Below are positions 1 through 64,000 of a stretch of DNA of 64,000 nucleotides, in pieces; the first letter of the stretch is position 1; each line of letters starts with the position of its first letter. A model generated the notes under the pieces. It was not told the origin of the DNA. It saw only the letters and a list, made by a program, of their open reading frames with translations, and searched no databases. The position numbers and the translations under genes are program-made. The stretch is taken from assembly GCA_026874595.1 (NCBI GenBank), contig CM049307.1, forward strand, positions 74,128,643 through 74,192,642, in the 5' to 3' direction. The DNA comes from Sipunculus nudus (lineage: Eukaryota > Annelida > Sipuncula > Golfingiida > Sipunculidae).

Positions 1-984
1 GGTAACACTGTGTTCTAGGAAATCTGGTACACTTAACGTATGGAAACCCAAAGCCGGCAGCGTGAGGACCTTGCTAAATAAGCAGATTCATTTGAAACAA
101 GCAGTTTAATTTTATCTGCAGTATAACCAGTTCATGAAGTCGCGGAATTAACTAGGAGAGGGCGAATATCCAATATGGCGGCACTGCTTACAAGAGGGCG
201 GAAGTTCAAGGTCGCTAGATTTTGAATAATGATTACAGAGGACCTCACTTTGACTAGAAGGGTCACGATTAGTAAATATATGTTACATACATCCCCATCC
301 GTATTCTATCTGGACTAAAAACTCCATTAAATATTATATTAAGAAAGATTTGGGGCGACCATAATGCACTGCAAACCGGAAGTAAGTACCGGCCAATAGC
401 AGTCCAGGTCATTGTTTGAGAAGACATGCCCGCGCTGGGACAAGATCACTCGTCAACCAGGACTCGGCAACCATCTACCACTAGTACCAGGAGAAACGAC
501 GACCAGTGAATTCATCTGTCAGGAAAAACGACAACCAGCAACGTACTATCTGAAAAGAAAAACCCACCACCACCCCCTTCGCCACCGACTCAAGCACTCG
601 GTGTTCTACTTGTACATGTTAAAATTTTAAAGTTTATTGTTTCTAAACAGTATATTTGTCGAGGTGTAAACTATTTACTTTTACTACTACTACTTTTACT
701 TTTAATATGACCTATACGATATATATGGCGTGTTGTACCCCACCTTCCCGTCAGTGGGAAAAAAGGGATAATTGCTGAATATGTTGAATATGGAAATTTT
801 AATGTTATTTTTAATAAACCTCGGCCAGTTTTTCCCACAATTCCATGTCTTGTGCGCTTCTTTTAGCACTTCCGAGAACAGAGCAAGTGACTGGATGGGT
901 ATGAATGATATTACAAGTTTTGATTAATTATGGGATAACTCTGAGCAGGTTCGGGTGTGTGCATGTTGGTGTGACAGAGCATAA
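1..984. other. Unassigned non-coding stretch
   Basis: No recognisable gene or repeat family. It is AT-rich with a somewhat GC-richer patch around 420-600. The short open frame at 412-630 has low-complexity composition rich in Lys, Thr and His and resembles no family I know. A short CT/AC-rich tract lies near 680-705. Confidence 0.5.
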
Positions 985-1264
985 AGGTATGTTTCCATGT
1001 GCGCGTATATGCGTTAAATGGCAGACATATATTTATACAGTGGATCGAGCAGGGCTTCCACAAAATCATGGTGAATGAACGTCATTTTACCCTGAATCCC
1101 TGAGTTCACTCAGACCCTATGCGTGAAAATCGCTCCTGTGGCGATTTTCACGCATATACGCTAATACGCAATACGCTGAAGGACACATGGAAACACCCCA
1201 GTTACAAACCATATGAGCGATTTTATCAGAATTTACGCAATTTCGCGCACATGGAAACACCCTT
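985..1264. mobile_element. Palindromic miniature inverted-repeat element (MITE-like)
   Basis: The left end (985-1016) and the inverted right end (about 1234-1264) share a core reading GTTTCCATGTGCGCG, with about 30 bp of overall similarity. A further right-end-like copy sits internally at about 1157-1199, and a perfect 16-bp-arm palindrome occupies the centre (1118-1156). No coding sequence is present; the open frame over 1119-1505 simply reads through the palindrome. I could not find a convincing target-site duplication, so the superfamily is unknown. A hAT-type miniature is possible because the termini resemble AGGGTGTTTCC-type ends, but that is a guess. Confidence 0.5.
1118..1156. repeat. 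Perfect 16-bp palindrome with 7-nt loop
   Basis: The arms are TATGCGTGAAAATCGC and its exact complement, separated by TCCTGTG. It sits in the middle of the miniature element and would form a strong hairpin or cruciform. Arms this perfect, inside an element with imperfect ends, suggest a recent origin or gene conversion of the centre. Confidence 0.9.
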
Positions 1265-2185
1265 ACTCTCTGGTCTGCACATTATCATTTACTTTTTTTT
1301 TCAGTTAATTACTCACTCGTCAGCAAATTTTAAGCTTACTGCCGGTGTACAGCCAAATCGTTGCAACAAAACGGATGGCCATTGTGTTGCAGTTCTCAGT
1401 ATGGCTACGATCACGACTCGGGTAAGCCAGTCAGGCCAGCATACATGCCTGATGAGTCGTACGTGTGTCCGACTGAACTGTCCTTTGTTGGATAATGAGA
1501 AATAAAACAGCTTCTATAAAACATGCATCATTGTCACTCGTGTTTCAACGGTTTATGAAAACGATATACTTAAAAAGTACAAATGTTTAATTCCCATTCA
1601 AAATCTGTGTGCATTTTTTAGATTTAAAAAAGTAAGAAAAAGAATTTCTCTTCCTGGAAATCGATTTTAGAATTAATTCTGATTTTTTTCATGATCTCAA
1701 AATGAAAACCAGAATCGTGCATCTTCTGTGTTGATCATGAACACTTACCAGAAAAAAAGCAAAACATTGGGAACACAAACAATAATACCATCATTTGTTT
1801 AGTTTTGCATGGTTTTCATCAGGGTTTAGATTGATGCTGTCATCAATACGTCAAACTGACAAGTTTTACAATAGATCAAGTTCCATTCTAAAATAATAAA
1901 TTTGTAAGAAAAACAATAGGTGCTACGAAGACGTTATATATTTCTATGTAAACGATATCGTTTGGCTTGGGTTACAGCATATTGTAGTTAGTCAGTTTTA
2001 TGCGTTTAAACTATTTTACCGTATTCTTAAATCAGTGAATATATCTACATTTTATTATTTGTCGTTATCAATTTAATTATTTGCATTTCATTTGTATAGA
2101 TTTTATATACCCTTAGAAGTCATTCACTTCGGCTTGAAATAACGCCCATTTCAGACAGGCAAACACGTGCACGGAAGGCATTTTT
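1265..2185. other. Unassigned AT-rich stretch
   Basis: No gene, tRNA or recognisable repeat is visible. Composition is strongly AT-rich with short A/T homopolymers. It ends at the left terminus of the Academ-like transposon. Confidence 0.5.
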
Positions 2186-2341
2186 TAGTGCAGCAGATAA
2201 CATAATATTTCAGAGGAATCATTCAAATGGTGATACAAGCACCAAATTTTGCACGGGTACTCTTTAGACATTACTCTTTTGAAAAAGTACGCGGGCCACT
2301 TGAAATTCAAGATGGCTGCCGATTTTCAAGATGGCCGCCAT
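2186..2341 (+). repeat. Left terminal inverted repeat of Academ-like element
   Basis: Pairs with 7588-7740 in reverse complement. Shared blocks include TAGTGCAGCAGATA, CAAATGGTGATACAAGCACC, TAGACATTACTCTTTTGAAA and AAGTACGCGGGCCACTTGAA. The two copies differ by scattered substitutions and small indels. The inner edge is the ATGGCCGCCAT block. Confidence 0.92.
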
Positions 2342-2905
2342 ATCGGGTACACAAATATAACGTTTTGCAATAAATATGCACAGACTTGCCAAATATGAAT
2401 GATTCTGGTATCACAGTATACATTTTGGACCATGTAGATTCCAAATCTGGGACTCTTAAATCACTCAGAAGCTAAATTTTGACTTATATTGGCCTTAGTT
2501 AAAAGAAAAATCCACTAGGATTACTCTATATAGTTAGCATGCCTGTTTGTATAGACTATATAGCAATATATGTGAGGCGGCATACTGAAAAAAAAGTGCA
2601 AATGGTGATGCAAGCATGAAATTCCGTACAAAAGCTCTTTATAATTCCCAGATGAAAATTAAAGACAATGCCCCTGTGAATTATGGAAATTTTCAAGATG
2701 GCCGCCATTTTTAAAAATGGCCGCCAATTAAATCTATATTTCCCACAAATGATCCTGAAGCAGGTTGAACTCCCGTCAAATTATTATTAAATGTCAATTG
2801 TCTGGCTCGAATATTGTTTTTTTTAGTAGACACCAATTATTTTGGACAGAAACGTAAATGTAAATAAACCAAGATGGCCGCTATTTTTCAAGATGGCCGC
2901 CACTT
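2223..2905 (+). repeat. Subterminal repeats with ATGGCCGCC core
   Basis: AAGATGGC(C/T)GC(C/T)-type cores occur in pairs at about 2308 and 2327, 2694 and 2714, and 2869 and 2889. The second unit begins near 2598 with CAAATGGTGATGCAAGCA, echoing the terminal repeat at 2223. The left end is therefore built from about three diverged copies of a roughly 120-bp module, each ending in two cores. The right end has one pair, in inverse orientation (about 7593 and 7614). Such subterminal repeats commonly serve as transposase binding sites; that role is inferred here. Confidence 0.7.
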
Positions 2906-3617
2906 TTGGACAATTCTTTAAAGGGAGTACAACCTTGAGAAAACATGTCATGTAATATATCGATTTGTCATAATTTGACCGTGCTGAGTTCAATTTTACC
3001 ATCAAAATTTCTATTAAACCCATTCTAAACCTCGTTTCTGGGTTCTAACTTTTATGGGTTGAATATGCCTAGCCATATACAGGCTTACAGGTCAGTGATT
3101 CACATAAATAGGTTTACATTGTCATTTGTTTCCTTGATTTTAAAAATGTTTAACTATTAAAAAGTACTTTGTAATCGAATATAATTATTGAAATATTCTG
3201 AAATTAAGGTACGACTTTGAATATTTGCAACATATTTAGATTGTACAAATATGTAACCTATTTTTTAACCTGATATGTGCTTTACATATTAGGTAATTTA
3301 GGTAAGTTTCTTATTGTTTTGCTTTGTTAATAGCACAAGTTCCAAAAAGTGGAGGCACACTGATTAAGATTTGAAGGGACTTGCAATTGTGTCAGAGAAA
3401 ACTGATAAAATACACCAAATGCAATAAACTAGAAATCTCTTACCTAAAGGGTTATTAAGGTATCAATATTTCAACCAAATCTGGCCTTTTCTCGTTCGAC
3501 AGCAAACAGTGTGAGATTTATCTAGATTTACCATTGTTTTACTGAAAGCTTTCGAATCCTAACAAATAGAAACACTATATCTTTATTACTTTAAAAGTAA
3601 CAAAATTGTAAAATAAA

Positions 3618-3670
3618 ATGGCAGGTGAAAAGACTAACAAGAAAACAAAAGGAAAAAAGACCAAGCCCAA
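3618..3670 (+). other. Possible 5' coding exon of the Academ-like gene
   Basis: An ATG in good context (AAAATGG) opens 17 codons that are almost all Lys, Thr, Asn and Gly (MAGEKTNKKTKGKKTKP). A GTTAGT that could be a splice donor follows immediately. The position, about 500 bp upstream of the first recognisable transposase block and inside the inverted repeats, fits a basic N-terminal exon. Nothing else supports it, so it may be chance. Confidence 0.2.
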
Positions 3671-4149
3671 GTTAGTCATTATTTTATGCAGTATCAAAAG
3701 ACGAACAAAATGAGCTATAGTTTATGTGGCTATGATCATGAATGACGAAGATACAAGGAAAACAATTCTAAGGGGTTTTTTTGGCCTGGAGAGTGCTTAG
3801 TCAGAACAGGGAGTACCTGAACAAAATGTTACATTGTATCAGTTATAGTTTACATTGTCCTACTCTATGCACTTTGCTGAAGTTTATACATTGTATCACA
3901 TTTTCATGATTCACATTTTCATGAAGACTTTTTTTAACTACCCCCTATGTTTCAGACTTGTCTTCTGTCATTGTGGTCTACTGAGGTTTCTTCTTGATTT
4001 CAAGTGAACGTGATAACTTTTGAGGCATTGCATATTTTCCCCTGAAATTTTATACACGTATTGTTAGTACCAAATCTTATTGGACGAAAAGTTTGGTGAC
4101 CTTCACATTGAAATTCAAGGTTAAATCAGCCATAATCTTGGATTTTATT

Positions 4150-7100
4150 AATACCCAATAATGAGACCTGTATTGAAGAAGCCATTCCCCCTGCTTTCTT
4201 CAGTTTGTGGGCATGATTGAACACGGAGCTGGCATCAAATTACAACTGAGATTTGGTGCCTCCAAGTCAGACCTTGCAATTGCACAGCTTCTGCAGTACA
4301 ACTGCTATGCAAGATATAAGGAAGGAGCGTCAACTCACAGGCATTCCAAAGATCGGGAAACACCATTCCCTGTCTACGTTGGAATGTCCATATATGCCAA
4401 GACCAGGAAGAGGACGCTGGTAAAATGCTTTATGAACATGGCCATAGCATTTCGTATGACAGCGTACTGGAAATATCTGCACAGTTAGGAGATGCAACAG
4501 TAAACAATATAAAGAGGATGGGGTAGTCTGCCCACAAGTTTTGAGAAGAGGGTTGTTCACCATAACAGCCATGGACAACATCGATCACAAACCCACTGCA
4601 ACAACTGCAACCACCTCTTTCCATGGCACGAGCATCTCAGCTTTCCAACACCCGACCAAAGAGAGCCAGGGTGAACACCGTGGACCTCTAAGATATGTTG
4701 AGGGGAAAGTGAAGACAGTTCTAGAACTGCCTGATTCCTTCACCAACATACGCCCAAGAAGAATCCTTCTCCACCAGAGAGCCATGCTGTGAAGATAAAT
4801 CCAGGCATCACTCTGTTAGGACCACAACTGGCACTGGAGTATGAGTGGCTGGAGAAAGTTAGTGTGACTAAAGAAACAGAGAATTTGCCCTGGTCAGCCC
4901 ACCATGCCTCCAAGAAGAGAAGCCCTGAAACTGAGGTTAGCATAACATCAATGTTAACTCTCTTCCAAGAACCAGCCCAATCGGTTGCTATGATCAGACA
5001 TGTCATGGACAAAGTCAAGGAGACTGTGTCTTTCCTGAATCCAGGTCAGATATATACCTGTCATGACTGCTGACCAGCCTATTTATGCATTAGCAAAGCA
5101 AATCCAGTGGTACTGGCCTGAGCAGTATGGTGAGGATAAGTTCGTCATGATGTTTGGAGGCCTACACATTGAGTTGGCTGCATTGAAGTCAATTGGAACG
5201 CTTCTGCAGGAGATTGGCTGGACAGGGGCCCTGGTGGAGGCAGGGATGGCTTCCTCTGGGACTGCAGAATCTTTCCTATCAGCAGCAAGCATCACTAAGA
5301 CACGCCAGGCCCATCAGATAACAGCATGCAGTCTCTACCAACTTTTGAAGGCAGCCTACAATGACTACTGCATTGAGACAGCTGACAACCATGAGGAAGT
5401 GTTGAGCTTTGATGTTTGGTGTGATAGCTGCAAACTGCAAAGCCCCCAGTTTCAGTTCTGGAATTTAATGCTGTCCATGGAACTGGTGATCCTACTACTT
5501 ATCCGAGCATTCAGGGAAGCCAACTTCAACCTGTACTGCTAGGAATTGGCTGAGCTCATCCCATACTTCTTTGCCAACAACAACTTTAACTATGCACGCT
5601 GGCTTCCCATCAATCTCAGAGACATGATCACCCTCAAAGAGAAACATCCCCAGCTGGTCAAGGAATTTGAGAGTGGAAAGTTTGTTGTTCACAAGTCAAA
5701 TCGGGAGTTTTCTGGAATGGCTATTGACCAGGCACATGAAGGGCCTGCAAAATGAGGAAATGAGCACCTTCTATGATCCAATCAAGAAGAATAGGGTGGA
5801 CTTCTTCAGACAGGAACCAGCCTATGCTGATGCTTCAAAGCAGCAAGTGCTGGAGACGGACTACCAGCTCTTCTCCAAGCTTTTCATCTCATGCCAGAGC
5901 AGAGAATGTGACCCGCAGGAGTTCTTTCGCCATGAGAACCAGCAGTTCCCTGCTGCCTTGAGTGAAGGCGGGAAGCTATATACCAGTAAGAAGTCCAAGC
6001 TTGCAGCCATCCTTGAGAGCCAGGTTAACATACCTGATGTGGAACCAGAGGCTGATACAATCATCATTGATGGTTCAGCACTGGTGAACACCCTGTCACC
6101 ACGAAACTTGAATACGTTCGTAGACTACGCCATGTTGGATGTGCTCCCCACAGTAAAAGCATACTCCACCACGTACAAGAGAACAGACATAGTGTTTGAT
6201 GTCTACCAGCCATCGAGTCTCAAGGCTGAAACCAGTTCAAAGCGTGGACATGGAATAGGACAAAGAGTGACAAGCAAGGGCAAACTTCCCTCAAACTGGC
6301 GGAACTTCCTGCGAGACAGTGACAACAAAACTGAGCTGTTTAGGTTCCTGGCTGAAAAGATTGCACAGATGTCTACACCTAACTTGGTCATTGTGACCAA
6401 AGAACAAGATGTTGCCAGCAACCACAAGCTCAGCTTTGATGGGATTGCACCATGTAGTCATGAGGAAGCAGACACACGCATCTTTGTACATGCCAGGGAT
6501 GCAGTGGAGAGGGGGAGCAAGATATAAATGGTAAAAGCCACTGACCCAGATGTCCTCGTCATAGCAATTCAAAGGATGGCCTTTGAACAAGGGTTAAACC
6601 TGAGATGGTTTCCTGTACATGATTTGTTCAACTCCATAGGACCGGAAAAAGCAAAGGAATACTCTTCTTTCATGCCTTCACTGGTTGCGATCTTGTGTCA
6701 GGCTTCCGCAGCAAAGGGAAGAAATCAGCATGGCAAACCTGGGACGTGTGTGTTGAGGCTTCTGATGTGTTTGCCAAGCTCAGCCAGTACCCACCATCAG
6801 TAGATGATGATGATCTGGAGGTCTGGAGAGGTTTGTGGAGACAATGTATGACAGGTCCAGTACAGTTGCACGTGTTGATGATGCCAGGCTGGACTTGTTT
6901 GCTCGGAAGCAGAGGTCTTATTACGCAATTCCTCTAACGAGGGCAGCACTACTTCAGCATGCGAAGCGTGCTGCCTATCAAGCAGGCTGCATATGGAGTC
7001 AGTCTACACTACGTCAACCAGAAACACAGAATCCTGCTGACTGGGGTGGACAAAGATTGGGGATACATGGAAGGTCTTCTGGACAACACTTCCACCTATT

Positions 7101-7215
7101 GCAGATAGTTGCCAACAGCTGACTTAGTGTGGATGAAAGTCGGAATGCCGTGGAAGGTGCAAACGCTACGGATTCAGTCTTACCTGTACCAGACTATGTA
7201 GCTGCAAATGAGAGG
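4150..7215 (+). pseudogene. Decayed Academ-type transposase with XPG/FEN1-like nuclease domain
   Basis: Consecutive plus-strand blocks match, in order, a protein family that is multicopy in corals, molluscs and other invertebrates. They run: RHSKDRETPFPVYVGMSIYA (about 4339-4398), VCPQVLRRGLFT and DNIDH (about 4527-4590), SFHGTSISAFQHPT, EEGWLE-like and LNPGQ blocks (4790-5050), then a GEDKFVMMFGGLHIE and ASSGTAESFL segment (5130-5285). A PIN/XPG-like fold follows: IIIDGSALVN (about 6060), EEADTRI (about 6460), DPDVLVI (about 6546) and FTGCD (6677-6691). These are spaced like the acidic motifs of FEN1/XPG nucleases. A Cys-rich tail lies at about 7115-7200. Frame changes occur near 4470-4520, 4790, 5065, 5700-5755, 6660, 6830 and 7050, with in-frame stops near 5540 and 6525. 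It lies between the inverted repeats on the same strand. Family recognition is from memory of motifs; the nuclease reading is inference. Confidence 0.75.
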
Positions 7216-7587
7216 GTTAGGCCAAATTTAAATTCATCTGAATGACAGGCATGCCTAACCTCGTATGGACTGATTGAATTTAATTTTGTTGATGTATATA
7301 GCTTAGTTAAGCAAGCAAAACAAAATGGAGGCGGTTACCTCCACCAAAAAATTTTTTTTTTAAAGTTCCAGTTTTACATTCTAATAATTCAAATATTTTG
7401 TAGAATATGTCCTAGTCTATATATACTTTTTTCACCATTTTTGCTAAAAACGATAAAAAGGAGCTCCTTAGAAGGTTGAGAAGTGAATTTTTAGCTTTTC
7501 CATTGTCAAAACCCTACTTTTAGACACCAAGATCATCCAAATTGATCAAAGTGGTGAGATTCTGTGGTAAATATCCCATTTATATGT

Positions 7588-7740
7588 CTGCATGGCGGCC
7601 ATCTTGAAAAAATGGGCAGCCATCTTGATTTTCAAGTGGCCCGCGTACTTTTTCAAAAGAGTAATGTCTAAGAAGTATTTTTGCCAAATTTGGTGCTTGT
7701 ATCACCATTTGAAAGATTGTTTCAGCTATCTGCTGCACTA
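7588..7740 (-). repeat. Right terminal inverted repeat of Academ-like element
   Basis: Reverse complement of 2186-2341, including the inverted ATGGCCGCC-type cores at about 7593 and 7614. It ends in TGCTGCACTA, followed by TTT, which may be the target duplication. Confidence 0.92.
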
Positions 7741-8129
7741 TTTGGTACCAATCCGTTTGAAAGGTGAACAACTAGATCTTCTACACATAAGTAGGCCTAG
7801 CTGACACGTAGTAAAAAATGACACAAAAACGAATTATTTTACAGGTGTTGTATCTCTGACCCCTTATATTCGCTATATTTTCCTATAAAAATGATCTATA
7901 ATTTCTTATACTTTCCGGTATTAAGGCCCTCGTCTCCTGTATTTTCCTGGGTTTTTTACTGTACAATCTTATTCTGATATAACATTGTTACTAATGAAAA
8001 CATCCAGTTCCTTTGCATGCAAGCATGCATGTAGGATGGCATGTAGGACGGCAGAATCAGGTTTACATTGAACAATGTGTGACTGAAAGTTTGATGTAAT
8101 GGTAGGATGCATCTTTAGCGGAAAGGAAA
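7741..8129. other. Unassigned stretch
   Basis: No gene or repeat family recognised. A short direct repetition of GCATGCATGTAGGATGGCATG-like sequence lies near 8016-8050. Confidence 0.4.
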
Positions 8130-8260
8130 ATAAGATGAAGACGCCTTAGTCTAGACTTACTGTTTATTTTTTTAACGAGCTTTCGAAGTTTAGAGCTCAT
8201 TCATCAGGTTGTATAAAAAGCGGCTTTATATACTATGAATAAAGATGTATAATAACCATA
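8130..8260 (-). mobile_element. Possible Penelope-like retroelement end with hammerhead-like core
   Basis: On the minus strand this reads CCTGATGAATGAGCTC, then CTAAACTT, then CGAAAGCTCG. CTGATGA and CGAAA are the two conserved halves of the hammerhead ribozyme core, and the self-complementary GAGCT/AGCTC lies between and after them. A TATATAAAG box-like sequence lies just upstream on the same strand. Minimal hammerheads are a known feature of the terminal repeats of Penelope-like elements, and sequences of this kind are common in marine invertebrates. No reverse transcriptase or GIY-YIG domain is visible nearby, so only an end fragment would be present. Stem III and the cleavage site are not convincingly paired. 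A SINE or other retroelement end with a chance match is the alternative. Confidence 0.33.
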
Positions 8261-8513
8261 ATACCTGGTATAGTGTGATGTTTCACTGACTGGATACTCT
8301 GAACTTGTACCATAATGCTCTATGTTCCGTGCTGGTTGTTGTTCCGTTACCCATAATTCCAATTTTTAGTTGTCCAGTCTAGATATCCAAAGAAGGAATA
8401 CGTTAATAGTGTGAAGTTCATAGGTAACGTTCATGGTCATAAATGATGATTGACCAGTGGCTAAAGATTGGTTAGTATTATAGCAATATAGTTGAGTAAG
8501 TCGATGATTATAA

Positions 8514-8514
<1 letters not shown>

Positions 8515-8565
<51 letters not shown>
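8515..8565. repeat. (TA)n microsatellite
   Basis: An uninterrupted alternating TA tract of about 45 bp. The flanks 8266-8514 and 8566-9110 contain no recognisable gene. The right flank (about 8650-9000) is less biased in composition and free of obvious repeats. Confidence 0.95.
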
Positions 8566-8566
<1 letters not shown>

Positions 8567-9123
8567 GACTGGAGTTAACACTGGCATTAAAATGATATAT
8601 TAAACAGTAAGCACGAGTAAGGCTCCGCACAAGCTGCTGTTCATAAGCTTAAGAGGTGGTGTCGCAAACAACGATATGCATATTTCCTTTCAAACTTCCT
8701 CTTAAATGCAATTTAATTAACTAATTGCTGTGAAATTCATATTAGTATCACTCTTTGCCAGTTCATTTATTTGAAACCCATTTGAACTTATTAATGATAA
8801 CTGAATTAACAGCCGTTCGCCTCTGACAGTCTGAATGAACTATGAGATCGTTTGAAAGCCGTCCCTTGTGTTTTCAAATACTGACTTAATTCAAATTGTA
8901 ATTGAATCTTCCCGCGTTCTTATTAAGCTTGAGTTGGCATTCTGTTGTCATCAATCACTTAGCAGGAATGGCTGACTGCTGACCCCTTCATTCCTCTCCC
9001 AAAACGCAAATTTTAATCCTACTTTCCTCATCATTGAACCAATGCTGCTTGTTCTCAAACATGCCACTATGGGCCAGAAATATCTGGCTCATAAAAAATT
9101 ACTTCAGCCAGTTTAACGGACCT

Positions 9124-9522
9124 CTGTTGCTCAGCGGTAAAGCACAGGACTCAAAGCCGGGAGATCAGAGTTCGAATCTCAGTCGAGACGGTAAGATTTT
9201 TCACGGTCGGCCCCCCACCCAAGGTAAACGTTTTGCAGGCTTAATGGGAAGGTCGTGGCCAACGGCCGTGCTTCACTCACAAACGAGTGCGCCTTTCGGG
9301 GTTCCTTGACGTTATGACCCAGTAATGCGAACGATTACACCTAGGGCCCGCAGGTACAGTAGTCATCGGGCCGGTTAATACCATGATAATATGAGAGGAA
9401 TCCCGTGATACTGCTCTGTCAAGTAAACCAAAACCGGAATTTTATTACGCAGATGTACATATACTTGGTTAAGATAGCATTGAAAAAATGAAGGTTACCT
9501 CCAATACAAATGTAGAAAAAAA
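9124..9522 (+). mobile_element. tRNA-derived SINE, about 400 bp, with 13-bp target duplication
   Basis: The head reads GTTGCTCAGCGGTAAAGCAC (A-box region), followed about 40 bp later by AGAGTTCGAATCTCAG (B box), the internal RNA polymerase III promoter arrangement of tRNA-derived SINEs. A body of about 330 bp follows, ending in an A-rich tail (TGTAGAAAAAAA). The unit is flanked by a perfect direct repeat, GTTTAACGGACCT, at 9111-9123 and 9523-9535. That fixes both ends and shows insertion by target-primed reverse transcription. It encodes no protein and would depend on a partner LINE. The body does not match the other SINE families in this window. Confidence 0.88.
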
Positions 9523-9535
9523 GTTTAACGGACCT

Positions 9536-9700
9536 TGTATGTATGTATGTATGTGTGTTTGGTTGTCTGTTTGTCCAGTTGTCTGGTTGGCTGACCGTCA
9601 AATTGGTTGGCCGACTTTCTGACTCTCCTGCGGGCTGTCTGTCAGTCTCAGGCTGGCTGTTGTCTGTCTATACCTGTCCGACTTACTGTCTGTCTTACTC
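9536..9700. repeat. (TATG)n and CTGT-rich degenerate simple repeat
   Basis: Begins with TATGTATGTATG and passes into imperfect CTGT/TTGG repeats. It starts directly at the 3' side of the SINE target duplication. The open frame across it is low-complexity and not coding. Confidence 0.8.
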
Positions 9701-10177
9701 GCTTACAGACCGTGGCTTGCTATCAAAGGCATCACAATCAGCAGTGATGAATATTGTTTACTTATAATCCCTGTTATTCCTATAATACTATAATAATTCC
9801 TATGCACAACCCTAGCAGATCAGCGAGAGCTTCAACACACAGGCGGTTAACCACAGTGCAAGCTTAACATATTATACTAGATTGCTTGCCACGGTAACAT
9901 ATATATATGACTTGTTTTATATTTTCGGCTACCTTGTAATGCCAAAAATTCTTGTAACATCTTTTAACACTACATACAGGACTTACACACAGGACCTCAA
10001 GTACAGTAGGCCTCTCTGCATAGGAAACCAGTTACAACAACTCTACACGATCACTTAATTAAGTGAAGCGAATCCTCAATGTACCCTTAATTTAGAAACA
10101 CCTCAGGAATATGTGAACGTGAAATTAGTTATCTCCTTTTGACTGACATGCCAACCTCATGCCTTAGGCCAAAAAAT
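9701..10177. other. Unassigned stretch
   Basis: No gene or repeat family recognised; AT-rich with a short TATATATA tract near 9900. Confidence 0.4.
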
Positions 10178-10260
10178 AGGTATGGTTCTCAGGCACTTTT
10201 TTCAGAAATCAGTGCGAGCGGGCGATATTATATTTTTTACCTTTTTTGTCTGTTTCGATA
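10178..10260 (-). mobile_element. One end of a split MITE (CTCAGGCAC family)
   Basis: This is the outer 80 bp of a miniature element, terminating in AGGTATGGTTCTCAGGCAC. It aligns with the right end of the complete relative at 53,093-53,418. It breaks off at GTTTCGATA (10,252-10,260), a 9-mer that recurs at 13,443-13,451 where the other half of the same element begins. In element orientation (minus strand) this is the 3' end. Confidence 0.8.
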
Positions 10261-10683
10261 TTGTCTCGTCCCGAGACGTGTGATCCCGATCCGCTCTGCT
10301 CCCCTCCGTCAACTACGTCTTGGGATCGACCCTTAGGAAACGCCTCGTAAGCTTCCAAATAGGAGACCCTTTTGAAATCGTATAAGTGACATTTTAAGCG
10401 GTGTCAACATAAAATAATTACCTTTTTGTTATCTTTAGATGTTGTATGAAATTTTTGCAAAGTTGTGGCACTAAAATAATGCTCAAACTCTTACTTATCC
10501 ATAATTTTGCCAAACAAAAGCTGTTGTGTTTACATAGAGAACAAGCCTCCATCATTACAGGAGGGTCCAACAGTCCTGGATGTCGGTGCAGGTAACCAGT
10601 CGATCAACGTCCGCTCATTTCAAATTCCTGTAGTTTGTTAAGGTTTAAATCACCGCGGGCTTACAAGCAGGGGCGTAGATAGC

Positions 10684-10734
10684 GGGGGGATGGGGGCGGG
10701 GGGGGGGGGAAGTTCATCTCCTCCCCCCCCCCAA
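10684..10734. repeat. G-run followed by C-run
   Basis: A run of G-tracts (GGGGGGATGGGGGCGGGGG...) is followed after 11 bases by a C-run and an A-run. The sequence just upstream, CAGGGGCGTAGATAG, resembles the terminus of a common hAT-type miniature, but no partner end was found. Confidence 0.7.
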
Positions 10735-11029
10735 AAAAAAATTAGGTGGGGGGATGGTGTGTACAATTTTCCCCACCAGGTTTCTATGGGGAAAAAGCAA
10801 AACTATGGTAATTATGCAATAAATGCCAGTTAATAGTAATAATATTTAATAACGAACGTTATGAGAAGTAACAACTGTCTCGCAACTCCAAACATTCAAG
10901 GAACGTTAATTCGTTATTCAGAGTTTCACCATAGGTTTCCGTATATTTTTTTATCTGCAGTGGAGATACGCTCATAATATTTAATTACAGGCTGACCGTA
11001 ATTACTGCCATCTTTGTATAAGTGTAAGC

Positions 11030-11167
11030 TGACACACAAAAGCGTTCCTACTGGCCTTGCTAGTGAATCTTGCTTTATTAACGAGGCGGTAGAACGTCTG
11101 ACTTGTGTGTCATAGGTTACCGGTTCGAACCCACATTAGGGCCTGGTTTCTATTTTCTCCCGTTACA
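11030..11167 (+). repeat. 5' LTR of TRIM, with tRNA-like boxes
   Basis: It contains a tRNA-like stretch: a degenerate A-box region at about 11,079-11,093 and a B box GGTTCGAACCC at about 11,122-11,132, spaced roughly as in a tRNA gene. The stretch between (CTGACTTGTGTGTC) looks like a tRNA anticodon arm region. Confidence 0.85.
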
Positions 11168-11169
11168 AA

Positions 11170-11188
11170 TGGTGGCAGCGGTGGGATC
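11170..11188 (+). promoter_or_regulatory. Primer-binding site complementary to tRNA-Leu
   Basis: TGGTGGCAGCGGTGGGATC is the complement of the common tRNA-Leu 3' end (…CCCACCGCTGCCA plus CCA). It starts two bases after the 5' LTR, the normal place for reverse-transcription priming. Confidence 0.85.
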
Positions 11189-11300
11189 CGGGGAGTTGGT
11201 GTCGTGGCATAATGCCACACCCAGTTCACGTGTGTGACCCCCGGGATAGATTCCCACGTTCTGGGGACAGAACGTTCTCGGAGAGGGGGTGAATGTTACC

Positions 11301-11438
11301 TGACACACAAAAGCGTTCCTAATGGCCTCGCTAGTGAAGCTTGCTTTATTAGCGAGGCAGTAGAACATCTGACTTGTGTGTCACAGGATACGGGTTCGAA
11401 CCCACATTCGGGCCTGGTTTCTATTTTCACCCGTTACA
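11301..11438 (+). repeat. 3' LTR of TRIM, with tRNA-like boxes
   Basis: Same length as the 5' copy. Its tRNA-like stretch is clearer: TAGCGAGGCAGTAGAAC (11,350-11,366) and GGGTTCGAACCC (11,392-11,403). It could act as an internal RNA polymerase III promoter; activity is not shown. Confidence 0.85.
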
Positions 11439-13442
11439 TAAGTATTCAATTGAATATGCAGACTAGGACCTCCTTAGCTCTATAGCTATATGATAATATG
11501 AATTAATATGTTTCTAAAATTATTCTTCAAATAGCCCATTCTCATAATTCATAATGCATTCAGCCAAAAGCACTGTAACCCAGCAAAACAAGAAAACAAT
11601 TATATAAAAAAAATTATATTACGGTATCTTTATAATCCATACCTCATTCTTTTCCTTAGGTTCTCTAGTTTGCTGATTTAAATAGGGAAAATAAATTAAA
11701 TAAGTCTAATTCAAGATTTTCAAATTTTATTGAAGGAAAATTTTATCTTCAAAATCGTTCCAATATAAGAGGTCAGTGTAGACATAGTCTATAAATTGTG
11801 TATTGCTTATACAGGATCCCAAAGAATTCTTGAACTAACAGGTGCAGTTATGTATTTTAGACAATATGTATAAAGGGAAATAATAAGGAATGTCTAAAAA
11901 GGAGAAATAAACCCCAAAAACCCTTGCGAGAATAGTTAATCATTCTTTTTCGAATTTTTAACTATATATATATATCTAAATTATAATACAGATCATCACA
12001 ACATAATTATTGCAAACAAGCATTCATTTCATAAAATTAAGTAGACATATTTTTTTACATAATTTTAACCAGGGTATAACTTAGTAAATTTTCAATTTTC
12101 TGTCTGTCTTAAAAGTCAAAGACACATAATAGTGTAGAACAAACCGTTCAGCTTTATTCATTTAGGATGAATAGTTAAAAAGTAAAAACTTACAGAAACT
12201 TGTAACATTTTAGCAACATTTATTTGTTTTGTTTTTTTTTATTTGCAGAAAGTAAGGGACATGCCCAATTGTTAGGTTAAACTGTCCAAATTTACAAAAC
12301 TTTTACAGATACATGGCTTAAAATTTTGCATATTTTCTATTGGGAAAATTGAAACTATCAACATGAAGTATTAGGAAAATCAGAGATGGTCATTCAGGAG
12401 GTATTTGTTGACTTCACATGGAATGACCAAAAATGAAAACCATTCCTACAAATATGATATCCCTTTTTCAAAGAAGAAAACTTAGTTTCATAAAAAATTA
12501 TTATTTGCCCTATAATAAAGTAAAAATTGAGCACATTAGAATGAATGAAACTTGATTTTATTAAATGTGTAGCTCGGACTCCAGTTTTTAAATGGATCAG
12601 ATCTCTTTTTATCATATGCTGTGGGCGTAAAGGGCAGACATTGACATTTATGGAAATTGCTGAGAAAATATGTGTCCTGGCTTAAAAAGTGGATGTTACT
12701 GCTGAATGTACTTGACAATCAAAATACACTTATAGTGTTTTCTTCATAAATGCTGACCATTGTGGTTAATGATGAGTTATAAAGTCACTCCTGCAAGTTC
12801 CTACTTCTTTTAGGCTGCTCCCTGTAGTAAACTACTGTATGTATAGGCAGAGTATATCAGCATGAGAAGTTAACGCTTCAGAAAATTTACCTTTAACATG
12901 GAAATTTCTTGAAACTGGAGCCTTATGTTATATACATACTATATCACTGACTATATTATAACTGAGTTTCAAATTCGCGAATAGAAGCGAGAGGAGACGC
13001 CAAACATTCGGGCATTTCTTTGACTAGATTTCTAGAAACTTCTAGGACATCCAGCTCTCAAAGCGTTCATATATTACTGCACCGTTTAAAAGAATAAGAA
13101 CTTAACAAGTATGTGTGTCTCCTGCGTTTTACCTGTTTCCGCCATATGATCATCATAATATCATCACATGGCATAATATAAAATGACGCAAATGATAATA
13201 AAAATATATCTGTACAGTTAACTTTCGACAACCATTGGGTTTTATTTCATTATTTAGCGTGCTTGATAAAACCCCCTTAATCAAGCTTCGAAACAGATTT
13301 TTTCCGAATATATTCAGGTTTATAATATAATAATTTTGATAATTTTGTATTTACCCCGTTTATTATTTATTATCGTCTTGATATTATGATTTTTCGAGTG
13401 ATTTATCATTAATCTTTATCACAGTTGTGGATTCCGCAACAA

Positions 13443-13641
13443 GTTTCGATAAAGATGTCATATGATCAGGAAAAAGCATAAAAATAACAGAATTGATTTG
13501 CTTAATAGCTTAAAGCACTGCATAACAAATGAAATCTTATCAAAATTGTATTATTTTATCTTCTTGAAAGATGAAAATCAAAATAAACATTTTTTATGCG
13601 GGGGTTACAATTGACGCGGGCGGTGCCTGAGAACCATACCT
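13443..13641 (-). mobile_element. Other half of the split MITE (CTCAGGCAC family)
   Basis: Read on the minus strand from 13,641 it begins AGGTATGGTTCTCAGGCAC, identical for 19 bp to the inverted end at 10,178-10,196. It then follows the 5' two thirds of the complete copy at 53,093 up to CTGATCATATGAC and ATCGAAAC. There it stops at the 9-bp duplication. Together with 10,178-10,260 it accounts for the whole element. Confidence 0.8.
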
Positions 13642-13651
13642 TTTATTTTAT

Positions 13652-14508
13652 TTATTTATTTTTTTTTTGGCCTTATTGTCGAAACATGACCTTTACAGGA
13701 CACAGGTCAAATGCCCCTAAGTGGCTGGACCTAACACGATACTCCCCTTCTCACCTAGCGCCGCCTGCAAACCAAACGTCGATTTTCAATTTCTTGAAGA
13801 CGCGGCGTGGCAGTACAAGCTATAAGGTCAAGATCAATCTAGTATAAGCAAATGAGCACGCCATTTCTAACAGTATACTTTCGTTTTCATTTGCTTGTCG
13901 TACTTTTATTTTCACGAGGAAAGACAAAAAGTGACGGTATTCTGTTTGGGAAAAATATTAATTATTACACTCACGGTTGAATTATGTGTATTTATACAGC
14001 AGTTATTAAGTTTGTCACTCCTTCCGTCTTGACGGCTGAAACTGCGGTAGCAGAAACTGCTTCAAACTTCAGTTCTCACCGCCAGGGTAACCATTACAAA
14101 TTTTGTGTAGCAACACTTTTCTTCATCATTTAACAAATAAAACACTACCAAATAAGCCTCTGGCGTCAAATACTACCACACAGCAAATATTTTGATCAGA
14201 CCCTTGGAATAGGTGTTGTATTATGACGTGTATCATGACTCGCAGGCCCCTAATAGTTTACTTTAAAAAGGCTTGTATGTCATGTTGTCATGGCTACTTA
14301 ACACCATGCCAAGTCTAGCTGGTTAAGATTAGAATGGCCGAGAATGCATTGATTTAGTAGGATTTGCAAAAAAACCTCATCTAAAATCAATCAACATTTG
14401 TTTTAATCCATAATGGATCATGAAGTATACCTTATTTTAAATTTGTTACAGTGTTCTCTCTGTTGGTATATGTATTTTTTGTCATTTTCATTCATTTTCA
14501 TATGATAT
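13652..14508. other. Unassigned stretch
   Basis: No gene recognised. A T-rich low-complexity tract (TTTATTTATTTATTTTTTTT) lies at about 13,641-13,668. The remainder is mixed sequence without a family I can name. Confidence 0.4.
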
Positions 14509-15350
14509 TGTTACAGGTGCCCTTTTTATTGTGTGACATGGGCGTAACTCGTGTTGTAGGGGCTTCGCCTGGCCGCGTGTTGCACTCTCAGTTTAATCCG
14601 TACTGGTTTAACTCTCTTTGTCATGCTAGTCTGCGGTTTTCTCGCCTGGCCGGGCCGGGCCGGCTCACGGTTGAACCCTGGCTTGTAGATGTTCTTTGAT
14701 GCTAGTATGTTCTTTGAGCGTGTTCATAATGTTAGGTTCTTTAGATTGTTCGAGAAATGGAAAGTTTTCGGCTGGAGGTGAAAAGTTATATAAAGAGGCG
14801 GCGTTTTAAAGCCGGGAGAGAGGTAAGAGAATATTCCAGCGGACACAGAATCGTGTATGTCAGTTTGTGGGACCTATTCTGATAAGTGCGGCAATTACAG
14901 ATTTTCTTCAGATTTTCTTCTGTATTTGTGACGAATCTTATTTGGTCTTCAGTTTACTTTCGGGATTGTTACAAAAGCTTTACATTGGACTGTAATCCTT
15001 CGAGAGAATTTGTGTGAACTGTATGTCGGGCATATGCATTTTAAAGGACTTACCGCTTTGACAGTGGTGGTATCCTGGTACTGTGCACTTTGTTTATTTT
15101 ACTGTGTGATTGTATTGATTTGTTGTATGCTGCTGTTGTACTGTGTAATTGTATTGATTCAGTGTATTTTAATGTTAGGGTTGTTTTAAGAATAAATTAT
15201 AGTTATTTGTTAAAAAAACCACTGACTTCTTTATTCATTCCCCTAGACATTTCACGCTGCCTAGTGTTGCAGAATCTGATTTTTTTATCTACTTGACAAA
15301 ATTTGTGATCATCACGCATATGTGATCTGTTGATATTAGGTTCCGTAACA
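14509..15350 (+). mobile_element. Solo LTR related to the Gmr1-like element
   Basis: Starts TGTTACAGG and ends GGTTCCGTAACA, flanked by ATAT on both sides (14,505-14,508 and 15,351-15,354). Shared blocks with the 3' LTR at 44,176-44,787 are TTCCAGCGGACAC, GACAGTGGTGGTATCC, ACATTTCACGCTGCCTAGTG, the TTTTTTTATCT stretch and the terminal TATTAGGTTCCGT. It is about 840 bp against about 610 bp there; the extra length is an AT-rich insert before the shared 3' block. No internal region or second LTR adjoins it, so recombination between LTRs probably removed the element. It is a fossil of a different subfamily. Confidence 0.83.
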
Positions 15351-15354
15351 ATAT

Positions 15355-16065
15355 TTTAATATTTAATTTTTGATCCAATTTTAAACAGAACACCATTTTA
15401 AGCACACAGTAACAGCAAGCCACTTTTTAGGAAGTTACATTTAAACTTCATGACAATACCTCAAAAGTATTTATTCTTTGTTTTGTTTTTCCTCTATCAA
15501 GTTACTATCTACCTTAAAACTGAATTAAACATTTTGATTTAATAAATAATAATAAAAATTGAAAAACACAGAGTAAAGGAAAAACAAAATTTTAGATATT
15601 GTAACGTAGATTAATATAAGTCAACTGAAAAGGTGATTACTGTTTCTGGTTCCTTTAAAAAGAGTACTTTTAAAAATTGTTTTAATATTACAAAATCATG
15701 TTATAAAATAAAGAAAAGGTAAAAAAATAGGTATGCTATCAGAAAGAACACTGTACAAGGTTTAAATTATGTATACTTTATGGCTGCTATTATGAATTTA
15801 AAACAAAGGGGTTTTTGTCAATCCTGCTACCTTTAAATGTCTAAATATAATTCCAGAACAAAAGAATATTTTTAAGACCGGAATCGGTCACATAACGAGG
15901 GAAATAACAGAACAAACGAAACAATTGATCTCTAATCGTCGACTGAGTTTTCTTAGTACCTCTAACAGTCAATTAGGATTCCTGGCCCGAGATGTAATCA
16001 ACAGGTTGCTAAACTTGTCATTGCAAGGTATATCGTTCACGCCCCGTCAAGGCCCTTACCACATT

Positions 16066-16066
<1 letters not shown>
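15355..16066. other. Unassigned AT-rich stretch
   Basis: No gene, RNA or repeat family recognised. Confidence 0.4.

Positions 16067-16113
<47 letters not shown>
16067..16113. repeat. (CT)n microsatellite
   Basis: An uninterrupted CT tract of about 47 bp. The serine/leucine-repeat open frame crossing it is an artefact of the microsatellite. Confidence 0.95.
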
Positions 16114-16115
<2 letters not shown>

Positions 16116-18036
16116 GTATCTGAATTCATTTCTCCGCACATTACCCTGCTATACTATTGAGCTCGGTAATAGAAAAAAAACAAAGCACGAGGCTAATCAT
16201 AGAAAGTCCCATTATTATTCCCTGGATGCACACTGAGTAATAACTGCGTGAGACATTACATAGTTCATATAGAACGCTGGCTTGAACCACAAAAAAGTCC
16301 TAAAAGAAAGAAAAAAAATTACGGGCTTGAAGCTGTACACAAGAAAACTAAAGACAAATTTCTTATTAAAGAAAAACTTCGGAAGAAATATCGGTGTTGT
16401 TACCAAACACTAAGCTTATGGTCTAATATAGGCAGACATAAAAAAATAAACAGCGTCGATCTATACAAGATTGGAGGATTCATGCACAGAATTATGCCTG
16501 TTAAAGGAACATGGGGTCATTTTTCCGCAATCTCCCAAGGCTATTAAATGGCTCTTACACCAAAAGTTATATACAAGCTGTGGATCACTGCGCGTTCCCA
16601 TAGGAACCGCGCCATCAGCTGCTGAGAGCTTTGCGTTACTTTTATCCCGACAGGATCTAATCCAATCCGATCAGCCCGAGAACGTCTAGTCCCCGAATCT
16701 GCCGAAGGTGGTTGCTGTCCATACGTACAAAAATCTTATTAATTTCAAATGCACGCCAGGTGATATTACGTTAGGATTTTTTTCTGCCATCATCTTAAAC
16801 CTGATAGTAATAAACGCGAGATGAAGCCAAATATAGCGGGGCAGGGATTGGTTAGAATATTGTGTCGTGATAATACTTTGGAAGATTAGAAGTGAACTGT
16901 GGTTTTTTAACTCCCTCCCCATCCAAGAATGTAGTGCGACACCTTAATTCTTTACTTCTTATCCTTGGCGTAGTGAAATTCATATTTTTTCTCACATTAA
17001 ATGTCAAACCCGGTGTTGTCGTGTAATGGACACCTCTAGAGCCGCAAGGCCGGTTCCTCAGAGGACACTAGATATACTATTACCCCGTGCGAGTAGATGT
17101 CTTTCCAGTCAAACTGAATCAAAGGCAAGTGGACTTAATAGATACTGACCAACCGGACCTAATTCAATCTCAGGGGGCTGGGTCAGCCTTCCTATTTGGA
17201 GACTGAATCAACACTAATGAAATGACTTAACCGCGCCAAACACTGGCCACCATCTCAAGTTACTTAATTGATCCTGTCATCTGGCAGGAATGGAGAATCC
17301 CAATTATATAAAGTCAAAACCTGTTTGATTTAATTAGTTTGGCGGGGCTGGCTTCCATACTCTGACGCACTGGACGCTGTTTCCGGCTTTGGGCGGCCCA
17401 TCTTGCGTTTCCTCTGAATAGGCGCTCACACCCAGACGCCTCGCGCACGGCGCTCATCTGGCAGGCTTTATTCCTCTTGTTATATCCCCTTTCACAGCTA
17501 CATCTGTTACCTAATGCGGAGTGACGACGCCTCCAATGCGATTTGTAGCCGTATGACAGAGGCCACTTACCTCATCCATTTGTCGCAAGCTCCTTATTAA
17601 GGGCTGATACCGGGGCTTAATGCTTTACTTTTTACTGCTTTCCCGCCCGGGAAAGTCAAGACCCTGGATTGACCGGAGACTCATTAAATTACGTCCGACA
17701 CAATAGGATCAAGTGTTTTCCCTACCCCTGTAGATGGATCCCGAACTTCGCCTGCCTGCGCATGCGCGTTTCAGCGTCTGATGCCCTGACCTTCTTCGCT
17801 GGCTCGGATCAAGGTCACTCTCGATCTATGTAGTCTTATCAATCTCAGCAGATATGACAAATTAAACCGAGGTGTCCGCTTTCACGTTGTTAACACTGGG
17901 TATATAATCTCATTGCTCTGAATTTAAGTTGATCTTTTTCCCTTGGTGAGCAATGGGAACTAATTAGATGCCTTCGTGACTGCAAGCAAAATAACTATTA
18001 GTGAGCAAGTTACTTCTAGAAGTAGAACATTCGACT
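16114..18036. other. Repeat-poor stretch, possible conserved non-coding DNA
   Basis: No coding sequence. From about 17,230 to 17,850 the composition is near balanced and free of repeats, unlike the AT-rich surroundings. It holds several AATTA/TAATT homeodomain-type cores (for example GATTTAATTAG near 17,327). That pattern is typical of regulatory DNA near developmental genes, but without a cross-species alignment it is only a suspicion. The Lys-rich frame at 16,248-16,547 resembles nothing. Confidence 0.25.
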
Positions 18037-18102
18037 TTCTCTCTCTCTCTCTCTCGCTCTCTCTCTCTCACACACACACACACACGCGCGCGCGCACACA
18101 CA
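18037..18102. repeat. Compound (CT)n(CA)n(CG)n microsatellite
   Basis: CT repeats pass into CA repeats and then CG/CA repeats without a break. Confidence 0.93.
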
Positions 18103-18487
18103 TTTATTAAATATATACCTTTAGCGGTCCACGGGGAATACAGACCTGCACAAAATCACAGCAACGGCGACAAATGAAGTTCAATCCGGCTGTTAGAATC
18201 GTCATACCGGCAAAAATGTTACCATAGCAATGCCAAATGAAATATGTGCTTGGTGGTTGAGATAGAACATCGTCGGAGTGACTCGGGCTGGTGGCTCGTT
18301 AGATGACCATTGTTAAATGCATCTCTATTTGATATGCATCGGTGCTGCACTTATGAATAAGGGTTAAACTTATTATTTCAATAATTCAGATAATGTTATC
18401 TTCAGTTTATATAACGTTTATCAATAAACATTCAATTATGCATCCATATTGACAAAAGGATGATTATAAGATGATTATCTAGCCTTT

Positions 18488-18650
18488 AAGTAGGCCGCAC
18501 ACAGAGCGGACGAGACGAGATCGGATCGGACCGGCCCGGACCGGAAATCCTGGAGAGTCCGCAACCACGCGTCCTGCTGCAGCTCCTGTCTTGAACGGGA
18601 AGCAGACAGAGCGGACCGGATTGCTCAACATAAGTTCAACCGGTGAAAAT
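18488..18650. repeat. GC-rich dispersed repeat (GAGCGGACCGG family), copy 1
   Basis: Contains AGGCCGCACACAGAGCGGAC followed by repeated CGGACCGG words. Related GCCGCAAAC(A/T)GAGCGGAC sequences occur twice at 19,528-19,715 in the same orientation. This looks like the GC-rich end of a miniature transposon family; no target duplication identified. Confidence 0.5.
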
Positions 18651-19084
18651 GGCGGGTGTTCTAAGTACCAATCTACAGACGAAATCAACTTGGTCTATTC
18701 CCATATAGGTACATTAAACTACGAAAGAACAGGAAGGGATTAACTTTAAATGTTTAGTCACAAATTTATAATCATCATAAATTTAAATTTTATTTCTTTG
18801 AAATTATATGAATAGGTATTTCCTCATCTGATCCTTTCACGCTAGTGTAATCAATCTGATTTCTGAAGTATTTAACTAAACAACAACCGTTTACTTGTAA
18901 GCGTTTCATGAATTCCATTTTAACGATTCTAGAGATACTACTATGTAGACGTCTTGTGCAATCTATAAAAGGACAGTTTCATTTGCAAGTGTAATTAAAT
19001 TAAGCATTTAATTTTATACGGTTTCACGCTAATATTTCAAAAAAGAAAGTTAAAATGTTTTACACTCTTCTGGCAGATGATCAT

Positions 19085-19125
19085 TATATATATATATACT
19101 CCGGTAAAATATATATATAATTATT
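19085..19125. repeat. AT-rich simple repeat
   Basis: TATATATATATA tracts separated by CTCCGGTAAAA. The surrounding 18,650-19,520 is AT-rich with nothing recognised. Confidence 0.8.
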
Positions 19126-19527
19126 ATGTATAAAAGCTCTAAATCGGTCACCAATTGGTTCAAAGACATTCCAGATAAGCAACAATGCTTTTTCTTTGGC
19201 TTTGACGTGGTTGAACTCTATCCTTCGAATAGTAAGAAGTCCCTTCCAACAATTAGTAATTATTTATATACTTAAATATATAAGAATGATTCTTCAGAGA
19301 TTTGTAACATACAATACAGATTTATTATAATTAAGATAATCTTTTTAAATAAATTGTCTATTAATGTTTGAATGAAGCTCAGAAAAAAAAAACATTTACA
19401 GTATATAATATACTAGTTTTTAATATGCAAAATACCATAACAAAATTTCATGTCAATTCTGGCTAAATAAGCTAATTTTAATAATTTAAAGCTATACCGA
19501 TCCTTAGTTGCTCCTGTGCAGGCCTAA

Positions 19528-19715
19528 AACCGCCGCAAACAGAGCGGACTCAAGCGGACCAGACCGGACCACTCAAGACCGGTCCTGAAATATCAAAACA
19601 TTTTGATATGGTCAGGATCGCTCAGGACTGGGTCCAGGGCGGTCCCGGACTGGCAGTCCGGTCCGCCAAGTGCCGCAAACTGAGCGGACCGGACCGGACC
19701 GGATTCAAGTCTAGT
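19528..19715. repeat. GC-rich palindromic repeat (GAGCGGACCGG family), copies 2 and 3
   Basis: Two GCCGCAAAC(A/T)GAGCGGAC words bracket a centre containing the perfect palindrome ATATCAAAACATTTTGATAT, itself within TCCTGA...TCAGGA. The open frame at 19,608-19,847 crosses it but has no family resemblance. Probably a miniature inverted-repeat element. Confidence 0.5.
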
Positions 19716-20570
19716 CCGATACTGTTAATCATAGGGTTTCGAGGGGCGGAAGTGGCTTATGTCGATATTCCAATGCATTTTCCACCTCATATTTTCTTAG
19801 CAAGCAAAGTCCATGGAAATAGTAAAAAAAGGAGTAATTTAATTTAATTAACAATTCTCCAATTTGTAGTTTTCTTTTAATTTTCACAAATAAGAGCTTT
19901 ATAGAAAATAATTCCCCAAACAGTGCACACATGCAGTAAAGTAGAACAGGGCGTATGATAGGCGAACTGTACAAAAGTCTGGCGTATATGGTAGAGATAT
20001 GCAATTAATATATACTATGCCCATTTTAATAAAGAGACGAGACAAACCAATTTTTAAATTTGTGTGACTATATCAGGAGGAAAATTATAATAATTTATAA
20101 ATATATTAAAGTCATCAGAGTTCGTCAATGAAATAATGAAGCACTAAGTGATATAAAATAAGCAGGTTTTCAGTCGTAATATGGGAAAGATTAACAACGC
20201 CCATGACCTTTGCCCCCGTTTCAGTGGCCATCTTTGTCGAAGCTGGTCGCTACACCTCTTGTTCTACGTGTCGTTACATTTAACACAGACGTTAACCTGA
20301 GATATATTAATAAGAGAGTCTTAATGAGAAATGTTTCAACGTCTTATAAACATCCGACATCCGTTATGCTTACTTGTGGGTGGACCTGATAAAATCCCCA
20401 ATTGTGCAAAACCTACGCTACATCTCTAATATGGCTGATTTTCAAAAGGTAAATTACGGGCACAACAGTACTTCTAGGTCACAGAATTGCCCCTGATATT
20501 CATTTTTACCGTGACCTTATTCGTAAGGTCGAACACTCTACAGCCGACTTTCAATTTTCGCTCAGGGGGT

Positions 20571-20591
20571 GGGGGGGGGGGGGGGGGGGGG
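20571..20591. repeat. Poly(G) run, 21 bp
   Basis: An uninterrupted G run preceded by GGGGGT. The flanks from 19,716 to 21,630 have no recognised gene. Confidence 0.95.
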
Positions 20592-21632
20592 TTGCGGCGG
20601 GGTAGGCTTCCAGTTATCGTTTGGCGATTTCATGATCAGTTGTGAATGTGAAATTTCTAATTATAAAATCAAAGATATAAATTATTTAGAAAAGGTAAAT
20701 GTCTGGGCTATAAAAAATCCTGTCTTTTGTTAGATGATTGTTGGTCGGTCTTTTTGTATTTCAAAATTTGTTAATCTTCGTACCTGCATGGTGATTTGTT
20801 GAAATCTGAAAAGAAAACATTCTGGCAAACAATCACTGCTAAAAGAATGTGGCGTTTCGAGATTTAATCAGAACAAATTTAGTTTTGAGATTAGTTAAAT
20901 TCATAAATAACAGTCATCAAGGCAGGACTGTTGGTTTGGTCCTAGCATAGTACCTCCCTCCGACTCAGTTTAGGTTGGGCACGATTCCCCAATGAGTTTT
21001 CTTTGAACGGGGAACCAGTCCATGAAATGCGTATCGGTTATGGGAAAAGGACACAAGTGGCTTCCTCCTCAATCTTGATTTCTTCTGCTGAGTCGACTTT
21101 TACTTGATCCGGGAGAATGTATCCTGCCGTTAGCAATAGAAAAGAAACAATCAATTACATTAAGTATCAAAAGTACCGACGCATGAATAATTTATCAGGT
21201 TAAAGTTTACGCTAGCTTTCAGTACCTCGGGTTCATTCACACAGTTCATACATCTGATCAAACTCTCATCACTTTATGATGGACTGATGAAATTACAAAT
21301 ACTATTTATCGTGAGAGACTTGCCAGATGTTCATCCGTTATATAAACTTTAAACAGACTATTTTCAGAGAGTGAAAACACATCTTATACTAGATAAGCTA
21401 TTGTCTGTCTCAAGATCCACGTGCCTCAATTGTACCAAATTCCGTTGTTATATAACCATTAAGAAAAGACGGATGTACAAACATACGAACATTACAAGAG
21501 AGGCCCTATCGGTCTAATATGAATAAGACAATGAATTTTCTGCTGCATTAGTAGATATAGATCAAATAAAATATCCAATTAACTTTGCTTGCCTTAAGAC
21601 GAAACATTTGATTGAGCTCTATAATTTATGTG

Positions 21633-21720
21633 GTAGGAAGCTTGGCCTTATGGTTAAGGCGGTGACGTCAGAGCTTATGGTCAATGCATTGTTCGCTCTT
21701 TGCCATAGCCTGAAAGGCTA
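21633..21720 (+). repeat. Weak tRNA-like SINE head
   Basis: GCTTGGCCTTATGGTTAAGGCGGTGACGTC resembles a tRNA 5' half with an A box (TTATGGTTAAGGCG), and a poor B-box candidate (TTGTTCGCTC) follows at about 21,690. No tail or target duplication was found. It could be an old tRNA-derived fragment or chance. Confidence 0.25.
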
Positions 21721-22114
21721 AATGACAAAATGAAGATAGACCTTCAGCGATCTGCTCAAATGTGTCGACTAGAGATGCGTCGACTGAAGTGTGAGTTATA
21801 TTTAACCCTATCCATAACTTCATTCACATTTTACTGACAGTGACGCCAGTAGACCCTCAAATATCTCTTGAAAATATCCAACCTTAAAAATTAAGAAATG
21901 TTTGTCTCGAATATCTTATTATAAAATGCAATGAGTTTGCTATTGGTTTACTGTAGAGCATACCCTGTATACAATACACCTAATCAGAAAATGTGTTACA
22001 TTTACAAATCTGCAAAATCCGGATATTTTGAGGCAAGCAAAAGAAGGTGCGACACATGTAAATATGTGACAAGTGTAATAAACACTGTTGATGTAAAATT
22101 TTTTTTTAGATTTT

Positions 22115-22420
22115 TGCTTCTGCCACGAGGGTATGCGTTCATCAAATTCGTGTAATTTTGTGTACGTGTTTGATCACAAAAAAATAACGAAATCATAAAC
22201 GGAATCTTATGAAAATTCATGGCTTTTCGGGAATCGGCCAATGAAAAATGAATTAGATTTTTTCGTGTGGATCTTGCACATGATTCGGAATGTCATCAAG
22301 GAATATTCACATATGTCAAATTATCTATGCACGAAAGAACCTTGAAATTTATGCTGTATAAGTGTATGCAAACACATGGCGGAAGCTTGTATTGCTCAGA
22401 ATTCAGATGTATAGACATAA
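22115..22420 (+). repeat. Dispersed repeat of unknown class, copy 1
   Basis: Aligns in the same orientation with 27,405-27,720. Shared words include GAGGGTA(T/C)GCGTTCATC, a GTGT-rich spacer, GGGAATC/GGAATCT, GGCCAATGA, AATTAGAT, AATATTCA and ATGGCGG. Divergence is high. I recognise this as a common kind of bivalve/marine-invertebrate interspersed repeat but cannot name a family. The frame at 22,267-22,584 is not supported as a gene. Confidence 0.6.
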
Positions 22421-22439
22421 CTTTTTTAATTATTGTTTT

Positions 22440-22830
22440 ACATATTGCATCACCATGCCCATACACGTATCCCTATCCTCCGGAAGTCTGGGAGGCGACC
22501 TCGAGACTGGTCACACTCAGACAGTCCCAGGCGCTATGGTGTCTCTCCTTAGTCGAAGTCATCTCTCAGTGGTGCCAAAATTAGTCTAGCGACACCTCTC
22601 CTGTGAAGGGGTTTCCGTCTGAATTGTCCGAGTATCATTGTTTTCTCTCAACAGGGCTTTCTCTGTGACCGTCACGCCACAACGGTGGTTCATGTGTTTG
22701 ATGTCGAGGTCAGACCCCTAAAGCCGCCGGGAATGATTAACATAAAGGTCAAAGTGCACCTTCAAGGGGGCCTGTGACGGCGAGGACCTTCAGTTGAATA
22801 ACGCCAGGGTTACGAATAAGTGTAAGCTGC
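22440..22830. other. Repeat-free, balanced-composition block
   Basis: This block stands out from AT-rich flanks by near-balanced base composition and lack of simple repeats. No reading frame resembles a protein. It might be regulatory or an old untranslated exon; there is no direct evidence for either. Confidence 0.2.
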
Positions 22831-23256
22831 CCATTATAGGTACAAATGTTTTCATTGTTTCAAGTTCAAATGCAGTTATAAATTTCAGAGGCAAATAATT
22901 TAAGTGTATCTAGGTTTTTTTTTGGAAACACATATTGCACGTGACATGTCTCTTATTTGCATGAATAAATTAAGTTTACCTAAATTTCATATTCAATTTA
23001 ATTTCGCTTTGGTTACATATTTAATTTTTATTATATTCTGGCCATGCTGTCCTCATAATATCATTTCATGACTAACACTGAAGACCATTGACGACTATGC
23101 ATTGAAGACCTGTGTACATTTACATTTCCAATTAACTTCTGTCATATGATCCTCGTTTACACTTGAGTCTAATGAGTGAGCAAAAGATACGCTTAATAGA
23201 ATGCTGTTATGTATAATATGTTATTATAATGTTATGTTATAATTATATGTATAAAT

Positions 23257-23260
<4 letters not shown>

Positions 23261-23287
<27 letters not shown>
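23261..23287. repeat. (TA)n microsatellite
   Basis: An alternating TA tract in an AT-rich stretch. Confidence 0.9.
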
Positions 23288-23438
23288 GAAAGATAATATG
23301 ATCGTCTTGCCGTCATGTCGGTCATCATTATATGCATTATGTACTCTCTCTCTCATGGGCTCATCCAGTGATGCCGGCTGTCTAAGTTAGTCCCGGTGAC
23401 CCCGCATCAGGTAGCTCAGGTAATCAGGCTCAGATGCC

Positions 23439-23546
23439 AAATCAGTATCTGGTGTCAAATCAGGATCTGGTGTCAAATCAGGATCTGGTGTCAAATCAGG
23501 ATCTAGTGTCAAATCAAGATCTGGTGTCAAATCAAGATCTGGTGCC
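23439..23546. repeat. 18-bp minisatellite, six units
   Basis: Six tandem copies of AAATCAGGATCTGGTGTC with few differences. Because 18 is a multiple of three, the plus strand reads as a repeated hexapeptide (NQDLVS) inside a 78-codon open frame. Nothing outside the repeat supports coding. Confidence 0.95.
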
Positions 23547-24489
23547 CCTCTCAATATCAGGTGTCACGTCAGCCAATGGGGCTCATGGTGGATTTTGTCT
23601 AGGGTTAAAGCATGCGGACCACGGACATAAAAACACTCCCCAAAATCCAAAACATAAGACAATAGTCTAACATATACGTGATTTAATAGCTGGTGACAAG
23701 AAAACTGTGCTTAATATTAATATACAATGATTTGAGATAAGTGTACCTAACTGGGCCTGAGTTCTAGCCTTTTAAAACAGAGTGTGGAGTGGTACAATTA
23801 AAAAAACTTGTTAGACATTCAAGAACGATGATAAAATATATGAGGGGTGATTACTTAACTAAACTATGATTGAACTATCTCTAACCATACAAAACTATGC
23901 GTTGAAGTTGACACATGCACATTTAAGAGTAAATATTCCAATCTGGACTTATAAGTTCCATTCTAATGGTTTAAATACCAGGTCTTTACGATGAAGATGC
24001 ATAGTTAATAAACTTGATCATATGAAATTAATAGAAAAGCAATGGGTATACAGCTATGGGTATAATATTTCGTACATGCTGTAGAACCTGAGATTTTATC
24101 TAGATAAAAATAGAACATGATTAGTAGGCATGATTGAAAGTCGTTTTTTTCTCATAACGCATGCACAGACCAAATTCATATATAATGTTTTACAGGCTCT
24201 TGTAACATGGTTTAAATATTACTTATTACAGCATCTACGCATTTTGTTAAAGGTAAAAATTAGCGAGCATTGCCTAAAAAACTAGAAATATTCTACACAA
24301 TTACGGTCTCCAAACACAGGCAGTTCGGACGTCCATAATCTTGGAATTCCACGGGAAAGTTGCAGCTTTTACTTCTCATACAGGTGACCAATTTATTTAA
24401 AACTCTTGCCCCAAGGTCCGGAAAAGGGGGTCCAGGTCGAACTAAATTGGTCTTGTAAAAACGTTGTGGCGGTTTGAAAAGACTACCGA

Positions 24490-24560
24490 ACGCTACTATC
24501 TGAGCAATGGAGAGTGCCTCGTATTAGTTATTATAGTAAGTTGTATACACAATCCATGTA
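24490..24560 (+). repeat. 3' tail of the SINE family also seen near 34.9 and 46.3 kb
   Basis: GCAATGGAGAGTGCCT(C)GTATTAGTTATTAT and AATCCATGTAAAAT match the 3' ends of the other two copies (CATGGAGAATGCCTTGTATTAG there). No tRNA-like head is visible upstream, so it is a 5'-truncated or eroded copy. Confidence 0.6.
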
Positions 24561-27404
24561 AAATTAATTAAGGGGGTTGCGGACTCCTTCGATCGACTCC
24601 CTCTGGATCTGCTTCTGGTATTACGCCTTCTTCAGTAGCTTGCTTAGGATCTTGTTGACAATGGCAATTTAATTTAATGCTATTTAGGCAAAAAGGCGTG
24701 GATGCTTCCTTTGTTTTGTTGTATTGTAGATCTATTTGCTTTAGCAGCTCTCATTATCATCATCCTCAATCTTTTTGTCATAGAAAATTAATATTCATTT
24801 TAACTTTGACTGGTGTTATTTTTGTCACTAATGTGAGTTCATTATTTCAACAAATTTTAAATATCTCATATTATATCGTATATCTTATGGAGCATCGAGT
24901 CCTAGCCTGTCAATATATACCCAAAAGGCCTTCTGTTAACATGAATAAGTGTTTTATGACACATTGTGGTCTATATTCATTAATATTCCCATTAATTGTT
25001 GAGCATATTACTATATATTCATAAATATATCTATAGGTGTTTGTTACACAATGAGCTCCATATTCATTAGTAAATCCAGAGGCCATCTGTTGCACATTGG
25101 GATACATTTCTGTTTCACAATTTGCATAAAATTAAAGGGCCAAGAAATAAACAAAAAAGTTTAATGTAGACGTATACTGTGTAGACGCCAGTGACAGTTC
25201 TCCATTCGTTCAGTACCTAATATGCTACGTCTGATGACAAATAGCGTTTATTGTGACGTGCCCTCTTTAGACATTCTCCAGAACTGATGTGGTTAATAAA
25301 GCTTCTAGTCATATTTTCATAAAACTGCCTCCATATCCAATCTACCACTGGTAGAATAAACGATTGTGCAGAGAAAAGGTGGTCCAATAAAACAAGCATA
25401 TAATTGAAGATTTCTAGATTAAAGACATTTGTCGACCAAACTTTTCAATTCACGTGATTGATGGTATACTCTGCGTACAAATTAATGAACTCATGGTGAG
25501 AAGAGTAAATAAAACACCCCTGTGACGGATGTATGAACAATGCAGTGTTGACAAACGAAATCACCCATATAACCTAAGGTGGTTGGTTGGACAAATGTGT
25601 GAAAGTTGAAAAGTCACCAGTTGCTAACTGCTCTTTTCAAAACTGATTCGTCTGATTTGCCGCCAGATGTCCTCGTTGAATGGTTTTGATTATTTCAGCG
25701 GGTCCCCCTAATGTTATAAACACATAATTATATAAACAAAACCAAAAGTCTGCATGCAGTGGGCTTTTTCTGGCCTATTTTTTACAAGGTTTTAGCGATT
25801 ACCTTCAGGTACTAGACGTCAGATAACGGAATAGGCCCCTTTAAGTGAGCACTGCTCATTATAAAGAAGAACATTGTAGGCTTATTTGTACATATTTTGT
25901 GCAGACCGTGAGTTTACGTGACACTTCTGATACCGGCAGTGTATATCCTGCAGGTACTATCCGGTTTGGATGAGGTCATTTGACCAAAACCTATTACCTT
26001 GTGTCACCAGAGGACTGTGACTTAGTCCTCTTATTAGTGTAGCATGTTCAAGTAGGGAGTATAACCAAATGATTGTTTTTATTATTTATTGTAATTAATA
26101 TGGAGTATTATGTTCAGATGTAAGCGTGAGAACTAAGGTTATTCTCAAACACACGTGCCTCGCTTGATATTAGTTTCACTACAGTTTAATTCTGTGGAAG
26201 CCGTCTCTGTCTAGACGATCTCTAAAGTAACGTTATTAATTGTAGACTTCAAGGGTCGAACGTCTGCTTAGTTTGCTTTTTTTAGAGTTTAGTCTCCGGA
26301 GGCGGGTCCATCTTAATATTCATGTAATTATTGATGGTCGGCATAATAAAATGTGATGATTGGCCAGGGGATGGTCGGGACTTTAGTGGAAGAGCCCATC
26401 AAGTCTGGGTTTGTATGATTAGCTGTAAAATGCACCTATTGAAAGGAGCCGAAGAAGGAAACTTGATCAAACGTGAAATTTTTAATTCATATCACGTCTC
26501 ACATTTCTCAACTATTTCTAGCTTCCATACTTGCCAGTTCGATAAAACTACTTTCCTCAAGCAAATATCAGCACCTGGTTAGCTGGCAGGAAGATTAACG
26601 CACGGACAGAGAGAAACCTCGCGTCAAAAACCTCATCCGACTTAAATCCAAAATCCATCTAACAATTATTCGCCTTAAACCTATTCTTCTTTGAAATTTC
26701 TTCAGAACCCAGCCCCAGACTGTACACAGATAAAAAAATAAATAGAGCGCATACTTCGGCCAAGCCGTAAAGATCCCAACTGATTCTTAATGGATTGTCT
26801 TAAATTAAATGGGGACGTCCCTAGCTGGTACATGTATCATTCCTCTACAAAAACCCTTGAAGTTCAGTAGTTTCTGTCTTATTTATCATGCAAACAAACA
26901 AAGAAACCATCAAACAGACAAAGGAAAATTTATTTTAACGATCGAATAGACAAATATATGTAGCCGAAGACGATGGATTTGGCATAACATCTGTACATCT
27001 CTACTAGAATGAAGAAAGTTTGGTTCGCTTGTTAAGCTGCAAATTCCTCGCCAAAACCTACAGCATAAAATAAATAAATGAAATTGGGAAATTAAATACT
27101 AATGGAAGGTGTTTACCGGGGCAGCAGTCACACACTAACACGGGCTTCAGTCTATCCGCAGTGGTAGGTGTATAATATGTCTCACTGGTAAATGTCAGAG
27201 GTGAAATATCTAGCCTAAGTGCTTGACAGATGGACTAGCTTGTCACGTGACTGGATCAGCTTCTGGTGGCTTCTTCCCAGCAGAAGTGTCTGACTGAGCT
27301 TCCCTTGAAGTCACATTTAGCATGTCTGTAATAATCAATTTAATATAAAGAGTTAAATAATTCGACATATGCAGAAGGAGATCTTCTCTTAAAAGCTTCA
27401 CCTA
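24561..27404. other. Unassigned stretch
   Basis: No gene family recognised. A short imperfect repetition near 24,950-25,100 (ACACATTGTGGTCTATATTC and ACACAATGAGCTCCATATTC) is present. The 115-codon open frame at 24,677-25,024 is hydrophobic, AT-driven and overlaps this repetition. Confidence 0.35.
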
Positions 27405-27720
27405 TTACCTACGCCAGGAGGGTACGCGTTCATCTACGTTTATGTGTGTGTGTTTGTGTGCGTGTTTGTTCACAACATAACTAAGGCAATCAAGAAGGGA
27501 ATCTCTTGAAACTTTCGGTAATGGGCCAATGAGGAACCAATTAGATCTTGCTATTGATCCGGCACCTAATCCAGGTTACGGAACATCATCAAAGAATATT
27601 CAAAAACGGACTTATGCACGAATGAGTTTTTGGAGCATCCCACAATCCCCTCCCCCATGGCGGCGGCCTGCAATCCGTTGAATGCAGACTTTCGGAAAGA
27701 AAGTTTCCCATGGTAATTTA
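27405..27720 (+). repeat. Dispersed repeat of unknown class, copy 2
   Basis: Partner of 22,115-22,420, with a longer GTGT-rich section. The end with CCCATGGCGGCGGCCTGCA corresponds to the CACATGGCGGAAGCTTG of copy 1. Confidence 0.6.
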
Positions 27721-30399
27721 AATACATTCGTTTATTCCCAACTCATATCTGTATGACTGTTGATTCTTAAGGTAAAATAAAAAAAGAGGTTACAGAATTA
27801 TCCTGAAGCAGAGAACCATTTTGTTCAATTTGTACCACTATTGCGCTTTTAGCAACAGATATTGGCTTTTACTATGCATCAAGTTGAGAATATGTCCAAG
27901 ACAGTTGCTGGCGGAATTGATCTTTTTATCAAACTACCCCGATTAGGAATGAAAGGACCAAAACAAATAACAGACTTATTATCTGATTATTAAGGGTTTT
28001 GTCATTCCAAAAAAGTCAGCAATACATGAGTATACGCACTGAAATCCGTTAGATTAGATTTACATTAAATTTATAATAACACAAACACTTTAATACGGTC
28101 AAGGGGCTGCGTCCTCAAATGCCTTGGAGTGAAAATTAATCCAAATTAGTTCCTATTCATTTCTCTTCTTTCCTTTTTCGTTATTACACTTTTACACCAG
28201 ATCTGAATAAGGCTGATTTTTCAAAAGAGTAATACTCTCAAATAACAGGTTTGCATCTGATATTAATTTTTTTTACCTTGACCTTATATTTAAGGTCGTC
28301 ACTGGAGCAGACATTTGGCGATCGCTCTAACTGAAGTTTAGACATAGCCTGAGGATCCCTTCTACAGACGACCCTGTGAACTTCAGCGAAAGTCTTAGTG
28401 TAGGAATGGACGGGTCTCAGAAGGCTCACCTTGAATCAAACAAAGCTCCATTAATGTAAAAGCTCTACCACAATGTCATAAAGCTTAAGTGTATGTGTGA
28501 CTTCCGGCATTATAGCTGTGTAAAGTAAGGTTTGTAACGTCAGTAAACCGTCTTAAACCTTCATGGAGCTTGCTTTTAGCGGTAACTAAGCCATTATTCA
28601 AGCTGCGCCTTATACATAAATAAGCAAACTCCATTAATTACATAGGGTAGTTTTCTAATTAATGTGTTCGATTGGTTTTGCATCCTTAAAAACTATACAT
28701 GGTTTGGGTTTTCACAAAGTGCCACTGCCCCGACCTTCCCTGCGACTACTCAAAGTAGTTACAAAGGGTTAGAGTTTTCTTTATAGTTGGTGTAGCATTA
28801 CAAAGCCACAACATGCAGCGTGTAATGAAGATTTTGCGTTTTTTTACCTCTGCAGGGAGATATATTGTCCACCATATTACAGAAAAGGAAGTTGAATATC
28901 TTGATTTAGTCTTCTGCATAAAACAGGTTACATGTGCATTGTAAACTGTTTTATGTATATAACTTTGGCTTCTTCAGAAAGAAGCCAGTCTTATAGAGAG
29001 CATTACCCTTTTTAGGTATACTGCCTCACGGAAGTACAGTTCATGTATGTAAAGGGCGTCCAAAATTGTGTTAAGCTCAGGTTCATTTCCTAAACGTCCA
29101 CAAAATGGGTTTTGTAAATGTGGTGAAGATCCCTGTATTACCAAAGGATAAACTTTTATGTAATCAGAGCTGGAGGATCACTATCAGGTCAATGCCTTTC
29201 TTATGTTTTATGACCCAAGGCCATAAACAGTTATATATGGCTGCCTACGGTATGTGTTGTGGTGGTCTGAGCTTTGCTGTGGCCTCCCTCAGGGTCCCTT
29301 TAAAGACCTATACGTCCTTCAGTAGCAGCTAAATATACCTCCGGACAATAGAGCCAGTTGACTATAGGTTGCCAGCTATGGCTACCTTGTTGATACCCGA
29401 TCAGACGTTTATTTCTTCTTCCGCCGTCATAAAGAGTAATCAAATTACCGAGATTCCGCAGAAATGGTAGCGGATGGCAATCCCATATCTACTGAGAACC
29501 AGCAAACTGTTGAGGCCTGCATTACGATCAATCTATGATGACGTCAGGAGACATGTACAAACTCTTTTTCGAGGTGGATACTGCTCTTAGCATGTGATGG
29601 AACTTCCGTTATGTTTCAAGATATTTTTTTTTCGGCACACATTTCAATTTACAGTTTGGAAGTTTTCCATCATTCTCCTGTTAAAACTCCATCAGCACTT
29701 TTACAGACTACAAGTTTTGGTTTTCTATTTATTCATAATTTGACTTAATCAATATATTAAAAAGTTGGCTTCAACAAACAAACGTTTAAATTGGCAATAT
29801 AACAATGTAAAAAAAATTAGGCAACATACCTATGATAAATAATGTTCGATGCTTTAGCCATTAATTTACTCATTTTCTAATATTAAATAGACCAGACTTT
29901 TTTTTAGATAACCCACATATATCATCCCAATGCAAACGCAGAAAGAAAATCCAGTTGAATACAGGAAAGCAAACTTATCAGCAAGTAAATAAAAGAGGAC
30001 CGTGTCAGGATCTGAATCTTGATTTTTCGAGATAGTTTCGCATTGTTCTACGAGTAACTATTTCAGTGATGTTAATAACAGAAAAAAACAATTAAAACGA
30101 TAATTTTAAACTATATATGCAAACATCCCAAATGAAGAATTCACTGTTAGTCGCTATCCATTATCTGCTGTTGCATTCTCCCCTCTCCATCGCTCTCTCT
30201 CTGCGTTGTGGTATTAATTCTTCAAATTAAATATTATCTGTGTGCCATGTTTGGCTGTCGGTCGGCCTGAGTTGACTTCTATTTCAAAATATGTCTCACA
30301 TCTCCACACCACACCTACTCTCACACAGGCAAACATGGCTGACATCTTAGCTCCCTGTAGTCGTTGTTAGTGTTGCATTACCAGCTCAATAACAGAAAG
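27721..30399. other. Unassigned, repeat-poor stretch
   Basis: No gene or repeat family recognised. The segment around 28,500-28,680 contains several AATTA/TTAAT homeodomain-type cores (CCATTAATTACATAGG, TTCTAATTAATG) in repeat-free sequence and could be regulatory; this is not demonstrable from one genome. Confidence 0.25.
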
Positions 30400-31060
30400 A
30401 GGTCTAAACATGCGTCCCCTTTAATAATACCGACCATCCCCCGGGCGTTCCCTTTGTTCTACCTGTATCCATTAAGTGAGATGCTGTCCTTGTATCTCCA
30501 TCCTCTCGCCACAAGACCCGCTGGGGTTACCACAGCCAGTATTACCTACCTCAACAACACAGCGTGACAAAGCCGTGAATAGACCGGATGTCCGTCTATA
30601 TTTGGACCAATCAGGAACGCATGCGAATCATGCCTCAAGTGAAAGCCGATATAACTGATATGTGAATGAAAATATCAAAATCTCTCTATGTGTGACTGTG
30701 GGTGGACATGTGTTGGTGTGAGCGGGGAGAAACACGCGTTAGTAATAAAAAAATGATAAATTAAGTGGTTTGTTCTGATATTCTATTCAAAGAAAGACCA
30801 ATAGTTCGAACCTTGTGTCTCGAACGATATCCGAGTTCAGCTTAACAATTTCCAAAAATAAAAATGCGGATACGACTTGTTCTTTCTCGTTGTTTGTCAT
30901 CATTTCTACAAACGATGTGTTACCAACGGTCACCAACAATTTGTTATAACCGTTGAATACTTTCTAGATTGCAAGAAACCTTTTAAGTGAGAGATAATTT
31001 ATTCATTAAATTATAAATCGCATTTTCAAGGTGGCTTTGTCCTGATATTCCACAAGGCCC
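30400..31060 (+). repeat. Diverged direct duplication, copy 1
   Basis: Aligns with 31,655-32,290 in the same orientation. Shared blocks in order: GGGCGTTCCCTTTGTTCTACCT, GAGAT...TGTCCTT, CGTGACAAA, AGACCGGATG, GATATAACTG, GTGGACATG, TTCAAAGAAAG, AAAATGCGGATA and CGGTCACC. The identity is patchy, so the event is old. Confidence 0.75.
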
Positions 31061-31229
31061 TGGTATACCTTCTTGCCATATAAATGCTTGGTTACGACAT
31101 TTTTAGAAACTATAGATAATTATCATCCTAAACAGTTCTGTTTGGTAACGTATATTTGTTGGATAGAGATTTGCAATTAAAGGAAGATCCATGTTCTCCG
31201 AAATAATAATAATAATAGAATCCAGGCCT

Positions 31230-31665
31230 GCTGGTTTATGTTTCAGGTGTAAACGTTGGATGAGTTCCAATATGCTAATGCTAAATCAGGAAAACTTTGA
31301 ATTTCAATTTTCACCCGAAAACTCGGGTTCTTTCTCCAAATGACTGCAACATGTCTATTGAAAATGTTGCATTTGCTCCATCTAGTCATGTTAAAGATTT
31401 GGTTGTACTTCAAGATGGTTCCTCATCTATTGATAAACTGGTATATATGCAATAACAAGGTCCTGCTACCAAATGATACGCAAAATTGGAAAGATAAGAC
31501 AATATATAACGACTGATGCTTGCAGAACTTTAGTTAATTCTATGGAAATTTCTAGACTTAATTATGCAAATAGGTTGTTATATAGAAGACCAAAATATTT
31601 CAAGTGAGTTTTGCGTCATCGTCTGAATACCATACAGAGTGCTAAACAAGTGTTGTCTTTAATTA
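31230..31665 (+). pseudogene. LINE reverse-transcriptase 3' remnant (CR1/L2-like)
   Basis: Plus-strand blocks read RWMSSNMLMLNQ (about 31,255-31,290), SSHVKDL (about 31,380), YQMIRKIGKIRQYITTDACR (about 31,467-31,530) and LVNSMEISRLNYANRLLY (31,530-31,585). This is the order and wording of the thumb and distal part of non-LTR reverse transcriptases of the CR1/Jockey-L2 group, including the ...YANxLLYG signature. At least two frame changes separate the blocks. Neither the catalytic YxDD domain nor an endonuclease is present here. It ends just where the second copy of the local duplication begins. Confidence 0.72.
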
Positions 31666-32290
31666 AACCGGCCTTGCCCGGGGCGTTCCCTTTGTTCTAC
31701 CTCTACCCTGTAACTGAGATATTGTCCTTCACACATTTACCTGTTACATGGCTCTGCCGCCAGCAGCATCTGCGCCTTTTGAACTATACAACGTGACAAA
31801 TCCATTAACAGACCGGATGGCCACCTGTATATGTAACAAAGAGAGATGAATGCTTATCATACCCCAGGTCAAAACTGATATAACTGGTGGACATGTTGGG
31901 GGGGGGGGGGGGGGGGGGGGGGCAAGACGGATAATGAAAAAGGCGTAAGTTGAACATGTTTTGGTTTGTTGGAATATGTACTTCAAAGAAAGGAAGTTTT
32001 TTTTTATCATTACCTCAAACAAACGTTAATTTCGAACCGCTTAACGATTTCTCAGAAATTAAAATGCGGATAATATTTCATTATTTTCGCAACTGGTTAT
32101 AATGTTTAAAAATAAATATAACGAACGGTCACCGAAATTTAAAAAAATTGTATTTTTTAAAATTCTTCCAGGGTTACATGATTACATGCGACTGAACGAT
32201 AATTATTAAATTCATGACGTAAAATGCTTGCCTTGAGACACTTGTGGAAGTTATCATTGTACTTCTTCACAAGAATATGCGCGGCCTTTA
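31655..32290 (+). repeat. Diverged direct duplication, copy 2
   Basis: Partner of 30,400-31,060, offset about 1.25 kb. A 25-bp poly(G) run (31,898-31,922) replaces a short GTGTTGGTGTG stretch of copy 1. The proximity of the LINE remnant to its left edge suggests the duplicated block may be the 3' tail of that LINE family, with two tails in tandem. Confidence 0.7.
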
Positions 32291-32733
32291 TCCAACACGG
32301 ACGGTTATCAGGACTACGCATGTCTAAGGATTTAAATTCTGAATATTGATGTTCCTACGGTGGCTTGTATAGCACACACACACACAATTATTTTTATATC
32401 GTTCCCACAAGATAGTATCTCGGGGCCACGCGATAATTATCTCGTTCCCACGCGATACTATTGCTTTAGAACGAGATAAATTTAGATAGACAACTCCAAA
32501 AGACCTATATTTTAAATCCTTAAGGCATGTTTCTCTACACTGGATGAAGACTACTGTCAGTTATTTGCATGCATATGGAGCGGGCTTATAAACTGACACC
32601 TGAAATGATGCCACCGGGTCTCACAACACTCTTGGGCCATGTTAGTTCAGAGAATGGGTCATCTGGGGGGGGGGGGGGGGGGGGGGGTAGTTCGGTTAAA
32701 ATGGGTTATACTCAATTTTGTAACAAACAATTG
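32291..32733. other. Unassigned stretch with short CTCGTTCCCACGCGATA-type repeats and poly(G)
   Basis: At 32,400-32,480 CTCG(G/T)(G/T)(C)CCACGCGATA occurs twice with GATAATTATC between, followed by GAACGAGATA; this resembles degenerate miniature-element repeats. A 23-bp poly(G) run lies at 32,665-32,687. No gene. Confidence 0.45.
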
Positions 32734-32737
32734 TTAA

Positions 32738-34913
32738 CCGTAATCAGAGTTTCCACCAAAGACGTCACCGTCCATAATACGGCGTGCCATGGCCGGAACA
32801 TCAGTGATAGCAGGGCATCATTTTTACCACAATATCAATAATAATATGACATAAACTATAACGTGAACTCAAAGATGACCCGACATAATATATAACATGA
32901 CATCAGTGATACCATTATTTATAACGTTATATGAATGACAAAAAACATCAATAGTAAGACGACATAAGTGAAAATGTGACGTCAGCGATGACAAAATATA
33001 TCCAGGCAAAATTACATGACCGATTTTTAGCTATTCCCGCCTATATTACGACCCAGTACATCTGACCGGCCCGGTGTGCCACTACATTTGATCCAGACAA
33101 AGAATAAACAGTTTCACGCCGATGAACATATATATTTCAAGAAAGTAGTCGGGGACCACAGTGTACTCCGCCAGGACCTTCTCACATGTAGGAGGTATTC
33201 AACAACTCCATTTACTGGTCAGCTGACTCTGGGTCTCTTCAGGGACAAAGTTTTTAGTTACGTATGTCACAATAGACTGAAACAATATGATTTTGATTCA
33301 GATTATACCTAAAATTTAATAGATTGTTCCTGGGGCTTTATCCTATCTCTCCACAAATTTTCAACAGAATCTGTTCAGATTTTATTGCGCAAAACTGCTC
33401 ATAGACAAGTCTGGGGTAAAACATAACATCTCCCGCCATCTAGCGGAGGTTTTATAATTCTCTATGTAACTGAACTCCTGTCACACTTAATTTTAAATAA
33501 AAAAAAAGTATTTCATATTTTCTCACGCCATTAGATAGACTCTATCAACAGGCATGTATACTTTACCCGAACTAATGGAATAACGTGACAGGGTATGGCA
33601 AATAGAGGGAACATGCTTTTAATCATAGTGGGTTTATCAGCAGTTTTTCTCGCATATAACTGTAACACGTGCTCAAAATACAAAGGAAGTTACAGTCTGT
33701 GGGCTTTCTTATTTCGTTGGTCCACCATGTTTTTTCCATCTAAAGCCAAGAACTGACAGGTAAGGCATTATAGGGAACTTCGGTTTTAATCATACGTAGG
33801 TCGATAAAATGTATGCCGGCTGCATACTCTAATATAACATCAGACAAAATACCGCGGTTGTCATGAGACAACAAAGCTTTCTTCATTACCTATGACGGCA
33901 AATTACTATTGTCACGGCAGAAAAAAGGTCACTTATGTTAAGTAATAATGACATCTTCAAATGAGCTTCAGTGGGTTCGTCCAAGGTACACTGAAGTGAA
34001 GCGTATTGGATTTGGTCGAAAACGGTCAATTTTTTTATCCGATTATCTCACTACATTATCAGTTTATAAAAAAAACAACCGAAGCTGATTATTCAATTAA
34101 GTAAGATATACTCTCCTAGACTGGCCCCTTGTTGTTGTAAGGTAAAGTATGCTTTGTCCTGAGTACAAGTTGTATCCATAACAAAGCGCCCTTCAGCTCA
34201 CAGTAGTAACATAACAAATCTACAATAGATATAAAGCTGAGATTTGCCCGGTTGCCTTCTCCCTGTCTTGTTGTCATGGATACAACAGATGATATGTAAC
34301 CACTATACAACTGGGAAATGTATATATTTAAAAAAAAATGTTGTAACTTGATTGGTATAAAATGATGCGTTCAGCAGGGCAAAAATAGCGCTGGGTGGTT
34401 AGTTTTAGAGCTAAAATCTTGTGTGTTGTTAAAATATTCTTTTTTTTTTGGATGAAAAAATAATCTTGATAATTTTGTATTCGTTGTAATAGATGTATCT
34501 ATGAATACAAGACCCTGCCGCTTCTCGGTGCATGGAAACGACAGATAAGGGGGAAAAAATTCAAATCTTTAAAATGTATGACATCGCTCTAAATATGATG
34601 AAATGTGTATTTTACCTGAATAGGCCGACTGTTGTACGTCAGGTTACCCGTTTTCGCCCCTTTTTGATTACGCCAAGGCCTTCCCTATTTGATCGCACGA
34701 TTGATCCACGATCTGGTGTTGGCACGATCAGTTTTTAAAAATTTGCCCCGATTGGTCAAGAGTACTTGATACCCGTGGTAAAGAAACTGGTGGCACGACT
34801 GGTGGCACCCGGATTGATGACGAATCATGTCGATCAGTATTGACCATGGGACTGGTTTTCGTGACAAGCGACCAACCGTGCGACTAGTCGTGGTTTCTAT
34901 AAATTTTATTTAT
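32738..34913 (+). repeat. Left arm of long inverted repeat
   Basis: Reverse complement of the right arm, by eye about 85-90 percent identical where aligned. Clear blocks: the outer 55 bp; 33,283-33,450 (TCCCGCCATCTAGCGGAGGT); 34,100-34,320 (CTAGACTGGCCCCTTGTTGT, GTCCTGAGTACAAGTTGTAT); 34,690-34,900 (CAAGAGTACTTGATACC, GGTGGCACGACTGGTGGCAC). It carries about 450 bp (about 32,840-33,283) absent from the right arm and bordered by ACAATAT on both sides, so probably an insertion. Confidence 0.93.
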
Positions 34914-35105
34914 TTTATATGGATTTTACGACTATTTATAACAACTAATACAAGGCACTCTCCATGTCTCGGATGATTGAAGTCTGTAGAGATGAACGAA
35001 ACATGAGGACCCGGAGAAAACCACCGACTTTGGACTCTCCGGGGTTCGAATCCGGGTCGTCACCAGAGGGAGACGAGCTTTTTAACACTCAACTGTCCAG
35101 GTCCT
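34893..35105 (-). mobile_element. tRNA-related SINE, minus orientation
   Basis: On the minus strand: a head ending in GATTCGAACCCCGG (B-box-like), then AGTCGGTGGTTTTCTCCGGG, then GGAGAGTGCCTTGTATTAGT and an A-rich tail. It matches 46,168-46,395 through head, body and tail. The GTTTTCTCCGGGT block is typical of SINE-like repeats widespread in molluscs. It lies at the inner edge of the left inverted arm. Confidence 0.78.
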
Positions 35106-35207
35106 ATTCAACTGGGTATAGATCTATTCAACGCTTAACCCTGAAGTCATTGTTCGCGTGTCGAATTTATTGGTATACCGCTATTACTAAATATAATGAT
35201 AATATTG

Positions 35208-35250
35208 ATAATAATAATAATAATAAGAAGAAGAAGAAGAAGAAGAAGAA
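35208..35250. repeat. (AAT)n(AAG)n microsatellite
   Basis: AAT repeats pass into eight or so AAG repeats. Confidence 0.93.
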
Positions 35251-35252
35251 TT

Positions 35253-36275
35253 TTTAAGGTTATATTTCAGTTATGAGGTTTTGTGACACAATAGCATCTG
35301 CTGACTCAGGAACATCTGCTTTACAATCAATATATTTAATTAGCTACTCCGGGTTTCAAGGTGACATATACCTGTATATCTAGACATACTCTAGGGTACG
35401 ATTTCTCGTGACCGTTTTTATGACACTTGTACTTGAAACAAATCTGCAAGCGTATTCTTTGTTGTGTGGCGAACCACATCACTTCATAAACGTTTATGAT
35501 CAATGGAATCAAAACCGTAGATGCAAATAAAAAGTCTGCTTTTCTGCTTGTGTGCCGAGACTTCAGCAAGGTTGGGTGAATCAAGGTCTGTGAAAGCGTA
35601 GCTAGGTGACACGCACATTGACACCTCTTGAGGATATTGGGTGAAGAAATACAGGACAATCCGATACCCCGGTTTATGGATACATCAAGTAAAAACACAA
35701 TTTAAGATCAATCGATCCACATATAGGTCTTGTTACCATACAAGTTTGTCTGTAACAAAGAAGAGCTGATTCCCGTTGACATTGGATGAGATCAAATTAG
35801 TTTATATCTGTACGCGTCATATTGACTAATTGACTCAGAAATAAAGTACACTTGATACAGTTATAAAACAAAGTGAGACAGGTGATCATATTTAACGGTA
35901 CAGAAATGCTAAAAAAATTATCTTGAATCTAGGGAAATAGACTTCCAGATTTACTGCTTCCCTTAAGGCAACCGGCATCTGTGCCTTACTATAGTAACCA
36001 TTATGACAAGCCCACTCACGGGCTTAAGTCCAGCATAATGTTATTGCAACAGGCACCAGGACGGTTCTCAACCGGGCCAGTCCCTAATACCAAAGAATGG
36101 ACACACGAGTAAAGATTCATGTGAAATATATATCATACCCTAGCCCACCACACAATTTCATTAAAGACTGTGTGAACCTTTTTGCGTATAATTGTTAACA
36201 GACGAATAATATAAAACGCACCACCTGACGGATTTCCAATAAAGAAACCATACACCACCTCACCAAGAAGTGTGG
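35253..36275. other. Unassigned stretch
   Basis: The only long open frame (minus, 35,336-35,698, 120 codons) includes a hydrophobic segment, FLFASTVLIPLIINVYEVMW, faintly like a seventh transmembrane helix of a GPCR. There is no flanking support and no other helices, so I do not call a gene. Confidence 0.3.
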
Positions 36276-36283
36276 CTACCGAG

Positions 36284-38169
36284 CAGTGATGTAAGACTCG
36301 AGTCCGGACTTGGACCAGAAGTTGAGTTCACTTTTTAAGGACTTGGGCTCGGATTTGTTCTCGGATCGGAGGTAAGGAATCGAAAAATCAAGCCGAGTCC
36401 ATCTCGAGCCAAGTGGAAAAGAAATCTCTTGTCACCTACCATATACAGAGTGTGATCATTTGTGAACTACTAAGAGAGTATTACAATAAAAATAAGATTA
36501 TACATACCAAATTTTAGCTCTGCCTCAGGGGGTTAAGATAATTAAACATTAAAGTAAAGGGCACATGTAAACTAACATAAAATTTGCATGATTATCTCAA
36601 ATATCCTTTTTAACTTTCTTTTTATAAGAGGATTTATATTGGACTCTGACTTTATCTCGAGTTCCAAATAACTCGGAGTCGAAGGAGGTGGACTTGGACT
36701 GGAATCTTAAGCACACGTATTTGGACCAGAGTTGGGACCGAGTACTTTTCAAATACTCGAATACGAGTACTGAGTATATTTTAAAATTACCCTAGTACAA
36801 ATATGAGTATTTTTGGACTTTTTTTCAAAATCACTCGAGTACGAGTACCCAAAATGTACTCATGAGTACTTTTTGTAATAAAAAAATATTTAAAGATGTT
36901 ATTAATGTAATATAGACAAATTATAAAATTACAAATTGTTTTATTTATGAAAATAAGGTCAAAAATAAAGTATATACAACGTTATGTTATGCTTAATCAA
37001 AATATAAAGCATTTTACCATATATTAACAATATATTATCATATAATAATTACAATGATAACAATAATAATAACAATAATGATAACAACCATGTGTTTTAA
37101 TTTATATTATATCAACTTTTGAATAATATGTGGCTGTAGCCTATCAAGATATTTAATGACAACCGGTATATGTGTAAATTGTAAAAAACAACATATCTGA
37201 CAGACTGACCGTGTGTTTCATATTATGTAATAATTTATGAGTATTAACAACAATAACATCAGTGGCATATAACAGCAAGAAATGAGACAATAGTAATATG
37301 TAATATTAATAGAATATTACAGGTTTTCAAAGTAAGTAAGAGTATTATTACTACTGATAGAAAAGAAATTTGAACTATTAATAGTAATAGTACCCCAGGT
37401 AATGGAATAAAAGCTATTTCTTTTCTATTACAACAGTAGGCTAACACATCTGATGAACGGTGTGTTTGTTTGATTAGGTTGATAGAGCATAGTAGTAAAG
37501 GACCCAGTGTAGTGTGATTAGTTAATGCTAGGTGCTTTCATGGTCCAGTGGGCCCTGGACAGAAGGACTTGGCTTTAGGTTAAACCCTGGATCCCTTTGT
37601 TGATTCTTAAATAGGCTTTGTCATTAAACATTGGAGAAGTCCTTTATGAGCGTACACAGTATGTTGGGCAAGATTTTGTCAGCTGATAGAAAATTGTGAT
37701 GCTGCAGCCTATGTTGTAGCAGCTACAGGGCGGGTGTATGGTCTGAAAGTCACAGCTTTTCACGGGTTAATCAGTTGTGCCACAGACTGTGAATATATAG
37801 ACTACATATAAATATATTATATATATTATATATAATATCTTCCTATAATATACTATAATAAACTTTTACTAATATAATAGTTTTAGATCAAATTTTACTT
37901 TGAAATTTTAATTTAATATGAAATACCCCAAAGTACTCATCAAATACTCATATCAGTACCGAATACTTTCAAAGTACCTTAGTACAAGTACGTGTACTTT
38001 TTTATTTTTGAAGTGTACTGGAGTACCATTACTGAGTACCCAAAAAGTACTCATGAGTACTATGAGTACGAGTACTTTTGGACCCAACTCTGATTTGGAC
38101 TCGGACTCGGGTGACCTGGCCTCGGACATGCACAAGGACCCGGATGGTGCAGACTCGACTACATAACTC
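36284..38169. mobile_element. hAT-type miniature element interrupted by another hAT element
   Basis: It starts CAGTGATGTAAGACTCGAG and ends CGACTACATAACTC, the degraded inverse of the start. Eight-base flanks CTACCGAG (36,276-36,283) and CTACTGAG (38,170-38,177) differ at one base: the 8-bp target duplication expected for hAT. Without the nested element (36,727-38,092) and one copy of its target duplication it is about 510 bp. It consists largely of degenerate GACTCGAGTCC/GACTTGGACTCG words. It is the same family as 53,914-54,399. It is non-autonomous with no transposase. Confidence 0.8.
36727..38092. mobile_element. Nested hAT-type element, 1.37 kb, with perfect 8-bp target duplication
   Basis: The termini are CAGAGTTGGG and CCCAACTCTG, followed inward by GAGTACTTTT-type repeats on both sides. 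The perfect 8-bp duplication ATTTGGAC lies at 36,719-36,726 and 38,093-38,100, inside the older hAT miniature. Subterminal regions carry many GAGTACGAGTAC/GTACTCATGAGTAC words, normal for hAT transposase binding. The AT-rich centre has no transposase frame, so it moved using another element's enzyme. Confidence 0.93.
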
Positions 38170-38177
38170 CTACTGAG

Positions 38178-38873
38178 TGTTTGACTACCTATATATGATG
38201 AAAATACTGTCTTGTTGCCTATAATAGTTATCTCACTCCATCATCCAGATCTTATTGATCCGTGTGGGGTCGTGTTGTTTTTTTTCACTTTAGGCCATAC
38301 TAGTCAATTGTTTTACGCGCTAAAAGAAAACATGTGAAGATAGGGCTATTGTGTTTTGTAATTGACGATCGATACAAAATATGTGACATTGCAGACTTAC
38401 AAGGAATAATCTTAAAGTGTCTCAGTTATTGAAACGGTAAACATGAACAAACACTAAGTTAAACAATATTAAATCCTACCGTTATGTTTCCTTTGAGGTA
38501 ATCGAGACTAGCTAGCCAAGTGGCAATATTACCTTAGGTTATGGCAAAATCACTTAGGAGATCCGCGAATATATAAAACAAAATACATAACCATCGGCCG
38601 GTTACGCAACTAGGATTTTATATAAGGGTCATTAAATGTCAGAAATCATTAGTTCTTAAACGATGAATGCAGAATTATCACCAGTGGAGATAAGTATTAT
38701 TTTAGCCTTGGTGCATCATCAACTGTTTGAATACACATATTTTCATACTATTCTGTCAACCAGGTCAGCTTGGTCATATCGGCGGGGTTTCCTGTTCTGT
38801 ATTTATATTGATGCTTTCTTAAACAAATAACAAACAAGGAGAACAACATTTTTTTGTCCATCCCAGCATAAGT
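38178..38873. other. Unassigned stretch
   Basis: No gene or repeat family recognised between the hAT nest and the Gmr1-like element. Confidence 0.4.
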
Positions 38874-39320
38874 TGTTATTTGTTTTATAGTGTTGCACGT
38901 GTCTGTTGACATTCTGATTCGTGTTAGGCAGACCTTGGTTTATTGTGCGCAGGAGTGTTACATGTGTCTGTTAGGCAGGCATAGTACGTTGCCATGGGAG
39001 ACGTGCGAGTTTGGCTGGCTTGCGTGTGGGGTCTGAAGTGTAAAAACACAGCGTTCTTTGTTCTAAATGTTTCAGGTCTGTTCCTGTAAATCTGTATTGT
39101 TCTTTGGAGTTTTCAATTTCTAGTATTTTCGGAGGAGAAGCTATAAATTAGGGGCTGGGTTTAGAGCCGAGGGTGAGAAAAATTCCAGTAGACACGGAAT
39201 AGTGTGAGTCAGTTTTGGTACCTTACCGATAATTGCAGTGGGGTAAGATATATAACGGACTTAATACTGATTTTATACGGACTGTCTCCAGTTGCCTTTG
39301 GAGTATTACATTTTCACAAG
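38874..39320 (+). repeat. 5' LTR of Gmr1-like element (recognisable part)
   Basis: Aligns with the 3' LTR from TGTTATTTGTTTTATAG to the GCCTTTGGAGTATTACATTT block. It includes TATAAATTAGG (about 39,142), a likely core promoter, and TCTTTGGAGTTTT. The remainder of the LTR is not recognisable. Confidence 0.85.
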
Positions 39321-39389
39321 ATCTAGTAAGCAAAGGTTTAACTGAAGAGAGTGAAGTGGAAACATAAAAAAATAACAGCCTTGCTATGC

Positions 39390-40330
39390 AGTTAGAATTA
39401 AAAAAGTTAGAAATGCAACATGAGCTAGCATTAAAGAAGTTAAAATTAGAAAAAGATAAACAAAGAGAAGACAGGGAATGGAAAAAACAAAGAGAAGAGG
39501 GGGAAGAACATGAAAGATTAGAAAGAGAATGACTAGAAAAAGAAGAAGAAACTGAGTTTAAACGACTGGAGTTAGACTTAAACTAGAACATGATCTACGT
39601 GCTGCCCGAACTCACAGTTTTCATGTTACTAAACACATTAGACTTGTCCCACCTTTTTAAAGAAAAGAGGTATATAAATATTTCTTACACTTTGAGAAGG
39701 TAGCTGAAAATTTAAAATGGCCTAAAGAAAATTGGACTATGCTATTACAAAGTGTATTGACTGGCAAGGCCACAGAAATTTATACAGAATTTTCAGTAGA
39801 AGACGCTGCATGCTGACTATGACCAGGTTAAACGGTTAATCCTTAAAGGTTATCAGTTAGTTACGGAGGCTTACCGCAAGAAATTCAGAAATTGGGAAAA
39901 GCGAAAGAACAGACCTTTGTAGAATTTGCTAGGACAAAAGAGCAGTTGTTTGATCGCTGGTGTAGTTCTAAAAATGTACATGTAAAAAAAGACAATTTGC
40001 CCCAGTTGATTTTGCTTAAAAAATTTAAGCGCTGCATTCACGCAGATGTTAAAACTTTTCTTGATGAGAAAATTCCTGAAAAAAAACATGACTTTGCTGC
40101 TCAATTAGCTGATGATTATTCATTAACACACAAAATGTCCTTTACTAGCAAATCAAACCAGTCATTCATAAACAAGAATGTAAATCAGTATGCTCAAAAG
40201 AAGTTTAAGGCGAAGTCACACAGTACTAGTATTCCTGATAGTTCAACAAAGTCCAAGAAAATCTGTTTTTATATAAGGAAGGCCATCTAATATCTGACTG
40301 CTGGAAACTTGCAAATAAACCGAAGAGCAA
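39390..40330 (+). pseudogene. gag remnant of Gmr1-like element
   Basis: A Lys/Glu-rich, coiled-coil-like segment is followed by capsid-like wording (YFLHFEKVAE-like, WPKENWTMLLQ, TGKATEIYTEF, then AKEQTFVEFARTKEQLFDRW). The latter resembles the retroviral-type capsid C-terminal domain of Gypsy gag proteins. It would form the particle that packages element RNA. The remnant is decayed. Its position directly after the 5' LTR fits. Confidence 0.65.
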
Positions 40331-40839
40331 ATCATCTGGTTTTCCATGCATAGCATAGTACAAGAACCAAGCTCTTTTCATGTAAATAAGGGGTACAACT
40401 CATTTTTCTGACTCGATGCTACGGAGGCCAACGTTCCGTCAGACTCCAAAGAAGGATCCCTAGCTTGCGGGATAAAATCTTTATTTGATTTTTGCTAGGA
40501 ATTTAAGGCTAGGTCCTTTCAAGACTCCTGCGAGGAGTTTCCTCTGAATAAGGCTAAGTCCTTTTATGACTCTTGTGAGAGTATTTCAAATGAGGCCAGG
40601 TCCTCTAATGACAAACAGAAGTTTTTTTTCTGCTGAGGAATATTCCTCTGTTGACTCAAATGAGGAGATTGTAATAAGGATGTAGTTCCCTTAGTGACTC
40701 TGAAAAGAGTTTATGACTGACACTGTTCTTTGTTTGATGAAACTGAGGTAGTAGATTCCTCTCCTAACTCTGAAATGGAGTTATTTGAGCCATTCATACA
40801 TGATGGTTTTGTATCACTTTCAAGTGATTATTCAGATTC

Positions 40840-42530
40840 TACCCCTATTAGAATTTTGAGGGACACTGGTTCGGGCCAAATTCATATGTGAGCAAACACT
40901 TTAACATTTGCTAATAGGTCTTTTACTGGTCCACATGCAATTGTTAATGGTGTGTTTTCAGACAAGAACACTTCAGTTCCGCTTCACAGTGTACATTTAA
41001 AGTCAGATTTGATATATTGGAATATTACTGTGGGCATATGAACTACTTTACACTTTAAGGGAAATCAGTTGCTGCTAGGCAATGATGTTGCAGGTGACAA
41101 AGTACATCCTGTACCAATAGTGACAGAAAAGTCGTCACTTGATCAGGACACACTGATCCGGAAAGTCAGGAAATTCCTGGTTTGTATCCTTCATGTAACT
41201 AGATCTATGGCCAAGAAAAAACACACATGAGGATAATGGTTCAATAATAACACTCTGGGAGTCACTAGTGACTCGTCTAACGAATCGCCCGTACAGGATG
41301 CAGCATTTTCAAGGTCAAAACAATCGCGGAACAGCATAGGGATCCTGATATTTCATGTTTGTTTCCCAGGGCAGTTTCTAAAGATAAACTGTCACAGAAC
41401 CCAGTTTGTTTGAATGTTAAAAATGGTGTGCATATGCATAAATGGCGAACACCTGATGTATGCGCTGATGATGAGTGGACCATCAAACATCAAATAGAAA
41501 TGCCCAAAAGCTTTCGCAATGATGTTCTAAGCATGGCACATGAGGCTCCTTTGTCTTGCCATTTAGGTATAAATAAAACTTTTCAGAAAGTTAGTTCACA
41601 CTTCTATTGGCTTAACCTCAAAACGATGTTGTACAATAATGTTAGTCATGTCATACATGCCAGATGGTAGGCAAGCCCAATCAGAATCCTCCAAAGCTCC
41701 ACTCAGGCCTATTCCTTCTTTCGAGGAACCTTTTAGGATGATTATTGTTGATTGTGTTGGACCACTGCCCAAAACAAAATCTGGACATGAATACTTGCTG
41801 AAAATTATGTGCGCATCTACCACATTCCCTGAGACAATACCATTGCGTAAAATTAATGCCAAAAGTATTGTCAAGACTCTGACCAAGTTTTTTACAATTT
41901 TTGGATTACCAAGATCCGTCCACTCTGACCAAGGGTCTAATTTTATGTCTGGCTTATTCCAGCAAGGTATGCTTAAGCTAGGTATAAAACAGTACAGCTG
42001 TTCGCCAAACCATCCTAAAAGTCAGGGCGCCCTCGAGCGTTTTCACCAGACATTAAAAAAATGATAAGGACCTATTGCTATGACACACAGAAAGACTGGG
42101 ATGAAGGAATCCACCTATTGCTGTTTGCTGTCAGAGAAGCCTTTCAAGAGTCCTTGGGTTTCAGTCCTTTTGAACTAGTTTTTGGACACTCAGTTCGCGG
42201 TCCATTGAAACTGCTAAATGAAATACTCTTGTTTGAAAATCCTGATTCTCTTAGTTTACTGCAGTATGTCTCAGACTTTCGCACTAAACTACACAATGCT
42301 TGCGAGATTGCAAAGTCAAATCTAAAATCTGCACAAAGAAAAATGAAAACAAAGTATGACGAGCACAGTGTAAGTAGGACGTTTGAGTCTGATGAAAAAG
42401 TCCTTGCCTTACTACCCTTCCCTTGCAGACCTCTTCAAGCTAGGTATTTTTGTCCTTACATTGTTGACAAGAAAGTCAATGATTTAAATTACATAATTAC
42501 ATACTGTTGATACCAGATAGGCGTAAAAAA
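40840..42530 (+). pseudogene. Protease and integrase remnant of Gmr1-like element
   Basis: A DTGS aspartic-protease motif lies near 40,863 and LLLGNDVAGDK near 41,070. The integrase follows: an HHCC-type N-terminal region (HEAPLSCHLGINKT, about 41,540-41,580), then the core with VDCVGPLPKTKSGHEYLL (about 41,750), SDQGSNF (about 41,925) and PNHPKSQGALERFHQTLK (about 42,008-42,060). SPFELVFG follows further on (about 42,160). It would cut and join element DNA into the genome. It lies upstream of reverse transcriptase, which identifies the clade. Broken. Confidence 0.85.
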
Positions 42531-42789
42531 AACCCCACTGTGCCATGTTAACATGTTGAAACCATATTATGACAGAAATAGCTCATCAGATGTTGTACAA
42601 AATGTTACTGCTAGTCATTGTGTAAAAACTGACCCTGACACAGTTAAAGTAGTTACGATTGTAAGTGTTATGTAGACATTCAGTGTGGAACATTAAAACT
42701 AAAAACTCAGACATGCTTAACAACCTGGATGCCAAACTGTCACACCTTGACGCACAACAATAACAAGGCCTCCAGAACCATTTGTTATG

Positions 42790-44083
42790 TGACATTCCAA
42801 CGCGAACGAACATATTGTGTCATGACGTCGATGTTGGCGAGGCAAGCGCAATCAAGCAGCATCCGTATAGACTAAATCCAGAAAAGCAAAAGTATCTACA
42901 AGATGAGGTTCAATATTTGCTGGACAATGATTTTATTGAACCTAGTAACAGTAACTGGAGTTCACCATGTATTCTTGTGCCAAAATCTGATGGAAGATAC
43001 CGTATGTGCTCGGATTGTCAAAAACTGAACTCTCTCACCAAGACTGACACGTTTCCGATTCCGAGGATCGATGATTGTATTGATAGAGTCGGTAGCTCAA
43101 GGTATGTCTCCAAGTTTGACTTACTAAAATAATTCTGGCAAGTTCCGCTGACGGAACAAGCGAAAGAAGTGTCCGCATTTGTGACACCGCAAGGACTGTA
43201 CCAGTATAAAGTTATGCCGTTTGGCATGCAGAACTAGCCAGCAACGTTCCAGCGCCTCATCCATATGGTTGTCAAGGACATTCAGGGCTGCGACGCATAT
43301 AATGATGACCTTATCGAGAACAGCGACACCTGGGAGAAACATCTGCAAATTCTTTGCGATCTCTTTGAAAGACTCAGTGAAGCACGTCTGACTGTCGACT
43401 TAGTCAAATCTGCGTATTGTCATGCACAAGTAATATTTTGGGTCATATTGTAGGGCAGGGTCAAGTTAAACCTGTTGATGCAAAAATAAGTGCTGTTTCT
43501 GCATTTCCTGGACTAGAAAACAAAAAGCAAATAATGCGTTTTCTTGATATGGTTGGATAATACAGGAAGTATTGTCAAACCTTTGATTAATTTATTAAAG
43601 AAGAAACAAAAGTTTGTATGGAATGTTCAGTGTGAAAATGCATTTCAGAATATGAAAGCAATTCTGCAGAGTTCAACAGTTTTAGCAGCTCTAGACTTTT
43701 CTGTACCTTTTAAGTTAGATGTAGATGCTAGTGATAATGCTACTGGTGCTGTGTTGTTACAAGAAGGCAGTAATGGCGTAGATCATCCAATTTGTTATTT
43801 TTCAAGAATGTTTAATGCAAACCAGAAACACTACTCCACTATATAAAAAGAAAGTTTGGCTTTGATTTTGGCATTGCAACATTTTGAAGTTTATGTTACT
43901 TCATCAGTCAAGCCTATCATTGTCTTCAGTGATCACAATCCCCTCATGTTCATGAACAAGTTGAAGTGTAAAAATCAAAGATTGTTGAGGTGGAGTTTGT
44001 TTTTACAGGATTACAAAATTGAAATAAGACACATTAAAGGGAAAGAAAATGTACTTGTTGATTGCTTATCGAGATGTTTATGA
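42790..44083 (+). pseudogene. Reverse transcriptase and RNase H remnant of Gmr1-like element
   Basis: The reverse transcriptase begins with the HPYRLNPEKQ-type lead-in, followed by FIEPSNSNWSSPCILVPKSD and the CSDCQKLNSLTK and FPIPRIDD block (about 42,860-43,080). The YxDD box is near 43,300. RNase H starts with FKLDVDASDNATGAVLLQE (about 43,710) and ends with HIKGKENVLVDCLSR near the 3' LTR. It copies element RNA into DNA and removes the RNA. There is no integrase downstream, unlike ordinary Gypsy elements. Broken. Confidence 0.87.
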
Positions 44084-44175
44084 AATGAGATTTTGTGTAG
44101 TGTTTTAAATAAAATGATTTTGAAATGTTGTAAAAATTTAGTGATTGTGATCGCATAAAGAAAGTTAAAAAAAAG

Positions 44176-44787
44176 TGTTACATGTATCTGTTTTATAGTG
44201 TTGCATGTGTCTGTTGGCATTCTGATTTGTGTGAGGCAGGCCTTGGTTTATTGTGCGCAGGAGTGTTACATGTGTCTGTTAGGCAGGCAAAGTTCGTTGC
44301 CATGGGGGACGTGCGAGTTGGGCTGGCTCGCGTGTGGGGTGTGAAGTGTAGAAACACGGCGTTCTTTGTTCTAAAAGTTCCTTTAACCTGGGTATTGTTC
44401 TTTGGAGTTTTAAATTTCTAGTATTTTCGGAGGAGAAGCTATAAATTAGGGGCCGGGTTTAGACCCGAGGGTGAGAAAATTCCAGCGGACACGGAAGGAT
44501 GAGAGTCAGTTTTGGGGGGTAACCGTTCATTGCAGTGGTGTCAGATATTTAACGGACTTAATACTGATTTAATACGGACTGTCTCCAGTTGCCTTTGGAT
44601 TATTACATTTCACGTGGATCATTGGATTTAAACAACTCTTGTTGAGCTGTGACAGTGGTAGTATCCATATATCAAAGTCTAGACATTTCACGCTGCCTAG
44701 TGTTACAGAATCTATTTTTTTTTATCTCCATAACAAAATTTATGCTCGTCATGACTGCGTGATCTGTGGTTATTAGGTTCCGTTACA
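44176..44787 (+). repeat. 3' LTR of Gmr1-like element
   Basis: Starts TGTTACATG and ends GGTTCCGTTACA. Its 3' block (ACATTTCACGCTGCCTAGTG to the end) matches the solo LTR at 14,509-15,350. A duplicated TGTTACATGTGTCTGTT word occurs near its start and again near 44,269. Confidence 0.88.
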
Positions 44788-44879
44788 AAATGTAAAATAT
44801 CAAATGACACTGGATTCACACACACATATATAAATATATGAATATATATATATTTGTCAGATATGTTTGGTATCATCAG

Positions 44880-45960
44880 TGCCCTCCTACCACATCAGTG
44901 CCCGGTCACACCGGGATATACGAAAAGCTATGATTAGTTACGATATACGACGAGTCACTGGTGTTCGCTGGAAGTCGCAGGGGGAAAAATCGGTAGTACA
45001 CAGGTATATTTCACCCTGCACAAACAGGAGTAGCTAATCATAAAGTGCCTTTAAGCGGTGGCATATCATCGTACGATCGTCAAGCCCAGCATACACGTTA
45101 CGAAATTTGGACACGATGGGATAGGCTTCTTTGCTTCTCACCGCAACGTGTAAGTTGATATCCGATACCACATCCTACGATCTTGGCTTTGTATCGTATC
45201 GTTATTTTTCGAGCTTGTTCAAAATTTTCGTACCGTAATTTGCAATCGTAATTCCGCCTCATGAGGAAAGCCATACCAATAATCTCTTCTTCTTCCGTCC
45301 GGTAGATCATCTTCATTGCCACCTAATAATTAGGCTAAGAAGCGCATAAGGCCAATTTTGTTCGCTCTATAGAAAACCAACTGTTTCACCGATAGCCATG
45401 TTCTGATCAGTATTAGATGTAATTATCCCGTCCCCTTTTCGTATAATGTACGTGGAAATACGACACGGGTCTTTGGTATTTACGATTTGACGTTGCGATA
45501 GCAAATTACAAAATTTATCGCATCCGAATTTCGTAACGTGTACGCTAGGCTTTACCCAAGCGTACACACAATTACGACCTGTCGACGACCGAAAATTTGA
45601 GAAATCGCCCAAAATCGTAAGAAAAGCTTGCGAGGAGATCGCAGAGGGTGCGGCCGATCACTGGATGAAAATAGGTCGTGCTTTGGAACAAAATTAATGT
45701 TGGGACTGATTTTGAAATTTTAGGTCGAATTAGCTCGTAAGAAGGTTGTACCACCGTCGCATAACAAATCGTGTAACATCGTGCGACACGTTACCCCACG
45801 ATTTGTCCTACAACTGATCGTGCCACCTGGCGATAGGTGGGGCCATCAGTGGTACGATCGACTTTTGATCAGTGATGCGACTTCCTACGATGGCACGACC
45901 TTACAATTTGTCCTGCCATCAGCTCAGCAACTAGTATAAATTTGTTGCGTTCTATGGCTT
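44880..45960. repeat. Unclassified block with internal inverted repeats
   Basis: AGCCCAGCATACACGTTACG (45,085-45,104) is inverted at about 45,528-45,548, and similarity extends about 60 bp. The 3' part repeats CGATTTGTCCTAC and TGGCACGA words, related to the GGTGGCACGACTGGTGGCAC words at the inner ends of the 2-kb arms. Minus-strand frames (45,098-45,322 and 45,367-45,612) have no family resemblance. This may be remaining interior of the TTAA structure or a miniature element of its own. Confidence 0.4.
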
Positions 45961-46167
45961 AGCTCTGTCTGGCCTATTGCCTTAGAGAGGCAGAACGGTT
46001 GATTAGCTAGTACCACCACGTAGACTCAAGTTTTTGCTGGCTTAGCTACAGCTTGACCAGTAACAAAAGCTGGGTGCTGTTGCCGGAGCTGCACCTCTTG
46101 GCGCAAAAAGAAAGACTGCAGTTTATGGGCCTGAAAATAAATATCCGCATGATTGGTGGCACGACCA

Positions 46168-46395
46168 GTGGTATAGGGCCTGGACAGTCAAGTGGTAAAA
46201 AGCTCGGCTCTCTTCGGTTTCGAACCCCGGAGTGGCCATGAGAGTGGGTTGTAGTAACCCGTCCAAGGTCGGTGGTTTTCTCCGGATCCTCAGGATTCCT
46301 TTACCTCTTAAGACAACCGAACACCATTATTCGAGCCATGGAGAATGCCTTGTATTAGTTATTATAACTAGTTGCAAAATCCAGAGAAAAAAAAC
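46168..46395 (+). mobile_element. tRNA-related SINE, plus orientation
   Basis: The head CTGGACAGTCAAGTGGTAAA (A-box side) and GGTTTCGAACCCCGG (B box) are about 35 bp apart. The body has GTCGGTGGTTTTCTCCGGAT and the tail CATGGAGAATGCCTTGTATT, with terminal GAGAAAAAAAA. It is the same family as 34,893-35,105 in inverse orientation, and its tail is shared with 24,490-24,560. A target duplication was not found. Confidence 0.8.
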
Positions 46396-47039
46396 TTGAA
46401 AACTGACAGGTCAGGAAGGGCCCCGCAAAAGATGCAGTCATTATAAATTGAAGTACTGGGAATTTGGTGTATTTTGGTAGCATGGGCTGATAGAGTGATA
46501 TTTGAAAATTAAAGAACCTGTAAAGAACAGCTGACATGTATAAACTGAAAGGAAAGATATGGTAAAGTGAAAATGTTCAAAGCTATCAAAATAATGATAT
46601 AAAAGAATTGCATGCATTTTTAGTTTCTGTATTTGTGTATTTCCCGTGCCAGTCATTCTTGATTGAAGTCTTGGCTGCGCTGTGTCAAATATTTTTCCAG
46701 TATTTGTATGTTGAATTGGCCTTATTATATGTGAGGCTTAAGTCTGTACATGAAACTTGTAGTATTAGAGAGAGTCAGCTGCTGGTTAGAAGTGATAAAA
46801 TGGTCATTCTCTTAAACTGAGATTCAGCTGTTCTTGGGCTTGGGTCTACAGATGCGCTATGTTGTGTAGAATTGCTACATATGAATATCAATGTAAATTT
46901 TTTGATGGTCACTATAACAGGTCCAAATTCCTTGAGATGTTTGAAGTGGAGATAGATTTGTCCAAACATGGTCTAAATAAAAACCACTGGGGTGCGTTGG
47001 CCCAGTTGTAACCCGGGTGAACCCCTTAGGTTTGCAACT
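46396..47039. other. Unassigned stretch
   Basis: No gene recognised. GTAACCCGGGTGAACCCC near 47,010 is a short GC-rich inverted repeat. Confidence 0.35.
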
Positions 47040-47770
47040 GGTTTTATGACAGTGTTCTTTGACCAGTTTTTGTCAGGTCAATGTTGAAATCACCTGCAAT
47101 GATAATTTGTGATCCTCCGTGCATATTGATTACGTTTTTAATGCAATCACTGATTTCATATAATGGAGTTCTTGGTGGACAATACATGAGTAACAATGAA
47201 TCGCAGTTGTGTCTTGTTGTTTCTGTATGATTAGATTTGCTGCTACTGCATCAATTGTGGTGTAAGTCTGTAGAGGTATTTTCTGCAATGAACATCTTCC
47301 ACGTGAGCAGAGAACTGCACCTCCACCATGATGTGATGTTCTGGCACAGGATATTGAGTTTCTATACCCAGGGATGGTGAAATTATCAGTGAGTTGCCAT
47401 GTTTCAGTTACCGCCAAAACAGAAGATGTTTGGCATATGGATCATGAATAAAGTCAGTAATGTGTGCAGGACCGAGTGACTGGGAATTGAAAAAGCACAA
47501 ACGGATGCAAGGGAAGGATCTTGTCAGTAATGAGGGTGGCTTGCTTTTGTTGTTGCAGTCTTAGTATTTCTTCTGATACTGCACAATCTGTCTTAATGGA
47601 ATGTTGTTTGAAATTTGAGAGCAAAATGCCTTGTAGTGAGGTTACACGACTGAATGCTACATATGCTTGCCCTTTGGTTTGGAGTTTGTTGAAGGAAATG
47701 ACAACTTGACTTAATGATGCACACTGTACCTTGTGAATTGTGCAAGCCCAGCTTGGGACCTTATATGAAA
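47040..47770 (-). pseudogene. Helentron-type helicase C-terminus fused to AP-like endonuclease, remnant
   Basis: Read on the minus strand, about 47,770-47,640 gives SWACTIHKVQ and GQAYVAFSRVTSLQG, the last motifs of PIF1-type helicases. SNFKQHSIKTDCAVSEEILRL follows, the usual PIF1 tail. After a short linker come TETWQLTDNFTIPGYRNS (about 47,405-47,350), a GGGAVL block and IIIAGDFNID (about 47,105-47,077), motifs of LINE-type AP endonucleases. A PIF1 helicase directly followed by such an endonuclease is the layout of the Rep-helicase-endonuclease protein of Helentrons (Helitron2). Only this part is present, with at least one frame change in the linker. Rep and the N-terminal helicase motifs are absent. 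Confidence 0.75.
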
Positions 47771-48163
47771 TACTTTTTACGAGTTATTGTGTTAACAATG
47801 TGTGTCCTTTTGCATGCATATTTGCTAAGAGAGCGCAACCTTACTAGGTGTTCAGTAATGGTTTTTACCGCATAATTTACAGAAAAATGGCTGACTATGA
47901 CCATATATCATGCCTTGTTGCTGTTGACATGAGGACCTGTCATACTGTTAAGGTGGAACAAACAATTATGGTTACAATTATGATTTCTGACCTACTGAAA
48001 GAGGGACCTAAAATTTAACACCAAACTGTGAATAACTTTTTTGACCTTTGACCTCCGGACCCCTAAATCGATAGGGATCTTCCATAATTGACGGTTAATA
48101 CATATTTCAGGTTTGAACTCAATCACTCAATCCACACTGGAGTTATCATCCGGAAATGAATTT

Positions 48164-48240
48164 GTGGACGGACGGACGGACGGACAGACTGACGACGGAC
48201 AGACGGACGGACAGACAGAGAGACGGACAGGTCGATAACT
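48164..48240. repeat. (GGAC)n-rich degenerate microsatellite
   Basis: GGACGGACGGACGGAC passes into imperfect GACAGACGGACGG repeats. It is followed directly by a strong hairpin (48,246-48,270). Confidence 0.9.
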
Positions 48241-48245
48241 ACAAG

Positions 48246-48275
48246 GGCACCCGCTTTTCAAGCGGGGCCCTAATA
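48246..48275 (+). repeat. GC-rich hairpin followed by TAATAA, possible Helitron-type 3' end
   Basis: GGGCACCCGCTT and AAGCGGGGCCC pair across TTC, then TAATAA follows. Helitron-class elements end in a short GC-rich hairpin close to the terminus, and sequences of this type with CCCTAATAA are frequent in bivalves. It lies at the inner edge of the right 2-kb arm and about 500 bp from the Helentron helicase remnant. It could equally be the end of a separate non-autonomous element. Confidence 0.45.
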
Positions 48276-48282
48276 AAGTTTA

Positions 48283-50302
48283 TAATACACCACGACCAGT
48301 TGCACGATTGATCGCTAGTCACTAAAACTAGTCCCACGGATAATACTGATCGAAGTGATTCATCATCAATCCGGGTGCCACCAGTCGTGCCACCAGTCGT
48401 ACGATTCTCTACCACAGGTATCAAGTACTCTTGACCATTTCAGAATCGAGGTTAAATTTGAGGACTGGTGGTACCAAAACCAGATAATGGATCAATCGTG
48501 CGAACAAATACTGAAGGCCTTGGCGTTATCAAAAAGTTGCGAAAACTTCACGTACACGACAGTCGACCTTTTCAGGTAAAATGCACATTGCCTCATATTC
48601 AGAGCGATAAGTCATACATGATACAAGATGGAATCATTTTTCGTCATTTTTCGTTTTCCCCGAAAATTCACCGAGGATCGACAGGGTCTTGTATTCATAG
48701 ATACATCTATTACAACTAATTCAAAATCATCAAGATTAATGTTTCATAAAAAATATCTTAACAACACACAACATTTTAAGCTCTAACATTATTTTTGCCC
48801 CGTTCCCCGCATCATTTTTTATACTAATCTAGTTACATGCATTTCTCAGTTGTATAGTGGTTACATGTCATCTTTTGTATCCATGACAACCAGACAGGGA
48901 GAAGGCAAACAGACATATCATTGTTTATATTTGTTGTAGATTTGTTATGTTACTACTGTGAGCTGAAGGGGGCTTTGTCATGGATACAACTTGTACTCAG
49001 GACAAAGCATACTTTACCTCACAACAACAAGGGGCCAGTCTAGGAGAGTATATCTTACTTAATTGAATAATCAGCTTCGGTTGTTATTTTTATAAACTGA
49101 CAATGCAGTGGGATAATTGGATAAAAAAATTGACCGTTTTCCACCAAATCCAATACGCTTCACTTCAGTGTACCTTGGACGAACCCTCTGAAGCTCATTT
49201 GAAGATGTCATTATTACTTAACATTAGTGACCTTGTTTTCTGCCGTGACAATAGTAATTTGCCGTCATAGGTAATGAAGAAAGCTTTGTTGTCATGGCAA
49301 CCGCGGTTTTTTGTCTGATATTGTGTTAGAGTATACAGCCGGCATAAATTTGTCGACCTACGTATGATTAAAACCGAAGTTCCCTATAATGCCTTTCCTG
49401 TCATTCAGTTCCTGGCTTTAGGTTCAAGAACAAAAATGATGGACCAACGAAATTTAAAAGCCCACAGACTGTAACTTCCTTTGTAGTTTGAGCACGTGTT
49501 ACAGTTATATGCGAGAAAAACAGCTGATAAAGCCACTTTGATTAAAAACATGTTCCCTCTTTTTGCTATACCCTGTCACGTTATTCCATTAGTCCGGGTA
49601 AAGTACACATTCCTCTTAATACAGTCAATCTATTGGCGTGCGAAAATATGAAAGGCTTTTTTTTTTAATTCAATATTTAGTGTGAATTGAGTTCAGTGAC
49701 ATGGAGAAATATGATACCTCCGCTAGATGGCGGGAGGTGTTATGTACCTTTTACCCCTGACTTGACTATGAGCAGCTTCACACAATAATATCGTAACAGA
49801 GTCTGTTGAAAAGTTATTGGAAACATAGGACAAAACCTCGGGAACAAACATTTAAATTTTGGGGATAATCTGAATTAAAATCATATGCTTTTATTCTTTT
49901 ACAAATGATGTCCTGTTATCACTGATGTCCCGGTCATTTAACATGCATATTATGCTGTAGTTACTGACCTAATCACGTCTCGTTCTAAACGTTACATTCA
50001 ACACTGGGACATTTGGCCAGGGTCTTAACCACATTTGTTATGGGATTAAACCAGTCCAGTTACAGCTAGTTTCATCGTCTGAATACTGAATTGATAGACC
50101 GGAAAATAAACCTGAAAGGAGACGTATCATGACATGTCTGACGCTACACAGTGTATTTAACTACGGGTTTATTGTCGAAACAATCTAGTATCTGTCTTGC
50201 GCTTGTCTAAATCTGAGACGTCGGTTCTTTCGTTACCAAGTGACTGGAGATGGCACGCCATATAATGAACGGTGATGTCTCTGGTGGAAACTCTGATTAC
50301 GG
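48283..50302 (-). repeat. Right arm of long inverted repeat
   Basis: Reverse complement of 32,738-34,913, ending outward at CTCTGATTACGG followed by TTAA. About 310 bp (roughly 49,945-50,255) are absent from the left arm. The arm contains no open frame of note. Confidence 0.93.
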
Positions 50303-50306
50303 TTAA

Positions 50307-51735
50307 CATGTCCACAATAATTCATATATATTTGATTGTTAACACAGGGCATATAGAAATAATGATAAAATCTATCGAGTGATTGAAGATAAATGAATTT
50401 AACTGTTTTATACTAAACCAACATTTTGCACATACATTCCTTCGACCAAAGGGGATATAATTTCAAACTTTCGTTTAACAAGTTACACTCTGTTCCATCA
50501 ACCTATGTCCATCTGAGTTTTATTTAAATAATTTTCTTAAAAGTTTATACATTTTTTTTTTAAATAATTTACTAAAGAGTTGCATATGGAAGTGATGGCC
50601 TAATATGACAAATACGCATTTTACATTAAATCTCCCGCGTGTATGGTTCAAAACATCTGTACCCTGTACCGAACTGACAGATGTGTCGAATGTGTCCCTG
50701 CATGATCAGCCATCTTTGTTTAAGTTGATTAATATTTTTTGGGTGTTTTCATGACATCCATCAGCAGCTGTGAGGTTAAGGCTGTTTTTGCATGTGACCA
50801 ATTAACTTGACCGCAATAAGTTGGGCCGATATGTTTTAAAGTGTAGACTGATATCTCATATTTTTTAAATAATTATGTTTCTCAAATAAGATGTAAGGTA
50901 GGAATTGATTAACTTTGTTGTCATCAGACTCTTTAATCTTGTATCCTACATTACCATTTGATTTCCGTGTGAATGGTAACTGATAGATATTTACGGTCAA
51001 ACAAGATGTGAACATGAGGGAATGAAACGGACTATAATAACCAAGAGTAGATGGAACTCGGCTCTGTGCAGAGAGACTGTGCTTTTCAAGCGAATATATG
51101 TGTCCTTGGCCAGTACATCCGTTTGCTTGTTACAATATCAGGTTCTATTTACTTATAATTTGTCTACGGATGGAAACCCAGCATCGATTTTGCGTACTGC
51201 GGGACGTATATTCTGAAACCAGCGACTACTCACGGCCATCTAAACAAATAGTGAGGTTGCAGTCTGGGAAGAAAGCAAAACGGGCATGCATAGACACAGT
51301 TGAAGAAATATGTTTAGTCTGTGGTTGAGTTTGGCTGGTCTGCTTTTGTGCACGACTGTTGAAACAGATGGGTCAACATCCGATATGAATATATTTTATA
51401 TGATAATGCAAAAACCCATGATACTTTCTATTCCGTATTCACATTTTCGGCCATATTCCCAGGTTAATTCGTACATTTGTGAATACATGTATATTAATGA
51501 TGACATTGCTGAATCCAGACCATGTGCCAGATCAACACAAAGATATAATCGATTCTTCATTGGTCCTTTCCCGAAATGTCCTGAAACTTTCATGAGATCC
51601 CGTAAATGAGGGCGTGAGTTATTTTGATAACAAACGAATGGGGATGAACGAATAGCCTCCTTGCAGGGGCAAATATTAAATTTAAAATGTTTCTGCAGAA
51701 CCTTTTTTTCTGCAGAAGTCTCTATACGTTGAACG
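50307..51735. other. Unassigned stretch
   Basis: No gene family recognised. The plus-strand frame 51,310-51,609 begins with a signal-peptide-like segment (MFSLWLSLAGLLLCTTVETD), but its remainder has no known domain. It is discussed among the rejected items. Confidence 0.35.
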
Positions 51736-52060
51736 GGATGGTGTAATGGTTAGTGCAGTGGACTCGTGGGGGCAAGGTTGTGGGTCCACGTCCCGACTTG
51801 AATGCCTTCCGCGCTAAGACTCCCGGCCAAAGTGTTTGCCAAAAGGATGCGCTCTCTCCAACAAGGAGCGAAAGGTACCGGTCATCCATGAACGGGAGCC
51901 AAATGTAGAACAAAAAGACTGTTTAGCACCGTGTGTGGCTGCTTGGTTGTATGCTCCCCAGGGAGCCAAGACAAGCAACAAGAATAAAAAGGCCCGAAAG
52001 ACCAAGAAGTCAAAGTGAAAAGTCAGATGAGAGTGACGTCACTGATCTCAGAACATAACC
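51736..52060 (+). mobile_element. tRNA-derived SINE (third family in the window)
   Basis: The head reads GGGATGGTGTAATGGTTAGT (A-box region), then GTTGTGGGTCCACGTCCCG (eroded B box) about 35 bp later, folding like a tRNA with CGGGA/TCCCG ends. A GC-richer body of about 250 bp follows. No A-tail or target duplication was fixed, so the 3' limit is approximate. The 60-codon frames crossing it are Lys-rich by composition only. Confidence 0.6.
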
Positions 52061-53092
52061 CCACTACCTTCACCTTTACGGTGGTTTGATACTTTTACTT
52101 TTTGAAATTTTAAAAGGATTCTAAATTCTTGCCCCCCCCCCCCCCCCAAAGAAATGAGATAACCCTATAATGTGTCTTTACAACACACCTTTGTATTCAA
52201 TTTCAGTTTGATGTTCGGGAAATTTGAAGAAGATATACATTTATGCAGGGTCTGTACTTGAATTCCGTATGAACTTTCTTCTCAGTGGAGTAATTCAGTC
52301 TGATGCCAAGGTCAACCCTATCTCATTTCTCTCAACAGCCTTGCGTCAGGGCAAAGCCACACACAAAATCTAGTGTTCTACAGATTTGCCGATTCCATTT
52401 TATTTGGATCATTTATTTTTTCTTAACAAATATAGACAAGATTCTTGGTAGTATTGCCATTTTGTGCTATGGCACATATTCAGTAAAAGAATTCTTCAAT
52501 GAATTGGAAAATGGACAAAATATTATGTTGATCATAAACACCATTTAAAACATTTTAGCATTTATTTATTTATTTATTTTTTTTTTTTTGGCAAGTTTTC
52601 AACATTCCATGTGTCTTGACCGGTTAAAAATGAAACCTGCTCGCTAGCACCATATTTTATTTGGTTCCCAGAGTCCCGCAGAACGACTATTTTCTTCAGA
52701 GTGGCCTAACTTTTCCTGTCTTTCCCCCTTATTATCGCCCTCCCTTTCCCTGTTCCTGTGCTTCTCTGTCTTTCTCTTTCTCTTCCTTTCACACGAACAG
52801 AGTTCACAAAATGGGAAAATATCAAACTTGTTGTATAGGTTCGGAGCTCTGTTGAGAATTTCCTTATCTGCTCTAAACTCTGACTGTTATAACTATATAC
52901 AACATATCATGCACTCATTTCTTTACAGAAAATGTCAGCTGGTTCTTCTCAATGTTTGCAAATATGAAGCAAACCGTGGGTTAAAAGTTAACATGTAGGA
53001 CAAAGTCGCCACATCCTCTTTGCAAATAGACCATATTCCAATAATTCATGAAATATATTTGAAAAATACCAGATCATTAGGCCAACATAAAT
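52061..53092. other. Unassigned stretch with poly(C) and T-rich tracts
   Basis: A C run lies at 52,132-52,147, and TATTTATTTATTTATTTTTT at about 52,563-52,589. CT-rich sequence occurs at about 52,740-52,790. No gene. Confidence 0.4.
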
Positions 53093-53418
53093 AAAAGGTT
53101 TGGGTCTCAGGCACCCCGCGTGTCAATTTTAACCGCCCCCCCCCCCCCCCCCCGCATCAAAAATTGTTTTGAGATTCAATAGAAACTTACCAATTTTGAG
53201 CTCCAACCGGTCTGACATTTCTTTTAAGAAGTTAAAATGATACAGTTTGATTTCCTTTGTTATGTAATACTTATACCTGTTTAGCAAAACAATTTTGTTA
53301 TTAACATGCTTTTCCCTGATCATATGACGTTTTTATCGAAACATACAGAAAAGTTGGTAAAACATCGCCCTCGCCCACTGATTTTAAAAAAAAGTGCCTG
53401 AGAACCCAAACTTTTTTT
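53093..53418 (+). mobile_element. Complete MITE of the CTCAGGCAC family
   Basis: Ends are AAAAGGTTTGGGTCTCAGGCAC and its imperfect inverse GTGCCTGAGAACCCAAACTTTT. The interior includes an 18-bp poly(C) run, CTGATCATATGACGTTTT and a CGCCCTCGCCCACTG block. It encodes nothing. It shows that the halves at 10,178-10,260 and 13,443-13,641 belong to one element. The target duplication is uncertain (CATAAA to the left, CATAAG to the right, slightly displaced). Confidence 0.78.
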
Positions 53419-53905
53419 GCATAAGATCAATATGGCAGGTGGTAAAAGAGTTTATAATTTTAGGTGCACATTTAAGATTAATAATTATTGTTGAAAATGA
53501 ACAGTAGACCTACCATAAAGATTTTGATGTATATTATTCCCCCAAATACATTCATTTTCTCCTTTCATCATGACATAATGGTGCCGTAATAGTCAAACTA
53601 TTGTTTTTTTCTTCTTCATTATCTGAGTCTCAACACTGAAACTGGAAAATTTTAGTGTTTCCAAGGCTTTAGATATAACCATTTGTATGTGAGCTTAATT
53701 TAGGAATATGACAGCACGCGTAAAATAATGTGAGGCAATAATTGTTCGCAGGTGTTCAACTGCATGTATTTTTGAAGTGCCAGCTTAGGATTTGAGGTTG
53801 ACTTTCGCATAAACATTACAATAACCCATGATAGGTGTAAATACGTAATAAATATCAACCATCTGGAGTTATCATCATTTAGCTAATTACTAAAGACTAA
53901 AATTA
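53419..53905. other. Unassigned AT-rich stretch
   Basis: No gene or repeat family recognised. Confidence 0.4.
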
Positions 53906-53913
53906 TTTGATTA

Positions 53914-54399
53914 CAGTGATGAAGTCGAGCCCATAACATCCGACTCCCGAGTACAAGTTCGGGTCCACACCACGCGAGTCCAGGTCCAAGCCCGAGTCCT
54001 TCAGGTTCGAGTCCAAGTCTACCGTCTTTGAGTCCGCGTCACTTGGAATCCAAGTCCAAGTCCGAGCCCAAGTCTAATACAAATCTCCGTTTAAAAAGAA
54101 AATTTAAATGTAACTTGTATTGTGTTTTTTTAATGTTAGTTTACACATGGTTTTCACTTGAAGGTTTAAATGTGTTTGGTTTCCGATGCCGAACTAAAGC
54201 TTGGTAAATACAGTCTTTTTGTAGTCCATATATTGTGTTGGTTGTCCCCGCATGTATGTAACTCTTTATAGTATATATGTGAAAGAACGTCTGCCTACTG
54301 GATTGGACATGGACTCGGCCTTAAGTCTTTACCTTCGAGCATAAGTCCCGAGTCCCTAAAAATATAGACTCGAGTACGTACTCGAGTTTTACATCACTG
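53914..54399. mobile_element. hAT-type miniature element, 486 bp
   Basis: Starts CAGTGATG and ends CATCACTG, with flanks TTTGATTA (53,906-53,913) and TTTGATTC (54,400-54,407), an 8-bp target duplication with one mismatch. The subterminal regions are dense in GAGTCC/GACTCGAGT words. It is the same family as the outer element at 36,284-38,169. No transposase. Confidence 0.88.
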
Positions 54400-54407
54400 T
54401 TTGATTC

Positions 54408-54833
54408 GCAAAATATACTGGTCTACTATAGCCCACTCTAGTCCTCTTTATCAAACAGGAAAATTGGTGGCATTTATTGATGATGTTAAAAAATAAGGAG
54501 TGCACTCAGCAGAGCGCATTTACCACCGCCAAAAGTAACATCCTACTGGATCAACCCCTCAATCCAGATCCGATGGAAAATTCAGTAGGATCTTCTCCAT
54601 GCTGAGTCCAACTTAGTCACTACTACGGTTATTTTTGCTTGAAACATTTTGACCTGATCGGCATTTCTAACATGGCTAAATTATAAACAATATCTTATAT
54701 AAATACTCACAAAGTTTCGTGGATAATTGATATTCACAATTACATTTTATATCTACAAAATTACCAAGATTCATTTATAATGTTTTTAAAAGAGTTTGCC
54801 TTATCCTGTTGACAACCAACGAACATATAAACA
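54408..54833. other. Unassigned stretch before the satellite array
   Basis: No gene recognised; the array begins after AACATATAAACA. Confidence 0.4.
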
Positions 54834-56892
54834 AGATGACCAGAGGTCACGCGCTTGCCGGAAATGGAAATGATACAGACAGATAGAGAGTGCATGTAGA
54901 AACAGTCATATGAATGAGCAACATTATGGGGGCAGCAGAAACGGATAATATGTTTATTTATGCATGCTGACCTTTAACAGCTGCATATCTTTCTAGTGTA
55001 AAAGGGACCAAGTTCAAAATATTTTCATGAAATCCCGTTAATCTCGTTTGACAAGAAGCAGTGAGACGTTTTCAGGTTTGTCATGTCAAGCTGGTCATAT
55101 GTGACAAAATGCCGAAAACTAGAACTACTTTGTTGTAAAAGGCGCCGAGTTATAAGCATTTCAGTGACATCTCGTTTGTTCACGTTGCACAAGATATGGT
55201 GCGAGATTTGGGCAGACTTATGGCTTTATCTAATCAAGCAGTTCATATGTGACACAATGCCGAAAACTAGACCTTCGTACCTGTAAAAATCGCCGAGTTA
55301 AAAGCATTTTGGTGAAATCTCGTGTTTTCTCGTTTGACGAGATACGGTGCGAGATTGTGCCTGACTTGGAGTTCTGTCATGTCAAGCGGGTCATGTGGAA
55401 CTAAATGCCGAAAACTAGACCTGTCTAGCTGCAGTTCCGTGAAATCTCGTGTTTTCTCGTTTGACGGGATACGGTGCGAGATTTTGCCTGACATGCATGT
55501 CTGTCGTGTCAAGCTGGTCTAGTGGAACAAAATGCCGAAAACCAGACGTGTCTATCTGTAAAACTCGCCGAGTTATAACCAATGCCGTGAAATCTCATGT
55601 TTTCTCGTTTGACGAGATACGGTGCGACATTCGGCCTGACCTTCAGTTCTGTTATGTCCTGCTGGTCATGTGAAAGAAAATGCCGAAAACTAGACCTGTC
55701 TAGCTGTAAAACTCGCCGAGTTATAAGCATTTCCGTGAAATCTCGTGTTTTCTCGTTTGACGAGATAGGGTGCGAGATTTGGCCTGACTTGCACATCTAT
55801 CGTGTCAAGCTGGTCATGTGGAAGGAAATGCCGGAAACCAGACGTGTCTAGCTGTAAGACTGGCCCAGTTATAAGCATTTCCGTGAAATCCCGTGTTTTC
55901 TCGTTTGACGAGATACGGTGCGAGATTTGGCCTGTCTTGCAGCTCTGTCGTGTCAAGCTTGTTTGGTGGAACGAAATGCCGAAAACCAGACCTGTCTAGC
56001 TGTAAAAGTCGCCGAGTTATAAGCATTTCCGCGAAGTCTCGTTTTTTCTCGTTTGACGAGATATGGCGCGAGATGTGGCGTGACTTTCATTTCCGTCGTG
56101 TCAAGCTGGTCATGTGGAACAAAATGCCGAAAACTAGACCTGTGTAGCTGTAAAACTGGCCCAGTTATAAGCATTTCCGTGAAATCCCGTGTTTTCTCGT
56201 TTGACGAGATACCGTGCGAGATTTGGCCTGTCTTGCAGCTCTGTCGTGTCAAGCTTGTTTGGTGGAACGAAATGCCGAAAACCAGACCTGTCTAGCTGTA
56301 AAAGTCGCCGAGTTATAAGCATTTCCGCAAAGTCTCGTTTTTTCTTGATTGACGAGATATGGCGCGAGATTTGGCGTGACTTTCATTTCTGTCGTGTCAA
56401 GCTGGTCATGTGGAACAAAATGCCGAAAACTAGATCTGCCTAGCTTAAAAACTGACAAAGTTACAAAAAAATGGTCGTGTTATTTCCCATTTCCATGATT
56501 TTTGCCCAAAAAATGTAACCATGGTAACGGCAAATTTAAGTAAGCTACATATCAAAAGAAAGGCCAGGTGATGACGAAAAAAATGAGCTATTGCAGAAGT
56601 GGATAAGCCTATTTATGGCGAAGTTATAGTGGAAAAACCATTAACCACACCTGTCGTGAACTTGACCCTTGACCTTGAAGCAATGTTGACCAAAAACAAT
56701 AGGGTTCCAGGGTGTTCGGTTGTCAATCAACCCTGTAAGGGTCATGTCGATTGCTGCAAAATTGTGGCCAGGAGAGCGCAGACAAACACACAAAAAAACA
56801 AACAAAAAAACAAACAGACAACCGGACATACGCAACTGACCAACCAACTTGCCGAAATCGAAGTTTTCCGGCAAGCAACAAAAAAACAAACA
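54834..56892 (+). repeat. Satellite super-unit 1 (2059 bp)
   Basis: Ten monomers follow a 270-bp leader (GCATGCTGACCTTTAACAGC). The tail contains an (ACAAA)n tract and a hairpin CTTGCCG...CGGCAAG (56,848-56,875). Almost identical to super-unit 2. Confidence 0.9.
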
Positions 56893-58871
56893 AGATGACC
56901 AGAGGTCACGCGCTTGCCGGAAATGGAAATGATACAGACAGATAGAGAGTGCATGTAGAAACAGTCTTATGAATGAGCAACATTATGGGGGCAGCAGAAA
57001 CGGATAATATGTTTATTTATGCATGCTGACCTTTAACAGCTGCATATCTTTCTAGTGTAAAAGGGACCAAGTTCAAAATTTGTTCATGAAATCCCGTTAA
57101 TCTCGTTTGACAAGAAGCAGTGAGACGTTTTCAGGTTTGTCATGTCAAGCTGGTCATATGTGACAAAATGCCGAAAACTAGAACTACTTTGTTGTAAAAG
57201 GCGCCGAGTTATAAGCATTTCAGTGACATCTCGTTTGTTCACGTTGCACAAGATATGGTGCGAGATTTGGGCAGACTTATTGCTTTATCTAATCAAGCAG
57301 TTCATATGTGACACAATGCCGAAAACTAGACCTTCGTACCTGTAAAAATCGCCGAGTTAAAAGCATTTTGGTGAAATCTCGTGTTTTCTCGTTTGACGAG
57401 ATACGGTGCGAGATTGTGCCTGACTTGGAGTTCTGTCATGTCAAGCGGGTCATGTGGAACTAAATGCCGAAAACTAGACCTGTCTAGCTGCAGTTCCGTG
57501 AAATCTCGTGTTTTCTCGTTTGACGGGATACGGTGCGAGATTTTGCCTGACATGCATGTCTGTCGTGTCAAGCTGGTCTAGTGGAACAAAATGCCGAAAA
57601 CCAGACGTGTCTATCTGTAAAACTCGCCGAGTTATAACCAATGCCGTGAAATCTCATGTTTTCTCGTTTGACGAGATACGGTGCGACATTCGGCCTGACC
57701 TTCAGTTCTGTTATGTCCTGCTGGTCATGTGAAAGAAAATGCCGAAAACTAGACCTGTCTAGCTGTAAAACTCGCCGAGTTATAAGCATTTCCGTGAAAT
57801 CTCGTGTTTTCTCGTTTGACGAGATAGGGTGCGAGATTTGGCCTGACTTGCACATCTATCGTGTCAAGCTGGTCATGTGGAAGGAAATGCCGGAAACCAG
57901 ACGTGTCTAGCTGTAAGACTGGCCCAGTTATAAGCATTTCCGTGAAATCCCGTGTTTTCTCGTTTGACGAGATACGGTGCGAGATTTGGCCTGTCTTGCA
58001 GCTCTGTCGTGTCAAGCTTGTTTGGTGGAACGAAATGCCGAAAACCAGACCTGTCTAGCTGTAAAAGTCGCCGAGTTATAAGCATTTCCGCGAAGTCTCG
58101 TTTTTTCTCGTTTGACGAGATATGGCGCGAGATGTGGCGTGACTTTTATTTCCGTCGTGTCAAGCTGGTCATGTGGAACAAAATGCCGAAAACTAGACCT
58201 GTGTAGCTGTAAAACTGGCCCAGTTATAAGCATTTCCGTGAAATCCCGTGTTTTCTCGTTTGACGAGATACCGTGCGAGATTTGGCCTGTCTTGCAGCTC
58301 TGTCGTGTCAAGCTTGTTTGGTGGAACGAAATGCCGAAAACCAGACCTGTCTAGCTGTAAAAGTCGCCGAGTTATAAGCATTGCCGCAAAGTCTCGTTTT
58401 TTCTTGATTGACGAGATATGGCGCGAGATTTGGCGTGACTTTCATTTCTGTCGTGTCAAGCTGGTCATGTGGAACAAAATGCCGAAAACTAGATCTGCCT
58501 AGCTTAAAAACTGACAAAGTTACAAAAAAATGGTCGTGTTATTTCCAATTTCCATGATTTTTGCCCAAAAAATGTAACCATGGTAACGGCAAATTTAAGT
58601 AAGCTACATATCAAAAGAAAGGCCAGGTGATGACGAAAAAAATGAGCTATTGCAGAAGTGGATAAGCCTATTTATGGCGAAGTTATAGTGCAAAAACCAT
58701 TAACCACACCTGTCGTGAACTTGACCCTTGACCTTGGAGCAATGTTGACCAAAAACAATAGGGTTCCAGGGTGTTCGGTTGTCTATCAACCCTGTAAGGG
58801 TCATGTCGATTGCTGCAAAATTGTGGCCAGGAGAGCGCAGACAAACACACAAAAAAACAAACAAAAAAACA
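56893..58871 (+). repeat. Satellite super-unit 2 (1979 bp)
   Basis: Same monomer order and the same 127-bp short unit as super-unit 1, with few substitutions. It lacks about 80 bp carrying the tail hairpin. Near-identity indicates a recent duplication of the whole unit. Confidence 0.9.
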
Positions 58872-61468
58872 AGATGACCAGAGGTCACGCGCTTGCCGGA
58901 AATGGAAATGATACAGACAGATAGACAGAGAGTGCATGTAGGAAACAGTCATATGAATGAGCAACATTGTGGGGGCAGCAGAAACGGATAATATGTTTAT
59001 TTATGCATGCTGACCTTTAACAGCTGCATATCTTTCTAGTGTAAAAGGGACCAAGTTCAAAATTTTTTCATGAAATCCCGTTAATCTCGTTTGACAAGAA
59101 GCAGTGAGACGTTTTCAGGTTTGTCATGTCAAGCTGGCCAAATGATATGAAATGCCGAAAACTAGACCTGTCTAGCTATAAAAGCCGCTGAGTTATAAGC
59201 ATTTGCATGAAATCTCGTGTTTTCTCGTTTGACGGGAAATGGTGCAAGCTTTGGCAAGATTTCCAGTTTTGTCATGTCAGGTTTGTCAAATATTACAAAA
59301 TGCCGGAAACTAGACCTGTCTAGCTGCAAAAGTCGCCGTGTTATCAGCATTTACGTGAAATCATGTTTTTTTCTCACTTGACGAGATATAGTACGAGATT
59401 TGGCAAGACGAGCAGTTTTATTATGTCAAGACGGCCAAACGTTACGAAATGGCAAAAACTAGATCCGTCTAGCTGTAAAAGTCGCCAAGTTATAAGCATT
59501 TCCGTGTACTCTCGTGTTTTCTCGTTTGACGAGATATGGTGCAGGATTTGGCCAGTCTTGTAGATTTGTCATATCAAACTCTCTAAATGTTATGAAATGG
59601 CGAAAACTACATCTGTCTAGCTGTAAAAGTCGCCGAGTTATTAGCATGTCTGTGAAATCTCCTTTTTTATCGTTTGACGAGATATGGTGCGAGATTTGGC
59701 CAGTCTTGCAGGTTTGTCATGTAAAGCCGTCCAAATGTTAATGAATGCCAAAAACTAGACCTGTCTAGCCGTGAAAGTCGCCGACTTATATGCATTTCTG
59801 TGAAATCTCGTTTTTCCACATTTGACCAGATATAGTGCGAGATTTCGCCAAGTATCACAGTTTTACTATGTCAAGTTGGCCAAATGTTACCAAATGCCAA
59901 AAACTAGACCTGAGTAGCTGTAAAAGTCGCCTAGTTATAAGCATTTCCATGATATCTCGTTTTTTTCTCGCTTGACGAGATATGGTGCGAGATTTGGCCT
60001 GTTTCTTTTCTGGCGTGTCAAGCTGGTCATATGTTATGAAATGCAGGAAACTAGACCTGTGTAGCTGTAAAAGTCGCCGAGTTATAAGCATTTCTGTGAA
60101 ATCTCGTTTTTTCTCGTTTGACGATAAACCGAGCGAAATTTGACGAGACTTGCAATTGAATGACTTAGAACCAAGGGGAAGCAGCCTCATGCAAAAAGCT
60201 AGACCCTTGAAACATAAATATTAACCGAGATAGAAGCCAAAAACTGCATATTTTCAGATCGTCAAGTTTAACCCACAAATTTGGTAACCATGGTAACGGC
60301 AGCACAAAGCTACATGTGCGGAGGAATAAGCCAATGTTCCTAGTTTAAGATACAACGATAAAAATTGTGCCATGTTTAAAATTATTTTAGATATTGCAGA
60401 AAAATGATATGTTACAGTGTTCCAGGTACCACGCCCCCTGGTGGCTATTTCCAAAAAATGAAAAACTGATTTCGAGATATTTATAAATAACACAAAATAT
60501 ATCAATTTCAAAGCCATTGTTAAAAAAATGCAACCTGTAGGTCATATTTAATGAAATCTCGAAGACTCTCGTTTGACGAGAAATGGTGCGAGATTTGGCG
60601 GGACTTTTAGTTTTATCATGTCAAGCTGCCTATAAGGTACATAATGACCAAAACCAGACGTCTGTAGCTTAAAAATTGACAAAGTTACAAAAAATGGTCG
60701 TGTTATTTCCAATTTCCATGATTTTTGCCCAAAAAATGTAACCATGGTAACGGCACTTGCATATTTGTCGTGTCAAGCTGGTCTAGTGGAACTAAATGCC
60801 GAAAACCAGACGTGTCTAGCTGTCAAACTGGCCCAGTTATAAGCATTTCCGTGAAATCCCGTGTTTTCTCGTTTGACAAGATAAGGTGCGAGATTTGGCC
60901 TGTCTTGCAGCTCTGTCGTGTCAAGCTTGTTTGGTGGAACAAAATGCCGAAAACCAGACCTGTCTAGCTGTAAAAGTCGCTGAGTTATAAGCATTTCCGC
61001 GAAGTCTCGTTTTTTCTCGTTTGACGAGATATGGCGCGAGATTTGGCGTAACTTTCAGTTTTGTCGTGTCAAGCTGGTCATGTGGAACAAAATGCCGAAA
61101 ACTAGATCTGCCTAGCTTAAAAACTGACAAAGTTACAAAAAAATGGTCGTGTTATTTCCAATTCCCATGATTTTTGCCCAAAAAATGTAACCATGGTAAC
61201 GGCAAATTTAAGTAAGCTACATATCAAAAGAAAGGCCAGGTGATGACGAAAGAAATGAGCTATTGCAGAAGTGGATAAGCCTATTTATGGCGAAGTTATA
61301 GTGCAAAAACCGTTAACCACACCTGTCGTGACCTTGACCCTTGACCTTGGAGCAATGTTGACCAAAAACAATAGGGTTCCAGGGTGTTCGGTTGTCAATC
61401 AACCCTGTAAGGGTCATGTCGATTGCTGCAAAATTGTGGCCAGGAGAGCGCAGACAAACACACAAACA
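58872..61468 (+). repeat. Satellite super-unit 3 (2597 bp)
   Basis: Same leader, but a different set of more diverged monomers from 59,154 on. A non-satellite block follows (about 60,190-60,560, GGTACCACGCCCCCTGGTGG), then three monomers of the super-unit 1 type (60,798-61,094) and the common tail. Confidence 0.88.
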
Positions 61469-63717
61469 AGATGACCAGAGGTCACGCGCTTGCCGGAAAT
61501 GGAATTGATACAGACAGATAGACAGAGAGTGCATGTAGAAACAGTCATATGAATGAGCAACATTGTTGGGGCAACAGTGACGGATAATATGTTTATTTAT
61601 GCATGCTGACCTTTAACAGCTGCATATCTTTCTAGTGTAAAAGGGACCAAGTTCAACATTTTTTCATGAAATCCCGTTAATCTCGTTTGACAAGAAGCAG
61701 TGAGACGTTTTCAGGTTTGTCATGTCAAGCTGGCCAAATGATATGAAATGCCGAAAACTAGACCTGTCTAGCTATAAAAGCCGCTGAATTATAAGCATTT
61801 GCATGAAATCTCGTATTTTCTCGTTTGACGGGAAATGGTGCGAGCTTTGGCGAGATTTCCAGTTTTGTCATGTCAGGTTTGTCAAATATTACAAAATGCC
61901 GGAAAATAGACCTGTCTAGCTGCAAAAGTCGCCGTGTTATCAGCATTTACGTGAAATCATGTTTTTTTCTCGCTTGACGAGATATAGTACGAGATTTGGC
62001 AAGACGAGAAGTTTTATTATGTCAAGACGGCCAAACATTACGAAATGGCGAAAACTAGATCCGTCTAGCTGTAAAAGTCGCCGAGTTATAAGCATTTCCG
62101 TGTACTCTCGTGTTTTCTCGTTTGACGAGATATGGTGCAGGATTTGGCCAGTCTTGTAGGTTTGTCATATCAAACTCTCTAAATGTTATGAAATGGCGAA
62201 AACTACATCTGTCTAGCTGTAAAAGTCGCCGAGTTATTAGCATTTCTGTGAAATCTCCTTTTTTATCGTTTGACGAGATATGGTGCGAGATTTGGCCAGT
62301 CTTGCAGGTTTGTCATGTCAAGCCGTCCAAATGTTAATGAATGCCAAAAACTAGAACTGTCTAGCCGTTAAAGTCGCCGACTTATATGCATTTCTGTGAA
62401 ATCTCGTTTTTCCACATTTGACCAGATATAGTGCGAGATTTCGCCAAGTATCGCTGTTTTACTATGTCAAGTTGGCCAAATGTTACCAAATGCCGAAAAC
62501 TAGACCTGAGTAGCTGTAAAAGTCGCCTAGTTATTAGCATTTCCATGATATCTCGTTTTTTTCTCGCTTGACGAGATATGGTGCGAGATTTGGCCTGATT
62601 TCTTTTCTGGCGTGTCAAGCTGGTCATATGTTATGAAATGCCGAAAACTAGACCTGTGTAGCTGTAAAAGTCGCCGAGTTATAAGCATTTCCGTGAAATC
62701 TCGTTTTTTCTCGTTTGACGATAAACCGAGCGAAATTTGACGAGACTTGCAATTGAATGACTTAGAACCAAGGTGAAGCAGCCTTATGCAAAAAAGTAGA
62801 CCCTTGAAACATAAATATTATCCGAGATAGAAGCCAAAAACTGCATATTTTCAGATCGTCAAGTTTACCCCCCAAAATTTGGTAACCATGGTAACGGCAG
62901 CACAAAGCTACATGTGCGGAGGAATAAGCCAATGTTCCTTGTTTAAGATACAACGATAAAAATTGTGCCATGTTTAAAATAATTTTAGATATTGCAGAAA
63001 AATGATATGTTACAGTGTTTCAGGTACCACGCCCCCTGGTGGCTATTTCCAAAAAATGGAAAACTGATTTCGAGATATTTATAAATAACACAAAATATAT
63101 CAATTTCAAAGCCATTGTTAAAAAAATGCAACCTGTAGGTCATATTTAATGAAATCTCGAAGACTCTCGTTTGACGAGAAATGGTGCGAGATTTGGCGAG
63201 ACTTTTAGTTTTATCATGTCAAGCTGCCCATAAGGTACATAATGACCAAAACCAGACGTCTGTAGCTGAAAAATTGACAAAGTTACAAAAAATGGTCGTG
63301 TTATTTCCAATTTCCATGATTTTTGCCCAAAAAATGTAACCATGGTAACGGCAAATTTAAGTAAGCTACATGTCAAAAGAAAGGCCAGGTGATGACGAAA
63401 AAAATGAGCTATTGCAGAAGTGGATAAGCCTATTTATGGCGAAGTTATAGTGCAAAAACCGTTAACCATACCTGTCGTGACCTTGACCCTTGACCTTGGA
63501 GCAATGTTGACCAAAAACAATAGGGCACCTAGAAATCGGTTCATCAATCAAGCCTGTAAGTTTCAAGTTGATTGATGCAAAAGTGTGACCTGGAGAGTCG
63601 TGACAAACAAACAAACAAACAAACAAACAAACAAACAAAAAGACAAACAGACATACGCAACTGACGAACATGCTTGCCGAAATCGAAGATTTCCGGCAAG
63701 CAATAAACAAAAAAACA
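61469..63717 (+). repeat. Satellite super-unit 4 (2249 bp)
   Basis: Parallels super-unit 3 through its diverged monomers and the non-satellite block, but lacks the three later monomers. The tail carries a longer (ACAA)n tract and the hairpin GCTTGCCGAAATC...GATTTCCGGCAAGC near 63,671-63,700. Confidence 0.88.
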
Positions 63718-64000
63718 AGATGACCAGAGGTCACGCGCTTGCCGGAAATGGAAATGATACAGACAGATAGACAGAGAGTGCATGTAGAAACAGTCATATG
63801 AATGAGCAACATTGTGGGGGCAGCAGAAACGGATAATATGTTTATTTATGCATGCTGACCTTTAACAGCTGCATATCTTTCTAGTGTAAAAGGGACCAAG
63901 TTCAAAATTTTTTCATGAAATCCCGTTAATCTCGTTTGACAAGAAGCAGTGAGACGTTTTCAGGTTTGTCATGTCAAGCTGGCCAAATGATATGAAATGC
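63718..64000 (+). repeat. Satellite super-unit 5, partial
   Basis: Leader of a further unit; the window ends shortly before its first monomer is complete. Confidence 0.9.

Follow-up and report, generated by a model that had tools for sequence, protein, structure and literature searches.

The locus considered here lies in a 64,000-nucleotide stretch of Sipunculus nudus DNA, which we analysed as a whole and call the window. It raises the question of whether an LTR element too short to carry genes may take its promoter from tRNA-like sequence in its long terminal repeats (LTRs), and to which class such an element would belong. An earlier note, made from the letters alone, had read the locus as a TRIM whose LTRs hold tRNA-like RNA polymerase III (Pol III) boxes, and had proposed it as an animal analogue of the plant TRIM Cassandra.

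Boundaries, primer site and surroundings of the element

The LTR element spans 11023-11438 (416 bp in total). With a length under 1000 bp, two LTRs and no assigned protein genes, it has the make-up of a TRIM. Its LTRs form a direct repeat pair on the plus strand (11023..11167 and 11294..11438), each 145 bp long and bounded by TG and CA, with 126 bp of internal region between them. The pair aligns without gaps at 91% identity, 13 of the 145 sites being different, which corresponds to a Jukes-Cantor distance of 0.095. The 5′ LTR starts with TGTAAG and the 3′ LTR with TGTTAC, and the termini end in GTTACA. Directly outside them, the target site duplication TAAG can be read on the left (11019..11022) and on the right (11439..11442) of the plus strand. 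The earlier note had described a 409-bp element with 138-bp LTRs; the LTR pair is real, but the start given for it, 11030, leaves the element and its LTR 7 bp short on the 5′ side. Among stop-to-stop frames of at least 85 aa, a single one overlaps the element (90 aa, 11213-11485), and it extends beyond the element's end. The 9% divergence of the LTRs indicates that the insertion is old, and the copy at 11023-11438 is probably inactive by now.

The primer-binding site TGGTGGCAGCGGTGGGAT begins 2 nt after the 5′ LTR (11170..11187, plus strand). Compared with the reverse complement of a tRNA 3′ end plus CCA, it agrees at 18 of 18 positions with tRNA-Leu(AAG), whose complement we take it to be; the letters of this tRNA, like those of all 14 tRNA reference sequences used for the primer-site and likeness tests, were entered by hand. 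The 13 other tRNAs tried agree at 8 to 15 of the 18 positions, and the second-best site for the 18-mer in the window reaches 13/18 (plus strand). At the other end of the internal region, the polypurine tract GGAGAGGGGGTGAA (11280..11293, plus strand, by direct reading) directly adjoins the 3′ LTR and consists of purines with a single T. The TRIM anatomy put forward earlier is thus borne out, tRNA-Leu primer site and purine tract included: the LTR pair, the TG and CA ends, the TAAG duplication, the primer-binding site and the polypurine tract are all present.

Other copies were sought with the element as a blastn query on the window (E up to 1) and with the primer-site pattern at up to three mismatches, and no second copy was found in the window. 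Besides the LTR pair, blastn returned only the element itself, an inverted repeat internal to the LTR and, at 31302, a single match of 16 bases. Exact LTR patterns found nothing in viral and prokaryotic contig collections, nor did the primer-site pattern in the viral contig collection or the whole element in a plasmid collection (E up to 0.01), all of these being collections with little bearing on animal genomes.

Several other repeats lie in the window. Inverted repeats of about 127 bp that are 91% identical (2217-2341 and 7592-7718) enclose several frames and are perhaps the ends of a DNA transposon; the frames 5039-5539 and 5628-6524 between them matched nothing in Pfam at E up to 0.01. Two inverted 1.7-kb repeats with 83% identity (33271-34910 and 48272-49900) are perhaps one dispersed element present twice. 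On the minus strand, a 109-aa frame at 47457-47783 gives a helicase match (PF02689) just under the Pfam cut-off, which we take to recall a Helitron or PIF1-type helicase remnant. From 54813 to 64000, arrays of a 148-bp tandem repeat are nested in longer repeated units, one of 2.0 kb (99% identical) and one of 2.8 kb (94% identical). Finally, a broken Gypsy-like LTR element occupies 38877-44610, with LTRs that are 88% identical. Its integrase pieces (H2C2, rve) precede its RNase H piece, with a SCAN-like domain upstream, a domain order that presumably recalls Gmr1-like elements. It was considered as a partner of the TRIM and rejected, as it is without a Leu primer site (best 9/18 in 39251-39420).

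The tRNA-like stretch and its possible transcription

Each LTR holds an exact B box, GGTTCGAACCC, on the plus strand (11122..11132 and 11393..11403). Elsewhere in the 64 kb, on both strands, this sequence occurs only as its own palindromic overlap. Upstream of each B box is an A box that is imperfect in both LTRs, by direct reading of the plus strand (TAACGAGGCGG at 11079..11089 in the 5′ LTR and TAGCGAGGCAG at 11350..11360 in the 3′ LTR). The earlier note had described just this, a perfect B box with a weak A box. That the B box is unchanged does not speak for conservation, since the LTRs differ at so few sites and 11 bases often stay intact by chance at 9% divergence.

The boxes belong to a longer tRNA-like stretch, which runs on the plus strand from the A box to what would by count be tRNA position 73 (11079..11143 and 11350..11414). 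Of the 14 tRNAs compared, tRNA-Lys-TTT gives the best local match, with scores of 14 for the 5′ LTR and 18 for the 3′ LTR; on the opposite strands the scores are 11 and 12. Such a match could be chance in an unrelated LTR, and 3 of 500 dinucleotide shuffles of the 5′ LTR do reach its score, the highest of them at 16. None of 500 shuffles of the 3′ LTR reaches 18, however (shuffle means 9.7 for the 5′ and 9.6 for the 3′ LTR, sd 1.2), and in a search of the whole window with a sequence-only profile of 12 tRNAs (nhmmer) the LTRs rank second and third, with E 6.6e-5 on 11085-11134 and E 0.0078 on 11360-11410. We therefore regard a chance match as very improbable.

First in that ranking stands a SINE-like stretch of tRNA origin at 9122-9189, whose A and B boxes are good; it has no match to the element in the blastn search of the window (E up to 1). 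A further weak tRNA-like stretch, possibly another SINE, lies at 51737-51796 (E 0.09 with the tRNA profile).

When positions are counted at fixed offsets from the T loop, the part between the D arm and position 73 is as long as in a tRNA, and the best tRNA-Lys-TTT alignment has two one-base gaps that cancel each other. By the same count and by eye, two of five pairs can form in the T arm and one of five, a G-T, in the anticodon stem, and the place of the anticodon loop reads CTTGTGT. ARAGORN found no tRNA. The earlier note had proposed a tRNA covariance check on each LTR: sequence likeness is above chance, but the Rfam tRNA model is unmatched, both in the whole window at gathering and in 10800-11600 with E up to 10. 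With neither ARAGORN nor Rfam matching, a tRNA gene is ruled out as the identity of the stretch. Judged from its sequence, the LTR stretch is tRNA-like, above chance, but not a tRNA fold.

The stretch occupies matching positions in the two LTRs and was therefore most likely in the element before insertion. A SINE that landed after the integration of this copy was rejected on the same ground: when an element inserts, a single template gives rise to both LTRs, so a later landing is disfavoured, although LTR-LTR conversion might afterwards have carried a late arrival from one LTR to the other. A SINE landing in the LTR of an ancestor may be compatible with a stretch in both LTRs, and this is the origin that Kojima proposed for the TRIMs named Helenus (PMC10886601).

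If the boxes are used, TFIIIC and Pol III would act on the A and B boxes of the 5′ LTR, and transcription would start upstream of the A box, at a point that we set 12 nt before it. The element contains two runs of at least four T on the plus strand, a single one per LTR and 20 bases downstream of the B box (11153..11156 and 11424..11427), each a possible Pol III terminator. The polymerase would read through the run in the 5′ LTR and stop at that in the 3′ LTR, and the resulting RNA would be ~360 nt long with a repeated end region. tRNA-Leu would then prime the first strand at 11170 and the purine tract the second; the reverse transcriptase copying the RNA would be that of a tRNA-Leu-primed Gypsy-type element, and the partner's integrase would insert the copy, making the 4-bp duplication. 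The transcription and partner steps are inferred from the anatomy of the element.

A T4 run in the 5′ LTR also implies an early Pol III stop there unless it is read through, which is a real difficulty for Pol III transcription of the element. The same run, which would cut a Pol III transcript short, favours a different reading, in which the element is a normal Pol II TRIM and its LTR at some time took up a SINE or tRNA fragment that has since ceased to drive transcription, with the B box surviving by chance or via a short palindrome. The imperfect A box and the lack of a cloverleaf point in the same direction, as does the SINE-like 9122-9189 nearby, which indicates that such fragments occur in the genome. 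None of the Pol II motifs tried (AATAAA, ATTAAA, TATAAA, TATATA and CCAAT), however, is present on the plus strand of the element, which counts for little given the shortness of the LTR, and a captured fragment without function sits less well with a tRNA-like length kept from the D arm to position 73. On balance, we consider a Pol II element with a captured fragment rather unlikely.

The LTR palindrome and LTR-LTR pairing

Each LTR is also predicted to fold on itself, a feature absent from the earlier note. Positions 8-90 of the LTR form a long imperfect palindrome in which TGACACACAA pairs with TTGTGTGTCA, with more matched blocks inside. The predicted hairpin lies at 11030..11112 in the 5′ LTR and at 11301..11383 in the 3′ LTR (plus strand), with energies of -36.9 and -39.8 kcal/mol for the hairpin alone; its register in the 5′ LTR is somewhat different from that in the 3′ LTR. 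As RNA, the whole LTRs are predicted to fold at -47.5 kcal/mol (5′, z -3.4) and -58.4 kcal/mol (3′, z -6.3), energies reached by 1 of 200 and 0 of 200 shuffles, respectively. The fold of the internal region is unremarkable (z -0.9; 35 of 200 shuffles as good). When 83-nt segments were taken every 41 nt on both strands of the window, the element included, the fold of the 5′ hairpin was equalled or bettered by 6 of the 3118 and that of the 3′ hairpin by 2. The differences between the LTRs were also mapped onto the hairpin, with the fold of the 3′ LTR as reference; by construction this choice favours the 3′ LTR, and nothing is drawn from it.

Between 11079 and 11112, the hairpin's right arm coincides with the left half of the tRNA-like stretch, and the left arm lies upstream of the predicted transcription start. 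The overlap and the low LTR folding z-scores could mean that the palindrome is the constrained feature of the LTR and that the A-box and anticodon side resembles a tRNA only as a by-product. The likeness, however, extends past the palindrome, through the B box to position 73, and we find this explanation quite improbable.

Pairing between the LTRs is prominent in the predicted fold of the whole element, which has 75 LTR-LTR pairs and an energy of -177.0 kcal/mol. Neither value is reached by any of 200 controls with shuffled LTRs, for which the LTR-LTR pairs have a mean of 18.5 (sd 14.2, largest 67) and the energies a mean of -141.2 kcal/mol (sd 6.5, lowest -166.8 kcal/mol). With the same LTR placed at both ends, the 3′ LTR gives 68 LTR-LTR pairs and the 5′ LTR only 10, a difference which suggests that pairing within and between LTRs competes. 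The palindrome might be a selected part of an animal Pol III-promoter TRIM, with the full hairpin present only at the 3′ end of the RNA, or with an LTR-LTR super-hairpin in a longer transcript; we hold this to be unlikely.

Placement among TRIMs with Pol III promoters

Retrozymes are defined by a hammerhead ribozyme in their LTRs. Neither the Rfam search of the whole window at gathering nor that of 10800-11600 with E up to 10 gave a hammerhead or a 5S match, and a ribozyme-bearing retrozyme and a 5S-bearing TRIM were both rejected as identities of the element.

The comparison with Cassandra drawn by the earlier note is apt: Cassandra is likewise a TRIM with Pol III promoter-like sequence in each LTR. 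It is also described as having self-complementary LTRs with a predicted LTR-to-LTR super-hairpin that is conserved (PMC7215508), and LTR-to-LTR pairing is predicted for the element here as well. Unlike the present element, Cassandra is found in plants and carries 5S rRNA rather than tRNA sequence in its LTRs, and its promoters and terminators are reported as conserved across species (PMC7215508), whereas the element here is known from a single copy. Among animal elements, the nemertean TRIM Ajax is similar in length (421 and 434 bp) and in its tRNA-Leu primer, but differs in its 5S rRNA-derived LTRs and 5-bp target site duplication (PMC10886601). The bivalve biv-TRIMs are likewise animal TRIMs with inverted repeats, but these are placed in the inner domain and not in the LTR, and no canonical primer-binding site was identified (PMC6934838); the word polymerase is absent from the main text of that paper.

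The closest description is that of Helenus, the name given by Kojima in 2024 to TRIMs with tRNA-like LTRs (PMC10886601). Fungi, one plant and six animal phyla are reported to contain Helenus elements, whose lengths are 311-1263 bp overall; the animal members have 4-bp duplications and Gypsy-like primer sites. The element here is, in the same way, a short, geneless LTR element with a tRNA-like stretch holding A and B boxes in its LTRs, a primer-binding site and a polypurine tract. Its 416 bp fall inside the published range, its TAAG duplication is of 4 bp as in animal members, and a B box containing GGTTC is present in both LTRs. Its tRNA-Leu primer has counterparts in hymenopteran and vertebrate Helenus, and its best match, tRNA-Lys-TTT, recalls the published alignment of hymenopteran and molluscan Helenus with tRNA-Lys (legend of Figure 2, PMC10886601). 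Since tRNA-Leu is missing from the primers listed there for bivalve Helenus, the Lys likeness and the primer together do not indicate one published group. The A box fits less well. Most Helenus share the motif TRGCY and YGG (PMC10886601), whereas the 5′ LTR here has TAACG and CGG, keeping only YGG, and the 3′ LTR has TAGCG and CAG, keeping TRGC but neither the Y nor YGG. None of the terms hairpin, inverted or palindrom is used in the main text of PMC10886601.

Placed by its structure against the published description, the element at 11023-11438 is probably an old TRIM of the Helenus type, a group for which the name TRIMp3 (TRIMs with Pol III promoters) has been proposed (PMC10886601), and this placement includes the inferred Pol III transcription and Gypsy-type partner. 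It thus looks like a new example in a class already described in 2024 and not like a new kind of element. An animal analogue of Cassandra, which the earlier note had implied to be unreported, has already been published as Helenus (PMC10886601); among the papers listed in our literature searches, no other one uses the name Helenus, and the others found for TRIMp3 deal with different subjects.

To a class described only in 2024, the element adds an example in which primer site, purine tract and target duplication are all present. Pol III use by this class is not yet validated in PMC10886601, where activity is held not to be concludable without experiments. A demonstration of Pol III use in an animal member would lend weight to the view that captured small-RNA promoters can drive LTR elements as they do SINEs. 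The palindrome of the LTRs offers a testable link to Cassandra. Were the palindrome indeed a selected part of such elements, an RNA architecture would be common to Pol III-promoter TRIMs, independently in plants and animals, and the structure would perhaps serve packaging or strand transfer.
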